A stretch of DNA of 64,000 bases, from positions 1 to 64,000 of the forward strand of contig NW_023501097.1 of the NCBI RefSeq assembly GCF_014066305.1, given 5' to 3'. The notes under the pieces were generated by a model. The model did not search any database. It saw only the letters and a program-made list of their open reading frames with translations, and was not told the DNA's origin. Every line of letters begins with the position of its first letter. Position 1 is the stretch's first letter. A program made the translations under genes and the position numbers. Source of the DNA: Letharia columbiana (Eukaryota > Ascomycota > Lecanoromycetes > Lecanorales > Parmeliaceae). This document shows positions 1 to 64,000 of the stretch, in pieces.

Positions 1-420
1 CTCGTTATATTTATAAGTCTATTTAAGAATATTACTATAGAATTCTCTGGGCCAGATTTTACACATTAAGATTTATTATATTTTTACTTAAAATTTATTT
101 ATCTAAGCTATTATCTTAACTAATTTATTAAATAATTTTAAATTTTAAATTATTATTTAATAATTTATAGATATAAGTAAAGATATATAAAGTTTTATTA
201 ATATTATTTTTTTAATTTATTCAATTATTATATTATTTTAAGATTTTTAGAAAAAAAATTAAAAAGCTTAATAACTTTAAAGACTTCGAACTTTAAATTT
301 AGAAAATTTGATATATTATTATTATATATATTAAGAATATATTTATAAATTTTTATAAAATATGATGGTTCGGTTATTAAGTAATAATATATCGAAGTTA
401 TAGATTATTAAGTTTCTTTG
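1..420. repeat. AT-rich, probably RIP-decayed repeat DNA
   Basis: The first ~420 bases are almost entirely A and T, rich in TpA, with no open frame of useful length. Composition changes abruptly to ordinary fungal sequence near 425. In Pezizomycotina such blocks usually are transposon relics mutated by repeat-induced point mutation. No element family can be recognised here, and only the right edge of the block is in the window. Confidence 0.65.
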
Positions 421-424
421 AAAT

Positions 425-467
425 AGTTTCGGGGTAGCTCGCTCCGGGGCAAAGCTACCCCGAAACT
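425..467. repeat. Perfect 15-bp inverted repeat at the AT-rich boundary
   Basis: Arms 425-439 (AGTTTCGGGGTAGCT) and 453-467 (its exact reverse complement) flank a 13-nt GC-rich spacer. It is a GC-rich hairpin sitting exactly where the AT-rich block ends. It could be the terminus of a small mobile element or a cruciform-forming sequence. No target-site duplication was identified. Confidence 0.7.
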
Positions 468-721
468 TACTAATGCTAATATATACCCAGGGGTGAATAT
501 CTCATATCAGCCAAACCACCAAAAAAATGAGGCTTGGCAGGGTTTCCTCCTCAGACCCACTGCGTGGGGCCTTTCTGAGACTAGACTTTTGTCACCAACC
601 CTCATAGCGTGTAGCGCCAAGCCTTCCTTTCCGAAGCCCTAAACTCCGTTCGCTTGCTTTAACCCCATTTCTTCTTTACATCTTCGACGACAAGCGTTTT
701 TCAACACCGTCTGAAAAAGAC

Positions 722-1711
722 ATGGCGGTTCGCAAGCACAATGAGTTTCTCGACACAAATCTGAGCGAGGACGACGAGAATGTTAGCAGTTCTTCTGAAG
801 CTGCCGCAGACAGCAGGACAGCAGGATTAGCCAGCCATCACTCCAAAAGGCAGAAGCTCACCGTCGAGCACTCCGATTCCGACGAGGAGACCGACAATGA
901 TACTCAAGACGATGCCGCCCCAACCACTAGCCCTGCATTCCCCAAAAAGCCGTCACGATCCTCCGCCGCATCAACTACAAAGCCTACAGAACCAATCTCC
1001 ACGGACCCTCCTACCGAGTTCGCCGAAAAGCGGAAACCCCTCACAACCTCAGCCGTTGCAGCCGCAAACAAACGCGCCCACAAAGCAGGCGTCATCTACC
1101 TCTCCCGCATCCCCCCCTTCATGCGACCCTCCACCGTCCGCACCCTCCTCTCAGCCCACGGCACCATAACCCGCCTCTTCCTCACCCCCGAAGCCCCCTC
1201 CAACTACCTCTCGCGCCGCAAAGCCGGCGGCAACAAAAAACACAGCTACGTCGACGGCTGGGTCGAGTTCTCCCGGAAACGGGACGCCAAGGTCTGCGTC
1301 GAGGCGATCAACGGGCAGATTGTGGGCGGGAAGAAGGGGGGCTGGTATCGGGATGATGTGTGGAACGCGAAGTATCTGAAGGGGTTTGGATGGGGGGATT
1401 TGATGGCGGGGGTGAGAGGGGAGGAGAGGGAGAGGGAGGAGAGGGTTCGAGTTGGGGTGGGGAGGGAGGGGAGGGAGAGGGCGGAGTTTTTGAGGAATTT
1501 GGAAAGGGGGAGGGTGGAGGATACGAGGAGGATGAAGAGGGAGAGGAGGGCGAAGAGGGAGGGGGGTGGGAAGGAGACGGGGTTAGCGAAGGAAAGGGAG
1601 AAGACGAGTGGGTTTGAGAGGAGATTCAGGCAGAATGAGGTTAAAGGGAGAGAGGAGAAGGGGGTGGAGCAGTCGGATGAGACTAGGAGGGTCTTGAGTA
1701 GGATATTTTGA
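722..1711 (+). CDS. ESF2: Pre-rRNA-processing protein Esf2 (ABT1 family)
   Basis: Single exon, 329 aa. Esf2/ABT1 is a nucleolar RRM protein of the small-subunit processome, known in yeast to help cleave the 18S precursor and to stimulate the helicase Dbp8. The N-terminal ~115 residues are acidic and disordered. The RRM follows at about residues 120-215, starting at GVIYLSRIPPFMRPS and including the family's YVDGWVEF and WNAKYLKGFGW segments. The C-terminal ~100 residues are an Arg/Glu/Lys-rich helical tail. The coding strand is almost pure purine from about 1390 to 1640, reflecting that tail. Start is the first ATG, after a pyrimidine-rich leader. It converges on the small gene at 1784-2131. 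Confidence 0.93.
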   Translation: MAVRKHNEFLDTNLSEDDENVSSSSEAAADSRTAGLASHHSKRQKLTVEHSDSDEETDNDTQDDAAPTTSPAFPKKPSRSSAASTTKPTEPISTDPPTEFAEKRKPLTTSAVAAANKRAHKAGVIYLSRIPPFMRPSTVRTLLSAHGTITRLFLTPEAPSNYLSRRKAGGNKKHSYVDGWVEFSRKRDAKVCVEAINGQIVGGKKGGWYRDDVWNAKYLKGFGWGDLMAGVRGEEREREERVRVGVGREGRERAEFLRNLERGRVEDTRRMKRERRAKREGGGKETGLAKEREKTSGFERRFRQNEVKGREEKGVEQSDETRRVLSRIF

Positions 1712-1783
1712 GACGGACGATGCAGAAGCTTTGGCTTTTTTCGTATCCTTCGAGCTCCCTGAGCGCGAGCGACATCTGACATC

Positions 1784-2131
1784 CTACCAAATCTCCGACA
1801 GTACCAAGTCATTCTCTCGCAAACTCTCACCAATCATCCCCAATACCTCCCCCGGCAGCCACCTCCCCGTCCTCACCTTCGCAGCCCAGTTGACAAACCC
1901 CACCCCCGCTTCCGCAAGCCTGGCTTCCCACATCCTGAGATCTTGCAGTTCCGTTTCGAGCTGGGCTTCATGACCCATGTGCTCGCTGTAATATCCGTTC
2001 TGTGAGTTGTACTGGATGTAGGCTTTTGTGGATTCGGTTTGGGTGGTGAGATTGGTAACGGCGGTGGAGGCAGTGCGGAGGAAGAGGAAGGCGGCTGTGA
2101 GGTTGCGGGTGGGGTCAGAGGACGATTGCAT
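1784..2131 (-). CDS. Small protein of unknown function, 115 aa
   Basis: Uninterrupted frame with ATG at 2131, lying between the 3' end of NMD3 and the convergent 3' end of ESF2. The product is soluble and apparently helical, with no signal peptide or membrane segment. The stretch around LQDLRMWEARLAEAG could form a short amphipathic helix or coil. I do not recognise a family. Coding character is supported by an open frame in a tight intergenic space and ordinary amino-acid composition. The frame stays open upstream of 2131, so an additional 5' exon cannot be excluded. Confidence 0.5.
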   Translation of the reverse strand: MQSSSDPTRNLTAAFLFLRTASTAVTNLTTQTESTKAYIQYNSQNGYYSEHMGHEAQLETELQDLRMWEARLAEAGVGFVNWAAKVRTGRWLPGEVLGMIGESLRENDLVLSEIW

Positions 2132-2276
2132 TGCTGATCCTGGAGGACAAGAAAAGCGGAAGGGTAGAAGATGCGCATTGATTGTTGAGTGGTAATGGCT
2201 CTCATAGCTCTGCATGCTACAGGCTCGGCTACTCCGCAAAGGCCAGGCTGCTGGCTTGCTTCTATAAATGTAAACC

Positions 2277-4024
2277 TCAAACCTCATCGTGAACGTCCAG
2301 CTCGTTGAAATCGTCAAGCAGCTCCTCCATATCGATCTTCGGCACTTCTTCCCCGTCTTCTGTTTCTTCCGTCTCAACAACGCTCGCCGTCTCCAATCCC
2401 TCCATGCGGTCCTTCTCCTTCTTCTCCTGCTGAGCTTTGTACAGTGCAAGTGTACTCCGCAAGTCGGTATCCTCCTCCACATCTCGCAGAAACATTTCGA
2501 AGTCTCGTTCAATCCTATCTTGATCCTGCTTCTTCGGTAACATCTCGCCCTCATCTTTGTTCATGCGCTTTAGTCGCCAGTTGCGTGACTTGTTCTTCTT
2601 CTTGCGGGCGTAGGATTTCTTGACTAGTATGACATCAGGTATGCTGGATGAGTAGGCATTGCTCTGCTCTAACGCTTCGAAATTGGGGTTGTTAAAATTT
2701 GTACCGCTAAGGTGGTAGCCCATGACCGAGTCGCCCGGGTGGAGGACTGCGCCAAGATGTGTGCGGGTGAAGTATGTAACGTCATTGCTGCCGAGATCTG
2801 ATGACCGTGCTACGGTGGCTTCGGCAAGAAGAAAGCGGCCCTTCTGAGGACCAATAGGTTCAATATCCATCACGACAAACTCGACGAGTTCTTGAACATC
2901 TGCCAAAGAGGTAAATGGAGATCGCCAATAGATGGGTGTAGAGACGTCGGCTGTCTGGAGAGTGTTTGGATCTAGAAGATTGACAGATGTGCCAACACGG
3001 TAGCAGATGGTTAGGGGAGCAATGTTTCCGATTTGTTTGGCGAGCTTGATGGGTAAAGCTACCAGATCATCCTTACATATCGGGACGAGCTCGACAGAAA
3101 ATGAAAATTTGTAGGATTTCGTAGAGGTATGGATATCTACGGAGATAAGCTCTTGAGACTTCTTGGATCTAACAGGGGCAACAGATGTCAAGAAGTCAAC
3201 AAATTTCTCGGCATGATTTCTTTGGGCGTAGAAGAAGTCTAGACCGTCCTTGACTTCCTTACTGTAGACACATCAGCCATGAACCTTGAAGCAATTTAGA
3301 CCGAGGCGGTTGAGCTTACATGTTGATTGTTTCTTTATGAGCGGAATGTTTCAGGATGAGCTGTTCGAGGTAGAGGAAAGTTCGTTTGTGAGGGACCTTT
3401 TGGCGCACTTGTACGACGGCTCGCCATGTGTTGGCTGTAAAGCTCTTTGCACAATCTGGACACTGGTGGTACGCAACGACGTATTCGACCTCGAAGGTTT
3501 GCTGGAGAATGGTCCCTTGAAACGCTTCCTGCTGAATAGTGATTTTCACTTTGATTCGCCTCGAATGGGGCTCCGTCCAGATAAAGCTGGCATCGATGAT
3601 CCTGACCTTCGAAAGGCCTCTCAATTTCCGAAGACATAATGCTAGCAATTCCCTTGATTCAGGTGAAGCAGTGATCCAATGTGCAGGTGGTTGCAGCCAT
3701 CGCTCACAACTAAAATAGCCGACAGAGTCAGAACTTCTTTATGTATATACGCAACCTAGGACGACACTCACTCTCTGCAGATATGTAGGGTTGCCTCTCT
3801 TTGTATGCCTTCGGAGATGTCAACGGTGAGCTTGACACAATCGTAGCAGAGTGCTCCTGCGGCCGAAGTGCCATCTATGGGTGCACCACAGTTGCAGCAG
3901 AGGATGCTAGAAGACTGTCAGCATATTTTTCTTCCGGTGGAGCAGAAAATCACTACGTTGCGCTGTCTTGTGGGATCAAAGGTCTGGAAGGCAGCGCCAC
4001 TGGCGCATCGATGTCCATAGACAT
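2277..4024 (-). CDS. NMD3: 60S ribosomal export protein Nmd3
   Basis: Nmd3 is the NES-bearing adaptor that carries pre-60S subunits out of the nucleus via Crm1. Hand-spliced model: exons 4024-3957, 3906-3772, 3709-3320 and 3261-2277, giving 525 aa, the usual family length. Exon 2 encodes the N-terminal zinc-binding part with CxxC pairs (ILCCNCGAPIDGT, ALCYDCV), continued across the next junction by HICRDCERW. Exon 3 carries LRGLSKVRIIDASFIWTEPHS, typical of Nmd3. Exon 4 carries the eIF5A-like/SH3-like region and a basic segment (KKSYARKKKNKSRNWRLKR). The acidic C-terminus is Leu-rich (MEELLDDFNELDVHDEV), as expected for the NES. Its start faces ATP25 across a 280-bp promoter. Confidence 0.95.
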
Positions 4025-4303
4025 GGTGAAGCCGGACTGTCTTGACACACAAAGGTCCTAGAATGTAGATACAGTATTTTATTCCTTCGAAAATGCGGTT
4101 AGAACCCACAGAGCTGGAGTAGTGAACTTTTTGGAAGTACGTGGTGTGGAGAGAGAGATCTCAGGTCTGGCCAGTGCGTCATACAGGGATTCGTCAGCCC
4201 TATCAAAATCGTTCCAAAATAGAACTTCGAAACTTCGAAATGCAATGTTAACATCCGGTTGCGCTGGCTGACAAACGACCCTACAAGGACGAGGGAGTCC
4301 GTG

Positions 4304-5344
4304 ATGGTTATCCGAAAAGCAGTTCCGTCACTTCTAAGGTGTAGCAATTGTCGCGTTGCTCTCCTAAATGCCGTCGCTTCCCACGCCGGTCTCTCTGTTC
4401 GACCAGCTACGCGAGCGACAAAGACTAGGATCAAGCCCGTAGACAACACTACGAAGCAATACTTTTCTACTTCTCCAGTACGGACGTCAGATCTTGTCCA
4501 GCAGCAACGACAAGAGCAGTTGCCCCCAGGCGCAGAGACGAGCCTTGAGGCGGAGCAATACGCTGAGTCAAACGAGATACCCGAAAACCCGACGTCAGCG
4601 ACGCCATGGTACCTTCAAGTTGAGAAACCTCAACGAGCTTCAAATCCGCTGCTAGAGCGTCAACGAATGCCCGAGCTACCGTCTGATCCTCCACCACTTC
4701 TCAAGCCAGTGCTCGAACATGTTTCCATTGATCTAGGCCTTGATGATCTCACAATCTTTGATCTGCGTAAGATCGATCCACCGCCTGCGTTAGGCGCAAA
4801 CTTGATTATGGTTCTGGGCACTGCTCGCAGCGAAAAACATCTACACGTCTCGGCAGACAGATTTTGCAGATGGCTGAAGATAACCTACAAACTTACTCCG
4901 CACGCGGACGGTCTAATGGGCAGGGGAGAACTGAAGCTCAAGATGAGAAGAAAAGTACGCCGAGCCAGACTTTTAAGCAGTGTTGGATCATCAGAAACCT
5001 CTACTACGGACGACGGGCTACGGACTGGTTGGATATGTGTCAATGTTGGCACCATCGAGGATGGGAGAGCTTCCACGGAGGAGTTCACAGAGCAGCATGG
5101 ATATGTGGGGTTTGGCAGTGAGGTTGAGGGTGCTAAGCTGGTCGTTCAGATGCTCACTGAAGAAAAGCGAGAAGAGCTGGATCTAGAGGATCTGTGGGGA
5201 AAGATGGTTCGAAGACATGACAGAAAAGAGGACAGGATCTCTAAGGCTCAAGACGGGTTGTCAGCAGATCAGGAGATTGGTCAAAGCTCAATGCGTGAAG
5301 AGCTTTCTTACTCTGACTTGTCATCTACTGCAATCTCAAATTGA
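4304..5344 (+). CDS. ATP25: Atp25-like mitochondrial protein, N-terminal half only
   Basis: Single exon, 346 aa. I take ATG 4304 as the start; the frame is open slightly further upstream, but without an ATG. The N-terminus is basic and hydroxylated, as in a mitochondrial presequence. Residues ~140-300 match the RsfS-like domain of Atp25 (HVSIDLGLDDLTIFDLRKID, then GANLIMVLGTARSEKHLHV and GWICVNVGTIEDG). Yeast Atp25 is about 610 aa. Its N-terminal half promotes Atp9-ring assembly and its C-terminal half stabilises OLI1 (ATP9) mRNA. Here the protein stops after the first half, and the next 380 bp do not encode the rest. Confidence 0.85.
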   Translation: MVIRKAVPSLLRCSNCRVALLNAVASHAGLSVRPATRATKTRIKPVDNTTKQYFSTSPVRTSDLVQQQRQEQLPPGAETSLEAEQYAESNEIPENPTSATPWYLQVEKPQRASNPLLERQRMPELPSDPPPLLKPVLEHVSIDLGLDDLTIFDLRKIDPPPALGANLIMVLGTARSEKHLHVSADRFCRWLKITYKLTPHADGLMGRGELKLKMRRKVRRARLLSSVGSSETSTTDDGLRTGWICVNVGTIEDGRASTEEFTEQHGYVGFGSEVEGAKLVVQMLTEEKREELDLEDLWGKMVRRHDRKEDRISKAQDGLSADQEIGQSSMREELSYSDLSSTAISN

Positions 5345-5726
5345 TTGAAAATGTCAACCATCAACTTTCAATCAATTTAGAGGATTTCATCGCCGTTCTC
5401 TGTACTCACCAGGGGATCATCAGATCTTCCAGAGCTTGAAATCCGGTTGACTTGATTTTACCAACCTAGAATCAAGCGTAACGGGCGCCTCTAGTGAGGA
5501 TTGAAACTTGCGGGCAGGACACAATGTCTGGTTTCCTCAATGACCGCATTGTTGAGCAAGGTACAATTCGAGGACATTTCAGTGAAGTTGCTTCGCGAAC
5601 TCGTGTCGATCGCCTGGAAGGCTTACCCGCGCAAAACGCCAGGATAATTACAGGGGCAGGCGCCGACGATTGCGAATGGGGTGTGCGTAAGACCCTGGTT
5701 TCTGCTGGCAAGTCAAAAGCTGCAAA
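5345..5726. other. Intergenic, convergent 3' ends
   Basis: 382 bp between the stop codons of ATP25 and the METTL4-like gene. I see no gene. An 80-codon plus-strand frame (5494-5736) overlaps the 3' end of the METTL4-like gene and has no recognisable features. Confidence 0.6.
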
Positions 5727-7094
5727 TCAATCATAAATCTGGGTGCTTCCTTTGTGCGTATACCAGTGACCATCCCAATTGTATTTGAGAACCTCATCGC
5801 CCCATGACCACCATTCCGCTGTCAAGTTCCTAGCGAAGACCTCCAAAGCACGATAAGATGCTGGTATGAATGGCTCTATCAAAGTTTTGAGATGCGGTTT
5901 TCTGGAGTGCAAGTCCGGGACTGCCACAACGACTCTCCTTCGAACGTCACTATCAGAACTCTGAGCCTCATCGCTACCCTTCCTGCCAAGCAGCAGTACT
6001 TCGTAGGGCTTCCGCCAGAGCCCATCAATCTGAGTTATTGGAAGTCCACCCACCGTTGTCTTCAACCACGCCCACTCTTCGATGAGCTGCACGTCCCAAG
6101 TCTGGAAGGCATCTAATGCAGTATCTCGGACACTTGCCTTGTTAGTTATCCAGCACCCCACCAGCGCGCCAGGAGCTATATGCTGGCCCAACATCGCCTG
6201 AAGCACAACCATTGGATCCGAGTCATGCATGGTATCGTACCTAGCTGATCTCCGCACTGAGCGATTTTCCCAAGGGGGATCCAGCAGAACGAAGTCGAAT
6301 TGCCCGGGCCCAGCGGTGGCGCTAGATTTAGGGTACAGTGTCAGAGCTGCCATGCTGAAGGCATGGGCCGTTGGTTCGCCAATCTTAGACAGCAGGAAAT
6401 TTGCGTTGGGGGGTGTCTTGTATTTGACTCCTGAACACTGCAGGGATAATAGGGTCGGATATGGGTTACGGACGAGCCTGTTGGTGAAGATCCGTATGTC
6501 AGAGCAGGTGTAGGCTTTTGGTGTGGACTCTGAAGATAAGATCAACGGCTCTTCGATGCTTCGAACACTGATTTCTGAGTCTGGAAATTTGAAGTCTGGC
6601 TCTGTTCTCGAAGGAGAGGGGTCAAGTCCTATCTCGGTTTCTATTTTCGAAGCCGGCAACACAGCAGTGGAAGCGTGGACCGAGTCTCTCTTTTGGGTTG
6701 AAAACACTTGGTCAATAGCATCATCGGCCTTGCGTTTCCTGCTTTGCCTCTCAGATACGAGAGATGTTATCTTCCGTGGTAGACACCAATCTTCTTCTAA
6801 AGGCCAATGCTCGGCCACCTCTCTGAGTGCCTGCTGCAGCAAGGCGTCTGGAAACCCTACATCAGTATCAGACGGGGTTTTCGTCCGAAGCACATTGGCT
6901 TTCGCCTTTTCAGTCTTGGGCTCTGTGGATGGGTATGGCGTTTGTAGAGGAGGCGACGCGCAGATTTGATCGTTGCATGGGTGGTCGACGGTGCCTTGGG
7001 CATGGGCGATGGACGTAGGGATGTCAAGTAGAGTCAGAGTCTTAGTCGGGTTCTGGTAGAGGATTGGCGTTGGCGTGGAGATCTGTTCTGCCAT
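5727..7094 (-). CDS. MT-A70 family adenine methyltransferase, METTL4-like
   Basis: Single exon, 455 aa from ATG 7094. The frame extends six codons upstream, but without an ATG in a better place. The C-terminal ~230 residues are the MT-A70 domain: catalytic DPPW in FDFVLLDPPWENRSVRRS, then GCWITNKASV, EEWAWLKTTVGGLP and YEVLLLGRKGS. The C-terminal signature includes RKPHLKTLIEPF and FARNLTAEWWSWGDEVLKY. That last block places it with METTL4 rather than METTL3/Ime4. METTL4 proteins methylate adenine N6 (U2 snRNA Am in animals; DNA 6mA has been claimed). Fungal function is not established. The N-terminal ~220 residues look disordered. Confidence 0.88.
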   Translation of the reverse strand: MAEQISTPTPILYQNPTKTLTLLDIPTSIAHAQGTVDHPCNDQICASPPLQTPYPSTEPKTEKAKANVLRTKTPSDTDVGFPDALLQQALREVAEHWPLEEDWCLPRKITSLVSERQSRKRKADDAIDQVFSTQKRDSVHASTAVLPASKIETEIGLDPSPSRTEPDFKFPDSEISVRSIEEPLILSSESTPKAYTCSDIRIFTNRLVRNPYPTLLSLQCSGVKYKTPPNANFLLSKIGEPTAHAFSMAALTLYPKSSATAGPGQFDFVLLDPPWENRSVRRSARYDTMHDSDPMVVLQAMLGQHIAPGALVGCWITNKASVRDTALDAFQTWDVQLIEEWAWLKTTVGGLPITQIDGLWRKPYEVLLLGRKGSDEAQSSDSDVRRRVVVAVPDLHSRKPHLKTLIEPFIPASYRALEVFARNLTAEWWSWGDEVLKYNWDGHWYTHKGSTQIYD

Positions 7095-8483
7095 TCTGCA
7101 AACAATCTGCAACTATGCATAAAGTAACCTGCAATATGATGCTTGCCTAGTATATGGGCTATTATAGAAATGCCGAGTGAATCAGTCGGCAACTTGCTAC
7201 TCAAATCCACCTTCAAACAATTTCGAGAGTGTCTTGCATAGATGTGAAGAGCCACACGTCAAGGCAGCGAAGGTCTCGATTTTGTCCTGCCCGAGGACAG
7301 CCGCAACTTTCAACCAGCTACATCATGTTTTAGCTACCTATGTCGTGTAATTTACCAGCTCCGAGGACATATCACAACCTGTTAGAAGAGACTGTCATCA
7401 AAATCGTGGCAGTCGATGAGATAGCGATATGGAGGTTTTATCACATCGTTCATTCCCTACAAAAGGGAAGCGGTCAGGGAAGATTGCAGTCTGCTGGGAC
7501 GAATTCCTTCGAAGTCAGGTAAAATGTACCTATCATACCCAGAAAAGGTTGCCGCTCACGATTAAGATTGCTTCAATTTCGACGTCATAGAGCGAGCATG
7601 TCTTTGTGGGTTGATCTTACATAGTCTTGCATCCACTTCTAAATAAGACTCTCTAAGTCTCTGACCAGAAGGTCAGATCTCTACATTTTGGGAACCATAC
7701 CAGGGTCACTTTGACTTCTGGACACTACGCTTCGACTTTTACATACTCAATTCCCTTCTGAGGATATTCAAGATGCCCTCCTGCCAAAGCAGAATCTCCT
7801 GACGAACCGTAGCAATGGACGTCATTTTCAATCAAAATAACTCACCGTGCTTTCAGAATTCTCACGCTGCTCTGTAATTGGTCTTGCGAACTTGATTTCC
7901 TTTTCGAAAGACCATGTCAAACGTACAAAGCAGCGATGACAAATACACATCTCGAATACAGAGCAGATGCGGTTCTATCGAACCAAATATCTCACCTTAA
8001 ATTTTGGCTAAAAAAGTCCTCGGCACTTCATTGGTATGCCCAAGCAATGACCCCGTACTTTCTAGAACACACCGCATTATCCGAGAGCCCCATCAAGAAA
8101 GAAATTTTTATCGCTGCTAGGACAGCATGTCCACATGAAGTCTCTGCTGATAGACTCCTAGAGAGTCAACATTTCACCCTGGACCATCCTTGAAGTTGGT
8201 GAGCTGATTACCAGGTCGCGATGCAGTAACATCTGGACGGGCAATCCTGGCCTCGCTCCCTTTTACATTGGCGTCGAATAAGTGGGCTTCCGCGACAACG
8301 TGAGCAAGATTGTTTTCAAAGGGGTAGAAGACCGAATGAGCTTCTCATTCCACCTTGAGCAGGTTTCCCAGGAAATAAGCGCAAAGCTTCTCAGAATCCT
8401 CCCAGCAGATGCTTGGCCAGAGCACATGATGAAGAAAAGTTCTTTGACAACTCGCTGCTTCGATAGCATCGTTGCAGTCGTTG
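7095..8483. other. Intergenic, divergent promoters
   Basis: About 1.4 kb between the divergent METTL4-like gene and the secreted-protein gene. Only short frames occur. I see no conserved protein, RNA gene or repeat. Confidence 0.5.
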
Positions 8484-8490
8484 TATATAA
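8484..8490 (+). promoter_or_regulatory. TATA box of the secreted-protein gene
   Basis: TATATAA lies 47 bp upstream of the ATG at 8537. Position and sequence fit a core TATA element for the small secreted-protein gene. Confidence 0.5.
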
Positions 8491-8536
8491 CTACCTCCCC
8501 AACCTATCCTTCCCATTTTTCATGTCTCAGATCACC

Positions 8537-9237
8537 ATGCCTTACCTCCAGAGACTCCTCGTGGGGCTGATGCTCTTCTCCCCGGCCATCTATGCCCTTG
8601 CTACTCCGGAGCAAGTCGCGAGGGGAAAGGTTAAAGGTTTCACGGGACCAGCGGACGTAGAATTGACGTACGTTTTTCTAACATCTCATGGCTGGATTAA
8701 TCGGCATGGACACACAGTGCTGACTCTTAAATCTTCATAAGCGGCGACTACCTCACCGCGACCTTCTGCTACTGCGAATACCCTCCAAGGATAGAAGAAT
8801 ACATTGGCCTGACCCACTACTATCAATTTGAATACTACAACACTCACCTCGACACTACCTTCATTTTGAATTCGACCTGTCCTCAAGATTATGTGGGTTA
8901 TGACTTTGGTTGTGTCCCTCCAGCTCGCGGGCAGCACGTGCTTGCTGGCTACACCATGGATGAGAAATGCAGGACTTGGCATGGAGAAGAACACGACGAC
9001 AAATTTTGTTACCAGGCGTGGAGCAACCAGGGTGACGACTACATCTATTTCAACGATCAGAAGAGAGGTCTTGGCCAGATGGGTAGTCAAGGTCCGGTAT
9101 GGAAACACAAGATGGAGGCAGAGAAAGTTTGTGAAGGCATGTGCCGGGAGAACTTGGATGCAGAGCTTTTCAGAGACGATGACTATTTACCGAGCCATCA
9201 GGTCGTGTGGACCGACTTGGAGTACGTACATTTCTAA
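8537..9237 (+). CDS. Small secreted cysteine-rich protein
   Basis: Exon 1 is 8537-8667 and encodes a clear signal peptide (MPYLQRLLVGLMLFSPAIYA, then ALATP). An intron of 74 nt follows, with GTACG donor and TAAG acceptor. Exon 2 runs from 8742 to the stop at 9237, total 208 aa. The mature part has about eight cysteines (FCYCEYP, STCPQDY, FGCVPP, EKCRTW, KFCYQ, KVCEGMC), so extracellular disulfides are likely. An in-frame ATG at 8522 is an alternative start. The 3' end is uncertain: GTACGTACATTTCTAAG near 9222 resembles the first intron's 5' end, and further exons to about 9400 are possible. No family is recognised; candidate effector or secreted binding protein. Confidence 0.6.
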
Positions 9238-9399
9238 GATCATCTTTCCTGTTTGGTATTGGAATCGAGTCATAGGCCATGCTTCGGGAGCAAGAGGACC
9301 TTTCTACTTCCGGGACCGGTCTTGCAACTTCAGTTTCAGCCTCGAGTAAGCAATGCTGACTCCGAAATCTACGTAGTGACATGTGTGATCAGTGCCGTT

Positions 9400-9975
9400 A
9401 ACAGATTCTTTCGAGGTCTGAGCACAGCCCGATCCTACTTGTGAGGTATGCTACGCCTAAAAGACTCCGTCAGCGCGGTAAAGACGCAATAGGAACGGCT
9501 GGAGATTACGACACACAATAAACAATGGTTAATGTCGATACTGGGATAATGCAAGGATATGTGGTTTCGATATAGTGTTGCCGCTAGGCAGGTATAAATG
9601 CAATCGTTCAATCACTTTGCAATAAGCTTGACGATTAAAGCAAAGGCCTAGGACTGCGCGTGTAGTTTCAGATCTTCTTGGTAATTCAACGTGTTAGCGA
9701 TGGCAGTTGAAACGGTATTTCATATAGGAGAAAGGGTTTTCATTGTTCAAAGTCTCGTGAGAATGAGGGGTTTAGTTGTAGCATCTTGTTTTGCCACTCC
9801 GGTTGAACTTCGGAAACATCAACCTACATAATTGTCCTGCCCTGCCGAGAGGAATAACGCCCGCACTTCACTTTCGCAAATAGTCAACGTGCTTCTCAAT
9901 TCATCCTAGCTTTTCTAAGATATAGCTGTCAGAGGGTGCTTGGATGCTCGCACTCACTGTAAATCTCCGGTGGGT
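9400..9975. other. Intergenic
   Basis: About 580 bp upstream of the carrier gene. No gene or repeat seen. Confidence 0.5.
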
Positions 9976-11166
9976 ATGAGCCGCGCTCATGGCGCCACAC
10001 AGCTACGATCGCCGGAGATGGGGGAACACAACCTGCAACGTGGAGCCCCAAATCAGTCTCGGGATGAGGGAACGATAGCATCAAAAGGGGTTGGGAATCA
10101 GAGACACAGGAGCAAACAGAATTTAGACTATGTGCTGAGGACAGGTTTGGCTGGAGGGTTAGCAGGGTGTGCTGTATGCACACACAGTGATTGCAAGATA
10201 GGCCCATGTTAATCTTCCTCGCAGGCCAAAACAGTCGTTGGACCCCTCGATCGTGTCAAGATCCTCTTCCAGGCTTCCAACCCTCAATTTGCTAAATACA
10301 CCGGCTCTTGGTTCGGCGTCGTGACTGCCTTGCGCGACATCAATCGTCAGGATGGTCTACGCGGTCTTTTCCGAGGCCACTCGGCAACCCTCCTCCGCAT
10401 CTTTCCCTATGCCGCGATCAAATTCCTCGCTTACGAGCAGATACGATCTCTCGTGATAACCTCGCCAGCGCAAGAGACGCCCATACGTCGGCTTCTTTCA
10501 GGCTCCCTTGCCGGCGTCACCTCGGTCTTGTTTACCTATCCACTGGAAGTCATCCGTGTCCGCCTGGCCTTTGAAACAAGGAAAGATTCCCGTTCCTCTC
10601 TCTCTAGCATATGTCGTCATATTTACAACGAACATCCACCCATCGTTGCACGGTCATCAATATCCACTGCGCCCGTGTCCGTCGCCGCAGTTGCCGACTC
10701 GACTCCCAGCAGCGGCGTAATAAATTTCTATCGAGGCTTCACGCCAACGCTGGCAGGGATGCTTCCTTACGCTGGCATGTCGTTTCTGACCCACGATACT
10801 GCTACGGACTGGTTGCGCCTCCCAGCCCTTGCCCCCTACACCACAACGTCACCCCCAGCATTCAGAGATGCGACCGCTCCGCTTGTCTTGAAATATTGGG
10901 CAGAACTTCTTGCTGGTGGGTTCGCTGGGTTGGTTTCGCAAACCGCTTCATATCCACTTGAAGTGGTTAGAAGGAGGATGCAGGTTGGAGGAGCAGTAGG
11001 GGATGGACATCGATTGGGCATGGCGGAGACTGGAGTAAAAGTATGGAAAGAAGCGGGGTTCAAGGGCTTCTGGGTGGGACTGACGATTGGATATGTCAAG
11101 GTTGTGCCGATGGTCGCTGTGAGTTTCTTTGTTTATGAGAGGATGAAGGTCGTTTTGGGCGTTTGA
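9976..11166 (+). CDS. LEU5: Mitochondrial carrier, Leu5/SLC25A16-SLC25A42 type (CoA transport)
   Basis: Two exons, 9976-10173 and 10225-11166, about 379 aa. The intron falls inside the first repeat and splicing restores GLAGGLAGCA followed by AKTVVGPLDRVKILFQ. All three mitochondrial-carrier repeats are present, with Px[D/E]xx[K/R] signatures PLDRVK, PLEVIRVR and PLEVVRRR, each followed by the matrix helix. Leu5-type carriers move coenzyme A (or a precursor) into the mitochondrial matrix. Assignment to Leu5 rests on FQASNPQFAKYTGSWFG and YEQIRSLV and is less certain than the carrier family. An in-frame extension to 9940 lacks a better ATG. Confidence 0.85.
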
Positions 11167-11354
11167 ATATGACACCCAGGCCGAGGTTTTGCGTGTCATG
11201 GGAGTTGCGAGCGAACGTGCTAGCTGCTCTTTGGCCGCAATCGCATTACGGATCGGCAGCTGCATAGTAACAGTCAAAGTCGATATATGACTTTCAGAAA
11301 TGAAACGAAAGGTCACTTCCATACTCTGATGAGGTGAAGTCGGTAAAGGAATCG

Positions 11355-11384
11355 ATCACGTGATACGAAGCTCTTATCGATAAG
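11355..11384. promoter_or_regulatory. E-box palindrome and CTTATCGATAAG element in the TMEM19 promoter
   Basis: ATCACGTGAT (11355-11364) is a perfect CACGTG palindrome of the Cbf1/bHLH type. CTTATCGATAAG (11373-11384) follows 8 bp later, a perfect 12-bp palindrome. Both lie 100-130 bp upstream of the ATG at 11484. The 12-mer recurs in another promoter at 28728. Confidence 0.5.
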
Positions 11385-11483
11385 GTCAAACCTTAGGCCG
11401 AGCTCGCCATGTTAAATTGAAGTCAGCTCTCCTCGCCCATTATTACGATTGACGACGGGAACCTCCCAGCCTCTCTGAGGGTC

Positions 11484-12786
11484 ATGCAGTGAGTCATTCT
11501 CTCCGACCATGTCATCCCAATTCTTACTGCACTTTGGATTACGAAACTTGTCGCAATCGTACCCTTTCGTTACTCAAATCTGATCTCAAAAGAGACGTTC
11601 TGACTCCGAAGTCATTTAGTCCCTACATCGCGGCCCCTGCGACTCTGGGCCTGGTTTACCGCGCGTATTCTAGGAAATCTCTGACACCCTTCGGCATCGT
11701 TGTTGCAGCGTTGACAGCAGTTGTCCATGCCATACATCCTTGGAGCATCTTTTTCGCGCTGCTCGTTGTGTTCTTCCTAGCTGGTACTGCTGCCACCAAG
11801 GTATAAGGTTGCGGTATGTGATCTGTGGAGTCGAGGAGGCTTACGGTTTTATAGGTCAAATATGACGTGAAAGCCCGGTTGACCCTATCGTCAACAGGGG
11901 CTTCGGGAGGAGAAGGAGCGCGAACTCATATTCAGGTTCTGGCGAACTCGGTAGTGGCATCTATTTTGATTCTGCTTCACTATCGGCAGCTGAACACAAG
12001 GGGGAAACACGATGCATCTGGCGGCGAGTGCTGGGCTTACGGTAGCGATTTGCTGGTGGTTGGGATAGTGAGGTAAGGCCTCGAACACTCCTGAGTTATC
12101 TTCCACAGTTCTGACGGGAGCTGAAAAAGTAACTATGCTGCCGTCGCAGCAGATACATTCTCCTCGGAATTGGGCATCCTCTCGAAAAGCAAGCCCAGAC
12201 TCCTCACATCTTGGAACTTTCGCCAGGTACCACCAGGCACCAATGGTGGTGTCACGCTCGCGGGGACACTAGCAGGTTTTGTCGGTGCCTTCATAATTGC
12301 TTTGACGTCCGTGATCCTTATACCTTTCTGCTCTGCTGATACTACGATCCGAGGAAAGTTCTTGGGCAATAAACCTGGATTCGAGGGTGGAGATGGATGG
12401 GGATGGCAAGAGAAGATCTTTTGGGTCATTGCCGTCACAATATGGGGGGGCCTTGGAAGTGTTCTGGACAGTGCTCTCGGGGGTTGGTTCCAGGCTAGTG
12501 TGGTTGATGGAAGGACGGGCAAGGTGATTGAAGGCTCTGGCGGGAAGAAAGTAAGTCTCTTTATCTTAGTATTGGATGACTGTTTGACAAGAAACAGGTG
12601 CTCGTGTCGGGTTCACGGACGCCAGCGAACAAGAAGAGCGACGAGCCAAGTCGCCGAATCGAGAGTGGTCTTGGGCTTCTTGACAACAACGCGGTCAATG
12701 TGCTCATGGCTTTTCTCATGAGCATTGGCGGGATGTTGATCAGTAGTTACGTGTGGCATGTATCACTGCGAAGTATATTAAGCTAA
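11484..12786 (+). CDS. TMEM19/DUF92 family integral membrane protein
   Basis: Hand-spliced: 11484-11488, 11620-11800, 11855-12072, 12130-12550, 12598-12786, giving 337 aa. The first exon is only five bases (ATGCA). Joining it to 11620 gives MHPYIAAPATLGLVYRAYSR, which matches the N-terminus of fungal homologues as I remember them. Recognisable blocks are SLTPFGIVVAALTAVVHAIH, STGASGGEGARTHIQVLANS, ELGILSKSKPRLLTSW, VPPGTNGGVTLAG and LDNNAVNVL. Multiple hydrophobic helices are evident. Plant relatives (VTE6/FOLK) act on isoprenoid phosphates; function in fungi is unknown. An alternative reading through from 11489 has no ATG. Confidence 0.87.
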
Positions 12787-13290
12787 TTCCATTTCGCTTT
12801 GGCTGCTTCCGTGCTGAGCCCAGCGAAAGTCTCACGAATCAAGTACGTTGTTAAGCAATTATCACATGACTCTTGCGCCAGTTTTCCTTTGCACACCGTG
12901 CGTGCCGGCCTGTCTGCGTGATGCAAATATCTTAACAACACCGAAACATTGTTCTCGCATCCTGGTGTCCGACCGTTTTCGTTCGGATTTGCAAATGTGC
13001 CCTCCTGAAGCCATTCCTCAAGCCCGAGTGACGCGATTCATTCAAGCGATGCATACCAATTTCCTTGAGATTCTTTCAAAATGAGTATTCGTCATGATGG
13101 CTCCTGTGTCTATTTTACCCCACACAATGCTACCTTCAAAGGATGCTACCCCGCAAAGATCTGCGCTGAGCTCTGCAGGTCCAGACCGGTCACACGGCGG
13201 GGCGAGAGCTTTCCATTGACCTTACCTTCTCAAATGTCCAGTATTCCTTTCATTGCATGAGCAATTCGAACAAGAAGCATTCACACCAAC
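12787..13290. other. Intergenic
   Basis: About 500 bp between two tandem plus-strand genes. No gene, RNA or repeat recognised. Confidence 0.5.
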
Positions 13291-14940
13291 ATGACAAGAA
13301 CGCTATCAGACTCAGCCAAGCATGGCATCCGGACCAGCATGGACGACGTCACCGCCGACCCTCACAAAATCCCTGGATGCGTCGCGGTAGTCGTCGATAG
13401 AGATGGGAAAACCGTCTTTTCGCACGCCAGTGGGAAAAAGGGCATCGACACCAATGAGCCCATGAGCCTCGACGACGTTTTCTGGATCGCATCGTGCACG
13501 AAAATGATTGGCGGCATCGCAGCGATGCAATTAGTCGAGCAGGGGAGGCTGGCGCTTGATGATGCTGATTTGGTGGAGCGATATTGTCCGGAGCTCAAGA
13601 CTATTCGGATTTTGAAGGGCATCGATGAGAATTGCAAGGCGGAGACGGTGGCGAAGAAGAATCGGATCACGCTAAGGATGTTGTTGAACCATACTGGTAT
13701 GGCCTTGAATTACCTTTGCAATGTATTTGATCTTTGGCTGACAGGATCAATAGCTGGCTTTGAGTATGACGCAGCGATGGCAGGCAGGAACGCCATAGGT
13801 ATTGCTGTCTAATTGGAATTCTAGGTACACCTTCTTCAACGACACTGTCCGGCTCTATGGCCAACCAGCTGGCATTGACGAATTCGACTGCCATCCGAGT
13901 GGCGTCCTAGGTCAACCCCTGACCTTTGAGCCAGGTAGCCACTCCACTCCTTCCCCCTAACTTGCTGCACTTCAGCAGCCTGCATAGCTGAATCCTCTTC
14001 CAGGCACCGACTGGGCATACGGAGTATCCCTCCCCTCTTCCACCACTCTTCCCATTCACCTCATCCAACTAACCCCACCCCCCGTCAGGTCGGCATAGAC
14101 TGGGCAGGCACACTCATCGAGCGCGCAACATCCATGTCCCTGAACGAATACTTCCAAACCCACATCTTCGCCCCGCTCGACCTCCACCACATCACCATGT
14201 TCCCCACCCCGCAGATGAAAGCCACCCTGGCCCACATGCACCAAAAGACCCCCGGCCACGTACGGGCCCGAGACCACCTCTACCGCCGACCCCTGATCGC
14301 CACCCCGGCCGAAGTCCCCGGCATCTACAACTCCGCCGGCGCGGGCTGCTTCGGCCGGCCCACGGACTACGCGCAGATCCTCGCCGCCTTGCTCAACGGT
14401 GGGACTTCCCCCGCGACGGGGAATCGGATCTTGGCGGAGGAGAGCGTGGAGGAGATGTTCACGAACCAGATCCCGGCGTTCCCGGATTTTGGCCGAAAGG
14501 GGATCCGGACGGCGAAACCGACGTATACGAACGATATACCGGATTTCTATCCTCAGCCCGAGGAGCAGCCGCAGGGGTGGGGTTTGACGTTTATGCTGAC
14601 GATTCACGAGGCGGCTACGGGGAGAGGGAAGAATACGGCGTGGTGGGCTGGTGTGTTGATTTATAGGATGGTCGTTGGTGAGGAGGGATGCTGATGATGA
14701 TGCAGGACTGCCGAATTTGTTTTGGTGGTGCGATAGAGAGAATGGTGTTGCGGGGATCATTGCAACGCAGATTCTACCTTTTTGTGGTAAGGTTTCCCAC
14801 GTTGAAAATTGGTGTTTAGGGGGAAAAGAAGGGGGAAGGATCGAGATAGGGGATGCATGCTAATGTTGTTGGAGACAGATGCCGATGTTATTGGACTTTG
14901 GGCCAATATTGAGAGTGCTGTTTACAAAAATTTGGAATAG
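13291..14940 (+). CDS. Beta-lactamase-fold serine hydrolase (class C/LovD/EstB-like)
   Basis: Seven exons: 13291-13696, 13754-13763, 13825-13934, 14004-14023, 14089-14650, 14706-14786, 14879-14940, giving 416 aa. Exons 2 and 4 are 10 and 20 nt; they restore HTAGFEYTFFND and [14 protein letters not shown], both typical of the family. The nucleophile is the Ser of SCTK (SxxK) at residue ~70, in [22 protein letters not shown]. The second block has the Tyr of [11 protein letters not shown], or that of YTFFN, as candidate base. [14 protein letters not shown] near the C-terminus replaces the KTG strand. No signal peptide, so probably cytosolic. Fungal members are esterases or acyltransferases; no antibiotic-resistance role is implied. 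Confidence 0.85.
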
Positions 14941-15158
14941 TGACAAGGCGGATGGCTATGGGAGTTTGGATGGATATCACTAAGGACTTGTTGCAATGAG
15001 TGAATAGTAGATATTGGGATTGGAGGCCTGAGGAATGATTTTGACATCCTGATGATCCCAGTATTTTCAGTTTCGTAAAACGCGCCAATCCCTGCGGATT
15101 TGCTTTTCGAAACGATATGACTTGAGAGCTGTTTGCCGGTTGCCGCGCGCATGGCATT

Positions 15159-16721
15159 TTACATAGAGTCTCTGTCCCACCAATTCCTCTCGCGTCGAGA
15201 TTCTTGCCCCGTCTGGCCTTCCAAGGTCTGGATGTCCCCCTTTGCAGTGGCCTGCTCCTGAAACCCACTGATCATTCGCCTCAAGCCATTGTCACTCCCC
15301 CCTCTTGAGTGCGTCTTCCTCTGAATCGGGTTGGGGTTCTTTTTAATTTGTCTCCACGGCGTCTCTCGTATGCTGAAGATGAAGCAGTCAACGGCACACT
15401 GTAGACAAAGGAAGCATATCGAGATGGTGTTCAACACGAATGGCGGATTATGCTGGTCGGTGTCTGGAAGATTTTGCAGTCAGTACTTCTATTCGAGCAG
15501 ACGAAGGTGATCGGAAAAGATACTAACAGAGATAGCAATGGCTGACAAAAGCCGGAATCCACATTGCAAGATAGACAAGCGGGTAAACAAACAAGTACCG
15601 TAGCTGTCTTTTGATGGCTTTATGACGTTGACGCAAGGCAGCATTCGCCGAAGATTCCACAAATTTGTTGGCGTCAGAAATCAGAGTCCTGTCACGGAGT
15701 GCCTCCAGGAGGGTTGGCGTTCTGTTAGTAAGTCTTGGGCCTGAGACCGGCTCGTAAGACTTCGGAAGGGAGACTTCGGCCTCTGTTGCTTTTCGAGAAG
15801 CGATCAAGGAACCCAAGATGGGAGAGCTTATTTCCGTACTCGACTCTGCACTGTTAGGATCATCGGCGCCGTCGAAGCCAGGCAATGGCCAGGACGGTTG
15901 TCTGTCTGTCCGACTGTGCTGAGTCGTGTCCTCGGAAGCTACGCTGTTGGTGCTGAATTTGGCGTCGAAGTCCCCAAATTTGGACTTGGTGTACAGGTAT
16001 ACGGCTAGATATATGCCTACAATCGTGCAGAGAATAAGATAGCGAGGAATCCAGCTAAGTGCTAGTCGGTACCATATTGGGCGGGCCGGAAGATAGCAGA
16101 AGGTACCCTGAGACATATAAGGACTGCTTGGATTGATGAACGCCAATGCCGCCATGAGTGTTGAGAACAACGCCCAGCAAGTGTAGGCTGCCCATCGATA
16201 GCCGTACAGGCCAGTCTGGGAGTTCGCCTTACGCGATGCAAAGATCGTGAGGGCCGTATGGATTGCGATAAGGATGATAACGGAATCTGGTTCGATAAAG
16301 TCAACAAGTGAGACAGAAATTTGATTCATTGCAACAGACCTGATGCCTCAATGCCCACAGCAAGTAAGAAACCGACACCTTGACAGAAACCATGAGAAAT
16401 GGGCTCCAGCCCTGCGAGGATGGTGATAGGAGGAACCCAATACCAAACAGCCTTGAACATTCCACTTCCAATGAGCAGCATGATGAGTCTAGGCATGATC
16501 AACGACTCGAAATTTCAAATCAGAGGTCTTGTCCCAGCAACGTACTGATGTCGGAAGTTCCTCTTCATTGTTGCAAACCAGTAGAATGATATGAGCCCCG
16601 AGAGCATACTAATTGATGCCGAGACCACGGCTAGAACCTGTTGAATGTGCTGCTCCTGACGCGTGTAGCTGTTACTCTTTTCGGAATCGCCGCCTAGGCC
16701 ACGGCCTGGTAAAGACTTCAT
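15159..16721 (-). CDS. Git3/Gpr1-type G-protein-coupled receptor
   Basis: Four exons on the minus strand: 16721-16546, 16488-16340, 16286-15528, 15463-15159, giving 462 aa. Seven hydrophobic helices can be traced. TM1 is in IQQVLAVVSASISMLSGLIS, followed by NFRHQLIMLLIGSGMFKAVW, FCQGVGFLLAVGIEASDSV and a long third loop (~150 residues, Ser/Thr-rich) before LRYLFVYPLVYLAMWIPAF. TM7 is near NPPFVLNTISICFLCLQCAV. The order and the FRHxLIMLL block fit the fungal nutrient-sensing Git3/Gpr1 class, which signals to a G-alpha and adenylate cyclase. The cAMP-receptor-like class is an alternative. Ligand unknown. Confidence 0.85.
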
Positions 16722-16975
16722 CGTACAGCTTGACGGCGAGTAACAGAAGTATGCAGTCTGCAGGACAGCTCCACTGAGCTTGGTTTAGACATTCGTCGCA
16801 CCTTCTGCAAGAGATAGAAAGCCATGGTTGTACGTGGATTTGTAAGAAGCGGCAGTCGCGATGGGTAAAGGTCCACCAACATCTTGGAGAGGTATTTTCG
16901 ACGTTTTCGCTTTTGGGACGGTTCCATTCCCGACTTTTAACCCCTTGCTTTGGACCGACGATCTCGAACTACATT

Positions 16976-17861
16976 TTACTCAAGACTTGGGCCCAGAGCC
17001 AACAAAGAAAATCGCAGCTCTCCGCCACCAGCCTCCTCTTCACGCCTTAAAAACCTCTTCGGTCCTAGTTCCAAGGCTTTCGCTCCGAGCACATCCTCTC
17101 CGTCCTTAAGCGTTCCTCTGTTCAGTGGACCCTTGCGCCTTCCATCCAGCTCCCAAAGATTGTTCTCCGCTGATTTTACAAAAGCGACGTAGTGCAGATC
17201 AATCCGCTCGTCAGCAGCTGGAGCTGTTGTATCACCCTCGGCAGCTGCAGAGGCATGAGCAGCCGCAAGGCTGTCAGATGTTTCGAGAAGCTTGGAGCGA
17301 GATGTGGGATCGAGTGGCAGAGCGTCGGTGATGAGGTGGGAGAGAGGTGTCGAGGGTGCTACATATAAGTATTGGACAGGGATTCATGGAGGTACTACTG
17401 GCTGAAGAGCGCACCAATAAGATCTCGGGTCATTCCGTTACAGGCTGCATGTAACAATCCCATGAGGCCGCAAGCATTTCCGATCGTCTGCTTGAACCAA
17501 AGGACCTCTTCCTTCGATCCGGTACCGCTGTAATCTGGCAAAGACTTATCTTCTTCGTGGCGAGCTTTTTCGTACGCGGAAGATACAGGAAAGACCAGCA
17601 GAAGGGCATGAGCTGGACGGGGAACGAAGGCTAGCAAGGACGGGTCATCGAGAGAGTAAACATCGTGCCATGACAACTCGGTAGAGAGGCCCAATTTATG
17701 GACGAGCGAGGACATAACCTCGGGGTTATTTTCTGCACAGCTTATCAGGTTTAGCTCGAGCATCAGTAGATCTGAGAGTACTGCTTGCCGAGTGGAACGA
17801 ATCTTAGAGCCTTGGACGCATCAGAGCTAGCTACTCCTGTGCCTGTCGATGTCGAAACCAT
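16976..17861 (-). CDS. YUH1: Ubiquitin C-terminal hydrolase, peptidase family C12 (Yuh1/UCH-L3)
   Basis: Three exons: 17861-17789, 17732-17415, 17358-16976, giving 257 aa, normal for UCH-L3. Cleaves small adducts from the ubiquitin (and in yeast Nedd8/Rub1) C-terminus. All four catalytic positions are visible: Gln and Cys in FKQTIGNACGLMGLLHA, His in IDLHYVAFVKS, Asp in LWELDGRRKGPL. The N-terminus LENNPEVMSSLVHKLGLS is typical. The first intron uses a GC donor (CTCG|GCAAGC) and an ordinary GCAG acceptor; it is the only splice that connects the start exon in frame. It shares a 208-bp divergent promoter with PEX12. Confidence 0.93.
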
Positions 17862-18069
17862 CTTGCTGGATCTTTGGGGTCCTTTGTCGGCGAGTAAACG
17901 AAAGTAGTAGGCTAGAGCGCAGTTAAGGAAGAACACAGATCCTAGGGATCCTCTCGGATATTCTTCTGATAGGGCTGAGTTGGACCTCGGCCCAAAGTTG
18001 TCAAATCAACAACAACCTGCTGGAGCTTCCTTTCAACTTAACGCAGGGTTTGCTTTAGCGAAGGTCATA

Positions 18070-19626
18070 ATGGAGTTCATGTCAAGCCTCCAGAATGGCT
18101 TTGACCACCATAAACCCTCTCTATTTGGTGCCTTGGAGTTTGAAACCCAAGTTCGCGAGAGCCTCTGCTAATGGCTTCCAGAACTACTCTCCGAACAACA
18201 ATTATGCGGCCTCATTCCCCCATCTCTACGCTACCTGCTTGCCATAGCTACGCACCGACACCCACGGTATCTTCTCCGCGTTCTCAATTCTTTTGATGAG
18301 CTATATGCGCTCCTCATGCTCGCTGTTGAGCGACACTACCTCAAAACATATGGTGGAGGCTTCACGGAGAACTTCTATGGCCTCAAACGAGAACGAGTAT
18401 TACGAATCAAGGGTGGTGAAGCCCCGCGTGCTCGTCTTGGTGCACCGGGCCTACTGAGAGAAACGCTGCAGCTCCGCGAACGTGATATATGGAACAATCT
18501 AGCAATCATGGTTGGCCTGCCATACCTAAAGCGCAAGCTCGACGAAAGCTACGATATCCACACACCGCAGGCCGCAATAATAGGACCATCTTACAACCGG
18601 GATGCTCTTCCTCATGATGCAACCATTCGACAGAGGATATTACATTACTACAAATGGTTTCTGCGGAATATCTACCCCAGTGTAAATGCGGCTTATTATT
18701 TCTCCCTCCTGGCTTTCAATTTGTCCTATCTTTTCGATAACTCAAAGTACTCTTCGCCGTTCCTCTGGTTGATTGGCACCCGCATTCGTCGTCTTAGTGA
18801 AGCAGATCACCGAGCCATAGCTTTGGCTGCTCAGCCTGCCGCAACATCTCCGTCTCATCCTGCCGCTCGCCCCGGCCAGCAATCTAGTATATTCAATCCT
18901 CTTACCTTCGCATCGGTGATTTATCCTCGTCTCCTCTCAAGTCTCAAGATCCTTTTACCAACGTCAATATTTGCTCTCAAGTTTCTGGAGTGGTGGCACG
19001 CCTCAGACTTTGCACGTCAGCTTAATAAGAAAGCTACTGAGGGCCTCGACCTACCACCACCAGTCATCTCAGGCTTGCCTCCAAGAAGCATCTCTCGGAT
19101 TACAATAGCATCAACACAAGTTTCGGGGTCGCTTTCTCCAACGTCAGCACCAGCGAATACGGTCTCACTCTCCTCCCCACCCTCTGAAAATCATCAGCCG
19201 ACGCCTCCACCAATTGTCTCTCACATACCAGCCAAGCACAGCCCTCCGATATGCGCCACGACCTTGCTCCCAATCCACACCGTACCCGCCCCCAAGCCTC
19301 ATACGAGCTCTCTCTGCCCCATCTGCTTGCACCCAATACAGACCCCTACCTCCGCTCAAACAGGATTTGTATTTTGTTACACCTGTATCTTCAAGTGGGT
19401 GGATGGGAGCCATGAAAGGCAGATTGCATTTATGCAGGGCAGGAGAGAAACAGAAGAAGGATGGGACGAGGGATACGATGAAGAAGAAGTGGGAGGGGAT
19501 GAGGAAAAGGACGCGGGAAAGGAGGGGAGTAGAGAAGGAGGGTGGGAGAGTGGAAAGGGAAGATGCGCGGTCACCGGGAGAATGGTACTTGCAGGAACAG
19601 ATGGCTTAAGGAGAGTCATGGTTTGA
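18070..19626 (+). CDS. PEX12: Peroxin-12, peroxisomal RING ubiquitin ligase
   Basis: Exons 18070-18127 and 18182-19626, 500 aa. Pex12 sits in the peroxisomal membrane with Pex2 and Pex10 and ubiquitinates the import receptor Pex5 for recycling. The junction restores HKPSLFELLSEQQL, the conserved N-terminal block. The Pex2/Pex12 membrane domain follows (LMLAVERHYLKTYGGGFTEN, YYFSLLAFNLSYLF, YPRLLSSLKILLPTSIFALKFLEWW). A Pro/Ser-rich insert (~residues 320-380) precedes the incomplete RING: CPICLHPI, FCYTCIFKW and GRCAVTGR, which has fewer zinc ligands than a full RING, as is known for Pex12. An acidic insert interrupts the RING loop. Confidence 0.94.
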
Positions 19627-20572
19627 GACGATGTGGGACTGAAATCTTGGTGTTCTGGACATCTGTCATTTCCATGTTCGCACGACGATATCCCTCCAGC
19701 GAGCGTTGCATGCATGTGGTGTTTCTACGAATTGACCTGGTCTAAGTGTACTACATGTAATGTATACTATTAGTGAACCGTAAGCTAAATCATGGTCGGC
19801 TTAAGAACACTTCCTTCCACCGAGGGCGTTCAGTAGGAGTAAGGTAAAGCAGCTGTACTTTTAAGAGGCAGCAAACGCCAAGCCTCCTGGATACTCTGAC
19901 TAATCGCAAGCGGCTAAAAGCACAAGAGGAGATTTGATTCAGGTAAGGAAGGTACCTTGTGCTCCACGGTGAGATCGGCATAGACGGATACTCTGTTGTG
20001 TTCGGTCAGACTGCACGTTGAGAATGATGACAACAAGCATTAAAGTACTTACTAAAGATGTTTTCAAGTGTGGAGAAGTTCTCATCTCGACTCCACTCGA
20101 CTCGACTCGACTGGATTACGGCAGAATCAGCAGCTTTAGACCTGCCACTAAATCTCCGGGAACGTCATCTAAGCATCACTCATCATATTTTTCCCCTCAG
20201 TTCCAGTCTGCTTGACGCAACTTTACTGCTCCTCAGCTTACTCCTTCTCCTTCATCCTGCTTTTACATATGCCGATGTGCGGGTTATCCCCAAGGTTTGG
20301 CGCTAGCACATCCTTCCCACAAAAACTCTGCGCCAATGAAAAGCTACGTACAACAACGCGGAGGGCGCGGAGGCGACCCACTTGCTTGAGCTCTCTAAGG
20401 CACATGGATCACCGGCTGATGGCGTCTGTTCCTGCCAAGCGCAGGGTTTTCCCTTCAACATTCAATATTCATGTCAACCGAGATCCGCAAAGAGATCTCG
20501 TAAATTATAAAGGCAGTGCTACCTTCTCATGCTTCGTCATCTGCAATTCTTTGGCTCTTCTTTCCATTCATC
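19627..20572. other. Intergenic; CTCGA microsatellite; EGT1 promoter
   Basis: About 950 bp. Contains a short CTCGA pentamer tract near 20090-20112. TTATAAAG at 20506, 67 bp upstream of the EGT1 ATG, is a plausible TATA element. No gene seen. Confidence 0.5.
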
Positions 20573-23500
20573 ATGGCCTTCCAAAACGGCCACCGCGATG
20601 TGTCCATTGTGGACATTCGTCAAGGAGGGTTAAACATCTCTCTTGTTGATGAAATCCATCAGAAGCTCAATCCGGGCAAAGGGCAGGAGAGAAGAATGCC
20701 AACGCTGTTGCTGTATGATGAGGAAGGACTGCAGCTCTTCGAGGAGATCACATATCTAGAAGAGTATTATCTGACGAATGCTGAGATTGAGACCCTCACC
20801 ACTCATGCAGAAGCAATTGCAAGAGTGATAGAGCCGGGCTCACAGGTCATTGAGTTGGGCAGTGGGTAAGAAGGGGAGCCCATAAGGCTTCCGAGCTTTG
20901 CTCAAAGGAAAACTCCATTACTGATCACACTTCAGTAATCTCCGCAAGGTCAGCATCCTACTCCAGGCTTTTGAGAGGGTCAAAAAGGAAATTGACTACT
21001 ATGCATTGGACTTGTCCTGGCCAGAGTTGAAGCGAACGTTATCTGCTGTAAACGGAGTTTATAAGCATGTGCGTTGTCATGGCCTATTTGGCACATATGA
21101 CGATGGGCTCGCTTGGATGAAGGAGACTGCGAATCTTGGGATCCCAAAGTGCATCTTGTGGCTGGGATCCTCAATTGGCAATCTCGAGCGTACAGAGGCA
21201 GTAGATTTCCTGCGCGGCTGTTCAGAAGTTCTGCAAGGCCAAGATTCTATGCTGATAGGCATTGATGCCTGCCATGAAAGTGACAAGGTCTATCGTGCTT
21301 ACAATGACAAGCGAGGTACAACTCACGAGTTCATCCTCAACGGGCTGAAGCATGCCAATAAGCTCATGGGAAAGGAGGTTTTCAGGGAAGACGATTGGAA
21401 AGTGATGGGAGAGTACGATGAAGTCGCTCGCCGGCACCAAGCGTTCTACACACCTGTCAGAGATGTCATGGTAGAAGGGACGCTAATCAGGGCTGAGGAG
21501 AAGATTCGAGTAGAAGAAAGCTACAAGTACTCACTGCTTCAAAGTGACGAGCTTTGGCAGCGTGCTGGCTTGATGGTACAGGCGAGATTCGGTAACAGAA
21601 TCAACAATTACCGTAAGTTGGCAACTTTTCTTACGCTCGATATTGTGTCTTCTTCCTCTTCAACAGACTCTCGAGTCTATCGCCACGTGCATACTTGTCT
21701 GCCAAGTACACCTAGGCCAATGAGATTCACTGCCGGAACCGCGATTACGGGCCGTATTACATCATAACATGCGACTTTCCCACAACATCGAAGCTTCACA
21801 AATGTAAACACCCAATCTGTACGCCGCTAATCAACATGGTGGCAGATCTGCACTTAGTCTCGAAGCAGGCTTTTTCCTATCCCCTCAAAGCGAATGAGTA
21901 TGCTGCCCAGCCGGTACCATGCCTACACGAATTTGAACAGCTATGGGCGGCATGGGACGTGGTTACGAGGCACATGATACCCGAGAAAGAACTTTTGTCG
22001 AAGCCCATCAAGCTTCGAAACTGTTGCCTCTTCTATTTGGGCCATATTCCCGCCTTCTTGGACATGCATTTGACAAGAGCGACCGGCGATGCGGCCACCA
22101 AGCCGAGCTCTTATCACCACATGTTCGAACGTGGCATCGATCCCGATGTTGACAACCCAGAGAACTGTCATGCACATAGCGAGATTCCAGATGAGTGGCC
22201 TCCAATAGGTGAGATTTTTGATTATCAAGAACGAGTCCGAAATCGAACAAGATCCCTTTTTGCCGATAGAGGCCTGGAGACGAACCGATTGCTTGGACGA
22301 GCCTTGTGGATAGGGTTCGAACATGAAGGTGAGAGACCCCCCCCCCTTTACCACGGTTATCACTGACGTCTGATTGTCATGATCAGCCATGCATTTGGAG
22401 ACACTTCTCTACATGCTTCTGCAAAGTGATAGGACCCTCCCGCCTCCTGGCGTGGCTCCAGATTTTGTGGCATTGGGGAAACAAGCCCGGGAGGCTGCGA
22501 TTCCAAATCAATGGATCCCAATACCCGCCAGCACTATCAACGTAGGCTTGGAGGACCCTGAAAATGATGATGGGCCTGACCGTCATTTTGGTTGGGACAA
22601 CGAGAAGCCACAACGTCTGGTTGATGTGCCAGCATTCGAGGCCCAGGCGAGGCCCCTGACCAACGAAGACTACGCCCGTTACCTTTACCATACTGGCCAG
22701 GATGCGGTGCCAGTTTCCTGGATCTCTGAGAGGAGCCATCACTCCCCACCCGTATATCAACGAGAAGCGCCTGTCGACGGGCATAGCTCCTACCAGAATG
22801 GACTTAGCCCGCCATTGACAAACGCATATTTGACTGGCAAATCTGTCAGGACTGTCTACGGACCGATCTCGTTGGAATACGCACTGGATTGGCCCGTCTT
22901 TGCATCTTATGATGAGCTTTCCAGATGTGCAACGTGGATGAACGGACGTATTCCATCCGTGCAAGAAGTCCGAAGCATCTACAATTATGTGGACCCGAAC
23001 AAGAACAAGAAGACGGATAGTATCAACACCAAGAAGATCTCTGCAGTCAACGGGCAGGTCTTCCCTTCGTTCTCAGATCAGTGTAACAGTGCTTATGGCT
23101 GAACAGGCATCTTTCCAATGAGGGAGTCGAGATTTCTCCTCCACCACACCATTTGCGTAATGGCGCCTCTGGCGCTGAGAAGTCCCTTGATCCCTATGAA
23201 CTATTCGCTGACCTTGAAGGCTGCAATGTGGGTTTCAAGCATTTCCACCCAATGCCTGTCACCCAGAACGGCAATCAGCTGTCTGGGCAGGGGAACATGG
23301 GCGGTGTTTGGGAATGGACAAGCTCGGCGCTAGAGAGGCATGAGGGGTTTGAACCCATGACATTGTACCCAGCTTATACAGGTCTTGTCTCGCTCGTTCC
23401 ACATAGTGCAAAGGCTGTGTCGGCTCATGAATTTTAGATGACTTCTTCGACGGGAAGCACAATGTTGTTCTGGGCGGATCATGGGCAACTCATCCCCGTA

Positions 23501-23639
23501 TTGCTGGACGTAAAACCTTGTATGTTGGAAATCGCGAACAAAATAGGATTACCACTAACATACGCATAGTGTCAACTGGTATCAGCGCAACTACCTGTAC
23601 GCTTGGTGTGGGGCGCGTCTGGTTCGTGACGTCCAGTAA
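20573..23639 (+). CDS. EGT1: Ergothioneine biosynthesis protein Egt1
   Basis: Seven exons: 20573-20865, 20936-21612, 21846-22328, 22387-23053, 23107-23381, 23438-23519, 23570-23639, giving 848 aa. Egt1 is a fusion. The N-terminal EgtD-like part trimethylates histidine with SAM (motif QVIELGSGNLRKVSILLQAF, then ILWLGSSIGNLER). The middle is a DinB-like metal-binding domain. The C-terminal FGE-sulfatase-like domain joins cysteine to hercynine with oxygen and iron. Diagnostic blocks are GHIPAFLDMHLTRATG, ALWIGFEHEAMHLETLLYML, GNMGGVWEWTSS and VLGGSWATHPRIAGRKTFVNWYQRNY. The intron after 23053 appears to use a GC donor, because GGGCAT at the junction gives SAVNGHLSNEGVE; the GT alternatives shift frame. 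Confidence 0.93.
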
Positions 23640-24416
23640 GCTAGAGCTGCAGGAAGAGGCATACTTTCAACAAGCTGTGCCTGTCGGGTTCACTCAAGAC
23701 CTTTGACAACAAGGCAATTGAATCAACTTCAACATTCTATGCATGAGAACTTATGCAACGAGACTGTGATATGTCTCAACGGTCCGCTCTTTCGCTGTAT
23801 CATGAACCCATGCAGCTTGTAACATGACATTCTCCTTGATTTTCCTTTCTCCGTATTCTCTTCCCCGGACTGAACGATTCATGATTTGGGCGAACTCCAC
23901 TTATGGACCGTATGCTTGATACAGGTGAACTGGCTCCGGGGAATAGGCGAAGCGAGAGGGAGTCATGTAATAGTGGATCGTGACCCTGTGTTGTCCTTGG
24001 CTGTATGACGGCTGCTCTTCTATTGGTGCCAAACTCATAACAAGTCTCGTAAATAGGTGGTAAGGCGGATAAACACAAGCTAAATTCGAGCCTCAGGGTG
24101 TTGTTGGAAGCTTCTGGTGGCGTTCGTTTTAGAACTGTCTGTCTTGTTTACCTCTGAGACATGCCGCATCAACCCTGAACATTGTCAACACCGTGAAACC
24201 CTTGCTGCCCTGCTGCTCATCTTGGCCTTGCTCAACATTTGCCGTCTCACCGGACTACGTTTAAAACAGTGCTCTGCTTCGACTTCTGCCGCAACAAATT
24301 TTCCAACCACAATCTCCTCGCCTGCACCGTCGCGCACATACCTTTCGATAAGGTCTTTAAATTCGGCAACCTTCATAAGAATCTGGGAACCGTCCAGTCT
24401 CATTCGCAATATCAAG
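23640..24416. other. Intergenic
   Basis: About 780 bp. A minus-strand frame at 24185-24415 has no recognisable similarity. No gene assigned. Confidence 0.45.
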
Positions 24417-26622
24417 ATGACTGTGGGGACGTTTTACAAGTGGGAGGTGCGTGAACATGTCACGGTTGTGATAGTTGATCAAAAATCTCGTTTACTAACA
24501 TCGCGGATTTATAGGATCACAATCACGGACTGGGTATGATCACAAGGCTTTACCCCGATAATAATTCGAGGTTTGTACTGACGGATGTCATCCAGAACAC
24601 AAATGTGGAACCTGCGCAACTGTGTTGTCGTCGTAAGCTAATTCTTCCGCCTATCCAAAAAGCAAAGCTCACATCGTTAGACCACGCGCCAAAAGAACGT
24701 GTTTCGGTATTCACGAAGAGGTTTGTCCTGCATATCACAAGACGCTTCATTTTGTCGGTGCGAGTCACCGGTGTGTAGCGTATGTATTAGGAGAGTCCTG
24801 ATTTTGGGAGGAGCTTCAATAACATCTATCTAGTTGCTTAAATACCATCGAAGCTCATAGCAAACGCCACCTTGAGATTGCTGAAATCATAAAGGCCATT
24901 CGCCGTCTAGAAGGGAGCCCTAGCACAGAAAGTCCACTCTACAACAACAAAAGGAAAGGCAAGAAGAGAGACGACTCGAACCTTGACCATTCAAATGATG
25001 GAAGTGAGCATGTTGGTGGAGTTGATCCAGAGCGAGATGTCGAATGGGATAGCAACTCAAGCACTCTCAATAATGATGATGATGACGACGCCAAGGAAAG
25101 GAAGCAGTGCTGGTCCGGGATCATGGAAAATGCTGATGCCCGCAAAGCAGCAAAGGCCGAACGGAAGGCAGCAAAACATCAAGTCCTCTTCGACGTCACA
25201 ACCCAGGAGGAATTGGCTACAGTCGAGAAAGCTTTGCATCCAGAGTCCAAGCATGAAGCCAGCGCAGTCTCCAAGAGTCAAGGACTAGCGGACAACCGCA
25301 CGATTGACGAGAACATCGGGTTCAACGCAAGCACCTTTAAATGGAGTAAGCTACAACTAGGTCTACACGTGAAGAAGATAGCCAAAAGCAATGACAGCAA
25401 GCAAAAGCCCAATACCCCTCAACAAGACAACGAGATCCTCAGCCCCATCTTTGCCAGCCTCGGTATTGATACCAATCTCTCGAAAGCGAGCAAAGGACGC
25501 AAGTCTCTCGATGCCAGACTTCGCGCTGCAATTCTTGGAGACCTTGTGGCTTTCGAAAACGACCAAGTGGAGACTATGCAGCGCATGGCCGGCTACTGGC
25601 GTTACGCCAACAGGCGCATTTACAATGAAATGGTCCGGAACAACCAGCTCTGGGACTGGGCCACTGGTGAGAAACTGCCTGAGATCAGGGAAGAAGTCGA
25701 GCTGGATGTTATCGAAGAGGAGGATGAGAACGCAGAAGAAGCTAGCAACCTAGTTAGAGAGACGGGAGGACAGATTCCTGAGAACTGGGATGACCCAGAT
25801 TTCGAGCTCCCTGCTGAACAGAAGGGGCTTTCTCTGACTCCTCTCCCTGACAGATCGAACAGCAATGGGGAGGTGGGCAGGAGCGGTACACTTACAAAGC
25901 AGTCGCATGCAGACCGCGACACGAAGCTGGATCAGGAGATCGACGAATCAACCAGAGACTGCATCACGAATACCCCTATCCCCGAATTGTCCTTCAGTCC
26001 TGGACGCCTTCCCGGTCAAACTCTGAGCTTCAAGGTTCTATCACCACTTTCCAGCAATGAAGATTGGGAGGCGCTTCGTGATGAGTCTGGAAACCACACC
26101 AAGGAAGGCTCTAAGGTCCTTGGTAGTCCTACCCCTAGAAGTCCTCTCTCACCCATGACTTCCAACCCCAAACACGAGAAAGGCTTCCAGGGTATCAAAG
26201 ACACCCGCGTCTTCGCGAAAGCGATTCGAAAAGTCCCGCCGCCTTTCCAGGATACACCACGTACTCCACAACCGATCAGAAACCTCTTGGCACCAGCAAC
26301 CCCGAACAGAGACACCCCGGACCTCCTCAACCGCTTCGGAGCGCTCAACCACGAAACCCCCGCCCCCTGCGAAGAGGTCCAGAAAGCGGACCCGCCCCCC
26401 GTCAAATCGGTGCTCACGATCCCGGCCACGCCCATCGTCAAGACGTTGGCTATCCACGCTGAGCAAGACGAGTGGAAAACACTGCGGCGAGGGGCAAAGG
26501 TGAAGACGGGGGCGAAAGGTGGGCCGGCGGTAGCCCTGAGGGAGAAGGCGGCTGTCAACGTCTACGCCAAAAAGTTCGCTGGGGGGAAGAGCTTCGCGGC
26601 CGCGGTGAAGAGGGGGCTGTGA
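24417..26622 (+). CDS. Unknown fungal protein, large disordered C-terminus; 5' exons partly resolved
   Basis: The main exon is open from about 24850 to the stop at 26622 (~590 codons). No in-frame ATG occurs before 25123, so upstream exons are needed. A likely first exon is 24417-24446 (MTVGTFYKWE). It is followed by a 68-nt intron with a perfect TACTAAC branch site and an exon from 24515 (DHNHGL). I could not connect this to the main exon with confidence. The best-folded part is around FNASTFKWSKLQLGLHVKK and LGDLVAFENDQVETMQRMAGYWRYANRRI. Beyond it lie acidic and Pro/Thr/Ser-rich segments with many TP and SP sites, suggesting regulated phosphorylation. No family recognised. Confidence 0.6.
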
Positions 26623-27358
26623 GGTCTGTCTGTTTTTCGGGGAGATTGGCGGAGACGGAGGACTGGGATATTCACATCCATTCACGATTTTATTTTTTCA
26701 CATCGGTTCACAACCCGAAGGCCCCCCCCCCCCCCCCCCTTTTTTTTTTTTTACCAACAGTCACCAGAATGAACGACGAGTAACCGCGTACTTTTCTTCG
26801 ATCCGGACGACTTTTCCCCTGGGTTTCGCACACTCTCACAGGTCTTTCCTAGCCATCGCCGCAATAATAATAATAAGCAGCAGCAGCAGCATCCTCCCTT
26901 CGATCCACACCTTCCCACACGTCTTTCCAGATCGTCCCGGCGATCTCCCCTTTCTTCATCGTATACACGGCGGGGTTTATGGACGATGCGGGATTGGAGA
27001 TCTGTTGGCTCGCTTGGAGGCGTTTGGACGGATGTGCAAGGAGGGTAGGGTAGGGTAGGGTAGGGTACATCTTCGGTGTTGCGGCGCGGTTTTCACGGGC
27101 AGATGGCCTGATTTGAATGGTGGGGGTGATGTGGAATGCGGCTTTTTTTACGATTTTTCGGTTCTTTGGTACTCCTTTCGATTCTTGTATCTTACCACTT
27201 TTCAGATGATTCGCGTTCGGTCTAGCGATGATCGGTTGAGATGATACTTCCTGAAGGACTTCTAAGGGTGATGCGTAGGTAACTCATAGTATTGGAAAGA
27301 AGATACAGTTGAATGTGATTTCATTGGGTATCTCAATCTGTCCAAAATGCTGCATCAA
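26623..27358. repeat. Intergenic with C19-T12 homopolymers, AAT/CAG and GGGTA microsatellites
   Basis: Between convergent genes. Holds a run of 19 C followed by 12 T (26722-26752), AAT and CAG triplets (26863-26890) and about five GGGTA units (27043-27067). No gene seen. The homopolymer junction may be unreliable in assembly. Confidence 0.7.
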
Positions 27359-28623
27359 TCATACAAGAAATACAGGTATGTCGTCAACCCCTATTCCACT
27401 GCCGGACCTCTTCCTCTTCCTCTCCCTTTCCTCGCGTTCCCGCCGAGCTTTCAGCCGCTGCCTCACATCCGATAAAGATGCGCGGGGTTCCTGCAACGGT
27501 TCGGGTCTGACGGGTGGAGATGGATCTGGCGGAATAGGTCTCCTTGAAGACTTTGAGGATAGGGGTATTGAAGCGGGGGCGGCGCGCGGTGTCAAGTCGA
27601 GGAAAGATCTTTGAAAGGGGTTTGCGGGAGGTGGTGTAGGAGCTCTTCTTTTCGGCTGTCGGTGGGGTGGATCTCTGCTTGTTGGTAAAGGGGTGGGTTT
27701 GGCGGCGGTTGTTGGAGGCCGGGATGGTATACGTGGGGGCGGACGAGGAGGGAGACAGGAAGGAGCATCGAGGTCATCGTCGTCTGTGTCTGATGTTGCA
27801 TTGCCGGCCGCTGGAGCGAGGATTGTTTTTGAAGCACTGGCATTAGGACGCGCGGGTTCGAATAGCTTGGTAGGTTGCGAAGGCCGCTTCTCTGGCTTTG
27901 AATATCCAGCCGCTGCTCGGGTGTGCGATATGACTCCTTGCAGACCAGTCAAACCTGTAAGATTCTTTTTTGGACTCGTAGTTATGAAATGCTGCAACTG
28001 TGTCCCTTGCCACGGATCATCCTGCCTATCCTCCTCAAAATCGCTGATGTCACTTTCGTCCAACGGGCCTTTCGCTCCCTTCGGAACCTTGATACTCTCT
28101 ATCGCGGCCTTCATTTTCGCTTCCCTTGCTTCGGCTTCCTTCTTTCTACGAGTCTCTTCGCGCATGGTAGTGATCGAGTCGACGGGGCGGGAGATGTTAT
28201 TGATAGTAGGTGCGTTTCGATCCCTGACAGCATTTCTCAGACGGATATACTCCGCATGGTGGAGGTGCTTGGTGAATGTTTGGGCGACCGCGTGGAACTC
28301 GTCTTCGACCATGATGTAGATGTCGTCTGCTGAGAGGCCGGGGCGCATGAATTCTTCGGTTGGGGGTTGCGGTGGAGGCGAGGTGGATGGCGTTCGCTCT
28401 GGTAGTGTTGTTAATCGGTGTAGCTACAGAAGATCTGACGGGGCTTACCTGTTGCAGGAGCAGCTTGCTTCTTGGGAGTTGTTACAGCCCGAGGGTTGAC
28501 ATTGTCGGCAGAGTCAGAGTCAGAGTTGGGATCCAGCATTCGCTGCCGCTTGGCAGGCTTTGGACGGACGGGCTGGAGGGTGGTTGTCGTTCCACTCTTG
28601 AGCCAGGGCAGCGTCCTAGCCAT
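27359..28623 (-). CDS. Unknown ascomycete protein with a short conserved N-terminal helical domain
   Basis: Two exons, 28623-28449 and 28398-27359, giving 404 aa. The only segment that looks folded is around residues 82-130 (EEFMRPGLSADDIYIMVEDE and HLHHAEYIRLRNAVRDRN), placed after a basic leader (MARTLPWLKSGTTTTLQP). The rest is Pro/Arg-rich, low complexity, with nuclear-localisation-like basic clusters (KRRAPTP, RERKRKRSG). It may be a nuclear protein. No family recognised. It shares a 280-bp divergent promoter with DCS1, containing CTTATCGATAAG. Confidence 0.7.
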
Positions 28624-28727
28624 GACTATAGATGATTCAGCGCGATGGAGTGAGAAGCAAATAGAGGGTGAATGATGCTTCTGATGTGGGATCGACGACG
28701 CGGGAGGGACGCGGTTTCGGACAAGGT

Positions 28728-28739
28728 CTTATCGATAAG
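28728..28739. promoter_or_regulatory. CTTATCGATAAG palindrome in a divergent promoter
   Basis: Perfect 12-bp palindrome between the divergent starts at 28623 and 28903. Identical to the element at 11373-11384. Confidence 0.45.
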
Positions 28740-28902
28740 CACCAAATCTACGGTGTTCTAAGCGAGAGGCAGGTGAGGTTCTGAGGGTGCACTCATGTAA
28801 GGAGTTCCCCTCCTTGAGCAATTCCTGGGTGTTGAGAAAGTGATACTCATATATGCTCCGGGTACAAAAAGCGATTGAGAAATATCAGTCGGTATCAACA
28901 AT

Positions 28903-29963
28903 ATGGAAGCGCCAACCGCTGCTGACTTAGTCCGACATTTTCGGGTGGATAAACTTCTCAACCAAGGTCCTCTACATTTGTCCTTGACTTCAGCGTTTCT
29001 GGCTGACAACATGTTAATTAGATCAAGGTGGCCGTCGCGTGAATCTACTTGGTACGATCAATGGCTCCCCTGCGTTGCTCACTGCGGAAAGGGCAGCGTT
29101 TCCCAGCAATATCGATACGCTCGAAGCATTCCACGCTGCCATTACGAGTATTGACAACTTGGGCGAGAATGATATCTACCGATGGTATCTTGCATCTTCT
29201 GGTGTGACGAAAGAGGCTCCTGCCGATCTAAAGATCAATCTCATCTATCCATGTACAGACAAGCACATAAAGAAGTACTCCCCACAGACCGTCCGCATGG
29301 TCACTGAGACGCCGACGATCTACCAGCAGCATGTGCGACCATACATGCAGCGAATGAGGGACGAAGGACGCTTGAATTGGGTCTTCAATATCATCGAAGG
29401 GAGGAAAGAGCAAGAAGATATTTTGCTCCGAGACCCAGGGCAAGGCTCCTCTCGAGAGGAAGCTTTTCTTCTGACCCCGGATCTGAACTGGGACAAGAAA
29501 ACTCTCGCGAGCCTGCATCTACTCGTCTTGGTGGAGAGACGAGATTTCTGGAGCTTGCGAGATCTCAAAAAGAGCCATGTGGATTGGATAAAGCACATGA
29601 GAGAGAAGATCCTGGACGCTACAATCGAGCTGTACCCAGAGCTGGAGAAGGATATGCTGAAGCTTTATATCCACTGTATGCTCGTCCTAGTTGAAGCTTC
29701 TTGCCTCATGCAGCTGACCAGGTACAGATCAGCCCACCTACTACCATTTCCACATTCACGTTGTTCACGTTATGTGCGAAGCCACAAGCACACAAGCAGT
29801 CGGCAAAGCTTTCGGCCTCGAAAATATCATCTCGCAATTAGAGGCCATGGCTGGTGGTCCAGAAGCCAGCATGGCAGACGTCAGTCTCACCTATTACCTT
29901 GGTGATGCGAGCGATCTTTGGAGAAATATCTTCCTTCCTCTGAAAGAGGGCAGGAAGGGCTGA
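28903..29963 (+). CDS. DCS1: Scavenger mRNA-decapping enzyme DcpS/Dcs1
   Basis: Exons 28903-28966, 29022-29675, 29728-29963, 317 aa. Hydrolyses the m7GpppN cap left after 3'-5' mRNA decay. The last junction restores YQPTYYHFHIHVVHVM, which contains the HIT motif HxHxHxx (HFHIHVV) with the catalytic central histidine. Upstream blocks NLLGTINGSPALL, IYRWYLASSGV and DLNWDKKTLASLHLLVLVERRD are characteristic of the family. The C-terminus ends LTYYLGDASDLWRNIFLPLK, also typical. The hairpin array begins 41 bp after the stop. Confidence 0.94.
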
Positions 29964-30003
29964 TAAGCCAGAGGGGAGTGGGGGCATCCCAGATATTGGG
30001 ATA

Positions 30004-30336
30004 GTTCTGTGATCTCAGAACTTGCTGTGCAAAGCAGTAACGTCTCCAGAGACGTGGGTTTCGAAACCCGAAGCCTCGGGTCTAGGGCATTGCTGCCCTC
30101 TTGCTCTACGAGCAATTCCTTGAAGGCAAGGAATATCCAAAAGGGGTTCATTTTCTTAAAAGTACCAAGAGAGGTACTAAGAGATCATTTTCGCCAAGCG
30201 CCGACCCAGGTGGGTCGGTTCTCACAGGCAAAAAGGCTGCTCCGGGTGAGAAATACGAGTCCTGCAAATCGGGTGTCGTTCGATTTTTTCGAAAGGAGCT
30301 GATCACTGTACTCGTATAGAGACAGGTCTGAGTACA
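30004..30336. repeat. Dense array of short perfect inverted repeats downstream of DCS1
   Basis: Stems read directly: 30004-09/30016-21, 30040-46/30049-55, palindrome 30056-69, 30067-71/30076-80, 30084-89/30094-99, 30101-106/30110-115, 30115-122/30127-134, 30161-166/30173-178, 30201-207/30212-218, 30221-225/30246-250. An 8-bp stem 30253-260/30310-317 encloses 30279-283/30289-293. From 30040 to 30134 practically every base is in a stem or small loop. No tRNA, ribozyme or coding feature explains it. It could be a structured 3'-UTR or non-coding RNA, or a palindromic mobile element. The rest of the gap to 30679 shows nothing. Confidence 0.75.
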
Positions 30337-30679
30337 AAAGGCAGAAGTCATGCGAGTGTGATTTGGAGGGGCTATGTCAACGATCGAGGTTGTCAAGTCG
30401 TGCTTCCAAGCGTCCTACCTTTCCTTGTTCAACACCATCATTGCAACCATCTCAACATGGTCTCCAGCGTATGATTAGAGAATCTCGAAATGCATTGTTA
30501 AAGTCACTGAGCCTTTTCATGTGCAGGATGATACCGAAGTAAACTTTGTGTACGACTTTGAAAAGAAAAAAAGCCCGTACGTAAATTCAGGTTTAATGGG
30601 AAGGATTTAGCCGCACTTGTGCCAGCGCCTTGGTTATTGTCCATACATCTGTCTGGCTATGCTTACCGAGAGTCCACAT

Positions 30680-33600
30680 TCACCATCCGAAATTTGATAC
30701 ATTTGATGATTCTGCAGAATTTGGAGTAGCGTCCTCTCGAGGCTTTCCACCAAATGCCGCATATATTTCAGCCGAATTCCCCTCATCCGTGTAACCTGAA
30801 GCAGGGGTGGCCTCCGCTGAAGCCTCTCTTGCGGTGTTGTTTCTCGCTGTTGCGAATGACGTGGTTATGGGAGCAACGTGCGGCCGAGGCACACGCCTCG
30901 TGGTTTCCTGAGTGGTGTTGCTTCCGAGCAAAGTCCGCTCAGTACTCGCCATAGACGGTGGAGACAATGTTACCCTCGCTTGGGGATTTGCTTCTGTTGG
31001 ACCTGCCTCACTGACAGGGTTCAAGCTCTGGGCTTTGCTCTCGAAGATGTCCTTGCGGATCTCTTCTGAGATGGCTTCCTCCTGGGGTTTGTAATTTGGA
31101 ACATCTTCAGTACCGGGTTGCGGATCACCATCGAGTGGGAATCCACCCAGGTGATCAGGCCTGTGCAAGGTTTGGCTTTGGGCATTGGCGTCCCCGCGGG
31201 ACGGTCCAGCAGAGTGCTTCTCTTCGTTGGCTGAGCTGAACGGGGCCAGCCCCATGGCTCTGTCTTCTGGGGATCTTGGCGAGCCTCCAACCAGAGTCGT
31301 CGCATCGTCTGCGGTTGATGGCAAGGGCTCATTCTTGTTGTCCACATTTGTGCTCCGGGCTCTTCTTCTCTGCTTGAACGTGCGGACCTCTGTGAACTTT
31401 CGAGCTGGGACTCGCACGAGTACGGCCGTTTCCGGATCATCTGCTTTGTCTATACTGTCGATAAATCTCTCGATATTCTCACTCAGGATTCCATAGCGCC
31501 CGGCGCAGCCTCGAGACTCCAGGAAATCGTCCTTTGCCTCGGTGAATGCGCGGTAATAGTAGGAGGCCATTCCGCGGTAATAACAACATCTCGCCGTTAA
31601 GGGGGCGAATTTGAGTGGGCCGGCAGCGACGGCAGCGTGGTTAGCGTGGGAATACATCTTGGGATAATCCTCTAGGATGTAATTGATTTGTGCACGGGTG
31701 AGCAACATGTTGACTTCTGTTTCATGGAGGACCCACCGGGGGTCCGTCCTTACGGGTCGTTGCTGTTCCCCAAGTTCATCAAATATCTCCTTTGATTCAA
31801 TTCTCTCGAGGGCGAGCTTATCTGATTTCTGCTCTCGGGTAGTTGGTGGAGGCCTCGGGTGTGTCCAGGCTATTTGAATTTCTCGCTTGAACTTGGCTTC
31901 TTTCTCCTCGAGATCTTTTTGCATTTGGTAATTGGCACTGTAGAGCTCAAATATTTCGAGTGCGGCTTGGCTGGCTTCTTTCTCTTTCGCCTTCTCGAGA
32001 TCGGACTTGACGGGAGATTCATGGCCTGGCCCCTGAGATTCTACGTTAGAGGCCTGCACGATTGTTTGGAGCTGAGATTGACCTACAGAAGACAGGAGAA
32101 GAGAATCCTCCGTGTTAGGACTCGATGTGCCCGAGCGCTGAGGATTCATGGCTTGAGAACTCCCGTTCTGTCCGTCTGTAGCTGCTTTGGACTCTCGCTC
32201 ATCTTCGACTGCTTGTTCCCCAGAAGGGGGCATCAGTGGGAAATTGGCTTTGTATTTAGCCAAGAAATTCACAATGTCTGCGTTGGCCGTGGAAGCGCTA
32301 GGACTCTCCTCGTGTCCAAGACTCTGCTGTCCATCCTAGACTTTTGCGTTAGGTAATGCCTCAGTCACTTGAAGCAATTGAGACGTACAGGGATAGTCGG
32401 GGAGATGACAAGAGAATCTGTGCGACTACTTGGATTGCTCGAATAGTTGGGACTGATTGATTCGGGACTTGGGGCGTCGCGGGGTATAGCTTTGTAGTTT
32501 CCTTGCAAAGGTGCATCGCTGTTAAGCCAAATTTCGCGGTCGAAATTCTCTCCGCTCTGGTCCTGGGTGGAACTTCTCTCAACGATGGCACCTCCACGAA
32601 CCGGAGACGTGGGTTGTGAACCAGCACTCTTAGTATGGTCACTCCCAGGAGACTTGAGGTGCGAATTACGACTTGCATTCTCCATAGAACCAGAAGACTT
32701 GGGTTGCGAACTACCAGGAGGATGGGTAGTATCAGGTGCTTTAGTTTCGTTGATATCTAGGTCGATTTGCCTTTCAACCGCGTCGTGGATGGAACTTATG
32801 TCAACAAGAGTGGGCTCTGATCCAGATGGTTGGGTTTGCGAACCAAGACTATCGCGCTCGTTGCTGTGGGAAGCATGAAGAGTCTTAGACGATGTTCCTG
32901 TTTGGTCAGGTTTCTGGCCCATGTCTGACACAGCCTGATTCTCGCGGTCGCTTGTCTCATCAATGCTGTGGTCGGATCCCAGGGATTGTGGCAGTAGATC
33001 ATGATCGCTCTCTTGTTTGTTTGATGGATTCCATGAACCAAAATCCTTTATGATGACTTGGTTGTCATTGGAAAGGGCATCTCCAGAATCTGGAGATTGG
33101 AGCCGTGAGTCATGATCGCGATCTTTGTCTTCGGGATCTAAGTTCAGTTGATGGATGTCCTCGGCGTATCTCTTCATCTGTTCAATATGACCTTGACGGT
33201 TGTCTCCCTCATTGGGGACATTTGTAAGTCTTGGTTTTGGATAAACCTCATCCTCACTGCTCTCAGTCGGTTCAGGCTCCGAATGGAGCTCTGAATCATG
33301 ATATGGGTCATCTTTGACCTCTGAACCAGCTCCACGATCAGTCAAGACTCCATCGGCCGTGAAATCAGCGCTGGACGTTCTGCTTTTCATGAGGCTTTTA
33401 TGGCGTTTTCGAGCCACTTGGCGGGCGGGAGGTAGTGTGGCTGGTGACATTAGCGGAAGATCATACAAGTCCGCCTTCTTCTTCCCCTCGTCCCACTTGG
33501 TTTTGCTGTCAGCCCATGAGTGTATTATTGCTTTGGTCGCTCTCATCGCAACTATCGCCTCAGCTTCGTCGTCGGACTCTGGCACATCCCCTTGTTGGTC

Positions 33601-33852
33601 ACCTTCTGCAAACGCATCCTCTGCGACTCCTTCAGAAACAGTATGACGTCTTTCAACAGAATGTCCCCTTGCTTCAGCAGCAATAGTGCTGCTCCTTCCT
33701 CTGGCAGGAGCTGTCTCGCCCTTCTTGCATGTAGCACTGGTATTCCGTACTTCCTTTTCGTGTGATGCGGTATATCTCTGGAAAGAATACAGACGCACTT
33801 TATGAACACCTGGTGTCCAATCCCCACTTGATCGGGTGTCCTCCTTCTCCAT
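30680..33852 (-). CDS. Unknown 1039-aa disordered protein with TPR-like segment
   Basis: Two exons, 33852-32389 and 32335-30680, phase-0 intron. The N-terminal ~490 residues are hydrophilic, Ser/Asp/Glu-rich, with loosely repeated SxGSxxxxSxGS-like units (LKSPGSDHTKSAGSQPTSP). A coiled-coil-like stretch follows (AALEIFELYSANYQMQKDLE). A helical-repeat segment comes next, with paired helices around HETEVNMLLTRAQINYILED and RCCYYRGMASYYYRAFTEAK. The C-terminus is again disordered. The helical segment resembles one in the next gene (34258-35022), so the two may be related. No known family recognised. Confidence 0.65.
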
Positions 33853-34257
33853 GACTCGAGGTAGATAATGATCCGATCAAGCGCTGTTTAACCTGCCTCA
33901 TTGGTATGTTGCAACCTTTGAAGATTCTCTCTGTGTGAGAATGTAGGTGGACGGAGAAGGGACATGTAGCACGCCCGGTCAAAGAATTGTGAACAAAGTC
34001 CAATGAAAGACTTGACCATGAGATTTCCGCAAACAGGACTCATGCTTAGAGCAGTTCAAAACAGGATCATGAAGACAAAAGAGATACTGTCAAGGTGAAT
34101 TGCAAATGAAGCTGTTGAGGGATGACATATTTTCAGACCAGTCTTACTCTAGCTATAAACAAGTTCATTGAAAGCCTGGAATGCTTGTGATTTCGACAAG
34201 CTTCAAAACCTACCCTTCAACCCAACTGCAGCAAGAGCTTGCCTTGACTCATGCTTG
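33853..34257. other. Intergenic
   Basis: About 400 bp between two minus-strand genes. Nothing recognised. Confidence 0.5.
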
Positions 34258-35022
34258 CTACACACTGCGTACAAATTCATCTACATTTGAGTCGCAATAG
34301 AACTTGAAATCCGCAGAAACAGATCGCTGCGAATGGCCCTCGGGCAGCCCTCGAAGGTTCTCTTCGGCCTTTTGGCGACATTCCTTGGTACTCTCGTTGA
34401 CGGACGAACTTAAAACGAAGCACCTTTTCGGAGTCAGCATGGCTTCTTTGAGAAAGCAAAATCCAGTTACAACTTACCACCTGGCGTTAGCGAACTCCCC
34501 TAAGTAATGATAGCATAGCGCACGATGAAATTGCCCCTTTGCAGCTAGCTCTTGCAGGCGAAGATCTACCGCCATAGTGACAGCTTCCTCAGCGTTAGCT
34601 AGCGCTTGCTGTAGATTAGCACCAGTAGATTGAAGCAGTGCCGAGTATAGAAGCCTGGAATTGATGAGGTGATGAGGCCCCAGATCTTCCCGATCTAGCA
34701 TGGCAGGGATCTGGTTGAGAGCTTTCTGGAGCCAGCCATTCGCCCAAGCCTTTTCGATTGGGGCGAGCTGAGGGCAATCCGAGGAGCATTGCCAGGTTCC
34801 TATCCAGCTGGTTTTTGGAGTAGCGGTCACTGTTGGTTTTGGTTCGTAGGCCTGAAGGTGCGAAAGCGCACTTGAGAGTAAACGGTCATACTCCAAATTT
34901 TGGTTTTCGAGTTCAATGATTGCTGACTTGGCGTGCATGAGCTCCACTCTGAGCTGGTTTCGCTCGTTGATGATTTGTAGCAGACTCGCTTTCATCTCTG
35001 AGTTGGTGAATGCAGTCGCCAT
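34258..35022 (-). CDS. Coiled-coil and TPR-like protein, 236 aa
   Basis: Exons 35022-34478 and 34423-34258; the junction gives GEFANARWCFVLSSS. Start is ATG 35022 (MATAFTNSEMKASLLQ). Residues ~10-60 form a likely coiled coil (NERNQLRVELMHAKSAIIEL). The rest is helical-repeat-like: an INSRLLYSALLQ helix, then NLQQALANAEEAVTMAVDLR and FHRALCYHYLGEFANARW. The frame upstream of 35022 is open but lacks ATG. Its repeat segment resembles that of the neighbouring gene at 30680-33852. Function unknown. Confidence 0.65.
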
Positions 35023-35720
35023 GGTCTTCTGTTCGAGATTTGGTAGCTCCTCCTCGATTAGTACGGATTGGAATGGGTGTAAGTGATGATATGGGGTGGG
35101 GGGGCGGACCTGAGGAAGTAAGGAGATGGTGTGTTGCTCGGAGAGGAGGGCATGATATAGAGCGATGAGGGAGTACATGAAAACATTCAAAGACCAGAAA
35201 CAAAGGAGAAGACAATACAATAGTTGAACTTTATTTCACATAATCACATTGTCAATAACTAATGTGTTTTTTTTGTTCTGACTCCACGACACTGTCGCAA
35301 CCTTTCCGCGACGCTTCGCGTGGGGAGGAGAGAAATAAAGGGCATCGAGCCGATCTACGCTGGGTCTTCCGTCATTTCGACTTGTTGTTGTTGTATACAT
35401 TAGCCAAAGTAATGCAAACGTGGGCCCACCACTGTAGCCATTGTATGTGAGACTGAGACATGATGCAGAATTGTGGCGGAAATTTATTTGTAGCTACCTT
35501 AGATTGTTTCCAAACTACCCTAGCTCAGATGTAGCTAGCTCAGATCTGGGATCCCTGTTGAAAAAAGTCTTCCCAAACTCCTTTGATGATATCTATCCAG
35601 CACGCCAGACGCAAGAGGTCTTTCTTTCTCAAAAAAATTCGCTATATCCCTTCACTCCTATGTTTGGCGGCAGCTGTGCCACGCCTGGCTAATCCACCCG
35701 TATATCTGAGCCCCCGGAGC
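35023..35720. other. Divergent promoter region
   Basis: About 700 bp between the TPR-like gene and RPO41. No gene or repeat recognised. Confidence 0.5.
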
Positions 35721-38700
35721 ATGTTTGCACGAGCCTCAAAACGCACGTTGTATCGCGATGCGTACAGGCAATCCACTTCCAGCCTCGAGCTTCTACATCT
35801 CCCTTTCCTATGCCCCGCTTTATTTGGACAATTAAATGGCGCCCCCATTCATTCGAAAACCGTCCGGGCCGCCTCCTCAAAGCCCCACCTGGAACGGTCA
35901 AACGCGAGGAGTTGCAGACATCCGATACCCAGGACCCCTTCACACCGTAGAAGGCTCGCCTCAGCTGCCACCGCCGTCCAGTATGAACCTGAACATGACT
36001 CATATGTTCCTTGGGCTGAACCTTCGGTCGCCAATTTCAACTACCAGCCTAGGTTTGACGGAACCGGCATCTCTGCCCTTCGCCACTTTGATCCGAATAC
36101 CTCACTGCTCATCATCAAAGATACACTTACCACACACCCCAAGAGGTTTCGTGTTAAAGACGCCATAACCGGCGACCTCAATGAGCTCCATCAGAACCTA
36201 CATGCCTGCCTCCAAGTGGGCCGTCTCGAGCGAGCTGCGGCTCTCTTGCGAAGGCTCAACCAGATCTACAGTCCAGATGCTGCCGGACTACTTGCTGCAC
36301 ATTCCGACTATGTGAAGGAGCTCACAAACAAGGTCGTACAGACAAAGGATCAGCAGCTTCTCAAAGACCTACAGAGATGGTTCGAAGTGGATTTAAAGCG
36401 CGTTGGGGTCATCCCAAATGCAGAAATTTATGCTCAAATGATCAGAGCCAGTTGGCAGTCGTCGGGTGCAAGCAGAGAACGTGCGGTGAGAAGATACCAG
36501 AAATTGGCTGATGAAGCTGGATTTGGTGCCGAAACCAATGCTCTTTGGGAGTTTGATGTGGAAGACTACTCTCCAGTATGCAGATGCGCATTATTCTAAA
36601 CTTGGTTGCTAATCCCAGACCTAGGTTTCTGCTTCGCGCCTCCAGGAACATGCGGACGCACAAGTGACCGGCCTGACCAAGCTCGACCAGCAAGAACGTG
36701 GAGCAGGGGGAAGAGCCTTCGCTAAGCCTGCAGGTGAAATACAAGCTGTTAAGGCAACGGAACAAAAGGGCTCGGGTCTTTCAACGCTCAAGAAATCATT
36801 AGAGCTGTTCGGAGACAAAGGTGCAGACTTGTTCAGTGGCAGAGAGGTTACTGATGGTGAATTGTCTGCCGAGGAGCGCCAGAGGCTACTGGAAAACAAC
36901 ACGATCACGGCTGCCATGGATCGCTGGCGTGCAGAAGATAAACATCGGAAGGGCATAGGTATCAATAGCAGTCTGGCGTCATCTTCGATTGGTGCCATGA
37001 TGTGGAAATGGCACGAGGCTTTGGTCCCGTTGATCGAGGAGGATGTGAAAAAAACGAAAGAAGCCGAAGGAAGGGAAACGAAGAAGAAGGCCGATGAGGA
37101 TCTTCTACTCTGGGGTCCCTTCATGCAATTCCTGTCGCCAGAGAAGCTCTCGGCAGTCGCCATTTTGGCTACTCTGACGATTCTCAGTACGGAAAGTGTC
37201 GATGAACGAGGTATGAGAATCCACCATGTTGTTACAGGCATCGGGAGTGCTATTCAGGCCGAAAGCGTTGCTGAACATTATGGGCATAAGAAAAAGAGAA
37301 AGAAGTGGCGTGAGTCAAACCTGGCAGAGGGGATCAGGGAACTTGATAGCACAGGCCCGGGAATATCAGATGGAAAGCTACAGAATATCCTCCGGGGCCG
37401 GGCATCAAGCCTCTATGATAGTATGGAGTGGACACAAACAATAAAGGTCAAGGTCGGTGCAGTACTCCTCTCTCATCTAATGGACATCGCCAAGGTACAG
37501 GTGTCTCGCAAAGATCCCAAGACCGGTATAGAGCTGCGAGAGACGCAGCCAGTTTTCTTTCACACGTTTCAATACGTGGGTGGGAAGCGCGTGGGTGTCG
37601 TCCGGCTCAACACGGCCGTACTAGAAACGTTGGCGAAGGCTCCTGTGACCTCAGCAATAGCCAAATACCTACCAATGGTCGCCGAACCCAAATCATGGAT
37701 TGGATTCCGCGAAGGAGGTTTCTATGAGCATTCGATACCTGTAGTGCGCATCGGTTCACATGACGTGCAGTCGAAACGGTATGCTATCACTGCAGCGGAA
37801 AACGGAGACATGTCTCAGGTTTTTGCAGGCCTTGACGTACTGGCGAAAACACAGTGGAAAGTCAACTCTTTCGTTTTCAAGGTCATGCTTGATGCATGGA
37901 ATACTGGAGAGGCAATTGCTAAGATTCCTCCCGCAAACCAACCAACTGACAAACCTCGTGAGCCACCACCGTCAGCTGAGCCTAAGGTCCGACAAAAATG
38001 GATGAGGGCCGTACGGGATGCTGAGAACCAGAGGTCAGGGCTCAAGAGTCAAAGGTGTTTTCAAAATTTCCAGCTTGAAGTCGCTCGGGCGTACTTGAAC
38101 GAAACGTTCTATTTTCCACACAACTGTGACTTCCGTGGGCGTGCATATCCTATGGCTCCCTTTTTGAATCATATGGGGGCTGATAATGCGCGAGGCCTTC
38201 TGCTTTTCGCGAAGGGCAAAGAGCTCACCGACTCTGGGCTCTGGTGGCTCAAAATACATCTCGCCAACGTGCATGGATACGACAAGGCTAGCTTCGAGGA
38301 GAGACTGCGGTTCACCGAGAACCATTTGGCTGAAATATATGATTCTGTCAACAACCCTTTGGACGGCAACAGATGGTGGTTGAAAGCTGAGGATCCTTGG
38401 CAGTGCCTTGCGGCCTGCAATGAATTGAAAGCTGCTTTGGACTTGCCCGACCCCACCCGTTACGTCTGCCATCTTGCAATACACCAAGACGGTACTTGCA
38501 ATGGTCTTCAACATTATGCAGCGCTTGGAGGTGATGTCGTTGGTGCCCAGCAGGTGAACCTTGAGCCTGGTGATCGACCGTCCGACATATACACCACTGT
38601 GGCCGAAATGGTCAAAGCAGAGATTGCGGACGAGGCAGCGCAGGGCAACGGGTTGGCACGACAGTTGGATGGTAGAGTGACCAGAAAGGTCGTCAAACAA

Positions 38701-40096
38701 ACAGTCATGACCAATGTTTATGGCGTGACATTTACAGGCGCCAAGAGGCAGGTTCTAAAGCAGCTTGACGATTTGATGCTTGACCTTCCGGATACCTTCG
38801 GACTAAATCGGCTTGCGGCAGCATCGTACGTTGCGAGGAAGATCTTTAAATCACTCTCGACCATGTTTAAAGGAGCACACGACATACAATACTGGCTTTC
38901 GGACTGTGCTGCGAGGATATCCGATTCTATATCGGCGGAGCAAGTTGACTACACCGAGAGACAAGTTAAGGGTGAAAAGTTTCCAAATCAATTCAAGTTG
39001 AAAGCTCTGAGGGGGCAGAAAGACGAGCTCTGGTCGTTCAAGTCAAGCGTCATTTGGACGACGCCTCTGAAAATGCCTATTGTTCAACCTTATCGGAAGA
39101 CAACTACGCGCCGTATCGCCACCAACCTCCAGTCTATCACTATCCGGCATCGCACGGCAGCGGACCCTGTCCACAAAGTGAAACAGCTCCAGGCGTTCCC
39201 GCCAAATTTCATACATTCACTCGACGCCACACACATGTTTCTCACAGCGCTGAAATGCCACGAGGTCGGTCTTACCTTCGCTTCAATCCATGACTCGTTT
39301 TGGACACATGCCGGAGACGTAAACATAATGAACAGAGTCATTCGCGATGCTTTCATCAGGATGCACTCCGAAGACATCATTGGTCGACTTGCGGCTGAAT
39401 TTAACGCAAGGTACAAGGGCTACATGCATCTTGCAAGCGTCTTCTCTAAGAGCCCCGTCGGTCGCAAGATCTTGAGGTGGCGTAGGAGCGTTGATTCAGA
39501 AGCCAAGAAGAGAGGTGTTGCAGCAAGAAAAAGAGACGAACTGATCCTCGAACGCCGCCGTTTGGTTTTGCTCACATCTAAGGACCCCAGGGAGCGCGAA
39601 GAAGGAGAGGCGATGATCACACCAGCGAAATTGTTTGCCGAAGCAGCAGATGAAAAAGCTTTGGCGCCATCAGACATCCAACCAGCTACCATTGGCGAGA
39701 TGGGACCAGCTTCCTTGAGATCTACCAAATTGAAGGCCAACCAACGCCTGGAGGTTGGTGACATCGCGAATATCGAGACAGTGCTTAGTGACGATGAGAC
39801 TGAGGGTCCCGAATTCCACGATACAGCAAATTCCCGAGCCGATGCGGCCGACACGGAGGCAATCGAAGAGACAACGCCCAAGGCAGAGGAGATCGAGCCC
39901 AAAAAGAACAAAGCTGCCAGTAGAGACAGGAAGATCTGGTGCTGGTTGCCGTTGACATTTGCCCCTGTCCCAAAGAAGGTATGTGTAACTATCACCGCCT
40001 GGGTTGTGCCACATGGTTTCAAGGCATTGCTAACCAGTGAGATAGGGTGATTTCGATGTCTCGAGGTTGAAGGAGAGTCAGTATTTCTTTTCTTGA
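35721..40096 (+). CDS. RPO41: Mitochondrial DNA-directed RNA polymerase (T7-like)
   Basis: Three exons, 35721-36575, 36625-39978 and 40046-40096, giving 1419 aa, close to other fungal Rpo41. Transcribes the mitochondrial genome. The N-terminus is Arg/Ser-rich (MFARASKRTLYRDAYRQSTS), a mitochondrial targeting signal. A PPR-like N-terminal domain covers ~residues 170-290. The polymerase domain shows DFRGRAYPM, motif A with its catalytic Asp (AIHQDGTCNGLQHYAALGGD), motif B (RKVVKQTVMTNVYGVTFTGA) and motif C with the second Asp (ASIHDSFWTHAGD). The 17-codon last exon gives KGDFDVSRLKESQYFFS, the conserved family C-terminus. A ~120-residue charged insert precedes it. Confidence 0.96.
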
Positions 40097-40435
40097 GGCT
40101 TATACCTACACTCTGGTGGTATTGGTGCCATATGTTAGTTCGATTTGTGTTGATACTCTTGGACGTCGATATACCACTTTGTACGAGAATATCGCATAGC
40201 GTTGGCGCTGGCTACTGAACAATGTATAGAATAGAGTCGATCGTTTTAGCTTATTGGGGAAGGTCACTGTATGACACCAATGTAAAACAAATATTACTCT
40301 CATAATTTGTTAATAATGATTCGAGTCTGGGATTTCTCATGAGATCGTAATGTTTTTCATTTGTTAATAGATACATCGGAAATAGCTGATCTTCACGCCA
40401 CCATCAACGGCTCTACCTCTGATCATCTACAGATA
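40097..40435. other. Intergenic, convergent 3' ends
   Basis: About 340 bp. Nothing recognised. Confidence 0.5.
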
Positions 40436-41559
40436 CTACAGCTTCGATTGACTTGGGTCATCGATCTTGATCGTCAGCTTGCCAAAGTGCTTCTGATCCC
40501 ACATGTATTGGTACGCCTCCTTGGTCTCTTCCAGACCAAAGACCTTTTCGTCCACAACAGGCTTGATTCCATTCGCATCAATAGCCTCGTTCATCTGCTC
40601 GAATTGTTGCCTCGATCCCACCAAGACGCCCCGCACAGTGCAGATGTTGTTCAGGCAATCGAGGAAACTTGGCTGGTCCTTGCTAAAACCGCCCAGGAAC
40701 CCAATGATCGAAATGGTACCTTCAGGTCGGATAGCTTTCAATGACTGCGCCATTGTCTTTGGACCGCCCACTTCAATGACGTGCGCGCAGCCAATACCAC
40801 CGGGCGTCAATTTCTTGGCTGTTTCGCCCCAGTTTTCATCGGTCTTGTAATTGATGACGTTGTCTGCGCCGAGCTTCTTCAGAACCTCGGCTTTGGCGTC
40901 GGAGGAGGTGGTTGAGATGACGCGGGCGCCGGCTGCTTTGGCAAATTGCAGGGTGAACATGCTCACACCACCGGTCCCCTGCGTCAAGACTGTATCTCCT
41001 GGCTTCAGACTTTTACCCTCAATGCCGTATAGTCCGTTCCACGCGGTCAATGCCGCGCACGGCAGTGTGCTACCTTGCTGGAAGTTCAAGGTCGAAGGCA
41101 TGAGGACCAAGCCTGACTCTTCAAAGACGCCATATTGACGAAGAACGCCGTGGAGAGCACCGCCGAGACCAGTAAGTGTATCAGAGGATGTAATGGGACC
41201 GGCAAGGTGGGATTGATTGAAGAGTGTTAGGACTCCGTCGCCCTTATGGAAGCGTGAGACGCGTGAGCCGGTGGCGACGACGGTGCCTGCGCCGTCTGAG
41301 GCGGGGACGATGGGTAAGGCGGTGGGGAAGGGGTATTTGCCCTGGAGAAATCAATGAGCAAGGTTTTGTGAAGGGAGGAAGAGAAGTGGTATGGCACCAT
41401 GGGAATAATGAGATCTCGGTAGTTCAAAGAAGCGTAGTGGAAGTTGATGAGGACGTCGTGGTCACCGAGGGTTGGGATCTCAGCTTTGTCGTGGAACTTG
41501 AGGCTGTCGAAGCCACTTTTGCCCTCGACAGTCCATTGCTTGGTAGTTGATGGTGCCAT
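40436..41559 (-). CDS. Medium-chain dehydrogenase/reductase, quinone-reductase/ADH-like
   Basis: Two exons, 41559-41398 and 41341-40436, giving 355 aa. MDR superfamily: the N-terminal GroES-like part has DVLINFHYASLNYRDLI and LPIVPASDGAGTVVATGSRV. The Rossmann part has the nucleotide-binding loop in TVLTQGTGGVSMFTLQFAKA and the following AGARVISTTSSDAKAEVLKK. The structural and catalytic zinc Cys residues of classical alcohol dehydrogenases are absent, so a zinc-independent NAD(P)H oxidoreductase acting on alkenal, enone or quinone substrates is likely. It borders the putative biosynthetic locus; membership is undecided. Confidence 0.88.
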
Positions 41560-41893
41560 TGGTGGAGTTGGTCTGTACGGTTTTCCAAAGAGATGCAAAG
41601 ATCAGGTTCAATTGAACAAGTGAACATAGACTACATTTATGAGACTGGTTCTTTGGTGAGTAAGGATGCTTCAATATATGTATGTATGTGTGTGTGGACA
41701 TTTGTTCGTGAAGATAGATCTATCTTCCGATGACGATTTGTAATTCATTCGGAAAACATTCTGACGAAATCGTCATTTGATGGGGAGAAGCCGGAGATAA
41801 AGTACTCGTACCATTGCAATTGCCGATGGATGAGTCATGACCATGCCAGTCTCACTGACCTTTCCTGCCGCCGTTTAGCTGCGAAGTCAGCAG

Positions 41894-41944
41894 GCTAACC
41901 CGAAGGGGCTTAGCGAGGCGAGCTAATCCGAAGGGGCTTAGCGA
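41894..41944. repeat. Two-copy 28-bp tandem repeat, each copy a hairpin
   Basis: GCTAACCCGAAGGGGCTTAG is present at 41894 and again, with one C-to-T change, at 41922. Each copy is self-complementary (GCTAA...TTAGC). It lies about 95 bp downstream of the tyrosinase stop. The remaining sequence between 41560 and 42038 shows no gene. Confidence 0.65.
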
Positions 41945-42038
41945 TCTTGGCAGGTCTGAGGGACTGAGGCAATGACCTTTCCCCAACCAACAAGACATCA
42001 CACTAGACCAAGCCAAGAAGGCCGACGCCGGCGGCCAT

Positions 42039-43275
42039 TCAGTACCTATAGCAAACAAGTCCTGACTCGGTATTCATTATGTCTTCAACACGCACATCTG
42101 GCGCCAGATAACCCAAGGGCAGTGGATCCCTCAGGCTTGCCTCCGAGCTGGACGTATAGGCAGCTTTGCCGGAATAGTCTTTCAATCTGGCCTGTGTATC
42201 ACCCTGCTGCCATTTCCACCATAGTCGATCAAGCTGCGTGTGATGGAGGAAGAAGACTGGATCTATGTTTGAGTTAGTTCAAACGCTGTGCAAACCACGG
42301 AATGCGACGAACCAGCAGGTGCCGTGACGGTAGAGAAATCGCCATGGATGCTCCGTGGAATTGACAAATGTGGGCCATCCTCCACTCCAAGATTGAAAGT
42401 CGCATAATCCGACGTACGCAGTAGCTCATTCAGAGCCGTAGGCTCCAGTGCCGCACTGAATCGAGTAAGATTTCCCCCTGTGGCAAAGCCGCGAGATAGG
42501 CAGTGTGGATACGGAAATTTCTCGACGTAGAGCACCTGGAGCCTGGCAAATGGACCGTCCGTTACGCAATGCCCGTGAATGGACTCAATGTCCTTTTCGT
42601 TGCCGTCGCCGCCGAATCCGAGGGTGGTGTCCCAGACAGGAGCGTGGGTGACATCTTCCCAGTCGAGAGACCAATCCCAGTATCTGGAAGAACGATTAGC
42701 TCTTCGGGTCTGCAGCTCAGGCTCTTGTACGTACGTGAGATGCCCTGCATAGGCGCATTGCTCCCTGAGTGCCTTCTCGTACACATGAATGAAATACCTA
42801 TGCCAGGGAAGAAAAGCCGCAGTATCGTGTGCTTTAGACATTAGTAACACCAGCATTGCTGGGGCGTTCGTTACTCACAAGCCTCGCCATTCCGACTATG
42901 CACATACGGGAAATCATCATACAGGGTCTGATTGAGACCTAGTTTCGAAGGCGAGCTTCTTAGACATTGGACTGCTTCTATATAGTCATTCTTCTCTGCG
43001 TCACTCAAATCTCGCCACTCTCGACGTATGATGGGATTTGTACAGGCCGTGGATGGCAAAGAGTTGGAATCGATCTCTTGTTTGAAGAGGATGCCGCCAC
43101 CAAAGCCCAGGACAGTGCACAAAACCGCTACGCAAAGCGCCAGTGACAAACGTAGAACCCTTGATCTATGCGCGTCGTTGACCGAAGACTGTGGATTCTT
43201 ATCAGCTTTGTCGTCAGCAAACTCCAAGTCTACGACAGGAGCATAGGCCGCTGTCGATTGGCTGTACTGCATCAT
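42039..43275 (-). CDS. Membrane-anchored tyrosinase (UstQ-like copper oxidase)
   Basis: Three exons, 43275-42879, 42831-42313 and 42262-42039, giving 379 aa. Residues ~50-75 are one transmembrane helix (LSLALCVAVLCTVLGFGGG), so a type II membrane protein with a lumenal catalytic domain is expected. CuA histidines lie in FPYVHSRNGEASHDTAAFLP followed by WHRYFIHVYEKALREQCAY. RYWDWSLDW matches the family PYWDW block. CuB histidines lie in GPHLSIPRSIHGDF and ADPVFFLHHTQLDRLWWKWQ. The C-terminal shielding domain of classical tyrosinases is missing. The same architecture occurs in UstQ-type tyrosinases of ustiloxin/phomopsin clusters. Phenol oxidation of a peptide or small metabolite is the likely role. 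An alternative start is the second ATG at 43272. Confidence 0.88.
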
Positions 43276-43901
43276 GAGTGTGGGTGAAGACTTCGATGGC
43301 CTACAAACGGCAGAAGACACAATCGAGGTTCGGCAGTCAAGAAGGCCTCTTCCATTCAATGATCATTGCCGAAAACGTGGAAAAATGAGCTTTTGGTCGG
43401 ACAAACAATGACTTTGAACAAGAGGTGAAGCTTGTGGCCATCTTATAGAAGGCTAATTAAGGCCCTCTGAGTCGCATTCGGGGGGTTGAATTACCTAGGT
43501 GCTGTCTAGGCACGACGCCATTTGATACCAAGCAGCACAGCGTTAGTGTTGCGCAACGATACTCTGTATTGTATTATTCCTTCCTGATCCCAACCAATCA
43601 GTCAAGGCTTCGGATCCGCAATTACTGCGCAGTGACGTCTCGGAATCTTGTCGCGCGTCGAATATCAGGGAGAAGGATCTACGACGGAAAAAGCCTTCCT
43701 GTATTCGCATGGTGAAATAATACAACCCTTCATGTGGTACAGGTATGCAAAGGAATATTAAGTAGTGTCGCTCTTTTAGTGCATAATTCCATGGCTCATG
43801 AATCATACTAGTCACAAATCTAGGGTAGTTGAACTCTTCTCTACGCCTATGGCTCCATCAACAGAGCCCAGACTCCCAAAGAAGGCCACTTCGGGGACCT
43901 C
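43276..43901. other. Intergenic
   Basis: About 630 bp between two minus-strand genes: the tyrosinase promoter side and the 3' side of the rhodopsin-domain gene. No gene seen. Confidence 0.5.
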
Positions 43902-45424
43902 TCATATGATTTCCGAGGTCTGCTTGAGTTCCGTCTCCCTCCAAATCCGTCCAGGGCCTCTCTCTAATGTCTCGTACTTCTCTCCACCGCTCACCCTTCC
44001 CATGGCATAGGCTTCCACGTCAATGCTGACCAGAGTGTTGTGGCCCGATTTTCCCGTGTATGGAACGCCTGTGATGGCCGTTTCCGACTCTGTTCTCTTT
44101 GCGCTCCCCTTGGCGTTATGGGACGCCTTGTTGCCACTCCCGCTGGATCTCAAAGAGATCTGTGAGCGGAAACTCCTGATGATGCTCTCTGGTGACCAGC
44201 CTTGGAACAGTGGTCGAAGCACGGGAAGGCAGGCAGCTATCATGGCGATGCCGACTTCGAGCATGCCCCAGAACATGAGGATGCTGACGATTCCTGAGCG
44301 AGTTAGCAGACTTCCGGCTGCCTTGGAAGAGATGAAGCATACCAATGTCGTCGTCGGAAGGCACTCCGCCTACTTCAGCATGAGAAAATACTAGGGCACA
44401 AATAGGTTAGTCCCTATGTGTGACAGAGATCGCTCAACTTACACGCTGGGCCGAGGATTACGCCAAAGAGCGCCATGCGAGTAATACCACAAGCAATAGC
44501 CCTGCATCTGTGTTAACCAGCGAGCGCCAAATTTCCAAGAAATATACACTGACAGTGTGCCCACCAGCAAAATAACCAGGACGGCTACCTTTCGCCGCAT
44601 TGGCATCTGAAGCGCAAGTACCTGGCTACATTAACACCCAAGATGTCGCTGACAGAACCATTTAGCGGACTTACCAATGGTACGGGCATGATCAAAATTG
44701 CCAGGTCCACAGCGACATCAGAGACGGCGAGCGCTATCAGGATATCAAATGTGTCCACGCAATCTCTCTTGAGAGCGCCCAGTGTCTGGAAGTTGGCAGC
44801 AATTGAAGTGCCGCAAGCCGCGAGTATTGCAATGATGAACGTCATAGCCCATGCCCCTACCACACCAATAAGGACCCAGCTTGCGATATCGAAAGCCCGG
44901 CCCCTAAAGATACGCCGATAGAAGAATAAGATGGAGAGCTTGATGGTTGCCAGCGCAAGGATCTGCATCAAGTCGAAAGGAAACTCCAACTGCAACGGAC
45001 CATGAGTACCATCGTGTGATGACGATACCTAATCAACATACCTTCTCCAGCAGGATCTGATCAGATCCATCGTAGAAAGCTATTTCCGGCCCCAGATTCG
45101 GTGGTGAATGATAGCCCACGGTGTGCGTCACGGACCCTGCAAGTAAGGCTTTAGCAACAATACCCGGTATTCTAGAGAGTGATACTACCTATGATCATGA
45201 TAGTGCCCTCGGCGATGACGAGTGCCTCCGACATCATTAGCCTTTGGATGACCGTTTCGCAGGATCGATTAAGAACTCACCAATGCCGGTAGACATAGCC
45301 AGTCGTCAATACCCAACCCCGACTTTTGTCTTCTGATATTGAAGCGAGCTATCACCGCTGCGATAGCGAGAAGAATAAAAAGAATAGCAACGGCGAGAAC
45401 GCTACCTCCGTTAACGTAAGTCAT
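43902..45424 (-). CDS. Fungal rhodopsin-domain (Pth11/SAT4-like) seven-helix membrane protein
   Basis: Eight short exons: 45424-45281, 45225-45189, 45136-45042, 44989-44675, 44606-44548, 44501-44443, 44390-44343, 44293-43902, giving 382 aa. All junctions keep frame. Family features: the first helix in VLAVAILFILLAIAAVIARF, then SGLGIDDWLCLPAL, LEKLEFPFDLMQILALATIK, LSILFFYRRIF, the DCVDTFDILIALAVSDVAVD helix, QMPMRRKVAVLVILLVGTL-like residues and VSILMFWGMLEVGIAMIAAC. The C-terminal ~110 residues are a hydrophilic cytoplasmic tail. There is no CFEM domain, so this is the CFEM-less class, often found near secreted-product clusters. Ligand and signalling partner unknown. Exons 2 and 5 have alternative acceptors. 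Confidence 0.82.
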
Positions 45425-46906
45425 GATTTCTGCACGAACACAATCATTAAGACAGCAAAGAAGGCTGCCAGAAAATGGTATGTGAGTCACATAAGAGTCA
45501 TCTTAGGGAGAGTCAAGGAAGTTGGTTCATGCGAGCAAGCTTGAACTCTAATGTCAGCGCCCCACACGGTCAAGAAGGCGAATTTCTGCCCCGGGTGAGG
45601 ATATTGCGGGGGGGCGTTCATCACAACAGGCCCATTGGCTCGCTGAAGTGCCGGGAAAAGAAATGGTGTCTATCAATGGGAGTGCAAGCAGCGCAACGGG
45701 TCCACGGCAGCGGTCCGGAGGGTCAAATTGCTGTTCCGGTACCTCTGGAGGTTTTTCCCTGTGGTTATGCTCCTGGGCGACATTGATTGGTGCTCATTGC
45801 CTTCCTGCACGGGAGGTTCTTTAACTTCTTTTCACCGCGGGTTGCATTAGTATAAAAGCCACCTTGGTTCTGCATCAGCCTTTGGTGTCATCCATGCGCG
45901 TTATACCTCTGTACACCATGCATAAGTGCGCCGAGTCAACAAAGACCCCTGAGCGTGCCAGGTCTGACAGGGTTAATACCAGTACCGACTACCAAAGCAA
46001 GAAAATGATACTCTGGTGAACTGTAGGTAGACCGTACTCTACCTGAGATACGTACGAGTACTACACGGGCTGGATAGAAACCGCCAGCTGTTCAGCAGCC
46101 AATGTTTCCCCGCAGTATGGGAAGAGCACATATCCAATGGATATGAATTCATATTTTCCCCTGTAGGTATGCAGGTATGAAAAGTCATATGCGGCTTTAG
46201 CCAAAAAGGGAGTGCCCGAAGTGGACCGATCATCCGACGGATGCAGCTCAAGCGAAGCGACACAGGGTTCATCTCAACTTTTCTCATCTCATTTCATTTC
46301 ATTTTGCAACAACAACAACAACAGCAGTCCGAGCTCACCTGCAGTAAAGTAGGTAGGCATACCCGCTTGCTGCACACCCTACAGCCGCAATCCTTCAGCA
46401 TCATATGATGAGCACAGCTTGCGCTTCTGCTATGCATATTCCAACAAGGATGCTCGTCTCCTGCCAATTCGCTTCACACGCGCTATCATCTATGATCAAG
46501 GCCCCGTCAACGCTTTTTCTCTTCACCTTCCGGATGCGTAAAGCGAACGTTTGGCGACATTGCCATCATGACTCGTAGTCACGAGCCTCCGTCGGAACTT
46601 GAATGAGACTAACGGTGCTCGGTTCGGGGGGTACACGCAACGCATTTCGTATCCGAGGCACATACCTAGCATACCACCACTCTTCTCACCTTTCATTTTC
46701 TCGCCTACCCACACTGTGTGAACCAATCATTTTCCAGGACTCACCCTTTCAATTCCAGTTCTAGGCCCAGATGGACAAGGTTCAAGCTCAGCAGCATCAC
46801 CTTAAGTCATTCCATCTTCTTCTGAGACAAAGCTGTCATCTATTGTCTACCTGCTCAACTTATCCTGGAAAACCCAAATTTATTGAGCTATCGAGGACTG
46901 AAGAAC
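45425..46906. other. Intergenic, divergent regulatory region of the biosynthetic locus
   Basis: About 1.5 kb between the rhodopsin-domain gene and the first UstYa gene. TATAAAAG at 45851-45858 precedes a 41-codon frame starting ATG 45894, without signal peptide; I do not call it a gene. CAA triplets occur near 46301-46325. Confidence 0.45.
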
Positions 46907-47812
46907 ATGGATTCCAAGTACTTGCGTTTATCCCAGGATGCATCAGATCTGCTTTATTCAGGAAACGAAAAGGAGGGAAATGGCCGCCGACCTCGGTTCT
47001 CGTGGCGAAATCTGATATTGTCGCTCTCGGTGGTGGTCAATATCTTTCTATCAGTTTCAGTCGTTTTGATGCTGAGAGAAAAGCCCACGCCAACAGGCTT
47101 CGGTGAGAATAAACGGTCAATCCGCGTGAGAGTGGTGACTGACAGGTCTCAGCCAAGGTCGACTCTCTCACGACCACATGGGACCAATTCTGGTGGAACA
47201 CGGCTTACAGTCCCAAGAACCACTCCGATAGCGACGAGCTGTGGGAAGCTATCCTCCCGTCCCATGGTTTCGTGGCAATGGACCGAAAATGGGCGGAGCA
47301 GAGACAATGGCCGGCATCGATGTACCTACCGGGCGATCACAGTAAGGGTGTCTATCTGTTGGAAGCCTATCATCAACTGCACTGTCTGGTCAGTCTTGAT
47401 CCACCCTGTGGTGCCATCCTGACGCTGCTAAAAGATGTCTAGCGGATCCTACGCAACACGTTTTGGGAAGCCGTTGACCATCGACCATTTACCTATCACC
47501 CGTCGAGCCACATGGAGCACTGTTTTGACACGTTACGCCAGGTGAGGAGCAAATTCGTATGGCTGCTGATGAGGACGCCCGCTAATACGCTTCATGCAGT
47601 CTGTGATGTGCAATGCAGACAACACTCCGCTCTACACTTTTGGGGACAAGACGGCTGGGGATGGCCAGCTCCACCGCTGCCGAGATTGGAATGAGCTTCG
47701 CGATTTTGCGACCGAGAATACTGCCTGCTATCGGGATTCTGTGGGGGATATTCCTCTTGGAGAACATTTCGGATATTGCGATGAGGGGGTTGATGGTCTG
47801 ACCGCAGCTTGA
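46907..47812 (+). CDS. UstYa-like oxidase/cyclase (DUF3328), copy 1
   Basis: Four exons, 46907-47102, 47153-47388, 47443-47541, 47600-47812, giving 247 aa. One transmembrane helix near the N-terminus (ILSLSVVVNIFLSVSVVLML), then the lumenal DUF3328 domain. Both conserved HXXHC motifs are present: HQLHC in LLEAYHQLHCL and HMEHC in SSHMEHCFDTLRQSVMCNAD. TTTWDQFWWNTAYSPKN is the usual WxxL-like region. UstYa/UstYb-type proteins are needed for the oxidative macrocyclisation of fungal RiPPs, and related proteins act as oxygenases or halogenases in other pathways. The first acceptor (GGTCTCAG at 47152) is chosen because the earlier AG breaks the frame. Confidence 0.87.
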
Positions 47813-49544
47813 TAGTTTCGAGCTACAAGCATCCTGCGGGGAAATTTCCCTTTACGAATATCTTTTATGTCGTGCAAGGATGGGAAGTGAAGGTCTTAAT
47901 CCCACCATATTTGAAGCCAGTCCAAAATGTTCTAGTCAAACCCATCTGAAGTTCTTTGCATATTCTTCACGTCAGTAGCACGTTTAGGTAGAGTTGATCA
48001 ACGATCAGCCTGATTTTCGGGTCTCTACAAAGACTCTGTACTACAAGCATAATACGAGCGTCTAGCAACCTACCTACCATAGTCCAACAAGTGGATCATG
48101 GAATGTTGGATGAGCTCAATTGAATCCCCAACGACTCTTCCCAACATGAAGGCCAATTGCGCTTTTTTGTCATTGATTTCAGCGGGGAGAGCATTGACTC
48201 TCTTGAAATAGTTTAGCTCCAAGTACTCCGTACCGCCGTTGTCGTCAGTGAAGTCAAAATGTGCTCTGACATGATATTTGCAACGGTGCTTTCAAGAGCT
48301 GCAGGGCGTTTTACATTACTAGGTATCTACTTTCGATACTTTGTACTGACTCGTATCATCAGTTCTGTAATTTAAATGTCTGGGCACGGTCCGGCCTGCC
48401 GCCCGTAATGTAAAATAAACAATTAGATACCTTATACCTACCTTAAAAATCCGAGGCTCGGACATCGCGCTTGGTCACTTTTCGATTTCCAGTTTGTGCT
48501 TGCTATTCAACATCAATCCTTGTGTACCGCTCCAACCTCCACTGATGGCCCTGACCACAATACTCCTCCAAGCATCTCGACATTATTGATGAGATGAAAT
48601 TTGAGGATTCATAGTATCATTCACCTGCATTCAAGCGCAGCAATCATTTCCACTCATAACGGCGATGCTGCTACTGCAGCCCTTGCTTTACGAGCCTATC
48701 CCATGAGCCAAAAATGAAGAACGGACGGAATATAGGAAGAAATCGCCCGATTCGTGTTGCTGGGAAGATCTGCGTAACGAACTTTCAGCAATGATCATGC
48801 ACTTCTCGTTAGCCATCTGTCTCATTCCTGCTTTTCCTACGATGACTGCCCGAGCAAAGCGCTGGCAAATACGCTAGGATGCCCAATTCCTCTTAGATCA
48901 TACGCTCGTGCATCATCTTGTCCAAACAGTTCGCAGAACCGGGCGAGAAGGGTACGCGTGCATGGAAAACATCCATCGAAAGACGTTGATCTGCCCATGG
49001 CGCCATGCTTTTACTTTTTCCATCCCGGGTTTCTCTACCACAAAGCGAATGGCTTGGACCCAAGCTGCAAAGCGATCGAGCATTTGCCATCCGGACATGC
49101 ACGGTCGTGGAATTGATTGGACCCAGCGATCGAAGCGTTCGAAGGCATCGAGCGATCTATGCAGTGCAGAGATGAAATCCGGGAACGACTGGTGGTGAAT
49201 ATAACCGTTTCCTGCACGAGATCTGGGTGGACCGGGGTCTGAAAAGTGCGGAGAGAGCAGTACGAGTGGAGGAGAAAATTCGCCGTGTCTGCTCGGTGAC
49301 AGGAGATTGGCGTCAAAGGTGAGCTCGGGACTTGGCGTCGGTTCGAGCAACGGTGACTCTTTGACAGAGCTGCCCGTCCCGTCGTCCGTGGTGGTACGCT
49401 TGACAGCTCACCATTCTCGTCTACGTATGTAGTTATCCCCAAACCAACACGCACAGACGCAGGCTTGTCATCCTTCCCGTCTGTGCCAACTCATCGCTCG
49501 ACGTCCTAGTTGTCTCGGCCTACTCGTGCTCGGAAAACGTGTCC
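47813..49544. other. Intergenic, no supported gene
   Basis: About 1.7 kb. A minus-strand open frame (48913 to about 49400) has somewhat coding-like, Trp-rich composition but no ATG in its first half and no resolvable upstream exon; it might be a decayed gene. Short inverted repeats occur near 48310 and 48408. No RNA gene seen. Confidence 0.4.
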
Positions 49545-49552
49545 TATATAAG
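49545..49552 (+). promoter_or_regulatory. TATA box of the small secreted peptide gene
   Basis: TATATAAG lies about 180 bp upstream of the ATG at 49730 and is followed by a CT-rich and CATC-rich leader of the type seen in highly expressed fungal genes. Confidence 0.6.
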
Positions 49553-49729
49553 ACACCTGCATGCACCTTCCTGTCTCCCATCCATCTCGTCCATCTCAAG
49601 TCATCTATCCCCGCCATCGACATATCTCATCCACATCAAACACCGTCCACACCTCCCTCACACTCTCTCCCCCAATCCCATCCAAGCAACCCGCAAAAGC
49701 CAGAACCTCTCCGAATCCCCTCAGCAACA

Positions 49730-49948
49730 ATGCACGCCCAGAACATCTTCGCCTTCCTCGCCCTCGCCGTCGTGGCCATGAGCGCCGCTCTCCCTGCAGC
49801 AGCCGTGCCTGCACCGGACGCTGGTTCGTATCTGTGGCTCCGCTCAGGATCTCGATGGATCGGGCTAACGTTGTCTGCAGAGATTGTGCGGAAGAGCGAG
49901 GCTTCGGCTGACGACGTGGACATCACGCAGATTGGAGACGGGTACTAG
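49730..49948 (+). CDS. Small secreted peptide, candidate RiPP precursor
   Basis: Exons 49730-49823 and 49881-49948, 53 aa. Residues 1-19 or so are a strong signal peptide (MHAQNIFAFLALAVVAMSA), followed by an Ala/Pro-rich spacer (ALPAAAVPAPDA). The C-terminal ~22 residues are polar and acidic, contain RK at 35-36 and end in TQIGDGY. There is no cysteine. The 57-nt intron has GT/AG ends, is stop-free and a multiple of three, so retention would simply insert 19 residues. It sits between two UstYa genes with a tyrosinase nearby, the context of dikaritin precursors. Against: single copy, no Lys-Arg Kex2 sites. It could equally be a small secreted peptide unrelated to RiPPs. Confidence 0.6.
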   Translation: MHAQNIFAFLALAVVAMSAALPAAAVPAPDAGSYLWLRSGSRWIGLTLSAEIVRKSEASADDVDITQIGDGY

Positions 49949-50236
49949 GAGGGTCAGGGGGCTGGAGGGATGGAGGGATGGGGGCCTTGATGGGTGGACG
50001 GGAGGCTGGCTGGCATCACTAATTTGTGTTGGGCGGATGGCACGTCGGGCGGTTCTGTACTCGAGCATCACACTTCGTTGCATCTACAATCTCGGGCGTT
50101 AGAACTAGACTGGGATTCTTTCAGGGAGCTCGCAAAATACATGACGTTCGCTGCTCCATTCGACACATCTTTGCTCCTCTATCCCTCCGTCTGACTTGCA
50201 TTCGCCTATCTATTTCGACACGATGAGATTCCAAAG

Positions 50237-51643
50237 TTATCCGGCCCAAACCGCCTCGATGATAGACAGCGTAGCCCCTTCCGGAACCCAAATCACCACA
50301 TCCTTGAACCGAGGATCCGCCTCCTTGAAAACCTGCTCCCAATCCGCACGGTCGCGCTCCCGGGCGTTGAAGAGACTCAGCATGATCATATCCATACCGC
50401 TGTAAAGAAGGCCATCAGCCTCTGACATCACCGGGGGTGGGGTGGGGGGGCGGGGTCTAAAAGGGAGGGAAAAGAACGGGGGGTGCACCGCTCACCGAAT
50501 CTCCCGCTCCTTGGACGGGGCCATGGTCTTGGGCTCGGGGATGAGGTAATCGTTCGCGACGACGCGGGCGCCGGGCGCGAGGGCGGGGACGGTGGCGCGC
50601 AGGATGCGGACGACGTGGGCGTCGGACCAGTTGTGGAAGATGTTGCGGAAGAGGTAGACGGCGGCGGCGGGGACGGGCTGCGGGGCGAAGAAGTCGTGGG
50701 CCATGAAGGCGACGCGGGGGGCGAGGGCGGCGGGGACGGCGTCGCGCGCGCCGCGGATCATGTCGGGGAGGTCCTGGACGACGAGGCGGAGGTGGGGGTG
50801 GGACTGGGCGAGGGCGAGGGCGACGTGGCCGCGGGAGCCGCCGACGTCGACGACGGTGGCGGTGCCGAGGGAGGCCCAGGGGTAGCCCTCGGTCAGGAAG
50901 CGGGGGGAGAGGCCGACGCCGTCGGAGAAGGCGGACATGGAGCCGGCGAAGCGTCGGGCCATGGCCGGGTGCTCGGCGTAGTGCTCCCAGACCGGCCGGT
51001 CGGTGCGCTGGGACAGGCTCCAGCCGGTGTGGGTGGGTTCGTCGCTTTGGAACCGCTCGCGCGCCTCGACGGTGCGCGCGAACGACTGCCAGACCTCGTC
51101 GAACATGTACCCGAGCCCGGCCCTGGCGTCGGCGTCCTCGGCCAGCTTGCGCGACGCGGCCGAGTGCGCGACGTGGCCCTCGCGGGGCTCGTGGAAGACG
51201 CGGTGGTAGGCGATGGCGAAGCGGACGATGCGTCGGAGGTTCGTTTCCGACATGCCGCATTTCCTGCCCAGGTCTGCAAAGGAGATTTGCCCGTGGATGG
51301 GGACGTGGGAGGCGATGTCGTATTTGTAGATTGCCTGCAGGCTTACACCGTTCAACTGCGGTCGGGAGCGTGTCAGCGGAAGCCTTACGGCTTGTCGTGT
51401 CTGGATACTTACCACGGGACGAAGGCACATGGCGGGCCCGAGGAGAAGCTGGTGGAGCTCGAGACTGGAGTCCAGGGCTGTCTCGCGGGCTTTTTGGATT
51501 TCCTCATCTTCAATCTGGAAATCGACGGGGCCGTCTACATGGAACGATGGCGACGGTAGGTTTTTACTCTGGAGGTATTGGTCCACTTTCGTGGTGTTTT
51601 CCTGGATTTGGGCAGCTAGGTCGGCAATTCTTGTGGAAGCCAT
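50237..51643 (-). CDS. SAM-dependent O-methyltransferase (plant-COMT/AflO-like family)
   Basis: Three exons, 51643-51413, 51355-50496, 50399-50237, giving 417 aa. Class I methyltransferase with an N-terminal winged-helix dimerisation part (YDIASHVPIHGQISFADLGR, MSETNLRRIVRFAIAYHRVF). The SAM site is VVDVGGSRGHVALALA, with the acidic motif LVVQDLPDMI. The catalytic histidine lies in YLFRNIFHNWSDAHVVRIL. The last exon supplies MDMIMLSLFNARERDRADW. Fungal members methylate phenolic or other hydroxyls of secondary metabolites, for example a tyrosine-derived phenol. The middle exon is strikingly GC-rich compared with its neighbours. The first intron is 57 nt and stop-free. The gene is tail-to-tail with the peptide gene. 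Confidence 0.9.
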
Positions 51644-52385
51644 TGGGGAATTCTGCTCCTACTGCAGGGAGCGGAAGAGGGAATCGCAAGAGAGAAGACT
51701 AGTAGCCGCAGAGCATACTGTGTGAATGATTGATGTTTACGAATGTCAAACAAAGCCCGGTTCAAGCTAAGAGTGAGAAGGCAATGCGAAGAGAAGGATA
51801 TGCATGACAGACTAATTGCACACACAAACAGGAAGGGAGGTTCGATATTTGTGTATCCACCTCACAAGATTGAGAAAGACATTAACGGACATTGAAGAAG
51901 ATGGGATTAAGACAAGGAACATTCATGGCAGCATTGGTATGTATGGTATGGAAAGAAAAGCTCGGTCACTTGTGTTTTGTTTTAGGCCTCGGACCTCTTG
52001 TACCTCTTGTGCTTTCCCGCAGAACTCCGAAAGCGCGGAAAAGGAGTCGTGGATTCATGTTGTACTGATGTTGTGGTGCATGAGCTAAATCTTGGTCGCA
52101 TATTCAATTAACGCCGTCATGCACGTCAAAATTATAGGGTAATACCGGACCCTTCCTTCCTTCGTCCAATCAAAAGACTAAGCGACCTACCTACCTGCTG
52201 TAATTTGATAAGGTATTTTTAATCGGTGTATGTAACGCTAAGGAGAAAAATGCAGGATTTGGTATCATCATCTTCCCTGTCATCTGTCAGCTGTAATACT
52301 TCTCCTCTGTATGATCATCCTTCGTAAGAAGTCACGTTTCTCGTGCAGGCCTGTTAGTTCACCGTGAACCAGGTCCATCTCTGCA
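51644..52385. other. Divergent promoter region
   Basis: About 740 bp between the O-methyltransferase and the second UstYa gene. CCTAC repeats near 52187. No gene seen. Confidence 0.45.
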
Positions 52386-53291
52386 ATGTTAAAATTGCTA
52401 CGAACTAGCCATTCACCGTCATACTTCCCCCTCCCCCAATACGGTCACATTGACGACGACAATGATCCCGGGAAAGAGACAGTACAGTCTCTTCGCGGCC
52501 AGGGAAAGCGTGCTCTTTGGTCCCCTTGGTTACAGCTTGCCATGATGGTCGTCTCTTTCTTGCTCGCGGGCACTGCTGGCTTCTTCATTGGCCTTTCACT
52601 TCCTCAAAAACGACTGGCTTCCTCGTCGCTTCCAGATACGGTGCCGCAGGGTACATTGTCTTCCCGAATATCACGTACCCGACCTGCTGACCGGCTGTCT
52701 TCCAGTATTCATCGGCTTGTCCATGGAGACTTTCCAATACAACGAAAGCTTTGCGACCCCACCGCCCCAAGAAGGAGGCCAAGAGCCAGTCTGGGACTCT
52801 TTGATCCCCAGTAAGGCCGTATACCTCTTCAAGTTGGTCTCAATGGCATGGCTGACACTGCCACAGATGGCCTGGGCTACGTGAAGCATCCAACTCTGGC
52901 CCCGAACCTGTCCGTCATCAGCGTCTTCCATCAGCTTCACTGCTTGGTAAGTTGACATTAAAGACCCAACGACTCCGCCATCTGGTTACTCACCAGCTGA
53001 CAGTACACACTCCGCCGAGCATACTATGCAATTTCTGAGGATCAACATGAGCTAGAAGACTTCGACTTTGGGATCGAAAGGGCTCCGCATGCGGCTCACT
53101 GCTTTGAGTATTTGAGACAGGCTCTCATGTGTTCTGCCGACTCGAGCATCGAGCCGGCAGGGAAAAGAGTTGAAGGCTTCCTAGGGTGGGGCTTTCAAAG
53201 ACAGTGCCGGGATTATGGGGGGTTGATGGCTTGGGCGGAGAAGTGGAGAGCCTTCAATGGCCAGGGCTTTATAGCAGAGCCACCCGGCTGA
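52386..53291 (+). CDS. UstYa-like oxidase/cyclase (DUF3328), copy 2
   Basis: Four exons, 52386-52650, 52706-52810, 52867-52946, 53004-53291, giving 245 aa. N-terminal cytosolic ~50 residues, one membrane helix (LQLAMMVVSFLLAGTAGFFI), then DUF3328: FQYNESFATPPPQEGGQEPV, DSLIPNGLGYVKHP, HQLHC in ISVFHQLHCL and HAAHC in APHAAHCFEYLRQALMCSAD. RQCRDYGGLMAWAEKW is the usual C-terminal block. Both HXXHC motifs are intact. It is clearly diverged from copy 1, as expected for a UstYa/UstYb pair rather than a recent duplication. Likely lumenal, ER or Golgi. Confidence 0.88.
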
Positions 53292-54760
53292 TGTGTGCAG
53301 ACTCGCATTTTCTCGCATAGATTTCGAAGATGTGCCGCCGTACCCAGGCTTGCGGCTCTGATCCTGAGCGGCCCAGGCAAGAAAGCTCAGGCGGAAATGG
53401 GTTCGATTGAAAGAGAATGTATTAAATTAAAAGAAAACAATGTCGACCCCCAGTCATGCCGGTCTAGAAATCGATAAGCTTTTCTTCCCAATAGCTCTGC
53501 TTCTCCTGTGTTTAATTTTCTCTATACCGCCCGCTGAGCGATCAAGTGTTCCATCCTCGGTAGGATATTGGCTCCGACGCATCGAAGATATGCTCTTTTA
53601 TGTAGATCTGTATGTCTGTTGAGGCTGGCATGACAGATGTTGACGACATCCCTAGCACGACATCTGCACGTCTGTGGCACTTAGATTCCTCGTACTTTGG
53701 CCCGAACCATGGGAACACGGCCTTACGGCTGCATGTAACTGGCACTCTAGGGCGGCAGAGCTCTGTGTAGGCGTTTTCCTCATGAGAGCTTCACTACTTC
53801 TTTTTCAGCTTTGCTCGTCGACTCGACTTAGCTAGTCTGGGGGTGCAACAATAAGGAACGTACTTTTCTCCAGACCGGGCCAGAATAACAGAGTATGGGT
53901 CTTGATTGTGCCGGAAATCCCTAGGCTCACTCTATTCTAGGTTAGCATAGCCCTGCTTCGTTGCAGGACTACTATAGACACACAATCTCAAGTCCCCGGA
54001 CCTTAGGCCGAGAGCGTATAGATGACGGACGGAAGTTTTGACGGAAGAAGTCTTTGCAGCTCATGGTTCGCTCTCGAAAAGTTCCCATATAATGTGATAG
54101 AAGGCGAGGTGGTGGTGTAGAGAGAGACAAAAGGGATATGATGACGAAAACACCCGTGAGAAAGCCCGCAAATGTGGAGCCTCAGGAGAAGCTCAAAAGC
54201 AAACAGCGGAATGAAGAAAGGCGTAATTACGGCAAGATCAAATCATGCAGATCGATGGTCAATTTCAGAAGACGAAGAGAAAGGAAGTATATATGAAGCT
54301 CGGCATTGGAGGGGCAACGGCCAAAATGAAGATGAGCGCAGTGGAGAATCGTGGGTTGGATGCCTTGGAATGTTGTAGGTGTGTGCCATGGTGTTTCGTA
54401 CAACTCGTCGAGTAGGTGACGTCCAAACCCGACTGACTATTACAAACTTGAGTAATTGCTGGGGCTTCGCTCCAAAAACTTTGAGCTTTGCATTCTCATC
54501 TGCATTCTCGCCTGCATTCTCGCCTGCATTCTCCTTCAATGGCCGCAGCCCAAAATGCCTCTGCCTCTTTTCTCGTAGGGCTGCTAGCTTCAACGGCCAT
54601 AATGACGATTTTGCATAGCAGCTCCAAATCTCAGCTTGACTTTCAAACAATAGCACCGGTCAACGAGCAGGCCATATCATATCAATATTCCAATTGAGGA
54701 AACTTACTTCACTGCAAGGCCTAGGGTATGACTTTTTGCGCGTAGGCTGGCTGATCCAGA
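53292..54760. other. Intergenic
   Basis: About 1.5 kb upstream of the aldehyde dehydrogenase. A 60-codon frame with one hydrophobic segment starts at ATG 53440, too weak to call. A 12-nt unit (GCATTCTCGCCT-like) is repeated about four times at 54489-54533. Confidence 0.45.
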
Positions 54761-56463
54761 ATGTCTACTGAAGTCATAACGACAATATCACCGTCCACCA
54801 ACAAGCCAGTCTTGACGCGAAACGGCCTGTCGGACTCAGACGTGGCGCTCCTGCCTGCCTTGTCTACCAAGGCCTTCAATGCCTTTCGTCTCACATCACT
54901 CGAAGAACGCCAGGCCATTGTCAAGAGAGCGCTGAAGCTCATCAGCGATAATCAAGATGTGCTTGCGAGGGAGCTCACAGAGCAAATGGGAAGACCGATA
55001 GCTTATGCTGCGAAGGAAATCACTACGGCAGTCGCGAGGGGCGAGTATCTGCTGAAGATCAGTAGTGATGCCTTAAGAGACACTCAAGGCGAGCCGGAGA
55101 AGGGTTTCAAGAGGTATATCAGGAAAGCAGCAATTGGACCGGTCTTGATTCTGTTCGCTTGGAACGTGGGTAGCTACAGCCCAAATCATGACAGTCGAAC
55201 TTTGCTTACGAAGGCTCTCTAGTATCCATACCTCATCTTGGTCAATTCTTTGATACCCGCTCTACTCGCTGGCAATTCGGTCATAATCAAGCCTTCACCA
55301 CAGACCCCTACGATCGCGGAGCAGGTGCAAGAAATATTTGTCGAAGCTGGGCTGCCGGATAATGTGATCCAGTATTTTCATTGCGGCTCTTTGGCACGTT
55401 TAGAGAGCATAGTGCGCTCACCTCAAATGAAGCTAATATGCTTCACGGGATCCGTAGCTGGAGGCCTACAAGTTCAGCGCGCCGCATCAGACCGTGTAGT
55501 TCCTGTTGGGCTTGAGCTCGGAGGCAAGGATCCTGCTTACGTGAGGGAAGATGTCGATGTGAAATGGGCGGCAGAAGAGATTGTGGATGGTGCAGTCTTC
55601 AACTCTGGACAAAGTTGCTGCAGTATTGAGAGAGTCTATGTTGCTGAAAATATTCACGACGCTTTCATATCTGCAGTGCAAGATGTGCTGAAGGGCTATA
55701 AGCTTGGCGATCCTTTCGACCTAAGCACTAATGTTGGACCGGTAGTGTCGAAGAAATCAGCAGAGACCATCAAAGCTCACGTCGAGGACGCAATAGACAG
55801 TATGTTATACTTTGAGGCACTCGTTCCCCATTGATGCTACGTTATAAGTCGTCAGACATGTCTAAACAGTCGTCTGCTCCTAAGACATGTCTTGGGACTC
55901 AGAATTCCTTGCGAAAGAGTAATGCTGACTCCAAAACCATCAAGAGGGAGCAAAGGACTCGACTCCGGAGAACGAAAGCTTCGTGTCGCCACCGGCAGGC
56001 GGCAATTATGTTAGACCAACACTCTTGACAAACGTGACCCACGACATGGTACGGCGGCCTGTTTCCATCTCCATGTATTTGCTAACTTGATCCAGGATGT
56101 AATGAACGACGAGACATTCGGACCGATAATACCGGTAATGAGAGTGGGTAATGACGAGGAAGCCGTCCGATTGATGAACGATAGCGAATTTGGCCTCACG
56201 GCCAGTATTTGGACGAAGGACACTGCGAAAGGCGAAGAACTTGCCGAGCATGTGGAAGCAGGAACAGTGTTCGTCAACAGATGCGATTTTCCCAGCCCAG
56301 TAAGTCGATTCGGCATACAGCAAGTTGTATGTATGCTGACCGAAGCAAGGATCTTGCGTGGACAGGGTGGAAGAGCTCCGGCAAAGGAGTCACGCTGAGC
56401 AAATTTGGTTTCGAGCAATTTGTCAAGTTGAAGAGCTTCCACGTCAAGCAGTATCCGAGCTAG
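54761..56463 (+). CDS. Aldehyde dehydrogenase (NAD(P)-dependent ALDH superfamily)
   Basis: Five exons, 54761-55165, 55223-55799, 55945-56048, 56096-56299, 56350-56463, giving 467 aa, normal ALDH length. Catalytic Cys lies in VFNSGQSCCSIERVYV and the general-base Glu in VPVGLELGGKDPAYV. Cofactor-binding PALLAGNSVIIKPSPQTP and the FTGS loop (LICFTGSVAGGLQVQ) are present, as are NDETFGPIIPVMRV and GWKSSGKGVTLSKFGFEQFV at the end. There is no targeting signal, so it is probably cytosolic. The substrate is not determinable. Adjacent and same strand as UstYa copy 2, so it may belong to the locus, but a primary-metabolism role is equally possible. Confidence 0.9.
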
Positions 56464-56720
56464 TATCATTGTGGTCTCATCGCTTCATTGCTGAGTGATA
56501 CGAGGGGCTGAACCCAAATGGGTTTCTCATCATACAACGTGCTGGGCCGACATATGAACTAGGGCTGTCCTGAGGAGCCCTTCGCTGATTCCACTAATCA
56601 GGGGCGAGAATGTAGACGAGAATGCAAGGGGTTGGAGCCATCTCTAGGGTTTTGGAGTGTTCAGCCCACGACGAGACCCTGGGGCTCAAGCAATAGGTGA
56701 TGGTACCTCTCTCTATTGAC
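56463..56720. repeat. Second, weaker group of hairpins, downstream of the ALDH gene
   Basis: Perfect stems: 56463-468/56496-501, 56511-516/56519-524, 56562-566/56576-580 (with additional inner pairs), 56585-590/56596-601. A later AGCCC/GGGCT pair lies near 56665-56690. Less dense than the array at 30004. The rest of the gap to 56937 shows no gene. Confidence 0.45.
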
Positions 56721-56937
56721 GGTTCCCCATCGAGTCTATCTTCTCGAACTTAGGGAAATCCTCCCCTGGCATTGTCTAAGATGTTGTAGATGTATGTATA
56801 TGCAAATATGTACAAATCGGTATATAGATATCCAACGGTACCTTCAGGTATCTTGATCCAAAAAATCTGAACACATGCAACACAGGCTCGCTCCTCCAGC
56901 GCCCAACAATGCTTTTATCCAAATGCATTCACTCAGC

Positions 56938-59900
56938 TCAGGCCTCATCATCGCTCTCTGCTTCAGCAACGTCGTCATGGAATGTTTTTCCTTCCGTCGT
57001 AGGCTTGATGTAGCCCGCTCTGATGACCCAATCCCCAAAGTGTTCCTCTTGTTTTCTCTCCATTGCGTATCGCTTGAGCATTGGCTTCATAATTTCCAAT
57101 ATCTCTTCTTCTTGTATCGAGCTACGATATAGCTTGTTCAGCCGTTGGCCGTGGTAGCCGCCGCCAAGGTACATGTTATAAGCCCCATAGGCCTTGCCAA
57201 CAAAAGCCACCTCAGCTAGCCATGGCCTTGCACAGCCGTTGGGGCATCCAGTCATGCGCATCACGATACTGTCCTGCTTCAGCCCGTTCTCTTCCAAACA
57301 ATCTTCAAGTTTGGTAATCAGTTGCGGCAAGTAACGTTCCGACTCCGCCATCGCGAGACCGCATGTTGGGAACGCCACACAAGCTGACGAGCTTAATCGC
57401 AAGCCGGAGAATTGCACATTGTCGAGGTTGTATTGCTTCATCATCTCCCTGATACTGTCCAGATCATCGTCGTGCACGCCGGAAAGGCAAAGATGCTGAT
57501 TGCCTGTCAGGCGGAACTCGCCTTTGTGCACTTTGGCAATCTCGCGCAAGCCTGTCTTCATGGGGTAATCCGCCGTATCTTCGATGCGTCCGTTCTCGAT
57601 GAAAAAAGTGAAATGATTCATCCCGAACTCGTCCTTCTGCCAGCCGAATGTATCGATGTTGGACTCGAATTCGAAAGGTCTGGGCTCCTCGAACTGATAT
57701 CCGAGAAGATCTTCGACCTTGGAGCGGAATACGTCAACACCCATGTCGTCGATAGTGTACTTTAGCCTTGCATGCTTCCTATTCGTACGGTCACCGTTGT
57801 CGCGTTGGACGAGCATGATTTTCTCGCAAACGAATTGGATCTTTTCGGCAGAAGCATAGCCCATCATACTGCCTGTACGAGGGTAGGTCTTCTTATTGTT
57901 GTGCGTCACACCCATACCACCACCCGCAAGAACGTTGAAACCTTCCAAACGCCCATTACTGCCTTTGATGGCAATAAGACCGACGTCGTGAGCGAATACA
58001 TCAGTATCATTGTGAGGTGGAATTGCGATGGTGATCTTAAATTTTCGAGGAAGGTAAGTTGGGCCGTAAAGAGGCTCGCGGTCAACAATTGCATCGCCGG
58101 CAACCTTTGTCTGCTTATCGTTATCATCTTTCAGCCAAATCTCATGGTAGGCGGTTGTGGCAGGTAATAAGTGGTCGCTGATCCTAGCTGCTGTTTGATG
58201 GACATCTCGGTGATATGCAGACTGGGTTGGTAGAGAGCTGCACATGACATTGCGGTTCACATCACCGCAGGCGGCTATTGTCGTCATTAGCGCTTTGTTG
58301 ATACCTCGCATAGCTGACTTGAGCTTGCTCTTGATCACGCCATGAAATTGAAATGTTTGCCTGGTGGTCATCTTCATGGTCTCATTACCGTACGAACTGC
58401 TAATGGCGTCCATTTGCAGCCACTGCGATGGAGTAGCAACGCCGCCATTCAATCTACACCGGATCATGAAAGCATAGGCGGGTTCCAGACCCTGTGCTTT
58501 TCGCTCGTCACGAAGATCGCGGTCATCTTGCATATAAGTCCCATGGAACTTTGTAAGCTGTTGGTCTGAAGCCGCGATAGCCCCAGTGCTATGATCCTCG
58601 AGACCTTCGGCAATTGTACCGCGCAGGAAATTTGATTGGATCTTGATATCTTCGTTCGTGATTGGTGGAGGCTCCTCGGGTAGGCCTTCGACCTTGTCGA
58701 CATTGAGTGCCTGCCATAGCTTTGGCTCCCACTCACTGTAACCGGTCTGGTAGCTGTCGGGATCCTGATCATCTCCAAGTCCAATATCAATAAGACGTCT
58801 GCCACCCAGGAAAGATACTCTTGCATCCAAATCCTTGCCTGGCTTGTTGTAATAAATCTTGTCCTCTTTCCTAGGCCAGTAGTGACGATCACCAAGCGCA
58901 AACACGGTATAGTTGATTTGGGATAGGTCCAATTCAGCGTTTTCTTTGACCGCACCCCAGAAAGCGCGCCCATTCTGTGGAAATTCTCCCTGGCCAGCGG
59001 TACTTGTTATCATCACCACGTTTTCTTCTCCGGGTAGATCCTCCAGAGGATAGTCGTCCATGGCCATAACAATGGTCTTGAGACCTCTCGCCTTTCCCCT
59101 GTTACCGAGTCGCTTAGCCAAGCTTTCGGCATTACCATTGTCTGAGGCATAAATGATGGTCACAGGAGCCCCATAAAGACTCTCAAGCATCTTGTCGTAT
59201 GCGTCCTTCGCGCGTCGCTTTTGCAGTGTACGCACTTCAGTGCCATACGACTCAGATAGATTAGCAGCGAATTCTGGATGTCTGTTCATCAACTGTGTCA
59301 AGTGATTGTCCCTTTTCAGAAACTCCTCAAGCTCTTGCTTGATCCGCTCAGAATCAAGCGAAAAGTTCGCTTCGCCCTTCTCCTCATTATTGGGATTCCA
59401 TCGGTACAATGGCCAGTAACCCAGATCGACAGCTTTCTTAGTCTCTTGCAAGACAGTCAATGGCGAGTCATTTTCCTTATTGTAGGGGAGATATGCAACG
59501 ACGACCGAAGGTCCATCAAACTGGTCTGCTTCGATCATAGCTTCTAGCACTTGGGTATACGAACTGTAGACAGCTACAGAGGCAACGTAAGCGTTCCCGA
59601 AATTCATTGCATACAAACCGATATCCTTCTTCCTTCTGGTCGCATCAGCAGCAACTCTCTCCGACCAGGGCTGGGAGTCAATGATCAGCATGTTCACGTT
59701 TGCACCAGATGCAATGACGTGATGCACTCCGGAATTGCCTAGATCGTAGGACCAAGCATCCGATCCAATGAGCCATTGAGACTCCTTGAAGAACAAAGAC
59801 TTCGAGGACAGAAGCTGAGATGCCAGCTTTGAGCCATCCGTACTCAATCGTGCGATCACTTCTTGCGCCAAGGCGTTGGCCTTTTTAGGATCTTCTGCGC

Positions 59901-61665
59901 TTAATGCCCATTTCGAAAGCCAGCTTTGAGGTATATCAGTAACAAAGTCTCGACTTGCTGCAGCTTCTTGGACGTCTCCGATAAACCTCATTCGATGATC
60001 CATGCGGGCGAGAAGAGAGCCAAACCCGAACTCCGGATTCGCTGCAATAGAAGGAGATATGCCAGCATCCGTGGCGTCGAGGCGATTTGCTAAATGAAGC
60101 CGCTCACCAAACAACTGGTCGAGCATTTTCATGTATGCACTTTCGATTTTGGGTTGTTCCAAGCTGTATTCGTTCAGTGAGACCCAAGGCTGCTGATGAT
60201 TACCAACCTCGAGATTTTGGATGGGAGATGTCGATCTGAGGTTCTGAAAAATTCCGCGCAAAGCTTGACGAGCAGTTGCAGGTTCTATGTAGCCTAATCG
60301 ATGGCCCACTATCAACGGTGGACCGGCTGTCAATGGCCCGGTGCGGAGGCTGGTCAAAAGGTCCAGTAATACAGGTCCCCACTTCACTGTCTTTTTTCGT
60401 ATTTGTTCGAGAACAGCTATTCTTTTCACTGATGTAGGAACAGCTTCGAGCAGATCGCTACTGATCCAGGGTCTGTAAAGACGGGCTGTAATGATGCCGC
60501 ACTTGGCGAACTCATCCGACGGCTTGGCTTCTAGAATTTCGTCGATAAATAAGCCAGTGGAACCGAAGACGAAGAGGGCTGACTCCGCGTCATCTGGTCC
60601 CGAGTATTCGAAAGCTCGGTAAGTGCGGCCGGTCGCTGTGCTGATTTGCGACCAGATTCCAGACAAGAAGGTGCTTATATCTTCCGAAGTGACGGGCCGG
60701 GTCGCTGTAGAGTTTATTGATGTCGCAGAAGACATTGTAGGCCGGCTATCTGCGCTGCTTTCGCGGGCGGACGAGCCAATCGACGACCCCGCACGACTTG
60801 TAACCTTGGCCTCTCCTTCGATGATTGCTTCTCTTGCCAACAGCGGTGAGATCGTGGGGCCCTCGGGTGACGCATTTGAGTTTTTGTTCGCAGTGATGGT
60901 CGGCCGCCTGCCTTCATCAACGTAGAGAGACGACCCTGGTGTTGATATTGATCTATATTCCGCTGCGGCATCGGTGTCCAAAACCTTCTTGATCAACTCC
61001 GGATCTTCCACAGGCACAGGGTAGTCATTCTTCGAATTCGCAGGATCAAAGAAATGGATGACACCCTTGCCAGACTTCGCAGCCAAGGCATGCGCTGACA
61101 ATGCTATATCCTGGCCCTCGCGCAGTGTCTCCGACTGCAAAAAGGTAAAGCCACATTGCCGTATTGACGTGATCTCGGAATAGTCTGGGTATCCAAATGA
61201 ATGGAGGGCCACATGTATGACTATGGGATATTGGGCGAGCTTATATAGATGAGGGATCGAGGATAGCAGTATCGATGAAGATGTCGTGACTGAGACGAGC
61301 TTTCCTGACCGGAGGGGCTGGAAAGCGGACAGGAGAGGGTCCACATTATGTCGTATTGCATGCACCTAGACATGTGTGAGCAAGTTGTCTTTAGCCAACC
61401 TCAAGAAGCAGCTTACCTCAGGTTCTTTGGCTATGATACCTGGCATTCGCTTTGAAGCGAGTGAATGCAGTTGTCTCGAAAATTCGGAGTCGGCGCCAAG
61501 AGCAGGCTGTACAGAGAGTACAACATCGCTGGAAGCATATGCTATCCTTGCCACTGTCGTCACATGAATAGATCAGCGTTGGAGCACATTGAGAGCATAA
61601 AGACACGGACAAGGCGGGGCCAGGCAATACGTACCTGCTTCACCAACGGAGGCTGTTGAAGCCAT
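56938..61665 (-). CDS. MET5: Sulfite reductase (NADPH) hemoprotein, beta subunit
   Basis: Three exons, 61665-61635, 61553-61417, 61365-56938, giving 1531 aa, typical for fungal Met5. Reduces sulfite to sulfide in sulfate assimilation, with Met10 as flavoprotein partner. Domains in order: a pyruvate:ferredoxin-oxidoreductase-like N-terminal region, a flavodoxin domain (YGAPVTIIYASDNGNAESLA, MITSTAGQGEFP), then the siroheme/4Fe-4S reductase region. Iron-sulfur/siroheme cysteines are in LSSSACVAFPTCGLAMAESE and MTGCPNGCARPWLAEV. TTRQTFQFHGVIK and the other siroheme blocks are intact. Exon 1 is 31 nt; the acceptor at 61554 restores EAVARIAYASSDVVL. The N-terminus has no obvious targeting signal. 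Confidence 0.96.
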
Positions 61666-63594
61666 GGTGGACAGCAATGGCCTTTGTGAATGAAAGAGAG
61701 ATTGGAAGAAGTCAAAGAGCAAAAATATGCGATGTCAAATCAAAGATTGCAAACATGATCAATTAATAAATGTCACTAATGGGGGCTAGCAAAGTTACTT
61801 CTACTTATGAAATAAGTCACTTTTTTACCCCCCCCCCCTATTACCCTTGATAAGTAAACGGGACCAGTTTTTTTTTTGCTCTGGTGCCTTCTTGCTATTG
61901 CCAGCCTATCCTGGTTGCACAACGCGCCCTGACGGCCCGCTCTTTTTATAGGAGGTCGGCTTTGCGATTCCAGCCGTCTACTTAACGGATCCGATGGCGA
62001 AGTCATGTGACTGCGCTGGTTTGTTTGAATGGCTTTGGGGGTTTTGTGGCCTGGCCTGTGGCTCTGGGAGGCGTTCTCCGGCCGTTTGGCCCTTATATGT
62101 TTCGGTTCTTACTCGGACTTTTAGAGGGTATTTTCATAAGTCGAATGCTGTAATGTTTTTATTATTAGCCACTAATGCAGAATATTTAATCATTGTTTCC
62201 GAGGACTTTTGTCGAACAGCCGACGCCACTTCGTGGGTCCAAGTGGAAAGGGCTGGAGGGGTCAGAGGGGTCAGAGCACGCAATTCACTAGTCTTGGCGA
62301 GCCTTGATGCATTTCTGTTTTACCACCTTTTCATCGTTCTACAGTAGTATCGAAATCAGAAATGATATGAGACATGAGCAGCATGTACGAGTAACGTAGA
62401 CGAGTGTGAACGTCCAAATCTTGGCTTGGTGGAAACACCCATCGGCTGGGTCTCTTAAAGTGCGCGTGAGAGCATGGATCTATGGACTGAAGCCAGCGGT
62501 CCCATATCTGACTGATAGAGACGCAATAAAAACCGAGACTCGAGCAGGTTGCCAAACATAAATGTGAGGAACAGCGGTTGACGGTACAGACAAGAGACTT
62601 TAAACCACCGAACACTGCCTTTACAATAGCAATTTACAATATCACTCGACATCACTTTCCGAATCAACATCCACGTTAACAGTAACAAACAGCACATCTG
62701 GGCAAACTATCCATTTCCTTGATGCCCTTCCCTTGCCTACAATGTCAGTGAAAGTCATCCCAAAATTTGACTACCATGAGATTTCTCCACGTGGAAAGGA
62801 TCTAGATTATTCCGGGCATCGGGATATTATTTCGTCACACATGCAAACTGGTCAATTGGAAAACTTTCCGTCGTCGACCAAACACACACAGTCATTTCAG
62901 TGCAGGGCAATCTTGACATTTGGCTGAGAAGACGAACACGTTACAAAAAGGCTTTCGAAGGATGCATATGTTTAGGGACCTGCATGGGTACCTTAACGGG
63001 TTTGCCCCTGGGGGTGGCATGCTCGGCAGTTGACATTACACAAACCCCGCGTCTGTGGACCCCCAACGAGTACTTTATGATTGTACGGTAGTGCAGTGCT
63101 AGAATACCCCACGATAATGCAGCGCACTTCCTCCCCCCACACCACCAACATCGTCATCCTGATGTTCAGGAACAACAGCAACAGCAACAGCAACAGCACA
63201 CGACCTGTCGCTTGCCCATATCCTTCCATTTTAGATGCTGATCAGAATAAGCAGCTCTTGACCTGACACCTCACTTGGCCAAGTGAGAAGTGTTCCGTCT
63301 TTGTCTCGTTAGATCGTCTATGTGTCAGCCTCTTACATCCCAGTCAAATTTCTCTTCTTTCAATTTACTCCATCAGACTGTCAATTCTTTCAGATAGCTA
63401 CCGCGACTGCTTCCTGGTGTTTTCGTTACCTGCCGATACTTCACAGCCTGAAGACACCCTCTATTGGTATCTGACGAGCAGAGATTCCTGCATTTTCCAA
63501 TGGGGAGGCCTCCTTGATCCTGATCTATATGGGAAGCTCGTAGCAATCAATCAATTAGTCTCGCCTGCTACCGACTCACTAAGACTTCTTGCCA
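61666..63594. other. Divergent promoter region with homopolymers and AACAGC microsatellite
   Basis: 1.9 kb between MET5 and the Zn2Cys6 factor. Contains C11 (61828-61838), T10 (61868-61877) and AACAGC/CAACAG repeats (63171-63199). Long upstream regions and leaders are usual for regulators such as XlnR. Several short ATG-initiated frames occur; none is supported as a gene. Confidence 0.5.
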
Positions 63595-64000
63595 ATGCTT
63601 AGCCAAGTGCATGCTCAGGCCAACATGGCTCCGCCAACGCGAGAGGTTGCGTCCCATGCTCCCGTGCAGCAGTTCGCCATGCAGCACTTTGATGCATTCT
63701 CCGACTCGAAAGAGGTGTCACCCATGAAAAGCCCCATAAACCTAAGGCACCATCCTTACAGCCAGAACAACACCGAAGTCCGGCATCAGCAGAGGAGAAG
63801 CTTAGATCTGGGCGCGGGTGGGGACAGTAAGAGTACGAACACAGCACCGGTAAGACGAAGGATCAGTAGAGCTTGCGATCAGTGTAATCAATTACGAACA
63901 AGATGTGACGGACAAGAACCATGCGCACACTGTTCAGAGTTCGGTCTGAGCTGTGAATACATGCGCGAGAGAAAAAAGCGTGGGAAAACGTCACGAAAGG
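63595..64000 (+). CDS. Zn2Cys6 transcription factor, XlnR/Xyr1-like (5' part only)
   Basis: Start ATG 63595, with a second in-frame ATG at 63625 that may be the true start ([19 protein letters not shown]). The frame is open to the window edge. The binuclear cluster is complete, with CDQC-x6-C-x5-CAHC-x6-C spacing, in [20 protein letters not shown] and [13 protein letters not shown], followed by the basic RERKKRGK linker. This cluster matches XlnR-type activators of xylanolytic and cellulolytic genes very closely. The preceding region has [14 protein letters not shown] and RHHPYSQ. The family assignment is good, but orthology to XlnR itself is not proven because the regulatory domain lies outside the window. 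Confidence 0.85.

Follow-up and report, generated by a model that had tools for sequence, protein, structure and literature searches.

The locus at 42039..53291 of Letharia columbiana (Parmeliaceae), within the window (the whole stretch of DNA analyzed, 64,000 nucleotides), probably encodes a compact ribosomal-peptide pathway, in which a single-core, non-repeat dikaritin-like precursor would be oxidized and cross-linked at its C-terminal Tyr and perhaps O-methylated. It harbors genes for a tyrosinase, two UstYa-family proteins (UstYA and UstYB), an O-methyltransferase, a 53-aa peptide, and a Fung_rhodopsin-domain protein, with housekeeping genes flanking both sides (Table 1). The enzyme set is already known, as its order matches that of Clan R1, reported in 2025 (PMC12048977). 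What is new is the evidence on the peptide, which could well be the precursor missing from a known lichen cluster.

Genomic Organization of the Locus

All five genes claimed in the initial annotation were found to be present on the basis of Pfam domains and, for the tyrosinase and the peptide, identity to NCBI proteins. The Fung_rhodopsin gene at about 43.9–45.4 kb had been overlooked; PF20684 was matched on one of its exons (2.2e-20), with another exon under the cut-off. The Pfam scan covered 44 ORFs, taking in 42 of the 61 ORFs of ≥150 aa, and five spliced models. In agreement with the absences noted earlier, no NRPS, PKS, terpene synthase, P450, MFS, or ABC transporter was found in this set, no transporter or peptidase was seen among the Pfam matches at the locus (42–54 kb), and a tandem-repeat scan of 40–56 kb for a classical repeat precursor returned only short low-complexity arrays. 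Outside the locus, the window contains a mitochondrial carrier (10213–11163) and a beta-lactamase-family serine hydrolase (13261–14691).

Table 1. Features of the locus and its borders (positions in the window).
Feature	Position	Strand	Basis
Mitochondrial-type RNA polymerase, left border	36625–40047	+	Pfam scan
Zinc-type dehydrogenase, left border	about 40439–41601	−	Pfam scan of 40439–41350
Membrane-anchored UstQ-type tyrosinase HO173_010831, 362 aa, 3 introns	42039..43275	−	PF00264 5e-36, alignment
Fung_rhodopsin-domain membrane protein, between tyrosinase and UstYA	43902..45424 (approximate limits, unspliced)	−	PF20684
UstYA, UstYa-family, 247 aa, 3 introns	46907..47812	+	PF11807 2.5e-25; HQLHC and HMEHC
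TATATAA, possible TATA box, 179 bp upstream of peptide ATG	49545..49551	+	Read in sequence
53-aa secreted peptide HO173_010834, candidate single-core precursor	49730..49948	+	Gene model, homologue alignment
Intron of peptide gene, 57 nt; frame open also when unspliced	49824..49880	+	Gene model
O-methyltransferase, 417 aa, 2 introns	50237..51643	−	PF00891 3.7e-25
UstYB, UstYa-family, 245 aa, 3 introns	52386..53291	+	PF11807 1.8e-22; HQLHC and HAAHC
Aldehyde dehydrogenase, right border	from 54755	+	Pfam scan
Sulfite-reductase-type protein, right border	56941–61365	−	Pfam scan

Tyrosinase, UstYa Proteins, and O-Methyltransferase

The spliced tyrosinase model agreed residue for residue with the Letharia columbiana protein HO173_010831 at NCBI (P0133), and hydropathy analysis revealed, close to the N-terminus, a single stretch of strong hydrophobicity (residues 45–63), as expected of the membrane-anchored enzyme that had been proposed. 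The two UstYa proteins had been described as diverged, with two intact HXXHC motifs each; this description held, as UstYA and UstYB are 23% identical, and the HMM check suggested for DUF3328 and tyrosinase returned the corresponding families. Each UstYa protein carries a single strongly hydrophobic stretch close to the N-terminus, and UstYB is 74% identical to an Usnea florida protein (P0017). A sequence search of solved structures with UstYB returned no match at E ≤ 1. The UstYA profile gave one match (E 0.074), which was taken as chance, and AlphaFold models built for relatives of UstYB and of UstYA (20- and 17-row alignments, respectively) had a mean pLDDT of 54, upon which the structure route was dropped.

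The O-methyltransferase claim was borne out by its Pfam family, and the protein keeps VVDVGGSRG and FHNWSD. The closest solved sequences to a 97% identical relative (P0134) were 7bqj and HpiI (7bqo). Two features of this enzyme count against the proposed pathway: some O-methyltransferase-fold enzymes among its closest solved relatives are pericyclases, and hydropathy analysis detected neither a signal nor a membrane anchor. Relatives of all four enzymes were also present on lgn contigs of 1.8–4.2 kb (P0014–P0016, P0134, and P0135); as these forms are intron-free and full-length, the contigs are suggested to be transcripts.

The genome contains at least 21 UstYa genes at no fewer than 16 loci (35 exon matches, merged), and at least two tyrosinase genes were matched. 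UstYa loci together with the 10 kb on either side of them make up 0.67% of the genome, and hence a tyrosinase adjoining two UstYa genes exceeds chance. No further tyrosinase–UstYa locus was found in the genome, the sole other tyrosinase match being on a contig (C38) without a listed UstYa match.

Sequence and Conservation of the Peptide

The spliced peptide model was identical to NCBI HO173_010834 (P0001). The protein consists of a signal-like part (residues ∼1–20), a variable linker, VRK (34–36), a seven-residue spacer, and the C-terminal block VDITQIGDGY (44–53). It belongs to no Pfam family, and no paralogue was detected in the genome at E up to 10. The peptide is encoded in 11 further records, those of Usnea florida and ten others (P0012 covering exon 1 only), and owing to this conservation the gene is considered real. 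An unspliced 72-aa reading was rejected in view of the divergence of the intron-encoded columns (0.31 identical vs. 0.96 for the C-terminal block) and of a spliced/unspliced pair in another record (P0002/P0008). Each of the 11 complete rows, that of Letharia among them, has the same VRK and final IGDGY, and pairwise identity was 0.93 for the signal, 0.70 for the linker, 0.61 for the spacer, and 0.96 for the C-terminal block. Past the signal, the alignment is devoid of Tyr, Phe, and Trp save for the invariant C-terminal Tyr.

Several features of the peptide weigh against its being a precursor. It has neither repeats nor a KR or RR site, it has a single RK, which is a poor Kex2 cleavage site, and its leader nearly matches the presumed core in conservation, unlike most RiPPs. 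Leader and recognition sequences of RiPPs are usually conserved and the cores variable (PMC6514808, available text), and an off-cluster precursor has been raised for such clusters (PMC12048977); the C-terminal block could on these grounds be a recognition sequence, with the modified residues elsewhere in the peptide or in an off-cluster second precursor. We regard this as quite improbable, since the remaining mature peptide is more variable and offers no aromatic residue, while Tyr is the residue modified by known UstYa/UstQ systems (PMC6514808, available text).

Linkage of the Peptide to the Enzyme Genes

In Usnea florida, the peptide (BDR22DRAFT_894086), UstYB (894084), and tyrosinase (883005) genes occur together on a 232,889-bp scaffold. 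Peptide P0007 and tyrosinase P0142 come from ENA contigs of equal size (48,977 bp), and the peptide and tyrosinase are probably linked on this second contig. In total, 3 of the 12 peptide rows, one being that of Letharia, shared a contig size with the 240 enzyme rows listed, against 0.08 expected from shifted sizes. The other nine shared none with the listed enzyme rows (two of their contigs being of 11 and 22 kb), and outside Letharia peptide–UstYa linkage was seen in Usnea florida only; both findings count against the precursor reading. The synteny anticipated in the initial annotation was thus recovered on the Usnea scaffold and in no other named genome. Its dikaritin-type reading, with the peptide as precursor, gains from the same scaffold and loses by the missing repeat and KR features.

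Chance proximity of unrelated genes was also considered. Signal-like small ORFs are common in the 64-kb window (17 distinct by a crude rule applied to unspliced ORFs of 40–120 aa), such an ORF taken alone being no better than chance, and UstYa genes abound in the genome. However, a gene set in the same order occurs in several Parmeliaceae (PMC12048977), and UstYa genes accompany a tyrosinase or O-methyltransferase gene on equal-sized contigs in Paecilomyces variotii No. 5, Viridothelium virens, Agyrium rufum, Aspergillus sclerotioniger, and Imshaugia aleurites, the UstYA and O-methyltransferase of the last being IMSHALPRED_001472 and IMSHALPRED_001473. Related enzymes are also present in Thermoascus. 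The conserved linkage speaks strongly against chance neighbors, and the absence of any pathway is very improbable.

A less remote, though still unlikely, alternative is that the peptide is a conserved secreted signaling or effector peptide, active unmodified and a bystander in the cluster, while the UstYa proteins, tyrosinase, and O-methyltransferase serve some other substrate, of ribosomal origin or otherwise. Conservation of the signal part, beyond any core, and the lack of repeat or KR architecture would fit such a peptide, and UstYa proteins are also known from polyketide and nonribosomal pathways (PMC12048977), which likewise counts against the precursor reading. On the other hand, the linkage is retained in Usnea and probably on the second contig, the gene models place the peptide gene between UstYA and the O-methyltransferase, PKS, NRPS, and terpene synthase are absent among the ORFs scanned, and the invariant residue is the very Tyr targeted in known UstYa/UstQ systems (PMC6514808, available text).

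Proposed Pathway

If the peptide is the precursor, its predicted signal peptide would take the 53-aa protein into the secretory route, where a Kex2-like protease may cleave behind the invariant VRK to release a 17-mer ending in VDITQIGDGY; the KEP survey accepts RK as a Kex2 site (PMC7329392, available text). The sole C-terminal Tyr would be the target, within the lumen of the ER/Golgi, of three membrane-anchored enzymes, the tyrosinase and both UstYa oxidases. By analogy with ustiloxin, phomopsin, and asperipin, the Tyr ring would be oxidized and the Tyr cross-linked oxidatively to an upstream residue, for which the invariant Ile four positions earlier is the most plausible partner. For ustiloxin, UstQ, UstYa, and UstYb are needed for the first, ring-bearing intermediate, which heterologous expression yields (PMC6514808, available text; PMC12048977). 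The ustiloxin and phomopsin cores contain Tyr-x-Ile (PMC7329392, available text), whereas Ile precedes Tyr in the peptide, a difference counted against the precursor reading. In what is the weakest step, the O-methyltransferase may then methylate the phenol, catechol, or another oxygen. Each precursor would yield a single macrocyclic peptide ending in Tyr, with hardly any variation among the carrier fungi. The computed [M+H]+ values, linear and with one cross-link, are 1755.756 and 1753.740 for the Letharia 17-mer SEASADDVDITQIGDGY (the Usnea spacer and block differ), 1080.521 and 1078.505 for VDITQIGDGY, and 652.294 and 650.278 for QIGDGY, with shifts of +14.016 for methylation and +15.995 for hydroxylation.

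Comparison With Known Systems

Clan R1 of Parmeliaceae, detected by antiSMASH (Pasinato and Singh, 2025; PMC12048977), has two UstY genes, a tyrosinase gene upstream, and an O-methyltransferase gene, remarked on by its authors, between the UstY genes; no precursor was found. The Letharia locus shows the same layout and family membership, a match by gene order, and Letharia is unmentioned in the main text of that paper. It differs in the conserved single-core candidate precursor between UstYA and the O-methyltransferase. The accessory FGE-sulfatase and SAM-methyltransferase of Clan R1 have as counterpart in the window one Egt1-like gene, formed by an FGE-sulfatase domain (22383–23099) and a SAM-methyltransferase, ∼19 kb from the tyrosinase and outside the locus. 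The expectation that repeat-based RiPP miners would miss the locus applied to the precursor, which was missed, but not to the locus type.

Like the ustiloxin B cluster (UstA, UstQ, UstYa, and UstYb), the locus combines a tyrosinase, two UstYa oxidases, a secreted candidate precursor, and a methyltransferase. Unlike it, the peptide lacks repeats and KR, and P450, FMO, peptidase, and transporter were not seen at the locus; the methyltransferase is of the O-type family PF00891 in place of the N-methyltransferase of ustiloxin and phomopsin. Asperipin-2a resembles the Letharia system in its UstYa-type oxidase and a core ending in Gly-Tyr (FYYTGY; PMC6514808, available text; PMC12048977). Its four genes encode the precursor, one UstY, a transporter, and a reductase (PMC6514808, available text), whereas the Letharia locus has two UstYa proteins, a tyrosinase, an O-methyltransferase, and no repeats. 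The asperipin and one ustiloxin cluster likewise lack a peptidase (PMC12048977). Like the peptide, KEPs have a signal peptide and at least one dibasic site, for which RK is accepted, but they need at least three tandem repeats (PMC7329392, available text); a KEP-type survey could not list the peptide because it has none.

As recounted in PMC12048977, dikaritins were defined in 2015 by a precursor with an N-terminal leader and repeated core motifs and in 2021 by UstYa/DUF3328 as the class-defining enzyme. The locus has UstYa proteins with two HxxHC motifs each and a tyrosinase; the peptide has a signal-like start, no repeated core, and, in place of flanking KR sites, one invariant RK.

Significance

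According to the 2025 survey, no RiPP has been characterized from Lecanoromycetes, and the precursor was left open for one of the two conserved lichen clusters (PMC12048977). Among the openly readable literature matches listed, none was found to describe a UstYa/tyrosinase pathway with a single-core precursor free of repeats, and none was recognized as describing the peptide. With the 53-aa gene and the computed core masses, LC-MS of ordinary thalli can address the Clan R1 precursor question. If the proposal is true, UstYa systems would be able to use single-core precursors without repeats, invisible to repeat-based precursor searches. We give even chances to the fuller reading that the peptide is both the missing precursor of Parmeliaceae Clan R1 and a single-core, non-repeat UstYa/tyrosinase precursor whose Ile-Gly-Asp-Gly-Tyr would become a Tyr-bridged, O-methylated macrocycle; its fixed sequence would then suggest a function shared by these lichens and not a species-specific toxin.

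Gene Organization of the Locus

In the genome of the lichen fungus Letharia columbiana (family Parmeliaceae; 52.2 Mb, 161 contigs), the window corresponds to C62:1-64000. Spliced models and Pfam searches bore out the presence of the tyrosinase, two UstYa-family (DUF3328/PF11807), O-methyltransferase and small peptide genes, which the initial annotation had proposed as a dikaritin-type RiPP locus. The two UstYa proteins, UstYA and UstYB, share 23% identity and each contains two HxxHC motifs. The tyrosinase model was identical to HO173_010831 of Letharia columbiana. No Pfam family was matched by the two ORFs at 48.9-49.5 kb, and the genes bordering the locus look like those of primary metabolism.

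Features of the locus and its surroundings in Letharia columbiana
Feature	Position	Strand	Basis
Methyltransf_33, DinB_2 (below cut-off) and FGE-sulfatase in a row	20925-23099	+	Pfam
Left border: mitochondrial-type RNA polymerase, zinc-type dehydrogenase			Pfam
Tyrosinase	42039-43275	-	Spliced model, Pfam
Fung_rhodopsin-domain membrane protein (between tyrosinase and UstYA)	ca. 43902-45424	-	
UstYA	46907-47812	+	Spliced model, Pfam
Peptide gene	49730-49948	+	Spliced model; identical to HO173_010834 of Letharia columbiana (annotated hypothetical protein)
O-methyltransferase	50237-51643	-	Spliced model, Pfam
UstYB	52386-53291	+	Spliced model, Pfam
Right border: aldehyde dehydrogenase, sulfite-reductase-type protein			Pfam

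The Methyltransf_33 domain scored above the cut-off of the NCBIfam EasF model; matches to the EgtD, EgtB and OvoA models fell below theirs. The order Methyltransf_33/DinB_2/FGE-sulfatase is presumably that of an Egt1-type ergothioneine gene, and the domain content of 20.9-23.1 kb is read as one such gene. In Letharia it looks like a bystander to the locus, since DcpS and RNA polymerase genes separate it from the tyrosinase.

By a crude rule, a signal-like start was found in 17 distinct small unspliced ORFs across the 64 kb; hence the small secreted ORF singled out in the initial annotation is not beyond chance when taken alone, whereas its neighbourhood is. The 35 UstYa exon matches in the genome collapsed into at least 21 genes, distributed over 16 loci; sequence within 10 kb of a UstYa locus makes up 0.67% of the genome, and Pfam detected at least two tyrosinase genes. 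Four more loci with two UstYa genes each were present on contigs C17 (two places), C47 and C65, with no tyrosinase match on any of these contigs; they could possibly represent other UstYa pathways.

Conservation of the Peptide

A search of 5.8 billion proteins with the 53-aa peptide retrieved 12 entries (Letharia, Usnea florida and ten more), one of which, P0012, reads on into the intron with exon 1 alone visible. The VRK motif and the final IGDGY were invariant in all 11 complete entries, and VDITQIGDGY was identical in nine of them (VDIAQIGDGY in P0005, VDITDIGDGY in P0010). Among the 11, mean pairwise identity reached 0.96 in the C-terminal block, 0.93 in the signal and 0.87 in IVRKS, with 0.70 in the linker and 0.61 in the spacer; in the intron-encoded columns it was 0.31 (seven unspliced entries). 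The exons of P0002 equal those of P0008, while a single exon residue separates P0004 from Letharia; the entries therefore comprise at most 10 distinct sequences and are not all independent. Removal of 18 residues at the intron place of P0008 gives P0002, which lies on a contig of 922 bases; judged from sequence, the two are spliced and unspliced forms of one gene, and the 922-base contig is read as a transcript. The peptide gene is genuine and conserved. No second copy was found in a search of the Letharia genome. Among the entries found by this search, which requires shared 5-residue words, none came from Paecilomyces variotii No. 5, Viridothelium virens, Agyrium rufum, Aspergillus sclerotioniger or Thermoascus.

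Linkage in Other Fungi

Longest-contig sizes of the 12 peptide entries were compared with those of enzyme entries (the best 120 of 140 UstYa and the best 120 of 319 tyrosinase/O-methyltransferase), equal size being taken as a match; the longest contig alone of each protein cluster entered the comparison. Three of the 12 sizes recurred among the enzyme entries, against 0.08 expected per shift. One (300,446) is Letharia itself. The second (232,889) is Usnea florida, with the peptide (BDR22DRAFT_894086), UstYB (894084) and a tyrosinase (883005). The third is an ENA contig (48,977) with peptide P0007 and tyrosinase P0142, paired by equal size alone. With regard to the synteny of UstYa and the peptide, named in the initial annotation as a check, linkage to UstYB was kept in Usnea florida, the one named genome outside Letharia with peptide-UstYa linkage; the remaining nine peptide entries (seven contigs below 7 kb, two of 11,428 and 22,414 bp) shared no size with the enzyme entries listed and are neither absence of linkage nor support for it.

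In Imshaugia aleurites (Parmeliaceae), UstYA (IMSHALPRED_001472) and the O-methyltransferase (001473) are numbered consecutively and share a 452,774-bp contig. In Letharia the peptide sits in this very gap, so the peptide gene may have been left unannotated in Imshaugia. In Alectoria sarmentosa, a 127,132-bp contig (P0183, P0043) carries one predicted protein with UstYa and tyrosinase domains, adjoined by another UstYa; the joined protein either reflects a true enzyme fusion or results from a faulty gene model. Beyond Parmeliaceae, equal contig sizes for UstYa and tyrosinase or O-methyltransferase were observed in Paecilomyces variotii No. 5, Viridothelium virens (Trypetheliaceae), Agyrium rufum (Pertusariaceae) and Aspergillus sclerotioniger. 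Two species of Thermoascus, a Eurotiales genus, contain relatives of the lichen tyrosinase and O-methyltransferase (P0148, P0166), with 72% (286 aa) and 66% (417 aa) identity, respectively, which either gene transfer or ancient inheritance might explain.

Enzymes and Putative Maturation

Alignment of the tyrosinases showed H134, H143 and H270 to be kept in 15/15 rows, H126 in 14/15 and H296 in 14/14. An HxxxH is usually expected at the second copper site (CuB) of tyrosinases; the UstQ-type tyrosinases have Pro at the fourth residue after H270, instead of the second His of this motif, in all 15 aligned rows. They also have a PHC motif, with its His kept in 14 of the 15. The O-methyltransferase retained VVDVGGSRG and FHNWSD. 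The best solved matches of P0134, which is 97% identical to it, were 7bqj and HpiI 7bqo, members of a fold group that also includes pericyclases, so methylation is only a candidate role for this enzyme. Structure models were of low confidence and were left out of the conclusions.

The first ustiloxin intermediate is described as requiring, and arising from, UstQ, UstYa and UstYb, with a Tyr-Ile closure in ustiloxin and phomopsin and FYYTGY as the asperipin core (PMC6514808, PMC7329392). Kex2 sites as counted in one of these sources include RK (PMC7329392). Past the signal, the C-terminal Tyr is the only Tyr/Phe/Trp of the peptide, with Ile four residues before it. Based on these features and the known chemistry, it is proposed that the peptide would be cleaved after VRK, Tyr53 would be oxidised and cross-linked to a residue upstream of it, with Ile49 the likeliest partner, and O-methylation would come last.

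Relation to Clan R1

The gene order of the Letharia locus is the same as that of Clan R1, a RiPP gene cluster group reported from Parmeliaceae (PMC12048977), the main text of which does not include Letharia. No paper recognisable as describing the peptide was present among the matches listed in the literature search. Accessory genes of Clan R1 include FGE-sulfatase and SAM-dependent methyltransferases (PMC12048977), which may be the Egt1-type housekeeping neighbour. In some of the clusters there are genes whose products have a signal peptide and Kex2 sites, but no such gene has conserved repeats, and according to the authors the precursor may be off-cluster or single-core (PMC12048977). The Letharia peptide fits the single-core case.
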